Below, piece after piece: positions 1-39,512 of a stretch of DNA of 39,512 bases; positions within the stretch are counted from its first letter, which is position 1, and the number at the start of each line of letters is the position of its first letter. The notes under the pieces were generated by a model that had not been told where the DNA came from, searched no databases, and saw only the letters and a list, made by a program, of their open reading frames with translations. A program made the position numbers and the translations under genes. The stretch lies in IMG/VR virus record IMGVR_UViG_3300032285_001690, positions 1 through 39,512 of that record. The stretch is one strand, 5' to 3'. The stretch comes from a virus.

Positions 1-28
1 AGCGTATAAGCAAATTTTTGCCATACGT

Positions 29-36
29 GGAGAGGG
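29..36 (+). promoter_or_regulatory. Ribosome binding site of the giant fibre gene
   Basis: A purine run, GGAGAGGG, ends 6 nt before the ATG at 43. Together with the following AAACTAA it resembles the leader of the gene at 16883 (GAGGAAACTAAC before ATG), so the two fibre-region genes seem to share a leader type. No promoter is visible in the 42 bases before the gene; it probably lies off the left edge. Confidence 0.6.
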
Positions 37-42
37 AAACTA

Positions 43-3000
43 ATGGCTACTAATGACGATTTCATAGTCAAAAATGGCCTTGTGGTTCGTGCCGCAAGTT
101 CAACATATCAATCAACAAGCACTCAGACCGGCGCAATCATAACGCCCGGCGGCCTAGGTATAGGTCAAAACGCCTATGTGGGCGGAGAATTACACGCTAT
201 TAGTTCTGCTACATTTGTTTCAAATGTACAGATTGGCGATGTTACAAAAATACTTTCCACAGCAGTTAACACAGCAACAGTAACACCGGCTGGCAATGCT
301 TTGCAAGTTGCTGGCGGCATTTACGCACAGAATATTAATATCGGCGGCATCGGTTTAATCAAAGGCTCGCAGATCTTAACACAAGCTGATGGTTTCAAAG
401 GCGGTATCATTACCGAACCTTTAACGATCAGCACAACTACCCAATCCACAAGTACATATTCGGGAGCATTAACTTCTCCTGGTGGTATTGGTATTGGCGG
501 AAACTTAAACGTCGGCGGCTATGCACAAATCACAGGAACAACATACCTGTTTGGCGATGCATACGGCAACGGTCAACATCTATTAACAAATTTAGTAGCA
601 AGTCCTGGACCAGGCATTGCATCTAAAGTAATCCTTAACGGGTACACAGCAACAATCATTACCACTAACACTGGCGTATTGTCAGTAGTAGGTGACGGCA
701 CTATTGGAGTAAACACTTCAACTGGAAACGTTACATTAACTAACTTAGGTGTTACATACATCCAAGCTGGTCAAGACATTACAGTTGACTTTAATACTGG
801 TACCGTTACAGTTAGTGACAACAGTACATTCCAGTCAGTTTTATTACGTGGTAATAACACTGACCAAACAGTTAATATTAATAACGGTGCTATCAGTAAT
901 GACCCTACTCTAAACAATGCCTTAAACGTTCTAGGTAGTATTGGTGCAACACAATTAACAGTAGCCAACACCAGTTATATCGGTGGAGCTATCGTTGTTA
1001 CTACCAGCAACATTAATAGATATGTTGGTGGTATTATTACCAATACCTTACGTATTCAAAATACAACAAGCTCAATAAGCACTACAACAGGTGCTCTAGT
1101 TGTTGATGGTGGCGCTGGTATTGGTGAAAACGTAAACATCGGTGGTAGTTTATTTGTTCAAGGCGGCATAACTGTACTTGGTAGCTATACTACAGTTACT
1201 ATTAATTCAACACAAACAGTATTCACAGATCCTGTTATTGATCTAGGTTCTGGATATAACAATAGAGCATTGGCAATCAATGACGGATTAGATAGAGGTG
1301 TATTACTACACTACAATACTGGTTCAAATACTACGTTCGATAACCATGCGTTCTTTGGTCGTCAGGCAAGCACAGGTGATTTAGTTTATCTGACAGATAT
1401 TGTTCCTGGTGGAAACGAAGTCGTTCCAAATCCTTACGTAGGCGAGTGGGGAACATTCAAAACTGGTCAAATTATTTTAACAAGCCCAACTGCAAGTACA
1501 AGCACAACTTCCGGTGCGTTGACTGTAGTTGGTGGTATTGCTACTCGAGGCAATTTAAATGCTCAAGCAGTTTACGATGCAGGCAATCGTGTAGTTACTA
1601 ACGTTAATGTTACATCAACATTATATGCAGTTGGTAGTGCAGGATCCGGTATCGCTGTACAATCAACAGTTGTAACAGGGTCATACGTAACAGTTAACTT
1701 AACAAACACAGGTATCGTTGGATTAGCATTTTCAAATGGTATCTACATCGGTGGACCTGGTGGCGTAACAGCAACCAATGGAATGATGGTTGGTGTTCCG
1801 ACTATCTATAACAAAGGTGTCTTAACAGTTAGTACAACAGGTGACTTAGGTGTTGCTTGGGACGGCGAGTCGTTCTATACTGGAAATATTACTCTTAGCA
1901 ACTCATCTACACTACAAACAGTAACTACTCGTGGTAGCTCAACTACTAATATTGTTAAGATTTTAAATCAAACAACCAGCACAATCGACACCGCAACAAA
2001 TGCGTTACAAGTACTAGGTGGTATTAGTGCCAAAACAATATTAATTACAGACTCTGGTTATATCAACGGAGCTCAAATTGTTACTTCGTCAACAATTAAT
2101 AGTTTCTCTGGTGGTACGATTAATAATTCTCTGTACATTGCCAGCACACAAACATCAACAGGATCCACTACAGGTGCATTGCGTGTGGCAGGCGGTGTTG
2201 GTTTACAGACTACATTAAATGTTGGCGGAACAGCATCGTTCCTTAACACAACAGGAACAGCATTAAGTGTTTCAGGCAATGCGTTATTCAGCAGTACAAT
2301 TTATGTTAACACAGTATCTGCACTAACACTAGGTTTAGATCTAATCAGTATCGGCACTGGCACAGTTAACATTAACGGTATTGACATTCTACATTATGAT
2401 ACAGACATTTGGTATGTGTCTGACGTAGGTAATGACGCTAATGACGGACGTAGAACAGCGTCAGCTTTTAAAACAATTAAGAAAGCTCTAAGCGTTGCGT
2501 CGGCTGGACAGGTTGTTTATATCGAACCAGGTACATACACTGAAGTATTCCCTTTAACTATTCCAGCAGGTGTTACAGTCAAAGGCGCTGGCTTACGTGC
2601 AACTATCGTTCAACCGACCAGCGGCACAAATACACAAGATGCGTTCTTACTAAACGGTGAAACAACAATCACTGACTTTACAGTTACTGGATTCTACAAA
2701 CCAGGTTATGCATTAAAATTTGCTCCCGGCGCAAAGATTACAACTAAGAGTCCTTACGTTGAACGCTTCTCTGTAATCACTAAAGGTTCAGTGACCAGCG
2801 CCAGCGATCCATTTGGATTTAATCAAGGTGACGCTGGTAACGGCGCATACTTAGATGCCGCGGTACTAGATGCAACAAGTTTAGAACCAGCATTATTATT
2901 CAACGAAACAACATTTATTGTTCCTAATGCTACTGGTATCTTCATGACCAACGGCGCTCGTGCAGAATTGTTGAACGGCTTTACATATTTTGCCAGCACA

Positions 3001-6000
3001 TCAGTTAATGCACAGGCAGGCGCGACAGGTTTTGCTGGTTCTGGTAAGACAAGATTAAAACTTCAAGGCGTTACAGGCACGTTTGGCGTAGGTGACATTA
3101 TCACCTATAAAGATCCAAGCGGCAACATAAAAGCACAAGGTACTATTGCAAGTACTGACGGCACATACGTTTACCTAGCAGGTCCAGTTTGGGGATTTGA
3201 AACAATTACAGATCGTGCAGGCAAATCTGTTACTGCCTACGGTAACGCAAAACAAAGCACATCTCAAAAGAAATTTGGAACCAGTTCATTTGTAGGTGAT
3301 GGTTCTGGCGACTACTTAGAAGTACTCAGCGATAGCGATTTCCAATTTGGTAGTCTAGGTAGCTATACAGTTGAAGCATGGGTTTACTTAAACTCATTAG
3401 GCAAAGTACATCGCATTTTCTACAAAGGTTTAACAACCAGCTCAAATATGAGATTGCGTGTTACTACTGGTAATGTATTGCAAGCAGGCCACGGCAATGT
3501 ACAAATTACAGGTATAACATCACTTACAACCGGTCAATGGTATCATGTTGCTGTTGTTAGAAATGCAGATATAGGAACATTTAGAATTTACTTAAATGGT
3601 TCCGTTGAAGCATATACAACTTCAGTTACAGATAACGTTAACAATACAGATCCATTTAGCATTGGCGGTGAGTCATCGACTGCATCAGATAGCATTGATG
3701 GATATATTGACGACTTCCGTGTTAGCAATGTTGCACGTTATACTTCAGGAACATACACTCTTCCTACAGCAGAACAAACGTCTGACTCTGCAACAATATT
3801 GATGTTAAACTTCAATGGCGGTAATCTTTCAACTACATTTGTTGATTCTGCTAATGGTACACAAAACGTATATTCAAATGCGGCCGCAAGTGCTACACGT
3901 ATTGCTCTAGCTGACTATCATCAGTTTGGTGCAGAATTACGTTGTATTGGTTCTGCGGCAGTCTACGGTACACAAGGTGTTGTTGCTAACGGTACTGGCA
4001 CAGACTTAAAATTAATTGCGTTCAATATGAGTCATATTGGCGCAGGTAAAGACTTTTCAAATGACATTAGTCTTGTTGTACAATCAAACGAAGTTATTCA
4101 AACTAACGGCGGTCTTGTATATTTCCAAACAGTTGACCAAAGCGGTAACTTCCGTGTTGGTAACAGCTTCTTGATCAATGAACAAACAGGTAATGTAAGT
4201 TTTGGTAATGCTAACGTTAACTTATCTAGTTTAAATCAACTACAGATTACAGACGGCACACACTACGCTACTATATTGCCAACCAGCATTACAGTTGGTA
4301 ACCTGAGTCTTTCTGGTAATAGTTTATCTGCATTAAGTGGTGGAATTTCTATTACTCCGTCAAGCGGCATTACAACAATTAACAGTAGTGCAACAGTTGT
4401 TGGCGGCTTAACAATTAGCGGATCGTTTGCTGTTCCTGCATTAAATGATTCAACAAGCACAAATACTGGTGCTTTAACTGTTGGCGGTGGATTAGGAGTT
4501 GGCCTACAAGTACAAGCTGGTAGTACCATTACTACCTATAGTGCGGCCGGTTCAACAAGTTCTATATTAAACAATGCTGTAGCTGTTCCTAACGGTGGCA
4601 TTGGCGCACAAACATTATACCTAACAGGTAAAGGCTATTCAGGCGGTAACGAAATCGTTACAACTGCTACTATTGGTTCGAGCTTGGGTGGTCTTGTTCC
4701 TAACTCATTAAGAATTACAAGTCTTGCACAAAGCACCAGCACAACCACTGGCGCATTGATTGTAGACGGTGGCGTTGGTATCGGTGGCAATCTAACAATT
4801 GGTGGATCGTTAAATCTATTAGGTGGTGGATCAGTACTAACAAACGTTACTGCAACTACTGATGCATATATTGGTGCAAGCGTAACTAAGAGTGGCACAA
4901 CGGCAACAATTAACATTGTTAACTTAGGTGTACAAACAGTATCAGCAGGTTCTGGAATTTTCGTGTCAGGCAACACTGGCACGGTGACAATTAGCAATAC
5001 TGATACATTAGATACAGTACTTGCTCGTGGAAGTTCTACTTCTCAAATCATAACAATGAGCAATGTTAGCTATAGTACTTCGACTATAGCAGGCAATGCT
5101 TTACAAGTTACAGGCGGCATAGGTGCATCACACTTATATCTAAGTACAGACGGTTGGATAGCCGGAGCACAAATTGTTACTTCAAGTACAATTGGTTCAT
5201 TTGTTGGCGGCCAGGCAGTTACAAGTCCGTTGCAAATTACCAGCACAGCTACTTACGCATTGAACATTCAAAATGGTGGCGCTTACATCGGCGGTACCGT
5301 TGTTATTGGCGGTAGCTTACAAGTCGCAGGTACTGTTACTTCTATCAACAGCACAAGTGTTGATATTGGTAACAAAGTTATATTCTTAAGTACACTTAGC
5401 GGTGCTCCTATACAAACTGCTGGTGCAGGTATTGTTGTAGGTAAAGATGACGGTATTGAAAATGATCGTTGGGCGAGTTTATTGTTTGACGGTGGTTCAG
5501 GTCCCGCAGGCAATTGGATATCCAAGGCTGGTCTAAACCCATTTACTGATAGCTACTACGGAATTGGTAGTGTAGCATTACAATGGAACAGCGCATATAT
5601 TAAAACTATCAATGCAAGTTCTGTAATAACAACAAGTTCAGTATATAGCACAAGTACTATAGCAGGCAATGCTCTACAAGTCACAGGTGGTGTTGGCGCT
5701 AGAAGCATTTACCTAACCGACAAGAGTTATATCGGTCCTAACGAAATTATTACTACTGGTAACTTGGCAAACTATGCAGGTACATATGATGGTCAAACTC
5801 CATTACACTACCCTGTACAGATTGTAAACACAAGTACTTCAACATCTATCAATTCTGGTGCTCTGCAAGTGTCAGGCGGCGTTGGTATTGTAAATGATTT
5901 GTGGGTAGGCGGATCTGGACATTTTGGTAATAGATTGTATGTAACCAATACAGCAACCATTGGCTCTGGTGTACTATCAACAGCGCCGACTAATGGAAGT

Positions 6001-9000
6001 CTAGTAGTTACTGGCGGCGTTGGCGTACAAGGTAACATGATTGTTAACGGCACTATACAAGGCTATAGTGATTTATCGATTACTAATGATGTTACAGTTG
6101 GAAATAATCTAAACCTTACTGCTGGACTGTTGAATCTCAACAATACAGTTACAAACAATATTACTGCCGCTAATACACTAACCATAGCTACTAATTCCAA
6201 TGGTGATATTAATATCGGCAACAGTAACCAGAATATAAACATTTACCCTAACGGTCAAGTTTATATAGATGGCAACTTACAGGCATTTGGAACCATTTGG
6301 GCAAATACTAACTTAGCGGCTGTTAGTTCGTCTACTGGTGCGTTAAGAGCCTATGGCGGTATTAGTACACAGCAGTCTCTATATGTTTGGAATAATATCA
6401 CCCAAGCTGTTGGAAAATTACGTAATTTATATTCAACTCAAAGTAGTTTAACTTCTATTACTGGCAATGCTGTAGAAATAACATCTGGAGGTATAGGTGC
6501 CCAGACATTATACTTAGAGCAGGCTGGAACTATCGCCGGTGCATTGATTGTTACTACAGCAACTATCAATCAGTACTCTGGTGGTACAATTGGTAATACA
6601 CTGAACTTATCTAACACTACAAACTCACTAAGCACAACAACTGGTGCGCTAACAGTAGCAGGCGGTGTTGGTATTGGCAAAGATGTTAACGTCGGTGGTA
6701 GCCTATACTTACAAGGTGACTTGTATGTAGATGGCAATCGTACAATCGTTAACTCAAACGAAATTCAAACTGGCGACAAAGTTATCTACGTCAGTACAGG
6801 TGCGTTAACTGCAATATTAGCCAGCGGGTCTGGTCTAGCAGTTGGCAAGCCAGGCGCTGTAAGAGCAAGTTTATTATTTGACGGTGTAAGTAGCTGGAGC
6901 TCAAACGCAAGTATTAATCCAAGTGGTCAAGGAATTGGGTTAGGTACCGGAACAGGTGCCTGGAGTTATGGTTATTTCAATACTATCAAGATTATCGGTA
7001 ACAGCTCGTCAACAAATACATTAACTGGTAGCCTACAAGTTACTGGTGGTATTAGTGCAAGTGAAAACTTATATTTAGGTACAAACCGTACAAGTACATT
7101 AACAAATACCTACAACGCATTAACAACATTAGGTGGTGCTTATATTGGCGGCCAATTAACTGTTACTGGTCCAGATGCATGGGTAAATGGTAGCCCAGTT
7201 GTTACAGCAACCGATGCTAAACAGATTGCTTTCACAAATACTACTGATGCAACCAACACACAAACTGCGGCTGTTACAGTTGCAGGCGGTTTAGGTGTCG
7301 GCAGTACGTTGATTGTAGGTTATCAACAGTTCATTACAAGTTTATTAGAGTCAACTGCAACTGCTAACCAAAATGCATTAGTAGTGTCTGGTGGTATATA
7401 CTCAGATATGTTGATGGTCAACCAGATCGCAACAGTTAACGGTGGGGTAGTATTAACAACAGCAACTATTGGTAACTATGCGTTCAACGGCGGAACTATT
7501 ACAAAACAAGTTATCATTAATAGTTCTACACAAGCAACAAGTACTATTACTGGCGCATTCCAAGTAACGAATGGCGGAGCTGGTATCGGCGGCAACGTAT
7601 ACATTGGTGGCGAACTACGTGTTCAGGCTAACTCTTCAACTTTCAAAACAATTACAGCCGGAACAGCTACAATTACTACAGCTACAATTAGCTCAAGCAT
7701 ATTCAACACAGCAACTCAGGCAGGTAATGCTTTACAAGTCGTTGGTGGCGGTAGTTTTGGATACTTGCGTGTACAGAATCAAGCATGGGTCGGTGGCTAT
7801 CCTGTTATTACAGCGCAGAACATTAACAGTTACTCTGGTGGTACAATTAATAATCCGTTAGTTATCAACAACGGTACACAGGCCACATCGACAACTACTG
7901 GTGCCCTACAAGTTACTAACGGTGGCTTAGGTGTAGGCGGTAACATTTGGTCCGGTGGATATTACGAGTTTGTTGATCCGTTCAACATATCACCAACATA
8001 TGATGGTTACTTTGGTATCAACTCAACCTTAGATGCAGTTAACATTGGTTCTAATAATACTGCAATTCCGTTGGGAATTGTTCAAAACAAGATTGAAATT
8101 GCCCGTCATACAACTTATAACCCTAACGGATCTGCTCTAGGTGCAGTACTTGGTGTCGGCGTAACTGCTCCTCAGTATGGTATACACCTAGCAGGAAGTT
8201 CAGCAGGTACATGGGGCTGGATACAAACAGCCAACACAATGAGCAACCTAGTGAGTCTCAACAACACACTACATAGTTCATTATTTGGTGGCGATACATC
8301 TAAGATCGCAATGGCCGCGTTCTCAAGCGATAATGGTTCAACATTTGAACACTGGATCGCATCTGGTGGTACAAGTGCAGGTAGTCAAGTTCCATTAGTA
8401 TTTGCTGGTGGCGCATGGGATAATAATCTTGGCACTAACACAACAGTTGAGTGGGCAAGATTTACTGCTACTGGAAACTTTGCGGCTAAGAATAATATTA
8501 TTACAACAGCCGCAGGATTTAGTACTGCAACTATCGCCAGCAACGCAATGCAAGTCAGTGGCGGTGGTTGGTTTGGTAACTTAAATGTAACTGGTGCGGC
8601 GTGGGTAGGCAACAGTAAAGTTATCACAGCGGCTAATATTGGTAGCTATTCATTTAACGGCGGTACAATTACTACTCCGTTGTATGTAAACACAACTACA
8701 CAAGCAATAAGCAACTCGAGCGGTGCTATCCGTACAGCAGGCGGCATATCGGCAGTAGGTAACATCTACGCAGGCTTAAACTTCTACGGTAACTTAATTG
8801 CTACAAACGTAACAGCAACTACGATTAATTCAGCAGGTAGCCCATTAGGAATCAACGGAACTGTATCAATAAGCACGGCAACTGATCAAACAGGTGCAGG
8901 TACTGGGGCATTAGCAGTATCTGGTGGCGCAAGTATTACCAAGAGCCTGTATGTTGGAAGCAATTTAAGCAGTACATCAACAGTTGGTGGAAACGCAGTC

Positions 9001-12000
9001 CAGGTGGTTGGAGGCATTGGCGCTCAAACACTATACCTAACAGACAGCGGCTGGATTGGCACAGCACAGATTGTTACAAGTGCTAACATCAACAGCTTCT
9101 CTGGTGGTACAATTAACAATGCATTAACACTTGCTAACACAGCAGATGCAACAAGTACACAAACAGGTGCATTAGTTGTTACAGGTGGTGTTGGCATTGG
9201 CAAGAATCTATGGGTTGGCGGCAATGCAAACGTACTAGGTAGCATGTATCTAACAGGTGATTTGTATGTTGACGGAACACAAACATTTGTTAATAGTACA
9301 AACATCCAGACTGGCGACAAGGCAATTTATCTAAGTACAGCATCGGGTAATGCGGCTCTTGCAATTAACTCTGGTTTGTTTATTGGTAACACTACAGCAC
9401 CTTATGCTTCTATGGTGTTCGATGGTATTAATGCTTGGGTAAGTCAAGGAAATATTATTCCGTCTACATCGGGTGGTTGGAATCTTGGAAACAATACTAC
9501 ACCTTGGAATACATTATACAGTATAACTGGTAGATTCTCAGGGGCTGTTGAATCAACAACTACACAAACAGGAAGTTTACAAGTTGTTGGCGGCGCCGGC
9601 ATTGGTAAGAGTCTAACTGTTGGAAATACAGCAACAGTCCAAAGCACATTATACAACCTAACGAGCTCAACAGGTAACGCAATTTACACACCTGGCGGTA
9701 TTGGCGGTAAGTATCTAAGTATTGATACAAACGGTTATATCAATGGTAGTCCAATCGTCACAGTTGCTAACATCGGTGCTTATGCATACAACGGCGGATA
9801 TGTTGCAAATGCAATCGTTATTAATTCAACTACTAACGCTACAGCCGCTCTAAACACAGGTTCATTAGTAACCTATGGTGGTGCCGCAATTACTAAAGAT
9901 GTATATGTTGGTGGCACAGTTAATATTGCAAGTATTGCCGCAAATACAACTACTATTGCCAACAACGCATTAAGTGTTGCAGGTGGTATTGGTGCTAACA
10001 CATTATACATTGCTACAGCAGGTTACATTGGTACAAGCCCAATTATTACAGCGGCTAATATCAATAGCTTCTCTGGTGGTACAATTAATGCGGCCTTAAC
10101 AATTAACAATGCCACACAATCAATCAGCACAACAACTGGTGCATTGATTGTTACAAATGGCGGATTTGGCCTAGGCGGTAACATTTACACAGGCGGCTAT
10201 GCGGCTATTGGTGTAAACTACGGTAACGCAGGTACATTAGGTAACACAGCGACTGGTAGCTTACAAGTATTTGGTGGCGCTGGTATTAACGGCAACCTAA
10301 CAGTTGCAAGCCAAGGTTACTTTGGCGGTAACGTAGGTATTAATACTGCTCTTCCAGGACAAGCACTTGAAGTTAACGGTAACATCGTTGCTGGTGCTTA
10401 TAACAGTTCGCGTGTACAGATTACAAACGCAGGCGGTTCTCAGTCAATTTACGAAATTAAGTTAACTGAAGCAAGCCCACGTTGGCAGATCGGCCGTGAC
10501 TTGTTCAGTACAGATATATCCGGTATTGCGTTTATGAACGCTAACCAAACATTTGCCGCAGGCGGAGCAGGTGTTGGATCAATATCTGGTAGCAACGGTT
10601 ACTTAGGTTTCTACACAACTAACGGTACTAACCAAACACTGCGCGGAGTGATCGACGGTGGATCACAAGGTGGTAACTTAGGACTTGGCGTTTCAAGTAA
10701 CTTACAAGGTAAGATACATATCAACGGTGCTTCTGCAAGCGGTTATGGTATCTATGCTACAGGTAACAACGATCATATCATAAGATCAGGTGCAACAAAC
10801 TTATATACTGATTTACAAATCACTAGAACAGGTGTTGGATCAAACGCAGATTGGAGATTAGGTGTAGCGGGAGCCGCAAGTAACTTTATTCCTACTGCGG
10901 CCGCAGGCGATGCCGTAATGACTTACGGTAGCAATTTGATATTTGCTAATGCCGCTAACTATGAAATGGCTCGCTTTGGTAATGGTGCATTTACTATTGC
11001 AACGGCTACACAAGCAATCAGCACACAAAGCGGAAGTATTGTAACTTACGGTGGTGCTGGCATTGGTGGTAACTTGTTTGTTGGCGGAACAGCAAACATT
11101 ACAGGTACAACATATATCAGTTCTAACATTGCAAGTACTTCAACTATTGCAGGTAACGCATTACAAGTTACTGGCGGTATTGGCGCACAAAGCATTTACT
11201 TAACTAACAACAGCTGGATTAACGGTTATCAAATTGTTACAACACAAAACGTTGGTTCGTTCACTGGTGCGTTCAACGGCGGTACAATTACTAATCCGTT
11301 GTTTGTACAAAATTCAACCAATGCCGCAGGTACTGGTTCGGGAGCATTGTATACAACAGGTGGTATTGGTATAACCCAAGACTTGTATGTTGGCGGTCAA
11401 ACAACTCATGTAGGTATTACTAACCTAAGTGGTATTGTAACAGTTATCAATGCTACACAAGCAACAAGCACAACAACTGCCGCAGTAAAAATTACTAACG
11501 GTGGTTTAGGTGTTGGTGGTAACATTTGGACTGGTGGTAACATTAACTTTAATACATCAGTTAACAAGATTCGCTGGCAGACTACACAAATTGCAGTCGG
11601 CGATGATGGCGGTGCTGGTCAAGGTTCGATATTCTTTAACAGTAATAATGCCGGTTACCCATCGTCAACAAGTTCAGTACAAAGCGTAGTAATTGGTGCA
11701 TACGCTGGCCCAGCACTGAGTGGTGCTCAAACTACCTTAGTTGGTAACAATGCAGGTTACACGCTAACCAGTGGTGCAGGAAACACATTAATTGGTTTCA
11801 ACGCAGGTAATTTAATTGCCGCGGGTACATATAATACCTACGTAGGTAATAATGCAGGCGCTGGTAACAATTCAACATTGAGCGCAGGTGTTGGTGTTGG
11901 TTATCAAGCTCTACAAGTTGCTACAGGAAACCAAAACGTTGCGTTAGGCTATCAAGCAGGTAAGGCAATTACCAGCGGTGCATACAACGTTGTAATTGGT

Positions 12001-13650
12001 GGTATTGATGGCTCAACTATTGCTACATCAAGCAACAACATATTAATTGCAGACGGTCAAGGCAACTTACGTGCATCATGGGATAGTGCTGGTGCATTAA
12101 CAAATTCCGGTCAAGTTAAGATCACTAACGTAACAAGTGCAACAAGCACATCTACTGGTGCATTGATTATCAGCGGTGGTTTAGGTGTTGCAGGAGATAT
12201 CTATGCACGTAATATCTACGCAAACGGCTCATTAGTTGGCACAGGCGGATCAGGCGGATCAGGCGGATCATCTACATCTACACCATACATTGCAGTTACA
12301 AGTGCAACAGTTTCTATCTCAACATTAACAGGTGCAGAAATTGTAACTGGCGGTGTTGGTATTGGTAAAGATTTGTTTGTTGGTGGTCCAGTATCAATTG
12401 GATTGAACACTTACTTAAACAGTGGTGCTAACTTACAACTATCTGGTAACCAAATATCAAGTGGTGCAAACATTGCTCAAGGCCTATATGCTCAAGGCGG
12501 CAACTTATTAGTATACAGTAATGATTGGTCGCAAGGTAACTGGTCTAAGTTAAACACAACATTCCAAGCAGGTAGCACATATAGTCCAGACGGCACATTA
12601 AATGCAACCAAACTTGTTGAAACAAGTGCCAACGGTAACCACTACTTCCAGCAGACAATCAGTCAAGCCGGCCCAATTACAGTTAGTGTATTCATGCAAT
12701 CCTCTGATCGTACATATGGTGCAATTAATGTAACTATCGCAGGTCAAGCACACTCGGCATGGTTTAACTTGTCAACTGGTGCAGTGGCAAATACAGCAGG
12801 CGCATTGTATCCTGTAGTAGGACGTTGTGAATTTGTTCCATACGTTGGTACAGGTAACTGGTACCGTTGCTCATTAACAATTTGGGCACCAACCAGCGCA
12901 ACAGCAACAGCATTTGGCATCTACACAGCGATCGGTTCGGGTACAGTTATTAACGATAGCTTAACATCATACACTGGTACAGCAGGTTTTGGTATCTACA
13001 TATTTGGTGCGCAAGCAGAGCCAGGTTATATCGCAGGCTACTACACACCTACAACAAGTGCGGCAATTACATCAACGGCTAACAACTTGTACGCTGGTAA
13101 CAGTTTATATGTTGCAAACACAGCAACAGTAGCAGGTAGCACAGTAACAACTCAAGCAACATTGATGACACAGCTTGGTGGTACAACAGTAAACCAAATT
13201 ATCATCAATAATGCTACACAAGCAACAAGTACTGTTACTGGCGCCCTACAAGTAATTAACGGCGGTGTTGGCATCGGCGGTAACTTGTACGTTGGTGGTA
13301 CATTATACGCAACAGCTAAGAGCTTCTTAATCGATCATCCAACTAAACCAGGACAGAAATTACAGTACGGTAGTTTAGAAGGACCAGAAAATGGAGTTTA
13401 TGTACGCGGTCGTTGCACGTCAGGTATGATTGAATTGCCAGATTACTGGACAGCATTAGTTGATGCAGATTCAATCACAGTTGATATAACACCAATTGGC
13501 GGACATCAGAAACTTTATGTAGACCGTATTGAGGACAACAAAGTTTATATTGGTAATGAAAATATCATGAGTAAGAAAATTAACTGTTTCTATACAGTAT
13601 GGGCTGAACGTAAAGACGTTGGCAAACTAGACGTAGAAGGAGGAAAATAA
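43..13650 (+). CDS. Giant repeat-built tail fibre protein (4535 aa)
   Basis: This is a huge virion fibre, probably trimeric and used for host attachment. Most of it is repeats of two kinds: TSTxTGALxVxGGxGIGxN followed by a VGG turn, and AGNALQVxGGIGAQ followed by YIxGxxIVT and SGGTIxN. Recognisable modules are a right-handed beta-helix start near residues 790-860 (NDANDGR, AFKTIKKAL), a LamG/concanavalin-like jelly roll near 1065-1255, and a segment from about 1290 containing ELRCIGSAAVYG, a style known from T4-like cyanophage fibres. YadA-like repeats (IGYxAG type) lie at about 3880-3990, a Gly-Gly-Ser linker at 4068-4076, a spike or carbohydrate-binding-like domain at about 4160-4340, and a conserved fibre end from 4427 (DHPTKPG, YGSLEGPENG). 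No S74 motif is visible. It is over three times the length of T4 gp37 and leads the fibre operon. Fibre identity is firm; the receptor is unknown. Confidence 0.9.
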   Translation: MATNDDFIVKNGLVVRAASSTYQSTSTQTGAIITPGGLGIGQNAYVGGELHAISSATFVSNVQIGDVTKILSTAVNTATVTPAGNALQVAGGIYAQNINIGGIGLIKGSQILTQADGFKGGIITEPLTISTTTQSTSTYSGALTSPGGIGIGGNLNVGGYAQITGTTYLFGDAYGNGQHLLTNLVASPGPGIASKVILNGYTATIITTNTGVLSVVGDGTIGVNTSTGNVTLTNLGVTYIQAGQDITVDFNTGTVTVSDNSTFQSVLLRGNNTDQTVNINNGAISNDPTLNNALNVLGSIGATQLTVANTSYIGGAIVVTTSNINRYVGGIITNTLRIQNTTSSISTTTGALVVDGGAGIGENVNIGGSLFVQGGITVLGSYTTVTINSTQTVFTDPVIDLGSGYNNRALAINDGLDRGVLLHYNTGSNTTFDNHAFFGRQASTGDLVYLTDIVPGGNEVVPNPYVGEWGTFKTGQIILTSPTASTSTTSGALTVVGGIATRGNLNAQAVYDAGNRVVTNVNVTSTLYAVGSAGSGIAVQSTVVTGSYVTVNLTNTGIVGLAFSNGIYIGGPGGVTATNGMMVGVPTIYNKGVLTVSTTGDLGVAWDGESFYTGNITLSNSSTLQTVTTRGSSTTNIVKILNQTTSTIDTATNALQVLGGISAKTILITDSGYINGAQIVTSSTINSFSGGTINNSLYIASTQTSTGSTTGALRVAGGVGLQTTLNVGGTASFLNTTGTALSVSGNALFSSTIYVNTVSALTLGLDLISIGTGTVNINGIDILHYDTDIWYVSDVGNDANDGRRTASAFKTIKKALSVASAGQVVYIEPGTYTEVFPLTIPAGVTVKGAGLRATIVQPTSGTNTQDAFLLNGETTITDFTVTGFYKPGYALKFAPGAKITTKSPYVERFSVITKGSVTSASDPFGFNQGDAGNGAYLDAAVLDATSLEPALLFNETTFIVPNATGIFMTNGARAELLNGFTYFASTSVNAQAGATGFAGSGKTRLKLQGVTGTFGVGDIITYKDPSGNIKAQGTIASTDGTYVYLAGPVWGFETITDRAGKSVTAYGNAKQSTSQKKFGTSSFVGDGSGDYLEVLSDSDFQFGSLGSYTVEAWVYLNSLGKVHRIFYKGLTTSSNMRLRVTTGNVLQAGHGNVQITGITSLTTGQWYHVAVVRNADIGTFRIYLNGSVEAYTTSVTDNVNNTDPFSIGGESSTASDSIDGYIDDFRVSNVARYTSGTYTLPTAEQTSDSATILMLNFNGGNLSTTFVDSANGTQNVYSNAAASATRIALADYHQFGAELRCIGSAAVYGTQGVVANGTGTDLKLIAFNMSHIGAGKDFSNDISLVVQSNEVIQTNGGLVYFQTVDQSGNFRVGNSFLINEQTGNVSFGNANVNLSSLNQLQITDGTHYATILPTSITVGNLSLSGNSLSALSGGISITPSSGITTINSSATVVGGLTISGSFAVPALNDSTSTNTGALTVGGGLGVGLQVQAGSTITTYSAAGSTSSILNNAVAVPNGGIGAQTLYLTGKGYSGGNEIVTTATIGSSLGGLVPNSLRITSLAQSTSTTTGALIVDGGVGIGGNLTIGGSLNLLGGGSVLTNVTATTDAYIGASVTKSGTTATINIVNLGVQTVSAGSGIFVSGNTGTVTISNTDTLDTVLARGSSTSQIITMSNVSYSTSTIAGNALQVTGGIGASHLYLSTDGWIAGAQIVTSSTIGSFVGGQAVTSPLQITSTATYALNIQNGGAYIGGTVVIGGSLQVAGTVTSINSTSVDIGNKVIFLSTLSGAPIQTAGAGIVVGKDDGIENDRWASLLFDGGSGPAGNWISKAGLNPFTDSYYGIGSVALQWNSAYIKTINASSVITTSSVYSTSTIAGNALQVTGGVGARSIYLTDKSYIGPNEIITTGNLANYAGTYDGQTPLHYPVQIVNTSTSTSINSGALQVSGGVGIVNDLWVGGSGHFGNRLYVTNTATIGSGVLSTAPTNGSLVVTGGVGVQGNMIVNGTIQGYSDLSITNDVTVGNNLNLTAGLLNLNNTVTNNITAANTLTIATNSNGDINIGNSNQNINIYPNGQVYIDGNLQAFGTIWANTNLAAVSSSTGALRAYGGISTQQSLYVWNNITQAVGKLRNLYSTQSSLTSITGNAVEITSGGIGAQTLYLEQAGTIAGALIVTTATINQYSGGTIGNTLNLSNTTNSLSTTTGALTVAGGVGIGKDVNVGGSLYLQGDLYVDGNRTIVNSNEIQTGDKVIYVSTGALTAILASGSGLAVGKPGAVRASLLFDGVSSWSSNASINPSGQGIGLGTGTGAWSYGYFNTIKIIGNSSSTNTLTGSLQVTGGISASENLYLGTNRTSTLTNTYNALTTLGGAYIGGQLTVTGPDAWVNGSPVVTATDAKQIAFTNTTDATNTQTAAVTVAGGLGVGSTLIVGYQQFITSLLESTATANQNALVVSGGIYSDMLMVNQIATVNGGVVLTTATIGNYAFNGGTITKQVIINSSTQATSTITGAFQVTNGGAGIGGNVYIGGELRVQANSSTFKTITAGTATITTATISSSIFNTATQAGNALQVVGGGSFGYLRVQNQAWVGGYPVITAQNINSYSGGTINNPLVINNGTQATSTTTGALQVTNGGLGVGGNIWSGGYYEFVDPFNISPTYDGYFGINSTLDAVNIGSNNTAIPLGIVQNKIEIARHTTYNPNGSALGAVLGVGVTAPQYGIHLAGSSAGTWGWIQTANTMSNLVSLNNTLHSSLFGGDTSKIAMAAFSSDNGSTFEHWIASGGTSAGSQVPLVFAGGAWDNNLGTNTTVEWARFTATGNFAAKNNIITTAAGFSTATIASNAMQVSGGGWFGNLNVTGAAWVGNSKVITAANIGSYSFNGGTITTPLYVNTTTQAISNSSGAIRTAGGISAVGNIYAGLNFYGNLIATNVTATTINSAGSPLGINGTVSISTATDQTGAGTGALAVSGGASITKSLYVGSNLSSTSTVGGNAVQVVGGIGAQTLYLTDSGWIGTAQIVTSANINSFSGGTINNALTLANTADATSTQTGALVVTGGVGIGKNLWVGGNANVLGSMYLTGDLYVDGTQTFVNSTNIQTGDKAIYLSTASGNAALAINSGLFIGNTTAPYASMVFDGINAWVSQGNIIPSTSGGWNLGNNTTPWNTLYSITGRFSGAVESTTTQTGSLQVVGGAGIGKSLTVGNTATVQSTLYNLTSSTGNAIYTPGGIGGKYLSIDTNGYINGSPIVTVANIGAYAYNGGYVANAIVINSTTNATAALNTGSLVTYGGAAITKDVYVGGTVNIASIAANTTTIANNALSVAGGIGANTLYIATAGYIGTSPIITAANINSFSGGTINAALTINNATQSISTTTGALIVTNGGFGLGGNIYTGGYAAIGVNYGNAGTLGNTATGSLQVFGGAGINGNLTVASQGYFGGNVGINTALPGQALEVNGNIVAGAYNSSRVQITNAGGSQSIYEIKLTEASPRWQIGRDLFSTDISGIAFMNANQTFAAGGAGVGSISGSNGYLGFYTTNGTNQTLRGVIDGGSQGGNLGLGVSSNLQGKIHINGASASGYGIYATGNNDHIIRSGATNLYTDLQITRTGVGSNADWRLGVAGAASNFIPTAAAGDAVMTYGSNLIFANAANYEMARFGNGAFTIATATQAISTQSGSIVTYGGAGIGGNLFVGGTANITGTTYISSNIASTSTIAGNALQVTGGIGAQSIYLTNNSWINGYQIVTTQNVGSFTGAFNGGTITNPLFVQNSTNAAGTGSGALYTTGGIGITQDLYVGGQTTHVGITNLSGIVTVINATQATSTTTAAVKITNGGLGVGGNIWTGGNINFNTSVNKIRWQTTQIAVGDDGGAGQGSIFFNSNNAGYPSSTSSVQSVVIGAYAGPALSGAQTTLVGNNAGYTLTSGAGNTLIGFNAGNLIAAGTYNTYVGNNAGAGNNSTLSAGVGVGYQALQVATGNQNVALGYQAGKAITSGAYNVVIGGIDGSTIATSSNNILIADGQGNLRASWDSAGALTNSGQVKITNVTSATSTSTGALIISGGLGVAGDIYARNIYANGSLVGTGGSGGSGGSSTSTPYIAVTSATVSISTLTGAEIVTGGVGIGKDLFVGGPVSIGLNTYLNSGANLQLSGNQISSGANIAQGLYAQGGNLLVYSNDWSQGNWSKLNTTFQAGSTYSPDGTLNATKLVETSANGNHYFQQTISQAGPITVSVFMQSSDRTYGAINVTIAGQAHSAWFNLSTGAVANTAGALYPVVGRCEFVPYVGTGNWYRCSLTIWAPTSATATAFGIYTAIGSGTVINDSLTSYTGTAGFGIYIFGAQAEPGYIAGYYTPTTSAAITSTANNLYAGNSLYVANTATVAGSTVTTQATLMTQLGGTTVNQIIINNATQATSTVTGALQVINGGVGIGGNLYVGGTLYATAKSFLIDHPTKPGQKLQYGSLEGPENGVYVRGRCTSGMIELPDYWTALVDADSITVDITPIGGHQKLYVDRIEDNKVYIGNENIMSKKINCFYTVWAERKDVGKLDVEGGK
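1177..1410 (+). repeat. Fibre module, copy 1 (divergent)
   Basis: This is the most divergent copy of a module found four times in the giant fibre. It begins with a beta strand ending in INSTQTVF, continues with a DPVIDLGSG segment and ALAINDGLDRGV, and ends at a jelly-like strand pair. Its place after a VGG turn matches the other copies at 5326, 6721 and 9259. Confidence 0.5.
3226..3800 (+). other. LamG/concanavalin-like domain within the giant fibre
   Basis: The translated stretch has a typical laminin-G/pentraxin jelly-roll pattern: KFGTSSFVGDGSGDYLEV, then YTVEAWVYL, then QWYHVAVVRN, FRIYLNGS and DDFRVSNVARY. Such folds bind glycans. It lies between the beta-helix start and the ELRCIGSAAVYG segment, so it interrupts or caps the helix. 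Confidence 0.75.
5326..5610 (+). repeat. Fibre module, copy 2
   Basis: Second copy of the four-fold module. It carries NSTSVDIGNKVIFLST, AGIVVGKDDG, ASLLFDGG, then a Trp-containing segment and LQWNSAYI at the end. Copies 3 and 4 preserve the same order of elements. Confidence 0.6.
6721..6990 (+). repeat. Fibre module, copy 3
   Basis: Third copy. It begins LYVDGNRTIVNSNEIQTGDK and continues with VIYVST, GLAVGKPG, ASLLFDG and a Trp strand. It is clearly related to copy 4, which begins LYVDGTQTFVNS. Confidence 0.65.
9259..9520 (+). repeat. Fibre module, copy 4
   Basis: Fourth copy: LYVDGTQTFVNS, then NIQTGDKAIYLST, GLFIGNTTAP, ASMVFDGINAW and PWNTLYS. It aligns with copy 3 almost residue by residue through the IQTGDK core, which points to internal duplication of a block of about 90 residues. 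Confidence 0.65.
11686..12003 (+). repeat. YadA-like head repeats in the giant fibre
   Basis: The translation repeats an xxIGxxAG turn about every 20-25 residues: VIGAYAG, LVGNNAG, LIGFNAG, YVGNNAG, GVGYQA, ALGYQAG. This is the left-handed parallel beta-roll pattern of trimeric autotransporter heads, and it occurs again in the fibre at 14341. The two blocks look paralogous. Confidence 0.7.
12244..12270 (+). repeat. Three tandem 9-bp repeats coding Gly-Gly-Ser
   Basis: The unit GGCGGATCA occurs three times without a mismatch and encodes a flexible GGS linker at residues 4068-4076 of the giant fibre. Because the unit is a multiple of three, gain or loss of copies would change linker length without breaking the frame. 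Confidence 0.85.
13637..13643 (+). promoter_or_regulatory. Strong ribosome binding site inside the end of the giant fibre gene
   Basis: AAGGAGG lies in the last codons of the giant fibre gene and 8 nt before the ATG at 13652. The next gene begins 1 nt after the fibre stop, so the two are probably translationally coupled. Confidence 0.65.
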
Positions 13651-13651
13651 T

Positions 13652-14305
13652 ATGTCAATTTCAATAGGACCGTATATTCCTCTTTCGGGATTAGTGTTTA
13701 TGGCTGATCCTCGTAATACAAAATGTTACCCAGGTACAGGTACAGCCGCATACAATCAAATAGATAATCAAGCATTAACACTGAGCTCTTCGAGTGCATG
13801 GTCGGGCAACTATTTTACTCCCGGTGCGGCGTATACTATTGTTAGCAATAACTCTTATTCACTAAGCATGACTTCTGGGTATACTGTAATCCAGTTTATG
13901 AACTTGATAAGTCGCGCAGGCGGAACATTTGGTTATACTTCTGGTTCAAATACTGCTAACTTATACATGGGTAATGCAACAAATATGCGTTGGGAAACTT
14001 ACCTAACAGGCGGCGATCTTAGCTCAAATACAACTGTGCCTTTGAATACATGGCATTGCTGGGCAGGTAGTTTCAGTGGAACAGGTTCAGCGGGCGGAAC
14101 AGCCACCAGCAAACTTTACTATAACGGAGTATTAGATGCTCAAAATAACTTAGCAGGTTCTGCAAGTATAGCTGGCAACTTCCAGCTATTCTACAGCGGA
14201 CCACCTAACGGTAGTCTTGGACCAACATTATTTTACAACAGAGTGTTAAGTGACACTGAAGTAAAATTAGTGTTCCAGGCATACCGAGCAAGTTTTGGAA
14301 TTTAA
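13652..14305 (+). CDS. Small lectin-fold (LamG/concanavalin-like) virion protein
   Basis: The 217-residue protein looks like a single jelly-roll domain. The start GLVFMADPRNTKCYPGTG, a central segment with NTWHCWAGSF and KLYYNGVLDAQ, and the ending FYNRVLSDTEVKLVFQAYR are typical of concanavalin/LamG-like domains in phage fibre regions, where the final NRxLSxxEV motif recurs. There is no signal peptide or membrane segment. The gene starts 1 nt after the giant fibre gene with a strong Shine-Dalgarno sequence, so it is co-translated with it. It could be a separate glycan-binding subunit on the fibre. Structural role is likely; the ligand is unknown. Confidence 0.7.
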   Translation: MSISIGPYIPLSGLVFMADPRNTKCYPGTGTAAYNQIDNQALTLSSSSAWSGNYFTPGAAYTIVSNNSYSLSMTSGYTVIQFMNLISRAGGTFGYTSGSNTANLYMGNATNMRWETYLTGGDLSSNTTVPLNTWHCWAGSFSGTGSAGGTATSKLYYNGVLDAQNNLAGSASIAGNFQLFYSGPPNGSLGPTLFYNRVLSDTEVKLVFQAYRASFGI

Positions 14306-14311
14306 CGGACC

Positions 14312-14319
14312 AATAAATA
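14312..14319 (+). promoter_or_regulatory. T4-type late promoter element
   Basis: AATAAATA lies in the 35-bp gap before the fibre at 14341, ending 21 nt before its ATG. By T4 geometry (element centred about 10 bp upstream of the start) the mRNA would begin near 14325, giving a leader of about 16 nt that includes AAGAG just before the ATG. Confidence 0.55.
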
Positions 14320-14340
14320 TAGGAACAATGGAAATAAGAG

Positions 14341-16857
14341 ATGGCATATACTGATCGTAATATTTTAATAACGCCAAACATTGGTTCAAGCACAGCCGAG
14401 CCGATTATAAAATTTACTGGCGGCGCATCTGCCAGCTCTGCATCTACGTATGTGCGTGTACTAGATAATGGAACACAAGCATGGGAAGGCACAAACGGAC
14501 AATTACAAAGTGTAATTGACAGTATGGCAGGTTACTTGTATACTGTTACAGATAAGAGCGGTATACCAAGTCTTATAGTACAAGATACTGGGGCAATCAA
14601 TATTGCTCCATATAACGGTATTACGTATATTGGCGCATCTACAAGCCCTGTACAATCTACAACTACACAAACAGGTAGCTTACAGGTATTCGGTGGTGTT
14701 GGTGTAGGCGGAAACTTAAACATCGGCGGCTCATTCGCAATGAACGCTAACTTAGGTGTAGGCGGCGCTGGAGCCACATACGGTATTACAGTTAACACAA
14801 CAACAAACGTTGCTGGTTGGTTCTATAGTGTTCCAAACGGAACTGGTCTATCTCTAATGGTAGGCGGTAGCACATATCCAAACGGTATTGGCTTTAACAG
14901 TTATAATAACGTAGGTACAACGTATGTAATCGGTACTGGCTATAACGGACAAATGACACTGAGTGGCGGAGTTATAGGATTTGATGTTTCGGCGGCCAGC
15001 CAATCAGCAGGTGCATTAGCTACACAGTTGAGAGGACTTAGTGTAAGTTCTACAGGTATTTTAGTACCACAATCTACAGCAATTACTATTGCATCGGGTA
15101 TCGCATCTACGGGTACAGGCGCTATTGTAACCTACGGTGGTATATCGGCAGGCGGTGGCATCGTTACAGGAACTGATGCTTTCCATAGTGGTGTACGTTT
15201 TGGTACAGGTAACTCAAGTATTTCAACAAACTTGGTTGTTGGTACTGGTGCTGGCGCTAACTTATTAACAGGCGGTACTAATGCTTTAATTGGTTACTAT
15301 GCAGGTAATGCTCTAACAAGTTCTGCAGGTAACACAGCAATTGGTTATCAAGCACTCTTAGCACAAACCGCTACAGGCGGCAATAATACTGCTATTGGCT
15401 ATCAAGCAATGTATACCGCTAACAACACAGCCATGCAGAACAACGTGGCTATCGGTTATCGTGCGTTAGGTACTGGTAACGGTGGCTTCTACAATAACAC
15501 AGCTATTGGATACCAAGCAGGTTTCCAAATGGCAGGCGGTTATCAAAATACCTTAATTGGTTATAACGCAGGTAATGCTCTAACCAGCGGTGCAAGTAAT
15601 ACATTAGTTGGTTATGGTGCTGGTACAAGTATTGGGGCCGCAATCAACAACGCAGTTATCTTAGGTGGCAATGCTGGTGGTACTATTGTTTCTAACGGTA
15701 TCATTATTTCAGATGGCGCAGGTAACATTAGATTAATTGCAGACGGTAGTGGTAACTGGACAATGGCGGCAGGTACCGCGGCTAACGGTACAACTGGTGT
15801 AGGTACATTGATTGTTACTGGTGGTGCAAGTATATCAGCAGGCCTTACTTTAGGCGGCGCATTATATATTGGCGGCTCGGCAGGTACCAGCGGTTATGCA
15901 TTAACATCAACAGGTACAGGTCTTGCATGGGCACAAACAGGTGTTACAGTTTCCAACATTCAAACTAACGCTACATATTATCCTCTCTTTACCAGTTCTG
16001 TAAGCGGAGCAATAACAACAGAATATGTTGATAGTAGTCACTTAACTTATAACCCAAGCACTGGTACACTATCATCAACTATATTCGTCGCAGGTACAAC
16101 ATTCCAAGGACCGATTGGTTCCGGTGTTACAGCCTACTCAGGCAACTTTACAAGCATCACTGGTAGCAATACATTCTCAGTAAGCAACACAGGTGTTACA
16201 CATTCTATTACTGGCCAAGCAAGTGGAGCATTAACACTTAACAATAACTCTGTAGGTAATGGATCGGGTATTTGTTTATTCGTTAACGGATCAGGTGACG
16301 TACAGCTGACCGGCGGCGGCTCAATTATGTTTGGTAGCTATAACTACGGTGCAAGTACATATATTCGTGGATACACAGCTGGTGAATTGTACATTTATCG
16401 TTCAGGTAATAACTTGTTCCAAACAAACGGAACAAGCGCAATGCAAGTCAACGGTACACTATATGTAACCAGCGACATTTATTCTAATACATCTGATATT
16501 AGACTAAAAACAGTTCTTGCTCCCTTAACCAGCGCCAGTGCTAAACTTAAAACACTTGACACATTTACTTACGTAAACAATGAACTTGCACTTAGTTTAG
16601 GACAAAAATCTACTCGTGAACAGGTCGGTGTGAACGCGGCCCAAGTTCAAGCCGTACAGCCCGAAGCTGTAGGAATTGCGGCGTTAGATGTAGATGAAAA
16701 CGGCCAGTCTAAATCAGGTGAAAACTACCTAACAGTACAGTACGAAAAATTAGTACCGTTAGTAATTGCAGGACACAACGAGCATTCAGACGAAATAGCG
16801 CAGTTAAAAGAAGAAATAGCGCAGTTAAAAGCATTAGTAGCCCAGCTACTCAAATAA
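14341..16857 (+). CDS. Tail fibre with YadA-like head and S74 intramolecular chaperone (838 aa)
   Basis: This is a second virion fibre. It opens with a short unique N-terminus, then one TTTQTGSLQVFGGVGVGG repeat like those of the giant fibre. At about residues 298-470 it has many IGYxAG/IGYQA turns (YadA-like beta-roll). Further on come fibre elements such as LTYNPSTGTLSS. The end is a Peptidase_S74 domain: SDIRLK at 718-723 supplies the Ser718 and Lys723 expected for self-cleavage, with the same spacing of five as in phage endosialidases. The last 25 residues form a coiled coil (EIAQLKEEIAQLK). The released piece would be about 121 residues and acts in the family as a trimerisation chaperone. 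A late promoter and short leader precede the gene. Confidence 0.9.
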   Translation: MAYTDRNILITPNIGSSTAEPIIKFTGGASASSASTYVRVLDNGTQAWEGTNGQLQSVIDSMAGYLYTVTDKSGIPSLIVQDTGAINIAPYNGITYIGASTSPVQSTTTQTGSLQVFGGVGVGGNLNIGGSFAMNANLGVGGAGATYGITVNTTTNVAGWFYSVPNGTGLSLMVGGSTYPNGIGFNSYNNVGTTYVIGTGYNGQMTLSGGVIGFDVSAASQSAGALATQLRGLSVSSTGILVPQSTAITIASGIASTGTGAIVTYGGISAGGGIVTGTDAFHSGVRFGTGNSSISTNLVVGTGAGANLLTGGTNALIGYYAGNALTSSAGNTAIGYQALLAQTATGGNNTAIGYQAMYTANNTAMQNNVAIGYRALGTGNGGFYNNTAIGYQAGFQMAGGYQNTLIGYNAGNALTSGASNTLVGYGAGTSIGAAINNAVILGGNAGGTIVSNGIIISDGAGNIRLIADGSGNWTMAAGTAANGTTGVGTLIVTGGASISAGLTLGGALYIGGSAGTSGYALTSTGTGLAWAQTGVTVSNIQTNATYYPLFTSSVSGAITTEYVDSSHLTYNPSTGTLSSTIFVAGTTFQGPIGSGVTAYSGNFTSITGSNTFSVSNTGVTHSITGQASGALTLNNNSVGNGSGICLFVNGSGDVQLTGGGSIMFGSYNYGASTYIRGYTAGELYIYRSGNNLFQTNGTSAMQVNGTLYVTSDIYSNTSDIRLKTVLAPLTSASAKLKTLDTFTYVNNELALSLGQKSTREQVGVNAAQVQAVQPEAVGIAALDVDENGQSKSGENYLTVQYEKLVPLVIAGHNEHSDEIAQLKEEIAQLKALVAQLLK
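15232..15700 (+). repeat. YadA-like head repeats in the second fibre
   Basis: The translation contains about eight turns of the form IGYxAG or IGYQA (ALIGYYAG, AIGYQALL, AIGYQAMY, AIGYRALG, AIGYQAGF, LIGYNAGN, LVGYGAG). NALTS occurs twice next to them. The block resembles 11686-12003, so the two fibres share an exchangeable module. Confidence 0.7.
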
Positions 16858-16860
16858 ATA
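16854..16860 (+). promoter_or_regulatory. Late promoter element overlapping a stop codon
   Basis: ATAAATA overlaps the TAA stop of the second fibre at 16855-16857 and ends 22 nt before the ATG at 16883. The predicted leader of about 17 nt contains GAGG as ribosome binding site. Confidence 0.6.
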
Positions 16861-16882
16861 ATAGCAACAAGAGGAAACTAAC

Positions 16883-18004
16883 ATGGCATTATACATTGGT
16901 AACACTAACATTATTCCGGGCATTTATCCGCTACCAAGTTCGGACTCATATTGCCGCGGCGCAACGTTAGTAACTGACGGAACTACAGCATTTTGGACTT
17001 ATCCAGGTAGCCCATCAGGTAATCCACAATCAGGTTACAGATATCGTAGTGTAATAACTCACGGTTTTAGTGCGGCCGGATACAAAGGTGGTAATTCATG
17101 GCGTGCCTTAAACAAGACATGGCATTCAACTGATATTACTTACTACTGCGGCGAGCAGTTGATGTATTCCGGAGACTACATGGATGGTATATTCTCAGAC
17201 TATAACGGATATTCATTAGGTACAAACAATGGTTTTGGTGGCGGTGCAAGCCACACTGATAGTTTTAACTTGTATACAGGTATTAATCGTAGTAAGACAG
17301 GTGGTACATTTAGTCCTTATTCATTCGGATATGTAGGTGACGATCCTCAATCAGTCATGGGATACGGTACAGTAGGCGGCTGGGATATGTCTACAGGACG
17401 CAGATCATTTGGTGGCGCCAGTGCCGCAACTTATCAATACGGATACGCAACAGGTGGCGGCCCAAGCTCAACAGAAAAAATGCACTTCCCATCAGAAGTT
17501 ATGTACACTACTAACGGTAATAATCGTGGTGGTGGTCCAACTTCAGGTTGCGGTGGTCAAGAGATTTCTTGGTTCTCAATCGGTGGCGGCTCATCAGGAA
17601 TTTATCACTCAAACGACAGCTGGTTTGGATCACCAACACAGTTTACTCCAGACGGTTTCATGAAGTTATTGAGCACAAAGTATGGCTGGCATTATAGCGG
17701 TACTGGTAACAACGTACAGCAAGGTCGTGTACAGTTTAACGAAACATCCGGTTCGGCTATTGCTTACTTCTCACAAATTTCAGCGTACGGTGAAGACGTT
17801 ATGATGGCAGGTCAAGACTGGGGTTACATGACTGGTAACTATGACGGTCAACAAAATAACAAGTGCGATAAGACAACTTATAACAACAACGCACAAACAC
17901 GTATGCCAGCGGCAACACGTAACAAAGGGCACTATGGTGCAAGTTCGGGTCACGCAGTTTCTGCGGCGGCAACAGTAGCAAGTTCAGGACGTCCAGGAGT
18001 TTAA
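16883..18004 (+). CDS. Gly/Tyr/Ser-rich virion protein, possible tip adhesin
   Basis: The 373-residue protein is rich in Gly, Ser, Tyr and Asn, with several Gly-rich loops (GFGGGAS, ATGGGPSS, NRGGGPTSG, SIGGGSSG). It has no coiled coil, signal or membrane segment. I do not recognise a named family. The N-terminus (ALYIGNTNI) has the style of phage fibre-associated proteins. Its own late promoter and a GAGG ribosome binding site precede it. In T-even phages the gene just after the long distal fibre encodes gp38, a tip adhesin with polyglycine loops; position and Gly-rich loops here suggest the same kind of role, but this is inference, and no sequence match is claimed. Confidence 0.55.
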   Translation: MALYIGNTNIIPGIYPLPSSDSYCRGATLVTDGTTAFWTYPGSPSGNPQSGYRYRSVITHGFSAAGYKGGNSWRALNKTWHSTDITYYCGEQLMYSGDYMDGIFSDYNGYSLGTNNGFGGGASHTDSFNLYTGINRSKTGGTFSPYSFGYVGDDPQSVMGYGTVGGWDMSTGRRSFGGASAATYQYGYATGGGPSSTEKMHFPSEVMYTTNGNNRGGGPTSGCGGQEISWFSIGGGSSGIYHSNDSWFGSPTQFTPDGFMKLLSTKYGWHYSGTGNNVQQGRVQFNETSGSAIAYFSQISAYGEDVMMAGQDWGYMTGNYDGQQNNKCDKTTYNNNAQTRMPAATRNKGHYGASSGHAVSAAATVASSGRPGV

Positions 18005-18005
18005 T

Positions 18006-18950
18006 ATGACACAAGAATATTCAGTAGACTTTTGGGATGTATCAGTTTATCCAAACGTAGAAGCATTACCTCCCGTATTATATTCAGGAGATCCTACATA
18101 CGACATCAACCCGTTCGTAAATTCAGCAACGGTATATATGATCGTTGGCGACCATGTTTTAGATAAAGCATTGTTTGACAGCGCACATCAAGATCCTGCA
18201 ATGTATTGTGAAGAGCTATACAGTTTATTCAACGTACAATGTGTAGCAATGAGTCAACATTTGTACGAGACATTACATTATACATGGCCACGTGAAAAAT
18301 TTACATTTATTTCGGAAAGTATGGCTCGTAATGGTAAACAGTTTTTTGCAGATTATCGTGCGGCGGCCAAAGTATGGGTAAGCAATACTGATAGTGTAAC
18401 ACTTCACGGTGCTGATGGTATTACTCCTAGTCAAAATTTAGATGCAGGCCTCAAAGTCCAAGTAGAACTAACAGACGAAATCGTAAAAGAAGTTCGCGAT
18501 TTTATGTACCTATTTGCCAAAGAAACTATCGAAGACGAATTTGAACGTAGATTTATGACTATGGCACCAAGTGGTAAATTAGAACAAGCATCGTGGGAAA
18601 TACAAAAACACGAAGCTCGCGAGTGGTTAGCTAATCAAGGTCAAAACGGAAGCAAAACTCCGTTCTTAGATTACCTAGCTGAATCACACGGTCGCGATAA
18701 AACAGCATTAGCTAATAGAATTTTAGAAAAGGCAGAGGCATACGAAGATCAGTTGTCTACATTACTTGTACAGCAACAAAAAATCTTAGCCGATTTCCAA
18801 GCGGCCCAAACTGTGTGGGATATAAATATCCAGTACGAAAGGTACTTCGGATTGCCAGTCCCAAGCAAGCAAGCACAACAACTGGGATGGACTGAAGGAC
18901 CTGATAGTTTAGTAAGAACAACACAGGTGCCACATGGATTCCAATTCTAA
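18006..18950 (+). CDS. Putative tail-fibre assembly helper (helical C-terminal domain)
   Basis: The 314-residue protein begins 1 nt after the preceding gene with AGGAG in that gene's last codons. The N-terminal half is mixed; the C-terminal half (about 170-285) is helical, with SWEIQKHEAREWL, TPFLDYLAESHG, and an ILEKAEAYEDQL helix. This pattern of a W-x-x-Q/E-x-x-EA helix, a P-x-L/I-D-x-L loop and a long terminal helix resembles phage tail-fibre assembly or chaperone domains. It is not clear whether the product stays in the virion. The location directly after the fibres and adhesin supports an assembly role. Identity is moderate. Confidence 0.45.
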   Translation: MTQEYSVDFWDVSVYPNVEALPPVLYSGDPTYDINPFVNSATVYMIVGDHVLDKALFDSAHQDPAMYCEELYSLFNVQCVAMSQHLYETLHYTWPREKFTFISESMARNGKQFFADYRAAAKVWVSNTDSVTLHGADGITPSQNLDAGLKVQVELTDEIVKEVRDFMYLFAKETIEDEFERRFMTMAPSGKLEQASWEIQKHEAREWLANQGQNGSKTPFLDYLAESHGRDKTALANRILEKAEAYEDQLSTLLVQQQKILADFQAAQTVWDINIQYERYFGLPVPSKQAQQLGWTEGPDSLVRTTQVPHGFQF

Positions 18951-19770
18951 AAAAACAAACACATACATCAAAAATATAGAAAATATTGTATCTTCGGATG
19001 TAACAGAAATACATATTGACGACGATTTTCTAAAAAGATACGATATGGGTGATTTTGAAAAAGAAATCATGACCTATGCCGTACATTCAAATATGGGTAT
19101 GACTGCCTATCAGTGTCAAAACTTTGTAGCCCGCAGTCAACTTACACCCTGGCGTCAAGTTCGCCAAGCCTATATGGAACTTGAAGCACGGTATCATGCT
19201 TATCAAGAAATCAAAGCCAGCCTCCGCAAAGCAGAATTACTACGTAAAAAGTGGATACGCGATCAAGCCGAAGCTGTTGATGAAATCGCTAAAGAAATGT
19301 TACAGGTAGATATCGATAAGAACGATTACGATATTACTATCTGGAAACGTAAAATGCTCCAAGCAGAGCGAGAAATTAATGCATTCTTAGAAATCGTTAA
19401 ATTCTACGCAAAGACTGAGGAAGACCTCGAATGGTTTGCCGCAGAAAATGCAGAAGAAGAGCGTAAGTATTGGATTGCACGTATGGGTAAACAAGCCGCA
19501 ATGGATATTATCAGTTACGGTCGTGTAGCATCAGGTAATATGGATAGTATCGCTATGATGCCAGAAGGCGATCAAATTGAAGCTTTACAAATGGCCACAA
19601 AGTATGCTGGCCAGGTCCAAGCAGGGATACATAATATATCGCTAGGCGCACAAAGCTCTATCGATAAATTACTAGAGAGTAGAGATGAACGAATCCCAGA
19701 CTACTGCGAAGACGCAAAAAATATTCAGCTTACCGATAAACCCAAAATTAACGGAAGCACAATACTTTAA
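18934..19770 (+). CDS. Coiled-coil protein of unknown function
   Basis: The 278-residue protein is highly charged and mostly helical: long amphipathic stretches rich in Glu, Lys, Arg and Ala span about residues 65-190. A hydrophobic PEGDQIEALQMATKYAGQ segment follows. No catalytic motif, signal or membrane segment is seen. Its start overlaps the previous gene by 17 nt, with AGGTG upstream, which suggests coupled translation, and its last 86 nt overlap the next gene. I do not recognise the family; a scaffold or assembly factor for the fibre region would fit, but nothing in the sequence proves it. Confidence 0.75.
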   Translation: MDSNSKKTNTYIKNIENIVSSDVTEIHIDDDFLKRYDMGDFEKEIMTYAVHSNMGMTAYQCQNFVARSQLTPWRQVRQAYMELEARYHAYQEIKASLRKAELLRKKWIRDQAEAVDEIAKEMLQVDIDKNDYDITIWKRKMLQAEREINAFLEIVKFYAKTEEDLEWFAAENAEEERKYWIARMGKQAAMDIISYGRVASGNMDSIAMMPEGDQIEALQMATKYAGQVQAGIHNISLGAQSSIDKLLESRDERIPDYCEDAKNIQLTDKPKINGSTIL

Positions 19771-21379
19771 TTTTTTAGAGTTTTGTAAGTATTACAAAGA
19801 TTATATCTTTGACATATACTTTACATCAAGAATTCCTCCGTTTAATCAAGATGCAATGGGAGACATATTTGTTTCTCAGCAAGACGCATTCTCTGTAATA
19901 GATGCCGCGTTCAACCTTAACAGGGAGACCGGCATTCCTCTTTGCGCTACTTTCAATAATATTGAAGTACCACCCACTCAAGAAAATCTCAATATTTGGC
20001 TAGAACATTTCCAACCTCTATATGATGCAGGTATTCGCTCTGTAATTCTTCCACATACGCATTGGATGACTACTGGACAAATCCAATCACGTTATCCTGA
20101 CTTGTATGTTAAGAATACTATTCTACGTAATGTACGTACTCCTTCAGAATTTGTTGCCCATGCAAAAGCGGGTTTTGACTACGTGTGCATTGACCGTGAT
20201 TTAATGCGTGACCGCGATGCACTCATTAGACTAAAAACAGCAAAAACTTGGGTTAAAGAAAACTTGGGTAAAGACGTTACAATTAGTCTATTGGCAAATG
20301 AAGGATGTCTAGGTGCTTGTCCAATGATGGATGAACATTATCAATTTAACAACACTAGAGATTCAAGTCGTCCACAGTATTTTAATGATAGTATCAGTCG
20401 CGTAAGTTGTCCTAAATGGGATCACGAAGATCCTTCAGTGCCTTTAAAGACTGCAAACTTACCTCCTTGGAGAGAAGATTGGATAGAACTACTAGACTAT
20501 GTTGATGTGTTTAAAATGCACGGTCGCGAAAGTATTGAACGATTCCATGAGACACTTGATATTGTAGCAGGATTTGTTGAGGGCGACGAAATTCTGTTTG
20601 AAGGTTTTGAACAATATATTGAAGAAGGCAATCTAACTGAAAAGCCAATTAATGTATGGCGTGAAAAAATTAAGAATTGTAAGTTTGACTGTTGGGAATG
20701 TCAATATTGCGATAAAGTCGTTAGCAAAAAACAAAGCACACCACAAACTCCTAGAATTCAGCAAGCTATTGATGCAGTATTGAATAGCGCAATTGATATG
20801 ATAAACATTGATGTGCCTGGGTTAACAAGCTGGAAGATGGAAAGCCTTATTAATAAGTTAGCTAAAAATTCTACACGATACTTAGAGGTAGGTAGTGCGC
20901 TTGGTGCAACAGCGTGTGCGGCCCTTAAAGATAACAAATTAGAAGTGATTTGCATTGACACGTGGAAAGATACTTACCAACCAGCAAACGATATCTTTGA
21001 AATGCCAGCTAATAATAAAGAAGATTTTATTACTAACGTAAAGAGATTTAAAGGTGATAACAAAGTTATAGTTTACGAATCAGATTTGTTTGCCGTTAAC
21101 CTAGACGAAATAGAACCTGTAGACTTTTTCTTTTACGATGGCCCGCACGATCCTAACACTACTGCTAAAGCAATCAAATACTTTTCTAAAGTATTAGCCG
21201 ATGAAGCATTTATTTTAGTTGATGATGCAAACTGGGAAGGCGTTGTTGACGGAACTGATGCCGGCATTAAAGCCGCGGGTTTAGATATTGTTTACTCTAA
21301 GGTAATTCTAAATAATCAGGAAGATTTGAATGCTTGGTGGAATGGATTCTACTTGTTAGTAGTTCGCAAATCAAGTTAA
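19685..21379 (+). CDS. Fusion: U32-like Cys-rich TIM barrel plus class I SAM-dependent methyltransferase
   Basis: Residues about 15-345 look like a TIM barrel related to peptidase-U32-type proteins (first strand FDIYFTSRIPPF; later LLANEGCLGACPMMDEHY). Cysteines 208, 212 and 242, then 332, 336, 339 and 342 (C-x3-C-x2-C-x2-C), are placed as ligands of one or two iron-sulphur clusters. Residues about 360-564 are a Rossmann methyltransferase like Methyltransf_24: motif I YLEVGSALGATA at 399-410, acidic residue in CIDTW (Asp425), FFFYDGPHD with Asp485, then FILVDDANW. Both halves appear intact in one frame. The start is the first ATG, after GAGAGTAGAG, which overlaps the previous gene by 86 nt; the residues encoded in the overlap run smoothly into the barrel. 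U32 relatives modify tRNA, ubiquinone precursors or cell-envelope compounds. The substrate here is unknown; the fibre neighbourhood suggests glycan or fibre modification. Confidence 0.75.
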   Translation: MNESQTTAKTQKIFSLPINPKLTEAQYFNFLEFCKYYKDYIFDIYFTSRIPPFNQDAMGDIFVSQQDAFSVIDAAFNLNRETGIPLCATFNNIEVPPTQENLNIWLEHFQPLYDAGIRSVILPHTHWMTTGQIQSRYPDLYVKNTILRNVRTPSEFVAHAKAGFDYVCIDRDLMRDRDALIRLKTAKTWVKENLGKDVTISLLANEGCLGACPMMDEHYQFNNTRDSSRPQYFNDSISRVSCPKWDHEDPSVPLKTANLPPWREDWIELLDYVDVFKMHGRESIERFHETLDIVAGFVEGDEILFEGFEQYIEEGNLTEKPINVWREKIKNCKFDCWECQYCDKVVSKKQSTPQTPRIQQAIDAVLNSAIDMINIDVPGLTSWKMESLINKLAKNSTRYLEVGSALGATACAALKDNKLEVICIDTWKDTYQPANDIFEMPANNKEDFITNVKRFKGDNKVIVYESDLFAVNLDEIEPVDFFFYDGPHDPNTTAKAIKYFSKVLADEAFILVDDANWEGVVDGTDAGIKAAGLDIVYSKVILNNQEDLNAWWNGFYLLVVRKSS

Positions 21380-21799
21380 GATATCAATTACTGTATCTAT
21401 CTTAGCTTTAATAATCTTATTATTAAGCGTAACACGCACACCATTGTGTAATGGCTTTGGTGTGTGATCAATATCACACCATGCGTAGCCTACATGTTCT
21501 TCATTTAGTTTAGGTATAAATTCTTCTTTAGTTAGAAGCAAATACGTGTGATAATAAAACCCTTCATCTTTGCTGGTAAACAATTCAAGAGGAACGTATT
21601 TGTCAATAGCTGGCAAGAAGCCGACTTCTTCGGTGATTTCTCTGTTTAGTGTAGCAATAGGTGTACCATCTAATGGTTCATTTTTTCCACCAACAATGCC
21701 CCATGTACCAGCAGTTTTACCTTGATTACGTAAAAGAAATAAAAATCTTTTAGTATCTGTTGCTAAAAATATCCCACCACTACAAATTATATTGCTCAT
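21371..21799 (-). CDS. Nudix hydrolase
   Basis: The 142-residue protein has the Nudix fold pattern: GTWGIVGGKNEPLDG followed by NREITEEVGF. The REITEEVG half is canonical, with the metal-binding glutamates, while the stretch between GGK and RE is one residue longer than the usual G-x5-E-x7-RE and carries Asp where Glu is expected. Nudix enzymes hydrolyse nucleoside diphosphate-linked compounds; the substrate cannot be told. I start at the ATG at 21799 because it overlaps the gp15 stop as ATGA, typical of translational coupling; a TTG five codons earlier is a weaker choice. It is last in the gp14-gp15 operon and its final 9 nt overlap the convergent methyltransferase gene. Confidence 0.85.
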   Translation of the reverse strand: MSNIICSGGIFLATDTKRFLFLLRNQGKTAGTWGIVGGKNEPLDGTPIATLNREITEEVGFLPAIDKYVPLELFTSKDEGFYYHTYLLLTKEEFIPKLNEEHVGYAWCDIDHTPKPLHNGVRVTLNNKIIKAKIDTVIDILT

Positions 21800-23226
21800 A
21801 AAAATAATCGCCAATTACCAGATCGGTATTCACCTTCATAACTCTTGGCCCACATAGACCCGTCCCAGACATATTGTATGCCTGTTCTAGTATTAGTTAT
21901 ATAAGTGAGATCAGTAACTGTGCGTGAATCGAAAACAACGGACCAGTGTGAACCGTTCCATGTTACGATATCGTTTGCATGTGCTACAAGATACGTTGCA
22001 TCTGAATTTCTCCATGCTTTAGCCGCAGTATCATCAGCTATAGCATAGGCTAATCTTGGATCTGTGTTAATATCTTCTAGTACTAGGTATCTTATACCAG
22101 CAACAGGATTAACAGGATCGAATGTAGTGGGGTCGACAATAGCGTCAACGTATGTTTTACCACTGCCTGGCGGAACTTGGGTGTTAGCAGGTATTGTATC
22201 TGAGTCTATATCAAGGTGCATGATAGACTCATCGTTAGGATCTAAGCTAATACGTGCAATAATCTCTGAACCAGACGGTTTCTTTATTCTAATTTGACTT
22301 AGACCTGCTGTAAACTTGCCTGGATATAAATCAAGTATTCTTAGCCAACTGATATTTGCTCCGTACTTGAAAGGAACCTCATCGTTAGTAACGCCCTCTG
22401 CAGGTGCTAATAATTTTGCTGTACCGTTTAACACTAATATTCCTAAGTTGCCTAAAGATGATCCGTCAACTGATACTGCTTGTCTTCCAGCAAAATAATC
22501 AACTTCACCGCCGTTGTGGTAACCGCCAGCGTTAAGAGTTCCTTCAGGTTCGACAAATATTGAAGTAATAATGTTTGTAATGATTCCCATCTGTTTGACT
22601 TTTGCAGGAGTTGTTAACCAAATAGGTGTATCAAACTGCATAGTGCAGATATCAATGTCTTGTTCTGTGCCTTGAGGTATTTGTCTACTACTAAACGTCA
22701 TCTCAGTAAGTTCTAACGTACTTAAACTTGTCCAATCTAAGTAGTTGTCAGTTGTTTGCAATTCTAAGCTAGGACGGAACAACACTAATAACTGTTCAAT
22801 AAGCTGTAATTTTTGATCCGTATTTGTAGTCCATATGTCTGCTTGGAATGTTAAATCATATGGAACCGGCATTAGTCTTTCAACAGTATAGTTTTCACCT
22901 TCGATGTTGATGTATTCTTCTTGTCCGGTAGTTGGATTAATCCAAGTATCGCGTTCTTTAATATGTACTTTGCTGATATGTGTGGGTTCTTGTATCCTAT
23001 TTCTAGCTACTTTAAGATCTTTAATATAACAGGCAATGAAAGGAGCACTAGGAATAGTGTTCTCACTGTTCTTCTTTTGTATCTGTGCTACTTGTCTATT
23101 CATGTCACCGTAGCGAACAGGAACCTGCACAATTTTCCCTTTGGCATCCTTATAGCTAAAGTTGCTCATTAGACGCATAAACTGTGTTAGATAACGTCTT
23201 ATCTGTCCATCGTAAAAGAACTCCAT
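21796..23226 (-). CDS. 15: Tail sheath stabiliser and completion protein gp15
   Basis: This protein caps the tail and joins it to the neck. The start FFYDGQIRRY matches the FYNSSFRRY-type start of T4 gp15. The following VQVPVRYGDMNR and the central YDLTFQADIWT then QLIEQLLVLFRP correspond to conserved gp15 segments. At 476 residues it is far longer than T4 gp15 (272). The extra C-terminal 230 residues end in Trp-rich modules (ITWNGSHWSVVF, YVWDGSMWAKSY, SGNWRLFL). The ATG is 1 nt after the gp14 stop, so the two form an operon; a Nudix gene follows with a 4-nt overlap. Identification is strong for the first half; the function of the extension is unknown. Confidence 0.88.
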   Translation of the reverse strand: MEFFYDGQIRRYLTQFMRLMSNFSYKDAKGKIVQVPVRYGDMNRQVAQIQKKNSENTIPSAPFIACYIKDLKVARNRIQEPTHISKVHIKERDTWINPTTGQEEYINIEGENYTVERLMPVPYDLTFQADIWTTNTDQKLQLIEQLLVLFRPSLELQTTDNYLDWTSLSTLELTEMTFSSRQIPQGTEQDIDICTMQFDTPIWLTTPAKVKQMGIITNIITSIFVEPEGTLNAGGYHNGGEVDYFAGRQAVSVDGSSLGNLGILVLNGTAKLLAPAEGVTNDEVPFKYGANISWLRILDLYPGKFTAGLSQIRIKKPSGSEIIARISLDPNDESIMHLDIDSDTIPANTQVPPGSGKTYVDAIVDPTTFDPVNPVAGIRYLVLEDINTDPRLAYAIADDTAAKAWRNSDATYLVAHANDIVTWNGSHWSVVFDSRTVTDLTYITNTRTGIQYVWDGSMWAKSYEGEYRSGNWRLFL

Positions 23227-23227
23227 C

Positions 23228-24436
23228 TTAATTGTCCGCCTTTGGTCTTAATGCTTTACTTAATGCTTGACGTTGCTGTACAATCTTTGTTCCGATAGTA
23301 GCAGTAGTTGTATTATTGATAAAGCTGGTAACTTCTGTTTGTCTTGTTTGAGTATTTGGTGTTTGCTGATTTCCGTCTCGCGGAGTGTTAGTTACATCCA
23401 TTCTAACATTATCTTCAAATTTAATCCAATGTATTCCGTTAAATCTAAACAAACGATTTGGAAAATAGTCTGTTCTCAAATGGAACTGACCATCAATCGG
23501 ACGTGCAGGCCATTCAATACCGAATGTGTATGGAGCTCCATTTGGCGGTGTGCTATCTTCAGTTAGATATCCAACATAATAGTTATGATTAGGACTACGC
23601 AGTACCACTGATGCATCAATTGCGCCTTCGGCTGTTGTATCTATGTTAGTATCACTAACATCCTCAACGTCGGCAAGACCTTGCTCATTCGTAGGAACTA
23701 CATAGTAAGGAGTTGTATCATATCCGCTTCTCGGAAGGTCCGCTTCTGCCTGTGCCAATACGGCATTATTTGTTGCGATGGCATTATTGTAAGTAGATAG
23801 CAAATCACGCAGGGTTTGATTTGTAGCGTTTCCTTGAGTATCTATTTGCTCTTGGTCAAGTATTTCACTGAACTCTTGGCTATCTATCATCGGCACACAT
23901 TTTAATTTTAATAAATGCGGGTACCATGTTGGACTAAATCCAGCGGCAGGACGAGTTACTTCCTGTACAACATAAAATCTTTTTAACGCAACCATTGCGT
24001 CATCTAATGCGTATTCATCTTTTAGATGCGGTAATTCGATAACATCACCGCTCATAATTTTGCGTCCCAATGACTCTACACTTGAACGCAAATGTACATG
24101 AAGCATAATAGCATCATTTTGTAAAAAGATACCAAACTGACTTAGATTAAAGTCTAAATCTTGTATAGTGTATATCGATCGCATAACGTATACATCAGGA
24201 GAATAGTGACGATCTCTATTCTCCATTAATAATACATCTTGTATTCCTAACTCACCGATAGGATTTGTATTAACAGGAACAGCAGGACTTGATTCGCCAT
24301 CCGCCGGATTTACAGGACCTAGGTATTTGTGTATATAGATATCGGTCCCGCCCACCTGAAATTGTTCATTTATTAGGCGGTCTAGAAACTTGAAATCATT
24401 GCCCTTTTCGGGACGGTAAAGTGAAAGTCTTGGCAT
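23228..24436 (-). CDS. 14: Neck protein gp14
   Basis: This is a neck (head-tail connector ring) protein. Residues about 90-200 carry the gp14 pattern: FLQNDAIMLHVH, SGDVIELPHL, RFYVVQEVTRP, then YPHLLKLKCVPM and SQEFSEIL, parallel to T4 gp14 segments on path from LIYFP to IPEFSEL. Length 402, against 256 in T4, with a C-terminal extension that contains PNRLFRFNGIHWIKFED, a module seen in T4-like cyanophage neck proteins. It starts 12-15 nt downstream of a late promoter (TATAAATA at 24444-24451) with essentially no leader and no Shine-Dalgarno sequence. It is on the opposite strand to gp13, its usual neighbour. Confidence 0.85.
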   Translation of the reverse strand: MPRLSLYRPEKGNDFKFLDRLINEQFQVGGTDIYIHKYLGPVNPADGESSPAVPVNTNPIGELGIQDVLLMENRDRHYSPDVYVMRSIYTIQDLDFNLSQFGIFLQNDAIMLHVHLRSSVESLGRKIMSGDVIELPHLKDEYALDDAMVALKRFYVVQEVTRPAAGFSPTWYPHLLKLKCVPMIDSQEFSEILDQEQIDTQGNATNQTLRDLLSTYNNAIATNNAVLAQAEADLPRSGYDTTPYYVVPTNEQGLADVEDVSDTNIDTTAEGAIDASVVLRSPNHNYYVGYLTEDSTPPNGAPYTFGIEWPARPIDGQFHLRTDYFPNRLFRFNGIHWIKFEDNVRMDVTNTPRDGNQQTPNTQTRQTEVTSFINNTTTATIGTKIVQQRQALSKALRPKADN

Positions 24437-24443
24437 AGTAGTG

Positions 24444-24451
24444 TATTTATA
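24444..24451 (-). promoter_or_regulatory. Perfect T4 late promoter element for gp14-gp15-Nudix
   Basis: On the minus strand this is TATAAATA, the exact T4 late consensus. Only 7 nt separate it from the gp14 ATG, so by T4 geometry the leader would be about 2 nt. It lies 1 nt from the plus-strand element at 24453. Confidence 0.75.
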
Positions 24452-24452
24452 G

Positions 24453-24459
24453 GTAAATA
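24453..24459 (+). promoter_or_regulatory. Late promoter element for gp13
   Basis: GTAAATA ends exactly 5 nt (ACTAC) before the gp13 ATG at 24465. The predicted transcription start falls on the A of the ATG, implying a leaderless mRNA. Together with 24444-24451 it forms an inverted repeat, TATTTA-TAGG-TAAATA. Confidence 0.65.
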
Positions 24460-24464
24460 ACTAC

Positions 24465-25223
24465 ATGAGTGATACAACTAACGCCCGTCAAGAGATTATA
24501 GATTACGTTAAAAACATGCTAGGAGATGGCATGGTTGACGTTGAACTTGAGCCTAAAAATTACAATACCGCAATAGATAGAGCCCTAGCTGTATACCGTC
24601 AACGTAGCGCAAACTCCGTTGAAGAAAGCTATGCTTTTATAACGGTAGATCAAGATGTTAACGAATACCAGTTAGCACCTGAAGTTATGAGTGTTCGTGA
24701 AGTATTTCGTAGAAGCATTGGTTCACGTACAGGTGGTGGAGATACAGGCACACTATTTGAACCGTTTAATCTAGCCTACACAAACACATATTTGCTAAGT
24801 TCTAGCAATATGGGTGGATTGGCTACATACTTTGCATTTGCAAGTTATCAAAATTTAGTAGGTAAAATGTTTGGTAGTTTTATCAACTTCCGTTTTAATC
24901 CCGCTAACAAGAAACTAACACTAATGCAACGTCCCCGAGGACAAGAAACTTTATTATTATGGGTCAACAATCATAGACCTGATTTTGATCTTGTAAGAGA
25001 TCCTTATGCAGGTATATGGATTAAAGATTACACATTAGCAAACTGTAAAATTATACTAGGCGAAGCTCGTAGCAAATTTAATCAGATTGCAGGACCACAA
25101 GGTGGCACATCGTTAAATGGCGATGCGTTAAAATCAGAAGGTCAACAAGAAATTGAAAAACTAGAAACTGCTATTAGAAATAGTGAAACAGGCGAAACAC
25201 CAATGTGGTTCGTGAGAGGTTAA
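24465..25223 (+). CDS. 13: Neck protein gp13
   Basis: This is a neck protein that completes the head and gives the tail docking site. The N-terminal helix MLGDGMVDVELEPKNY and DRALAVYRQR corresponds to the start of T4 gp13 ([20 protein letters not shown]). FINFRFNPANKKLTLM matches the T4 IPDFWFNSANEQLKVM segment, and WIKDYTLANCKIILG matches WVKDYATALAKELNG. At 252 residues it is shorter than T4 gp13 (309). It has no Shine-Dalgarno sequence and sits 5 nt after a late promoter. It is the first gene of a plus-strand run, followed 1 nt later by a small unknown gene. Confidence 0.88.
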   Translation: MSDTTNARQEIIDYVKNMLGDGMVDVELEPKNYNTAIDRALAVYRQRSANSVEESYAFITVDQDVNEYQLAPEVMSVREVFRRSIGSRTGGGDTGTLFEPFNLAYTNTYLLSSSNMGGLATYFAFASYQNLVGKMFGSFINFRFNPANKKLTLMQRPRGQETLLLWVNNHRPDFDLVRDPYAGIWIKDYTLANCKIILGEARSKFNQIAGPQGGTSLNGDALKSEGQQEIEKLETAIRNSETGETPMWFVRG

Positions 25224-25224
25224 T

Positions 25225-25608
25225 ATGAAAATACGTGAATTAATGGAAAGCATCGATGCAAGCGGAATGAACGGCTTACATCATGAGCACGAAGCGGTAT
25301 TGCCAAACGCTCATTTTTACCCAGACTTAGATAACAGTAGTGGATATAAAGCATATCGATTCGGAGTTGGCATGGCAGGTATGCCCGACTATCCAATGGA
25401 CCTTGCGGCACCTACCGGATTAAAAACAGTAACCATCGGATACAGCGATGCCGATGACATCATTATCGATAGCACTTCAAAAATGTTCGGCGCACAAAAG
25501 GTTCGACTAACTTCTAAGAAAAGTGAAGAACCTTCAGATACTCAAACAGTTAGCCCAGTTTCAAATTGGAACGCAAAAAAGACCACCAAACGATCCAAAA
25601 AAGATTGA
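25225..25608 (+). CDS. Small conserved-looking protein of unknown function
   Basis: The 127-residue protein starts 1 nt after gp13, with GAGAGG in the gp13 end as ribosome binding site, so it should be co-translated with the neck protein. The first 60 residues are rich in His, Pro and aromatic residues (LHHEHEAVLPNAHFYPDLD, YKAYRFGVGMAGM); residues 70-90 form DADDIIIDSTSKMFG; the end is Lys/Ser/Thr-rich and probably disordered. No membrane or catalytic motif. The MKIRELME start resembles other virion-associated genes in T4-like phages. I do not recognise a named function; a minor structural protein is likely. Its TGA stop overlaps the -35 box of the next promoter. Confidence 0.8.
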   Translation: MKIRELMESIDASGMNGLHHEHEAVLPNAHFYPDLDNSSGYKAYRFGVGMAGMPDYPMDLAAPTGLKTVTIGYSDADDIIIDSTSKMFGAQKVRLTSKKSEEPSDTQTVSPVSNWNAKKTTKRSKKD

Positions 25609-25633
25609 CATTGTAATCACGATGTAATAAAAT
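25605..25633 (+). promoter_or_regulatory. Near-consensus sigma70 promoter for dNMP kinase
   Basis: TTGACA at 25605-25610, a 17-bp spacer and TAAAAT at 25628-25633 make a strong host-type promoter. Transcription should start near 25640, leaving about 17 nt of leader with AAGGGG at 25646-25651. This differs from the TAAATA late sites of the structural genes and fits early expression. Confidence 0.8.
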
Positions 25634-25656
25634 ATAGTATCAACTAAGGGGATACT

Positions 25657-26313
25657 ATGATTATTGGCGTATGTGGATTTATCGGGTCTGGCAAAGATAC
25701 TATTGCAGACTATCTAACTAACTTTCATGGCTTCCGCCGAGAATCATTTGCAAACTCCTTAAAAGACGCAGTAGCCCAAGTATTTGGTTGGGATCGAACA
25801 ATGCTAGAAGGCCGCACAACACAAGCTCGTGCATGGCGAGAACAAGTAGATCCGTGGTGGTCAGAACGCCTAAATATGCCCAATCTTACTCCCCGTTGGG
25901 TCTTACAATATTGGGGTACAGAAGTTTGTCGCAAAGCATTTCACGATGACATCTGGATCGCCAGCTTAGAAAACAAACTCCGTAATTCAAAAGATAATAT
26001 TGTTATTTCAGATTGCCGTTTTCCTAACGAGATTAAATCAATCAAAGATGCTGGTGGTATTGTAATCCGTGTTGTCCGAGGTCCTGAACCCGTTTGGTAC
26101 GAGGATGCAGTTCACACAAACAAAGGCCCGAATGGAAATACTCGTTGGGCATTAAGTAAAAGTAATCTAGAAAAAACAAAAATTCATGCCAGTGAAACTG
26201 CCTGGGTAGGAACAGAGTTTGATGCAGTACTAGACAACAACACTACAATCGACGAGTTGTTTGAACAAGTTAAAAATCTGGTCGAAGATCCCCTCGTTTC
26301 CAAGGCAATTTAA
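25657..26313 (+). CDS. 1: Deoxynucleoside monophosphate kinase (gp1)
   Basis: The enzyme phosphorylates dNMPs from degraded host DNA to feed phage replication. The P-loop GFIGSGKDT is at residues 8-16. A LEGRTTQARAWREQVD segment, LTPRWVLQYWGTEVCR and VISDCRFPNEI are typical of the T4 gene 1 family (DNMP kinase). Length 218 is close to the T4 enzyme (241). The gene has its own sigma70 promoter and a clear AAGGGG ribosome binding site, unlike the late structural genes on either side. Its last 44 nt overlap the convergent HNH-like gene. Identification is strong. Confidence 0.92.
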   Translation: MIIGVCGFIGSGKDTIADYLTNFHGFRRESFANSLKDAVAQVFGWDRTMLEGRTTQARAWREQVDPWWSERLNMPNLTPRWVLQYWGTEVCRKAFHDDIWIASLENKLRNSKDNIVISDCRFPNEIKSIKDAGGIVIRVVRGPEPVWYEDAVHTNKGPNGNTRWALSKSNLEKTKIHASETAWVGTEFDAVLDNNTTIDELFEQVKNLVEDPLVSKAI

Positions 26314-26608
26314 GCTGGTGTAATAATCGCTGACAATTAGCACATACTGTTTTAAGATTAGAATGTCGGCAATTTTCTAAATTTCCGTCCACAAAAAATA
26401 CATCAAATTGATCGGGATACTTGCTGTTAAAATTGCATCTATCGCAAGTGTCCCTCTTTTTGTATCCTGCTAACTGCCACTTGGTTACGCCAGGCTCTCG
26501 ACCCCTTGCACAGTGGTCACACATCTTTCTATAGAAAGTTCTTTCACCTTTGCGATAGTTAATTGCAACAGGTCGCTTGCCGCATGCTTTACATAATGAT
26601 CTAATCAT
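26270..26608 (-). CDS. Small zinc-binding protein with degenerate HNH fold
   Basis: The 112-residue protein has two CxxC knuckles near the start (LCKACGKRP; MCDHCARG), a third (CDRCNF) and a fourth (CANCQRL). The segment FDVFFVDGNLENC followed by SNLKTVCANC is laid out like an HNH nuclease, except that the catalytic His pair of DxHHxDGN is replaced by Phe-Phe. It may therefore bind nucleic acid without cutting. I prefer the ATG at 26608, which has AGGG 5 nt upstream and begins MIRSLCKACG; an ATG at 26635 has no Shine-Dalgarno sequence and would be transcribed incompletely from the late site at 26639. The gene converges on and overlaps dNMP kinase by 44 nt. Family role unknown. Confidence 0.7.
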   Translation of the reverse strand: MIRSLCKACGKRPVAINYRKGERTFYRKMCDHCARGREPGVTKWQLAGYKKRDTCDRCNFNSKYPDQFDVFFVDGNLENCRHSNLKTVCANCQRLLHQLKLPWKRGDLRPDF

Positions 26609-26638
26609 ACCCGCCCTTTTTTGTGCCCTTTTCATAGG

Positions 26639-26645
26639 TATTTAA
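26639..26645 (-). promoter_or_regulatory. Candidate late promoter element for the HNH-like gene
   Basis: The minus strand reads TTAAATA, 3 nt before the ATG at 26635 and 30 nt before the preferred ATG at 26608. With the T4 spacing the RNA would start inside the upper ATG, which supports the lower start. It is divergent from the gp18 element at 26669. Confidence 0.45.
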
Positions 26646-26668
26646 CCAAGTAAAATTTGGTGCAACCG

Positions 26669-26675
26669 CTAAATA
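26669..26675 (+). promoter_or_regulatory. Late promoter element for the tail sheath gene
   Basis: CTAAATA, the form common in T4-like cyanophages, lies 35 nt before the gp18 ATG at 26711. The leader of about 30 nt has GGGAG at 26697-26701 as ribosome binding site. Confidence 0.65.
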
Positions 26676-26710
26676 CTGATGAACAAACCATTACATGGGA
26701 GATGCATAGA

Positions 26711-29700
26711 ATGGCAACATTAAATTCACCAGGCGTATCAGTAAGCATAGTAAACGAGAGTTTTTATACTCCAGCGGCCCCAGGGACCGTACCTTTAATC
26801 TTTATTGCTACTGCCGCAAATAAACAAAATTCTTCAGGAACTGGCACAGCGGCCGGTACTACAAGTAAGTATAAAAATCAAGTTTGGACTATTACAAGTC
26901 AGAGAGATCTTACGGATACATTTGGTACTCCATACTTTGAAGTTGATTCAGGCAACAACCCAGTAAACGGTGGCGAGCGTAACGAATATGGATTACAAGC
27001 CGCATATTCAGTATTGGGAGTAAGCTCAAGAGTATTCGTTGCTCGTGCAGATGTTGACTTAGGTCAATTAGTTGGAAAGAGTTCAGCACCAGTTGGCGCT
27101 CCAGCAGGCGGTACATATTGGTTAGACACTACAAACACTAGATTTGGTGTATTTGAATGGAACGCAACATCAGGTTCATTCAGCGTACAATCCTTAGCAG
27201 TTATTGATTCTTCTAACTCTGCAATTTCAACAGTTAATAACGATGGCGTAACAATTCAGCCAGGATTTGGGGCATTGGGTTCATACGCAATTTGTACAGA
27301 TCACGGAAATACAAATGAAGTTCAGTACAAAAACCAAGACGGTAATTGGGTGAAAGTTGGTAGCTCTGGCGAAACAGCATTTGCTACAAACGCAAACGTA
27401 AGCACATTTAAATCAACAACATGGGTAACAAGCTATCCAACAGTTACAAGCACAACATCTACAGTTAATGCGAGTTTTGCTACAGCATCTGGTTCGTTGA
27501 TCATCAACGGTACTACAGTTGCAGTAAGCACAGCTTCTACTGTAGCAACTATCGCCGCAAGTATTAACAGCACATTACACACAAGTGGTATTGGCGCAAA
27601 AGCTGAAGCAGGTAAGTTAAACATCTATGCCGATGCACTTCCTGGAACAGTTACAATTGGTGGTACTAATAGCACATTAAACACTCTAGGTTACACAGCT
27701 AAGATATATTATGGTCCACAGTTATTTGTTGGCCCACATACACAATACCCGGACTTTAGCGCACGACCAAGTGGTTCTGTTTATGTAAAAACAACAAGTC
27801 CTGATCAAGGTGCAAGTTGGATTGTAAAACAATACAACGCAACTGTACAAAATTGGACACAGATTTCTGCACTTGTTTATCCAGATGCTCAGAGTGCAAT
27901 ATACGCACTAGATAAAGCATCAGGTGGATCAAAGATTTCCGTAGGTACATTGTTTGTCGAAAGTAATTTCAATCACGGTAACGGTACAGCTACTACTTCT
28001 AGTAACTATGCTTCTTTTGCAGACTTCCGTGTTTGGAGACGTTCGGCAGTTGCTCCTACAACGATTACCAGCACTTCATTATCAGTTGCTCCTGTACTAC
28101 CAAATGGTGCAGTATTAACAATCAAAGAAAGTGTTCCTGGATCATCAGCACTAACAAATGAAGTAGCAATTACTCTAGTTGGTACAACATTAGCCGCATT
28201 AGTTACTGATATTAACGCAGGTGGCTTAGAGTATACTTCAGCTGTTGCGAATGCAGATGGTACAATTTCTATTGTACACTCAACAGGTGGTGAGATTAAA
28301 TTCAAGGATCCAGGTAGCATTTTATCTGCCGCAGGATTTAGTCCTTACACATATAATGCAATTGCCGATACATGGACAGGTACTTCAAACTTCTATGCCG
28401 CAGGCACAAAAGAAGTTGACGGATATACATTCAAGGCAAGTAACTGGGCACCATTGGTGTTTACATCACAAAAGACAGCTCCTACATCTAGCCCAGCAGA
28501 TGGTACATTGTGGTATAGCAATGTATTCAATACTGTTGACATCATGTACCACAACGGTACTAAATGGATGGGCTACAAGAATGCTTTCCCAGCTACTGAT
28601 CCTGCAGGTCCTATCATTTCAGTAACACAACCTACTACACAAAGTACTGGTGACGCATTAGTCAACGGAGATATTTGGATCCAAACAGGCGACATGGATA
28701 TGTATGGTAAAGATTTCTATGTTTACAATGGTAATACATTGAAATGGGAAGCACAAGATCCTACAGATCAAACAAGTCCAAACGGTTGGGTTTTCCACGA
28801 TGCACGTTGGGCCGCTAATGGTTATGCAACAACAGCAGGTACACTTCCTCAGTTGTTAGCCAGCGACTATGTTGACCCAGATGCACCAGATCCAGGTCAA
28901 TATCCACGTGGTACACGCCTATGGAATCTACGTCGTTCTGGTTACAACGTAAAACAATACATTGCAAACTACATCAATGTAAACGACAATAATGGCGTTA
29001 ACATTCGTACAGGCGATCCAATGGATGGCTCAAACGCAACTGTAGCATACAATACAGCACGTTGGGTTACAGTAAGTCCTAACAATGCAGATGGTTCAGG
29101 TACATTTGGTCGTCACGCACAACGCGGTTTTGTTGTTAAATCATTCAAAGCATTGATTGATACCAATGACGCATTGAAAGATACAGATACATTAGTATTC
29201 AATTTAATGGCTTGCCCGGGTTATCCTGAAACGATTTCGAACATGGTTGCGCTAAATGCTGATCGTGCTCAAACAGCGTTTATTATCGGTGATACCCCAT
29301 TCCGCTTACAGGCGACTGGTACAGCACTTCAGGCATATGGCAATAACTCTGCAAAAGCAGTAGACAACGGTGAAGACGGCGCAGTAACTCGCGATGACTA
29401 CACAGCATTGTTCTACCCAAGTGGTTATGCCAACGACAACGCAGGTAACTATATTGTTGTTCCTCCAAGCCACATGATGCTACGCACATTTATCAACAGT
29501 GATTCTAAATCATACCAATGGTTTGCACCAGCTGGTGTACGCCGTGGTACTGTAGATAATGCCTCATCAGTTGGTTATGTTAATACTGAGGGAGACTTTG
29601 TTCCATCTGCGTTACCACAGGGTGTTCGCGATGTAATGGCTCTACAAACAGTTAGAATCAACCCAATCGCCACATTGAACGGTTCGGGCATTTTAAACTT

Positions 29701-30079
29701 CGGTAACTACAGCAGAAGCAATAGTACAAGTGCGCTAGATCGTATTAACGTAGCTCGTTTAGTAGCTTATGTTCGTCGTCAGTTAGATTTAATTGTTCGT
29801 CCATACTTGTTCGAACCAAATGATCAGCTAACACGTAACGAAGTTAAAAACGCAGTTGAAAGTTTCTTATTAGAGTTGGTTGGACAACGTGCCTTATACG
29901 ACTTTATTGTAGTTTGCGATAGCACAAACAACACTTCAGCTCGTATTGACCGTTCTGAACTATGGGTTGATATTGCTATTGAACCAGTTAAAGCAGTTGA
30001 ATTTATTTTCATTCCAGTTCGCTTGCTTAACACCGGCGCAATTAAATCAGGAAACTTTGGCCAGGTATCAAAGGGCTAA
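26711..30079 (+). CDS. 18: Tail sheath protein gp18, enlarged
   Basis: This is the contractile sheath subunit. The N-terminus MATLNSPGVSVSIVNESF and the C-terminal core (VRRQLDLIVRPYLFEPND; then FLLELVGQRALYDF and DRSELWVDIAIEPV) are typical of gp18. The start is the ATG after GGGAG rather than an in-frame TTG 54 nt upstream that lies before the late promoter. At 1122 residues it is well over the 659 of T4 gp18. The excess lies in the middle and includes four related Trp/Gly modules near residues 133 (GGTYWLDT), 355 (GSVYVKTT), 597 (DGTLWYSN, HNGTKWMGY) and 652 (NGDIWIQTG). In the T4 sheath such insertions lie on the outer surface, so these are probably exposed decoration. Identification is strong; the role of the modules is unknown. 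Confidence 0.92.
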   Translation: MATLNSPGVSVSIVNESFYTPAAPGTVPLIFIATAANKQNSSGTGTAAGTTSKYKNQVWTITSQRDLTDTFGTPYFEVDSGNNPVNGGERNEYGLQAAYSVLGVSSRVFVARADVDLGQLVGKSSAPVGAPAGGTYWLDTTNTRFGVFEWNATSGSFSVQSLAVIDSSNSAISTVNNDGVTIQPGFGALGSYAICTDHGNTNEVQYKNQDGNWVKVGSSGETAFATNANVSTFKSTTWVTSYPTVTSTTSTVNASFATASGSLIINGTTVAVSTASTVATIAASINSTLHTSGIGAKAEAGKLNIYADALPGTVTIGGTNSTLNTLGYTAKIYYGPQLFVGPHTQYPDFSARPSGSVYVKTTSPDQGASWIVKQYNATVQNWTQISALVYPDAQSAIYALDKASGGSKISVGTLFVESNFNHGNGTATTSSNYASFADFRVWRRSAVAPTTITSTSLSVAPVLPNGAVLTIKESVPGSSALTNEVAITLVGTTLAALVTDINAGGLEYTSAVANADGTISIVHSTGGEIKFKDPGSILSAAGFSPYTYNAIADTWTGTSNFYAAGTKEVDGYTFKASNWAPLVFTSQKTAPTSSPADGTLWYSNVFNTVDIMYHNGTKWMGYKNAFPATDPAGPIISVTQPTTQSTGDALVNGDIWIQTGDMDMYGKDFYVYNGNTLKWEAQDPTDQTSPNGWVFHDARWAANGYATTAGTLPQLLASDYVDPDAPDPGQYPRGTRLWNLRRSGYNVKQYIANYINVNDNNGVNIRTGDPMDGSNATVAYNTARWVTVSPNNADGSGTFGRHAQRGFVVKSFKALIDTNDALKDTDTLVFNLMACPGYPETISNMVALNADRAQTAFIIGDTPFRLQATGTALQAYGNNSAKAVDNGEDGAVTRDDYTALFYPSGYANDNAGNYIVVPPSHMMLRTFINSDSKSYQWFAPAGVRRGTVDNASSVGYVNTEGDFVPSALPQGVRDVMALQTVRINPIATLNGSGILNFGNYSRSNSTSALDRINVARLVAYVRRQLDLIVRPYLFEPNDQLTRNEVKNAVESFLLELVGQRALYDFIVVCDSTNNTSARIDRSELWVDIAIEPVKAVEFIFIPVRLLNTGAIKSGNFGQVSKG

Positions 30080-30087
30080 TGGGAATG

Positions 30088-30094
30088 GTAAATA
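30088..30094 (+). promoter_or_regulatory. Late promoter element for gp19
   Basis: GTAAATA in the 38-bp gap between gp18 and gp19. The predicted leader of about 18 nt contains AAGGAG at 30104-30109, 8 nt before the ATG at 30118. The tube gene can thus be expressed independently of the sheath gene. Confidence 0.55.
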
Positions 30095-30117
30095 ACATAG
30101 AACAAGGAGCATATTAA

Positions 30118-30744
30118 ATGGCTATTGCAAGTTTAAGTAAATTATCTGTACCGCTACCGCCAGGTCAAAGTTCAACAAGCCAAGGCTTGTTGATGCCGAA
30201 GCTAAAGTACAGATTTCGTGTAACATTAGAAAATTTTGGAGTATCAAAACCTACTTCTGAAATGACAAAGCAGGTTGTAACTGTTGGTCGTCCTAACTTG
30301 AGTTTTGACGAAGTTGAACTACATGTTTATAACAGTCGTGTAAAATACGCCGGTAAGCATAAGTGGGAAGATATCCAATTAGTTGTACGTGATGATGTTA
30401 CTGGTGCTGTTAGCAGATTAGTCGGCGAGCAATTACAGAAACAATTTGACTTCTTTGAACAAGCAGTTGCGGCTTCTGGTATCGATTATAAATTTACTAC
30501 AAAGATTGAAATTCTTGATGGTGGTAATGGTGCATATACTCCTAACGTTTTAGAAACATTTGAATTGTTAGGTTGCTATGTAAAACAAGCACAATATCAA
30601 CAAGGCGATTACAGTTCTTCAGATGCTATGGATATTACATTATCTATTGCTTATGATAACGCAATCCAAACAGACGTTACAGGTAACCCAATTGGTATTG
30701 GTGTAGCTGTTGGACGTACACTAGGTACATTGGCTACAGGCTAA
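30118..30744 (+). CDS. 19: Tail tube protein gp19
   Basis: This is the inner tail tube subunit, through which DNA passes. YRFRVTLENFG, QVVTVGRPNLSFDEVELHVYN and VKYAGKHKWEDIQLVVRDD are the hallmark strands of gp19-type tube proteins, followed by FELLGCYVKQAQY and AMDITLSIAYDNA. Length is 208 against 163 in T4, with extra residues at both ends. It is preceded by a late promoter and a strong AAGGAG ribosome binding site, directly after the sheath gene as in T4, and closed by a strong terminator. Identification is strong. Confidence 0.93.
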   Translation: MAIASLSKLSVPLPPGQSSTSQGLLMPKLKYRFRVTLENFGVSKPTSEMTKQVVTVGRPNLSFDEVELHVYNSRVKYAGKHKWEDIQLVVRDDVTGAVSRLVGEQLQKQFDFFEQAVAASGIDYKFTTKIEILDGGNGAYTPNVLETFELLGCYVKQAQYQQGDYSSSDAMDITLSIAYDNAIQTDVTGNPIGIGVAVGRTLGTLATG

Positions 30745-30761
30745 TCTATATAGTAAAACAC

Positions 30762-30791
30762 AAAAACCTGGATTTACCTCCAGGTTTTTTT
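30762..30791 (+). terminator. Rho-independent terminator after gp19
   Basis: An 11-bp stem (AAAAACCTGGA / TCCAGGTTTTT) with a 6-nt loop (TTTACC) ends in a T run. It isolates the sheath-tube block from the next gene, whose late promoter begins 5 nt later. Confidence 0.85.
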
Positions 30792-30795
30792 ACGA

Positions 30796-30802
30796 CTAAA
30801 TA
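30796..30802 (+). promoter_or_regulatory. Late promoter element of the tube-fold protein gene
   Basis: CTAAATA ends exactly 5 nt (TCTAT) before the ATG at 30808. The predicted start of RNA is the A of the ATG, and no Shine-Dalgarno sequence is present. Confidence 0.65.
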
Positions 30803-30807
30803 TCTAT

Positions 30808-32652
30808 ATGCCAACCATAGTTGATTATCTCTCAGGTTTTACAAATCAAGGTAACATGCATGATTACCAACATGCAAGTCGCCTATATCTTGACGACACA
30901 TTTGCCCTTGCTCCAAAAACAAGTTGGATCTATTACGTAGTGTTTTCGATCAATCCCGCCGCAATATCAGAAGTGCAGTGGAATGAACAGAAACGCGGTT
31001 ACGAAGCAGGTATGTTAGTCAAAGCGGCTGACTTACCAAAATTTAAGATCCAAGTCGAAACAATGAATCAGTATAATAGAAAAACACTGATACAACAAAA
31101 AATAACTTATGAACCTATATCATTGACGTTCCATGATGACATGAGTAACGTTACAAACAGTCTATGGGTAAACTACTTTAGATACTACTACCGAGATACA
31201 TGGCACGGGCAAAGTGTTAGAACAGGAAATCAACTTGGTGCTGGAGATAGAGCTAAAGCAGATTATGGAAATACAAAATATTCTACAGGACCAAGTTCTA
31301 GACTGCCAGACGGCCGCCCAGGCGGTGCAGGAAAATTTGGTTTAAACAATAATCAAAGTGTTCCTTTCTTTAATGCTGTAACTATCTATCAATTAAATGC
31401 AAGACGATTTACAAGTTATATTTTAGTGAATCCATTAATTGAAGCTTGGGAACACGATCAGCTTGACCAATCTCAAGGTAGTAAATTTGCTCAGAGCAGA
31501 TGCACTATGGGATATGAAACTGTTTTCTATGGTGAAGGCAGAGTCGCTAGAGATACACCTTCTGGATTTGCAACATTCCATTATGATCTAACTCCGAGTC
31601 CATTAAGTCTTGCAGGTGGCGGCAATAACAGTATATTTGGGCCGGGCGGTATATTGCAAGGCTCGCAGGATCTATTTGGAGCGACTGATAAACTTTTGAG
31701 CGGAAATTCAATCAGTTCATTAGGATCTATTGCAAGTATAGGTATCCAAGGATCTAATTTAATACGCAACTTTCAAAATGTCTCAAGCGAATCCTTGCGA
31801 GCAGAAGGACAAAGTATTTTAAATAGTGCGATCAAAGGGGCCATTGCAGGCGGTGGACCGGGTAGTGGAATCCTTGGTGGTATCATAGGTGGTGGATTAG
31901 GATCGTTAGGTAAATCGCTAGGGTTCGGACCACAAGTAGGAACGATACTAGACGGTGCAAACTTTGTACCAAATAAAACAGAAGCAGTTGCTGGTGCAGT
32001 GGGCGAGCCGTCGCCTACACCATTACCGCAAATAAACAATCCTCAATTGTCTGCAGAGAGTCTTGTGTTAACCTCTGCCCAGGTTGAGGCAAATACGGAT
32101 CCTGCTTCAATAGGTGCGGCTATAAATGAACAAACAGCAAAAGAAGCTGAAATAACTAAAAAAATAGAATTGGCAACTGCCCAAAAGGCCGAGATAGATG
32201 CTCGTGTAGCAAAGGCGGTAGCCGCAGACGGACCACAAGCCGGAATTCTTGTAAGAGAACAATATGCCGCCCAAGGGTATATTTCTCCAGAACAATACGG
32301 TGCGCAATTACAGGCCATTCAAGATAACAAATATCAATTGCGGGACCAGCTAGATAAAACAACTGGAACTTATTCAAAATTTGACTATGCACAACAACAA
32401 ACAGTTACCGACATAAAAGCCGAGGCTAAGGCAGAGGCAGAGGCTAAACCTCCTACATATATAGAGACGAAGTTATCAGAAGTTCGTGCCAATATAAAAG
32501 AGTATACAGCTTTTTTAACCAAACCTCCGGTGGACCTAAATCAAGGGTTAACTCCAGAAGAAATACTTCAGCGACAAAAAGAGGATGCAAACAGGCCATG
32601 GCTGGAAAAAATACCATTTTTCGGTGGTGTTTCGCTAAAGAAAATAAACTAA
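30808..32652 (+). CDS. Baseplate/tube-fold protein (gp54/gp48-like) with long helical tail
   Basis: Residues about 30-270 look like a tail-tube-type fold: WIYYVVFSINPAA, VKAADLPKFKIQVETMN, ITYEPISLTFHDDMSN, WVNYFRYYYRD, FTSYILVNPLIEAWEHD and MGYETVFYGEGRV parallel the order of strands in T4 gp54 and gp48, which start the tail tube on the baseplate. I cannot decide between the two or exclude another tube-like part. A Gly-rich stretch (GAIAGGGPGSGILGGIIGGG) at about residues 345-375 is followed by about 200 residues that are Ala, Gln, Glu and Lys-rich and probably helical. The total of 614 residues is nearly twice T4 gp54 (320). The gene seems to be leaderless, with a late promoter 5 nt upstream. 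It directly follows the gp19 terminator. Confidence 0.6.
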   Translation: MPTIVDYLSGFTNQGNMHDYQHASRLYLDDTFALAPKTSWIYYVVFSINPAAISEVQWNEQKRGYEAGMLVKAADLPKFKIQVETMNQYNRKTLIQQKITYEPISLTFHDDMSNVTNSLWVNYFRYYYRDTWHGQSVRTGNQLGAGDRAKADYGNTKYSTGPSSRLPDGRPGGAGKFGLNNNQSVPFFNAVTIYQLNARRFTSYILVNPLIEAWEHDQLDQSQGSKFAQSRCTMGYETVFYGEGRVARDTPSGFATFHYDLTPSPLSLAGGGNNSIFGPGGILQGSQDLFGATDKLLSGNSISSLGSIASIGIQGSNLIRNFQNVSSESLRAEGQSILNSAIKGAIAGGGPGSGILGGIIGGGLGSLGKSLGFGPQVGTILDGANFVPNKTEAVAGAVGEPSPTPLPQINNPQLSAESLVLTSAQVEANTDPASIGAAINEQTAKEAEITKKIELATAQKAEIDARVAKAVAADGPQAGILVREQYAAQGYISPEQYGAQLQAIQDNKYQLRDQLDKTTGTYSKFDYAQQQTVTDIKAEAKAEAEAKPPTYIETKLSEVRANIKEYTAFLTKPPVDLNQGLTPEEILQRQKEDANRPWLEKIPFFGGVSLKKIN

Positions 32653-32653
32653 T

Positions 32654-33031
32654 ATGCCAGTATATACTAATATTCCAACAAACTCTAAGAGCAGTGATAG
32701 TGCAAACTCCACTAAAAATCTTATTGACAATTTTTATAAAACAAATATTCCTATTGATGCAAGTACATACGAAGCACTAAAGGGATTCTTTGGCAGTAAC
32801 GGTTTTAGTGATATTGCATCAGACACTATTTCATACGCAATATTATATCAAGCATACATTGATCAATATAATCCTATGCAAGTTATAGAAAATATTAAAG
32901 GATTAGACGGAGCACAACTAAACGCACTGGTAACTGAAATTTTAAACTTTAATAGATTTAAAACAAGTTTCTTAGGAAGAAGCGCAACTTATCAAACTAC
33001 TCCGTCAGTTACTAGAGAGATTTTATCTTGA
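32654..33031 (+). CDS. Small acidic protein of unknown function
   Basis: The 125-residue protein begins 1 nt after the preceding stop; no clear ribosome binding site is seen, so coupling to the upstream gene is likely. The N-terminus is Ser/Asn/Thr-rich and probably flexible; residues about 25-110 look compact and helical (LIDNFYKTNIPIDASTYEAL, AILYQAYIDQYNPMQVIENI, LNALVTEILNFNRF). No motif is recognised. It may be a small structural or completion factor, because it sits between the tube-fold gene and the head completion gene and overlaps the latter by 4 nt. Confidence 0.8.
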   Translation: MPVYTNIPTNSKSSDSANSTKNLIDNFYKTNIPIDASTYEALKGFFGSNGFSDIASDTISYAILYQAYIDQYNPMQVIENIKGLDGAQLNALVTEILNFNRFKTSFLGRSATYQTTPSVTREILS

Positions 33032-33465
33032 GTTTAAAATTTGCCAAAGGGCAGTACAATTTAAAAAACCCTGAAAAATATATAGGATCGACTGTGCCTA
33101 TATATCGTAGCAGTTGGGAAATTGCAGTCATGCGTATGTGTGATAATAACCCAGCTATTCAACAATGGGCCAGCGAACCAGTTAGAATTCCCTATAGAGA
33201 TCCGCTCACAGGCAAGCAGACTGTATATGTACCTGACTTTTTAGTAATGTTTGAAGACAAGCAAGAAAAGAAGCACGTTGAGTTATGGGAAATTAAACCT
33301 GCTAATCAGCAGATACTTGAAAAAGTAGGTAAGAATCCCTATAACCAAGCACAGTTTGTGAAAAATCAAGCCAAATGGCAAGTAGCAACGCAATGGGCTA
33401 AATCTAGAGGTATGAAATTTAGAGTTCTAAACGAGAATGATATTTTCCATACTGGGAAGAAATAA
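33028..33465 (+). CDS. 4: Head completion nuclease-fold protein gp4
   Basis: The 145-residue protein matches the T4 gp4 (gp50/gp65-class) head completion family, which has a TnsA-like nuclease fold: YRSSWEIAVMRMCDNNPAI, EPVRIPYRDPLTG, VYVPDFLVMFED, LWEIKPANQQ and a Lys-rich helix before FRVLNENDIF. The conserved Asp in VPDF and the Glu and Lys of WEIKP are the residues expected of this fold. It ends head maturation in T4. The start codon is TTG, with AGAGAG at 33014-33019 upstream, and overlaps the preceding TGA as TTGA. Length equals T4 gp4 (150). Confidence 0.88.
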   Translation: MSLKFAKGQYNLKNPEKYIGSTVPIYRSSWEIAVMRMCDNNPAIQQWASEPVRIPYRDPLTGKQTVYVPDFLVMFEDKQEKKHVELWEIKPANQQILEKVGKNPYNQAQFVKNQAKWQVATQWAKSRGMKFRVLNENDIFHTGKK

Positions 33466-33478
33466 AATAAGTAATGTT

Positions 33479-33961
33479 ATGACTAAGAAACTTGAAGAAC
33501 TATTAAACATTAATTCTGCAGACGAAAAGCCCGTAGAATTGCCACCAGTAGCAAGTCCACCTGCGCATGTAAACCTGCAGGCTACCTTAGAAGAATTTGA
33601 CAAGATTAGCGCGGCTCTCCCCCAAGTCAAAGGTTTAGGCGACATTAGCGATAGCGAGCTAGATGCATTGGCTAAAAAAGCAGAAGAGGCATTTGACGAC
33701 ATTTATGATTTAGGTATGAACGTAGAAGCACGTTATAGTACCCGCATGTTTGAAGTTGCAGGCAATATGCTCAATGCCGCAATTACAGCTAAGTCAGCGA
33801 AGATTGATAAGAAGCTAAAAATGGTTGAATTACAGCTTAAAAAGCTGGCAATTGACAAAAAAGATAACCCTAGTGATGGAAATAGTGTTGTTGCAGGTGA
33901 AGGTTACGTGATTGCAGATCGTAACAGTCTCATAGCAAAACTTAAAAACATGGATAAATAA
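33479..33961 (+). CDS. 16: Small terminase subunit gp16
   Basis: This protein helps the large terminase recognise and package DNA. Length 160 agrees with T4 gp16 (164). The centre (LAKKAEEAFDDIYDLGMNVE then MFEVAGNMLNAAITAKSAK, KMVELQLKKLAID) has the pattern of the T4 coiled-coil core. The end (VVAGEGYVIADRNSLIAKL) matches the C-terminal segment where T4 has ATVFMGSPTELMDEI. I start at ATG 33479 (MTKKLEELLNI), not the ATG at 33437, which overlaps gp4 and adds a segment unlike gp16; no good Shine-Dalgarno sequence supports either. It lies two genes before the large subunit. Its end overlaps a late promoter. Confidence 0.82.
   Translation: MTKKLEELLNINSADEKPVELPPVASPPAHVNLQATLEEFDKISAALPQVKGLGDISDSELDALAKKAEEAFDDIYDLGMNVEARYSTRMFEVAGNMLNAAITAKSAKIDKKLKMVELQLKKLAIDKKDNPSDGNSVVAGEGYVIADRNSLIAKLKNMDK
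33954..33960 (+). promoter_or_regulatory. Late promoter element inside the end of gp16
   Basis: ATAAATA covers the last codons of gp16 and ends 17 nt before the ATG at 33978. The predicted leader of about 12 nt carries TAGGA. Confidence 0.5.
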
Positions 33962-33977
33962 AGGGTAGGAATAAACT

Positions 33978-34565
33978 ATGAAAACATTTAAAGAATACCT
34001 TAGCGAAAGCAAAAAACTCTACGATTTTAAAATTAAGATCGCTGGTGATTTTGCTGGCGAAGAAAAATTAAAACAAATGCTAGAACGCTTTGTTGTATCA
34101 AGTTTCAAAAAAACAGGCACATCACCAATCCAGGCTTTACCATTAGATTTTCCAAAGATTCGTAATTCAGAAGTTACTGTGTATGAAGTTGCACTAGAGT
34201 ATCCAACTACATCTTATGAATTGCACGAATACATTTCAGCAGGAATCGAAAAAGGTCCAGACTACGTTGTAGTCCGCAAACCAGGTGAACCGACCGAAGC
34301 ATATCAGGCACCACAAGATAAACGTGAAGGCGCCTTACTACAAGACCCAGATTACACAGAAGTGGCAAAAATAGACACCAAGTCATATTATGGCACCGAA
34401 TACAATGAGAGTCTTGTAAAGACATTGAACGATGACCTTAAGGCCATGCGTAAAGAAAGAGGGGAAGTTATTCCAAGTTCAGTAGATGCAAAATCAACTA
34501 ACGACATTCCTCAAAATAACACAAGTCCGATTCAAGAAACGGACTATGATCCAAGGAAGAAATAA
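33978..34565 (+). CDS. Virion-associated protein of unknown function (MKTFKEY start)
   Basis: The 195-residue protein starts MKTFKEYLSES, a start common among head and tail genes of T4-like phages. Residues about 15-90 look folded (DFKIKIAGDFAGEEKLKQML, SEVTVYEVALEYPTTSYELHEYI); the rest is charged and Pro-rich, probably disordered, and ends YDPRKK. A TAGGA ribosome binding site and a late promoter precede it, and the next gene follows 1 nt later. It lies between gp16 and gp17, where T4 has nothing. Function is not recognised; a minor capsid or scaffold-associated protein would fit. Confidence 0.78.
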   Translation: MKTFKEYLSESKKLYDFKIKIAGDFAGEEKLKQMLERFVVSSFKKTGTSPIQALPLDFPKIRNSEVTVYEVALEYPTTSYELHEYISAGIEKGPDYVVVRKPGEPTEAYQAPQDKREGALLQDPDYTEVAKIDTKSYYGTEYNESLVKTLNDDLKAMRKERGEVIPSSVDAKSTNDIPQNNTSPIQETDYDPRKK

Positions 34566-34566
34566 A

Positions 34567-35352
34567 ATGCAAATGATCGACGTACTAAAAAAGTTAGCTG
34601 AACTAGATGAGGCTAATTCACCAAAGCCAATGGTTCAAATGGCCAATGATCCAACAGTTGCGGTCATTACAGAATCTATTACAGCTGAAGCTGGTATGCC
34701 GATTGCGGCACCGACATCAGCTCCATCGGTTCCTGCAAGTTTCAGTATCAACGCTTCAGCGGCAAATGGTAACGAAGTCAGCACAATGTTGCGTGACATT
34801 CTTAACCTAGCTGGCATGAAAGAAGTTGGTCCTCAAGATATTAACCAACCTGGTCAAGCACTAACTGGCGAACCAAGCCAAGGTGGCGATAAAGACATCC
34901 GTACAGCACTAGATGCGATTAGCGGTATCGAAGATGAAGAAATGGGCGGTATGGATCCTAATGCAATGGGTGGCGAGCCTCCAATGGATATGGGAGACAC
35001 TGGTGCAGAGATGGGAACAGCCGGTCCAGGTGGCACACAAGACGTTGGCCAAATGGCAGACGAAGTCGAGCAAATGGCAGATCAATTATCAGGCACAAGC
35101 AAGGATGAATTAGGCTTAGAAAGTTTACGTCAATTTGATAACAGCCCACAAGAACAAACTAGAGATTACAATCCAAACGATTTTGCAAATATCCTAAACA
35201 AAGTTCGCAATTTTGATTACACATCTACTCCAGCTAATAACAACTTACCAGAGAGCGTAGAACAATACGTTCCTGCAGAAAAAGAAGATAATTTATTAGA
35301 CATGACACAGAGATTATTCCAAGAATATCAAGGCTTCATCAAGAATATCTAA
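34567..35352 (+). CDS. Acidic, largely disordered protein, possible head or scaffold component
   Basis: The 261-residue protein has a short helix at the start (MIDVLKKLAELDEAN) and another at the end (LLDMTQRLFQEYQGFIKNI); between them it is Gly, Met, Pro, Asp and Gln-rich (GGMDPNAMGGEPPMDMGD, MADEVEQMADQL). This is a low-complexity, acidic composition like that of phage scaffold or internal proteins. The start is ATG 34567, 9 nt after AAGGA in the end of the previous gene, rather than an in-frame ATG 81 nt upstream that lies inside that gene. The gene is followed by a terminator. No family is recognised. Confidence 0.75.
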   Translation: MQMIDVLKKLAELDEANSPKPMVQMANDPTVAVITESITAEAGMPIAAPTSAPSVPASFSINASAANGNEVSTMLRDILNLAGMKEVGPQDINQPGQALTGEPSQGGDKDIRTALDAISGIEDEEMGGMDPNAMGGEPPMDMGDTGAEMGTAGPGGTQDVGQMADEVEQMADQLSGTSKDELGLESLRQFDNSPQEQTRDYNPNDFANILNKVRNFDYTSTPANNNLPESVEQYVPAEKEDNLLDMTQRLFQEYQGFIKNI

Positions 35353-35367
35353 AAATAGTAACTTACC

Positions 35368-35395
35368 AAATAGGCTCTTCGGAGCCTATTTTTTT
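35368..35395 (+). terminator. Rho-independent terminator with TTCG tetraloop
   Basis: A perfect 10-bp stem (AAATAGGCTC / GAGCCTATTT) closes a stable TTCG tetraloop and is followed by a T run. It ends the gp16 block; the late promoter of gp17 starts 3 nt downstream. Confidence 0.9.
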
Positions 35396-35397
35396 CA

Positions 35398-35404
35398 GTA
35401 AATA
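35398..35404 (+). promoter_or_regulatory. Late promoter element for large terminase
   Basis: GTAAATA ends exactly 5 nt (ATCGT) before the ATG at 35410. No Shine-Dalgarno sequence can be seen, so the gp17 mRNA is predicted to be leaderless. Confidence 0.65.
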
Positions 35405-35409
35405 ATCGT

Positions 35410-37002
35410 ATGAGTTTATCCAATAGTAACAATCTAATCAAAACAGCCAATAAGACTTTGAAGTATTCAGAGCAGGATATTGTTGATTTGCGGTTGTGTT
35501 CAGACCTTGACACTGGACATAAGTATTTTCTTAAAAACTTCTTTTATATCCAACACCCGACCAGAGGGCAGATACAGTATGAAGCTTACGAATATCAAGA
35601 CCGTCTTGTAGATAGTCTACACGAGTATCGATTTAATGTAAACATGTTACCACGCCAAAGCGGTAAAACAACAACAGCAGTCGGTTATCTACTTTGGTAC
35701 GCTATGTTTAATCCAAACGTTACTATCCTTATTGCCGCGCACAAATATACAGGCGCACAGGAAATTATGCAACGTCTACGTTATGCATATGAAACTTGCC
35801 CTAATCATATTCGTTGCGGAGTTAAAAGTTATAATAAACAGTCAATTGAATTTGATAATGACTCGCGTATCGTAGCGCAAACAACGACAGAAAACACAGG
35901 TCGTGGTATGTCTATATCATTACTATACTGTGACGAGTTTGCGTTCGTTCCTGATAACATCGGTAAAGAGTTTTGGACTTCTATATCTCCTACACTGGCA
36001 ACTGGTGGTAAAGCTATCATTACCAGTACTCCTAACTCAGACGAGGACCAGTTTGCTGAAATATGGTTCGGTGCTATTAAAACTGAAGATGAGTTTGGAA
36101 ACCAAAAAGAAGATAATCTAGGTGTTAACGGTTTCCATGCGTATACAAGTCACTGGTCAGATCACCCAGATCGAGATGATGCATGGGCTGATGTAGAACG
36201 AGGTCGTATCGGTGAAGAACGTTTCCGTCGTGAGTACGGTTGCGAATTCTTGGTCTATGATGAAACGCTTATCAACAGTATCCATCTAGCAACTATGGTA
36301 GGAAGCGAGCCAACTATGAAAATGGGGCAAGCCCGTTGGTATAAAAAAATTGATCCTAAAGCTACATATATCTTAAGTCTAGATCCTGCGCTAGGAACAG
36401 GTGGAAATTATGCGGCTATCGAAGTTACCGAATTACCTAGCTTAATACAAGTAGGAGAATGGCATCACAACCTTACACCTGTGCAAAGTCAAGTTAAAAT
36501 TTTGCGGGACATGTGTAGATTTATCGACGATGCATGTATTGAAAAAGGTGTACAAAGCACCATATATTACTCAGTCGAAAACAACACACTCGGTGAAGGT
36601 GCGTTAGTTGCTATCAACGAGCTAGGTGAAGAAACATTCCCAGGAATGTTCTTAAGCGAGCCTATTAAGAAGGGCAACACTAGACGCTATCGTAAGGGCT
36701 ACAATACTACAGAAAAAGCTAAAATTGCAACTTGTGCCAAGCTAAAACATTTGATCGAAACAAAAAAGATGACTATAAATTCACAAGCATTTATCAGCCA
36801 ACTTAAGACATATATTGCTACAGGTACAAGTTTTGCAGGTAAAAACGAAGAGCCAGACGATCTTATAGCAAGTATGCTGGTGAATTTACGTATGATTATG
36901 CAGTTGCAGGACTGGGATCCTGCGGTATACGATACTATGCACGACTATGTAAACAACGAAATGGAGCTTCCGTTGCCGATATACGTAAGTACCAGTTTTT
37001 AA
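35410..37002 (+). CDS. 17: Large terminase subunit gp17 (packaging ATPase and nuclease)
   Basis: This is the motor that packages DNA into the head and cuts it. The ATPase domain has Walker A PRQSGKTT (about residues 81-88), Walker B LLYCDEFAF, and the coupling motif TSTPNSDEDQF. The nuclease domain has the Asp of ILSLDPALGTGGNYAA, the Glu of YYSVENNTLGEGA and the Asp pair of EEPDDLIASM, as expected of the RNase H-like fold. Length 530 against 610 in T4; the N-terminal part is shorter. It starts 5 nt after a late promoter without a Shine-Dalgarno sequence. It is separated from gp16 by two other genes and from gp18 by the gp19-gp16 block, unlike T4. Identification is certain. Confidence 0.97.
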   Translation: MSLSNSNNLIKTANKTLKYSEQDIVDLRLCSDLDTGHKYFLKNFFYIQHPTRGQIQYEAYEYQDRLVDSLHEYRFNVNMLPRQSGKTTTAVGYLLWYAMFNPNVTILIAAHKYTGAQEIMQRLRYAYETCPNHIRCGVKSYNKQSIEFDNDSRIVAQTTTENTGRGMSISLLYCDEFAFVPDNIGKEFWTSISPTLATGGKAIITSTPNSDEDQFAEIWFGAIKTEDEFGNQKEDNLGVNGFHAYTSHWSDHPDRDDAWADVERGRIGEERFRREYGCEFLVYDETLINSIHLATMVGSEPTMKMGQARWYKKIDPKATYILSLDPALGTGGNYAAIEVTELPSLIQVGEWHHNLTPVQSQVKILRDMCRFIDDACIEKGVQSTIYYSVENNTLGEGALVAINELGEETFPGMFLSEPIKKGNTRRYRKGYNTTEKAKIATCAKLKHLIETKKMTINSQAFISQLKTYIATGTSFAGKNEEPDDLIASMLVNLRMIMQLQDWDPAVYDTMHDYVNNEMELPLPIYVSTSF

Positions 37003-37008
37003 TAAATA
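37002..37008 (+). promoter_or_regulatory. Late promoter element after gp17
   Basis: ATAAATA starts at the last base of the gp17 stop and ends 5 nt (CACAC) before the ATG at 37014. The predicted RNA starts at the A of the ATG. Confidence 0.65.
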
Positions 37009-37013
37009 CACAC

Positions 37014-39194
37014 ATGAATGCTATAGAACTAATTTCACAGGATTTATTCGACAAAGTGCGCAGTCGCTTTTCTAACCTACAAATGGGCGACGAAAGCGGT
37101 GCAGTTACAGTTGATCCTACAGAAGCACGATTTTTTGACTTTGACTTTGTTGTAGAAGGAAATAACCTAGGACGTATAAGCGTTAGTATTAACGACTTAG
37201 GAAATTTAAAATTATTTTACAGCCAGGGAATTGTCGAAGAACGCGATCCTATTACCCAACAATTTTGGTTTGATTTCTTAAAAGAAATGAGACAATTCGC
37301 AATGCGTAGATTATTACGCTTTGACCCAAGAGACATCACTAAGGGCAATTTAGAAAAAAATGATTTTCAGTATCTTGCACAAAACGGACCCAAGGAAGAC
37401 AACATGACAGAATCAACAATGTACGGTAGCTCAAAGAGCAGTTATCGCCCACTAGACAAGACCTTGCTAATTATTCGCCATAATACCAAAGTTGGCGAAG
37501 ACCGAGGTGCTCGTAGCCGTAGCAATAATATCAATGCTATCTTCATTCAGAACGAGGCGGGTGAACGTTTTAAGTATCCCATGGTACATATGGCAGGTGC
37601 TAAGGCAATGCAACGTCACGTAGCCAATGGTGGGGCAACATACGACGAAGCGGGCCAATCAATTATTAAAATGAGCGAACAAATTCGTGCATTGAGTACA
37701 TTCAAGCGCCAAGTTGGAAACTCAGAACAACTAACACAAGAAGCATTAGGAATTGTTGATCGTGCAAGTTCTAAATTGTCTGAACTAAGATCAACTATTG
37801 AAAATCTATCTAAGCAAACTTACTACACAGAATGGAGAGAAAGTTTAGCGAACCTAGATCTTGCAGAACAGACAGAACTAGATCCAACAACATTTGAAGA
37901 TTATAAATCTAAATTTACAATAAGCAGTTTTAAAGAAGACCTAACACAATACTTTCCGTTGTTGTACAGTATTATGCAAGAAGCAGGCGAACTAGACTTA
38001 GAAGACTACGTCGGCGAAGCTAAGGAAGAAGAATGTGATGATTGTGGCGAACCAGTTAGTGATTGCGGTTGTGATGATGAAACTAAAGAAGGTTTAGAAG
38101 CATTTGAAGCTTGGGCAGATGAAATTGTAGAAGGCCCAAACAAGAGCGATGTTCCGGCATACAAGCGTAAGCAACAGGGCGGCGATTGGAAAGTATCTAC
38201 AAAAGATCTAGAAGATGAAAAAGACAAGAGTCCTACAGGGTCAGCAGGCCTTGCTAAACGTAAGAAAGAATTAGGTATGAACGAAGGTGCGTATCAAGAC
38301 TTAGGACCAAATGGTAGAGAAATTTACAGCAAGGTTCAAGCATTGCGTGATAAAATCAGAAACGGCGAAGTTAAGCCGGACGAAAAATTACAAAAAGACT
38401 TTGACGAGCTATTAGTCGGACATGGTATGGATCCAGAATTTGCAGAAAAAGAATGGATGCGTATCACTGGACAATCAACACAGCCAACACTTGATCCAAG
38501 CCTGCGTAAAGAAGCTCCTCCAATGACAGCTCCTACTGATGGTGATGATGAGGACGATGATGCAAGCTTCTTACAAAAATTACGTATGCAAGCCAAAGGC
38601 GGTTCTATCAAACCAGGTGTAGACACAGGTGGTGTAGATGAAGAAAATGGCATGCCAAGCGGTCAACAAAGTATTTTGCCGATTAAAGAAATTGCTGAAA
38701 AAGTATTAAGTCACATTGATCGTGAAACTGGCGGATGCCCATTGGGTGCTACGGCAGTCGGTATCCAAGTTGCTAAAGAGCACGGCGATAAAGCAGGCGA
38801 GCTTGCTGAAAAATTAGTACATCATCTACAGGCTAAGTTCGAAGCTAAGAAACAAATGGAAACAATGCGTAGACTTGCAGGTTTGCCAAAGTTAGCAGAA
38901 GACCATGCTCCGTGGTATAAAGACCAAGCTGAAGCTGATGCTGACAAGAAAAAATCAGAGTTTAAGAAAAAGAATAACCCAAACCGTACTGGTAAAGATA
39001 CTGCCAAAGCGTTATCACAGAAAGGTTTAAACAAGGCCAGCAATCCATCAGAGTCAACTGAAAAGACTATGAGCAGGGCCGCTAAAGGCATAATGAAGTA
39101 TGGTAAAAAAGGTATGAAGTCGTTAGCCGACGCAGGTAAGAAAGGCAAAGACCTAGAACCGATACGTGCCAAGTACAACAAGTACAAAGACTAA
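37014..39194 (+). CDS. Large multidomain protein of unknown function with Cys4 cluster and basic tail
   Basis: The 726-residue protein has a folded N-terminal region (about 1-250) with beta strands at FFDFDFVVEGNN and GRISVSINDLG, then KTLLIIRHN, and helices after residue 220. Cysteines 341, 344, 351 and 353 (C-x2-C-x6-C-x-C) sit in an acidic stretch as a possible zinc site. The next 250 residues are charged and low in complexity. A helical segment (GELAEKLVHHLQAKFEA) precedes a Lys-rich end of about 85 residues with YNKYKD at the tip, which could bind nucleic acid. I do not recognise the family. A leaderless late promoter, its place after gp17 and its own terminator suggest a late, packaging- or head-linked role. 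Confidence 0.85.
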   Translation: MNAIELISQDLFDKVRSRFSNLQMGDESGAVTVDPTEARFFDFDFVVEGNNLGRISVSINDLGNLKLFYSQGIVEERDPITQQFWFDFLKEMRQFAMRRLLRFDPRDITKGNLEKNDFQYLAQNGPKEDNMTESTMYGSSKSSYRPLDKTLLIIRHNTKVGEDRGARSRSNNINAIFIQNEAGERFKYPMVHMAGAKAMQRHVANGGATYDEAGQSIIKMSEQIRALSTFKRQVGNSEQLTQEALGIVDRASSKLSELRSTIENLSKQTYYTEWRESLANLDLAEQTELDPTTFEDYKSKFTISSFKEDLTQYFPLLYSIMQEAGELDLEDYVGEAKEEECDDCGEPVSDCGCDDETKEGLEAFEAWADEIVEGPNKSDVPAYKRKQQGGDWKVSTKDLEDEKDKSPTGSAGLAKRKKELGMNEGAYQDLGPNGREIYSKVQALRDKIRNGEVKPDEKLQKDFDELLVGHGMDPEFAEKEWMRITGQSTQPTLDPSLRKEAPPMTAPTDGDDEDDDASFLQKLRMQAKGGSIKPGVDTGGVDEENGMPSGQQSILPIKEIAEKVLSHIDRETGGCPLGATAVGIQVAKEHGDKAGELAEKLVHHLQAKFEAKKQMETMRRLAGLPKLAEDHAPWYKDQAEADADKKKSEFKKKNNPNRTGKDTAKALSQKGLNKASNPSESTEKTMSRAAKGIMKYGKKGMKSLADAGKKGKDLEPIRAKYNKYKD

Positions 39195-39206
39195 TAGGTT
39201 AAACCA

Positions 39207-39220
39207 CTCTTTTAAAAGAG
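39207..39220 (+). repeat. Perfect 14-bp palindrome
   Basis: CTCTTTTAAAAGAG is its own reverse complement and lies 13 nt after the stop of the preceding gene, upstream of the terminator. It could be an operator or an extra hairpin; AT content is high, so chance is possible. Confidence 0.6.
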
Positions 39221-39223
39221 ATC

Positions 39224-39253
39224 AAAAAAAGGCAGAAATATTCTGCCTTTTCT
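39224..39253 (+). terminator. Rho-independent terminator before gp32
   Basis: An 11-bp stem (AAAAGGCAGAA / TTCTGCCTTTT) with an ATA loop is followed by a short pyrimidine run, and an A run precedes it, so it could also work from the other strand. It shields gp32 from late read-through. Confidence 0.8.
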
Positions 39254-39254
39254 C

Positions 39255-39283
39255 TTGACGTGATAAATAAAGTAGTATACAAT
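39255..39283 (+). promoter_or_regulatory. Sigma70-type promoter of gp32
   Basis: TTGACG at 39255-39260, a 17-bp spacer and TACAAT at 39278-39283. RNA would start near 39290 and give a leader of about 73 nt. A late element lies in its spacer. Confidence 0.75.
39262..39269 (+). promoter_or_regulatory. Late promoter element embedded in the gp32 promoter spacer
   Basis: GATAAATA lies wholly inside the spacer of the sigma70 promoter, on the same strand. Its predicted start is near 39275, so the leader would be about 15 nt longer than the early RNA. The two promoters cannot be occupied together. Confidence 0.55.
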
Positions 39284-39297
39284 TAAACGTATGCAGA

Positions 39298-39323
39298 TTC
39301 TTAGATGTAGTTGCATTTAAGAA
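39298..39323 (+). promoter_or_regulatory. Hairpin in the gp32 leader, candidate translational operator
   Basis: TTCTTAGATGT and GCATTTAAGAA can pair over 11 positions (two G-U) around an AGTT loop, near the 5' end of the predicted mRNA and 40 nt before the ATG. T4 gp32 represses its own translation through a leader structure (a pseudoknot), so a role in autoregulation is plausible but not shown. Confidence 0.5.
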
Positions 39324-39348
39324 ACAGGCAAAACAAAGGCATAACATT

Positions 39349-39355
39349 AAGGAGA
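39349..39355 (+). promoter_or_regulatory. Ribosome binding site of gp32
   Basis: AAGGAGA ends 8 nt before the ATG at 39364 in an unpaired, A-rich stretch, which suits strong translation of a protein needed in large amounts. Confidence 0.8.
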
Positions 39356-39363
39356 AATATATT

Positions 39364-39512
39364 ATGGCATCTTTGGCAGAAATCCGCGCTAAACTTCAAG
39401 AAGCGCAACAAAAATCAAGTGGTCAATCGACCGGTGGTGGCGACAACGCAATTTACCCACATTGGAATATCCCAGAAAATTCAGAAGCAGTCATCCGTTT
39501 CTTACCAGACGC
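39364..39512 (+). CDS. 32: ssDNA-binding protein gp32 (5' part)
   Basis: Only the first 49 codons are present; the frame is open at the right edge. The product would coat single-stranded DNA in replication, recombination and repair. The start MASLAEIRAKLQEAQQK is the basic, helical N-terminal segment, used in T4 gp32 for cooperative binding, and the NSEAVIRFLPD segment matches QAVIRFLPS in T4. The gene has a terminator, composite promoter, leader hairpin and AAGGAG site in front of it, which fit early and autoregulated expression. Identification rests on 49 residues but is well supported. Confidence 0.85.
   Translation, partial: MASLAEIRAKLQEAQQKSSGQSTGGGDNAIYPHWNIPENSEAVIRFLPD

Follow-up and report, generated by a model that had tools for sequence, protein, structure and literature searches.

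A giant repeat-built fibre-like protein with a conserved order of units in an uncultured phage most likely related to PA5oct and Phosso

A viral fragment of 39,512 nucleotides (the window; IMG/VR record IMGVR_UViG_3300032285_001690) opens with a single gene of 13.6 kb, which raises the questions of what so large a protein does and whether the repeats that compose it still change in number. The gene is one uninterrupted ORF on the plus strand, positions 43 to 13,650, which encodes 4535 residues without an internal stop. It has an ATG start with a good ribosome-binding sequence before it, and 2 bases separate its stop from the start of the next ORF. That neighbour, a 217-residue protein, is probably in the same operon. 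The window starts just 5' of the giant ORF, so the upstream gene is absent from it. The gene and its surroundings are as follows.

29..36, +, ribosome-binding-like GGAGAGGG, 5' of the ATG (read in the sequence)
43..13650, +, giant fibre-like virion protein, 4535 aa, 456.8 kDa, predicted pI 5.0 (ORF and full-length homologues)
13652..14305, +, 217-aa neighbour with a lectin-like Laminin_G_3 domain (domain match; syntenic in a 331-kb relative)
14341..16857, +, second fibre, 838 aa, with two A units and a Peptidase_S74 chaperone domain (profile matches)

Repeat units and their origin

Profile models were made from the protein's own repeats, and each position was assigned to the best-scoring model. 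This competition leaves 28 units of type A (~36 aa), 17 of type B (~53 aa), 4 of type C (~85 aa) and 3 of type D (~90 aa). The A profile yields 41 matches at E<1e-3, whereas 50 residue shuffles average 0.02; the contrast for B is similar, and shuffled proteins are almost devoid of A or B matches. The single open ORF and the shuffle-controlled profiles confirm the original prediction of one repeat-built, fibre-like gene of 4535 residues. The units fall into five segments, assigned as listed.

97..2244, +, repeat segment 1, A B A D B A C B D B A (aa 19-734)
4432..6066, +, repeat segment 2, A B A D B A C B A A (aa 1464-2008)
6304..7974, +, repeat segment 3, A B A C A B A B A B A (aa 2088-2644)
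7975..8514, +, non-repeat block (aa 2645-2824)
8515..10326, +, repeat segment 4, B A A B A C A B A B A A (aa 2825-3428)
10393..10995, +, non-repeat block (aa 3451-3651)
10996..11553, +, repeat segment 5, A B A A (aa 3652-3837)

With C and D ignored, 16 of the 17 B units are directly followed by A. A shuffle probability of 6e-5 tests for zero adjacent B-B pairs, again with D and C ignored, and serves as a guide only, as one B-B pair does occur with a D domain between its members. The protein had been described as mostly two alternating repeat types. The alternation holds, but "mostly two" is a slight overstatement because A and B cover 48% of the protein and all four unit kinds 60%, the array being interrupted by about seven non-repeat blocks (aa 738-1463, 2009-2087, 2645-2824, 3451-3651, 3842-4026, 4147-4333, and 4430-4535).

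The copies have diverged, as had been proposed. The A units share a mean pairwise protein identity of 38%, the DNA repeat families (36-134 nt) are about 60-92% identical, and the DNA of the gene contains no tandem array whose period exceeds 18 nt. Growth by internal duplication is supported by a composite B-A-C module that occurs in four copies, two of which have a D in front of them. Its third and fourth copies (aa 2132-2316 and 2975-3165) share 54% identity along 185 aa (E=5e-48). These relationships indicate that the array was built by old, nested internal duplications.

Fixed order, purifying selection and two variable sites

Ten full-length homologues of 4437-4559 aa are present in other IMG/VR contigs, with identities of 92, 87, 86, 75, 60, 59, 57, 51, 49, and 49%. 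The last two are near-identical to each other, leaving nine distinct sequences, and every relative that carries the full gene comes from a metagenome. The order of units is kept in every full-length homologue apart from a few borderline A/B assignments; in the most distant ones a D or A call also differs near the variable sites. The largest indel is 30 aa, and no B-A pair has plainly been gained or lost. The best match of an A unit is its positional counterpart for 39 of 40 units in one homologue (L002) and for 11 of 35 in another (L010), where chance would give about 1 in 35. In a tree of the C domains, C1 splits from C2-C4 at 100/100 and the grouping is mainly positional, strongly so for C1 and most C2 copies and less clearly for C3 and C4.

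The array had been proposed to be either old or under diversifying pressure. It is old, because the order is identical in homologues at ~49% identity, and pressure of that kind across the array is rejected by dN/dS ratios of 0.08-0.29. Pairwise values lie at 0.08-0.12 in comparisons with the three nearest full-length relatives and rise to 0.29 for distant relatives, where dS is saturating; all 150-codon windows with a defined ratio give 0.41 or less. These results suggest that the array is now held at a fixed number and order of units, with selection presumably acting on fibre length and domain spacing.

An array that still expands and contracts, variable in length and under diversifying selection, would fit the clear traces of ancient internal duplication and the two regions that differ among homologues (below). 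It is nevertheless very improbable, given the unit order common to all full-length homologues, borderline A/B calls aside, and ratios well below 1 in each resolvable window. Even less credit can be given to repeats inflated or collapsed by short-read assembly. The sequence does come from a metagenome, and the repeat-rich gene sits at the extreme end of its contig, but the DNA copies are divergent enough for reads to be placed, and independent contigs differing by 8-51% in protein carry the complete gene of 4437-4559 aa in the same order. With at least nine such contigs besides the window, the artefact named in the original prediction as what would refute it is itself largely refuted. It is tempting to suppose that giant repeat fibre genes gain and lose units without constraint; in this one, order and length are conserved down to ~49% identity, which makes fibre length a testable selected trait.

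Diversity is confined mainly to two sites, a swapped cassette and a replaceable domain.

6067..6303, +, exchangeable cassette, aa 2009-2087 (conservation, and DNA identity against the flanks)
11566..12120, +, GNTLIGFNAG-type domain, aa 3842-4026, replaced in some homologues (alignment)

Mean conservation of the cassette is 33%, against 70% overall. Homologues L003 and L022 are 90% identical overall and 18% identical in the cassette, while L003 and L008 are 74% identical overall and 69% identical in the cassette. Between backbones with 76-86% identity in the flanking DNA, the cassette DNA falls to ~55% identity. On account of this difference and of the discordant identities, the cassette has been exchanged and not point-mutated, being swapped between fibres that are otherwise ~86-90% identical. 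A search of isolate phages for the source of the cassette gave no match. A search for a diversity-generating retroelement that might act on the cassette found no RVT_1 reverse transcriptase in five relatives of 73-331 kb, all possibly incomplete. The second site is kept in the five closest sequences, takes a different version in L010 and L016, and is replaced by repeat-like sequence in L012, L005, and L006. One could imagine a molecular ruler with a plug-in site, in which ~45 shaft units are fixed for reach and the mid-shaft cassette, swapped by recombination between phages, acts as a lateral binding or escape module apart from the tip; we regard this extension as doubtful.

Domains of the fibre and its attachment

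The remaining features lie at the ends of the protein and between repeat segments 1 and 2.

43..96, +, N-terminal segment MATNDDFIVKNGLVV..., probable particle-proximal anchor (conservation and similar starts elsewhere)
2380..4452, +, beta-helix-like region with a LamG-like insert, aa 780-1470 (common to cyanophage proteins annotated as gp7 baseplate wedge)
12242..12270, +, Gly/Ser linker (GGS)n, possible hinge (sequence and alignment)
12481..13149, +, tip domain, aa 4147-4369 (resembles Rcc01080, the RcGTA head spike fibre, as well as phage E217 gp45 and Pa193 gp46)
13330..13650, +, C-terminal domain, aa 4430-4535 (also present in fibre-like proteins of cyanophages, of Flavobacterium phages, and of many uncultured phages)

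The N-terminal segment, at 86% conservation, is among the best conserved stretches, and similar starts are found in other repeat fibres. The beta-helix/LamG region matches phrog_13163 (E=1.8e-169) in a PHROGs scan; Pfam LamG matches within it are weak and below cutoff. P-HM1 gp7 is 39-47% identical to this region, the likeness to cyanophage gp7 being limited to aa ~598-1800 and not extending to the whole protein. Long proteins of uncultured phages (979-3124 aa) that are otherwise differently built also contain this region. Its pectate-lyase-type beta-helix look at aa 780-1020, beside the LamG-like domain, together with a weak match to a 45-residue stretch of rhamnogalacturonan lyase (E=0.0067), might point to a multi-domain tailspike or depolymerase, in which the beta-helix (aa 781-1020) would cleave capsule and the rest would serve as scaffold. 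We consider this improbable: the lyase match is short as well as weak, no catalytic family scores above the Pfam cutoff, and the region is one module of a much longer repeat protein and is found again in other architectures.

The linker before the tip is Gly-rich in 10 of 10 aligned sequences. The tip is homologous to Rcc01080 (E=8.7e-18 with a single sequence, 3.8e-24 with a profile) and also matches baseplate/tail proteins of E217 and Pa193. Tagged Rcc01080 binds cells to a greater extent when the capsule is present (PMC10218006); by analogy, the tip would be of the polysaccharide-binding type. The likeness to Rcc01080 is restricted to this region, the RcGTA protein being a 325-aa capsid spike without a repeat shaft. 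The C-terminal domain (~106 residues; loci L046-L125) was confirmed in at least 524 stretches of viral contigs and occurs in phage tail-fibre-like proteins; it is apparently a very common, uncharacterised fibre end domain. A Pfam scan of the giant protein gave no match to Peptidase_S74, which sits in the 838-aa neighbour instead, a point against the reading favored below. A PDB profile search with the repeat region gave no match. Foldseek returned a usable match from the tip domain only, to the same E217 and Pa193 proteins found by sequence. Because the AlphaFold monomer models of the repeat and tip regions are poor (mean pLDDT of 44.5 and 41.5), the shaft fold and the trimer described below are ones that we infer.

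The reading that we favor, with reasonable confidence, is that of a giant receptor-binding fibre, modular in build, which belongs to a jumbo T4-like phage and whose old array is now fixed in number and order. The N terminus would hold the fibre on the particle, with the baseplate or its vicinity as the most likely site. Some 45 A and B units would make up a long beta-structured shaft, probably a trimer, into which side domains are set (beta-helix/LamG-like, C, D, and GNTLIG type). Beyond the Gly/Ser hinge would come the tip and then a C-terminal folding or trimerisation domain. The nested duplications that made the array would be long past, count and order now answering to selection on length and spacing, and variation would enter mainly by exchange of the internal cassette and replacement of the one distal domain.

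The site of attachment is the part of this proposal most open to another reading. A head (capsid) fibre or tail whisker, likewise a long adhesive structure by which phage would accumulate at the cell surface, is a less probable arrangement than a baseplate tail fibre but one that carries some weight. Attachment to the head is kept in play by the tip homologue, itself a head spike, and by the position of the gene downstream of the portal and capsid genes. Furthermore, the RaK2-like relatives CBB and Atu_ph07 bear hair-like whiskers (119 nm in CBB), and capsid fibres exist in other jumbo phages. The baseplate is favored by the beta-helix domain held in common with cyanophage proteins annotated as baseplate wedge gp7, by the tip matches to E217 and Pa193 baseplate/tail proteins, and by the syntenic PA5oct genes, which are annotated as tail fibres.

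Genome context and comparison with known fibres

In the 331-kb relative, genes for portal, major capsid protein, a 3591-aa fibre-like protein, a 128-aa protein, and a 2296-aa A/B-repeat protein are followed by the 4437-aa counterpart of the giant gene, the LamG protein, and the S74 fibre, and then by NUDIX-like, sheath-stabiliser, neck, sheath, tube, and TerL genes. The giant gene amounts to 4% of this relative. Its earlier description as a third of the window is correct arithmetic within the 39.5-kb fragment and fails as a share of the genome; it is an effect of the fragment, since relatives reach at least 331 kb. The adjacent 2296-aa gene of the same uncultured lineage, which lies outside the window, also carries A, B, C, and D units (20 A-profile matches, 2 C, and 6 D), at half the length and with other ends. 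The further-upstream giant fibre-like gene (L039/L040, L043/L044) differs in length between two relatives (3591 and 2952 aa), in contrast to the 2296-aa and ~4500-aa genes, whose lengths hardly change. The locus points to an uncultured jumbo phage family with several giant fibre genes side by side.

The closest isolates by TerL (46-48%) and sheath are PA5oct and Phosso. T4-type TerL, sheath, tube, and capsid are all present in a PA5oct-like gene order, placing the phage in the PA5oct/RaK2-like branch; to judge from these genes, its most likely identity is that of a jumbo T4-like phage with PA5oct and Phosso among its relatives. PA5oct, Phosso, and Atu_ph07 resemble it in TerL, sheath, and the gene frame around the PA5oct fibre slot. 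In PA5oct, however, that slot is filled by a 1008-aa tail fibre and three smaller fibre/tail genes in place of the 4535-aa gene; several of these fibre/tail products were found by mass spectrometry, according to the database record. Coverage of aa 1544-4535 by any isolate is at most ~6%, and a scan of bacterial genomes for a host or prophage found no relative.

The T4 long tail fibre (gp34-gp35-gp36-gp37) is likewise long and modular, with presumed N-terminal attachment and a C-terminal receptor tip, but it consists of four proteins, the largest of 1289 aa, and spans ~145 nm. A PHROGs scan of the giant protein gave baseplate-wedge, structural, and unknown families and no long-tail-fibre (gp34/gp37) family. 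In T4, gp34 (1289 aa) measures 700 Å and gp36+gp37 (1247 aa) about 740 Å (PMC3004832), from which we compute a spacing of 0.054-0.059 nm per residue. At that spacing, 4535 residues would span ~245-270 nm, provided that the entire chain is extended and trimeric; the side domains would make the fibre shorter. The suggested reach far beyond T4 fibres is thus plausible as an estimate and is not a measured length. The other suggestion, a fibre wrapped around the particle, gained no support from the analysis.

Very long virion proteins are also known from T4-like cyanophages (P-RSM6 CPXG_00128, 8573 aa; P-HM1 PHM1_097, 3676 aa; P-HM1 gp7, 2425 aa), and gp7 has the beta-helix/LamG region in common with the giant protein. 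The P-HM1 proteins and the examined 8031-residue part of the P-RSM6 protein are without A, B, C, or D units. Size alone is not new, because the P-RSM6 virion structural gene, nearly twice as long, and the 3676-aa P-HM1 tail fibre gene are known. A literature search for named giant phage proteins returned nothing specific.

We note three further proteins in the window. The tail sheath (26657-30079) has 1140 aa from a TTG start, or 1125 aa from an ATG at 26702; it exceeds the PA5oct sheath (879 aa) in size and, by a small margin, those of Atu_ph07 and Phosso in length. At 30808-32652 lies a second tail-tube-like protein of 614 aa, of which tube profiles match only aa ~55-239; its counterpart in the relative has 512 aa. 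Finally, a 564-aa protein (19685-21379) strongly matches phrog_1458, of unknown function; its match to a phage DNA methyltransferase profile is weak and partial.
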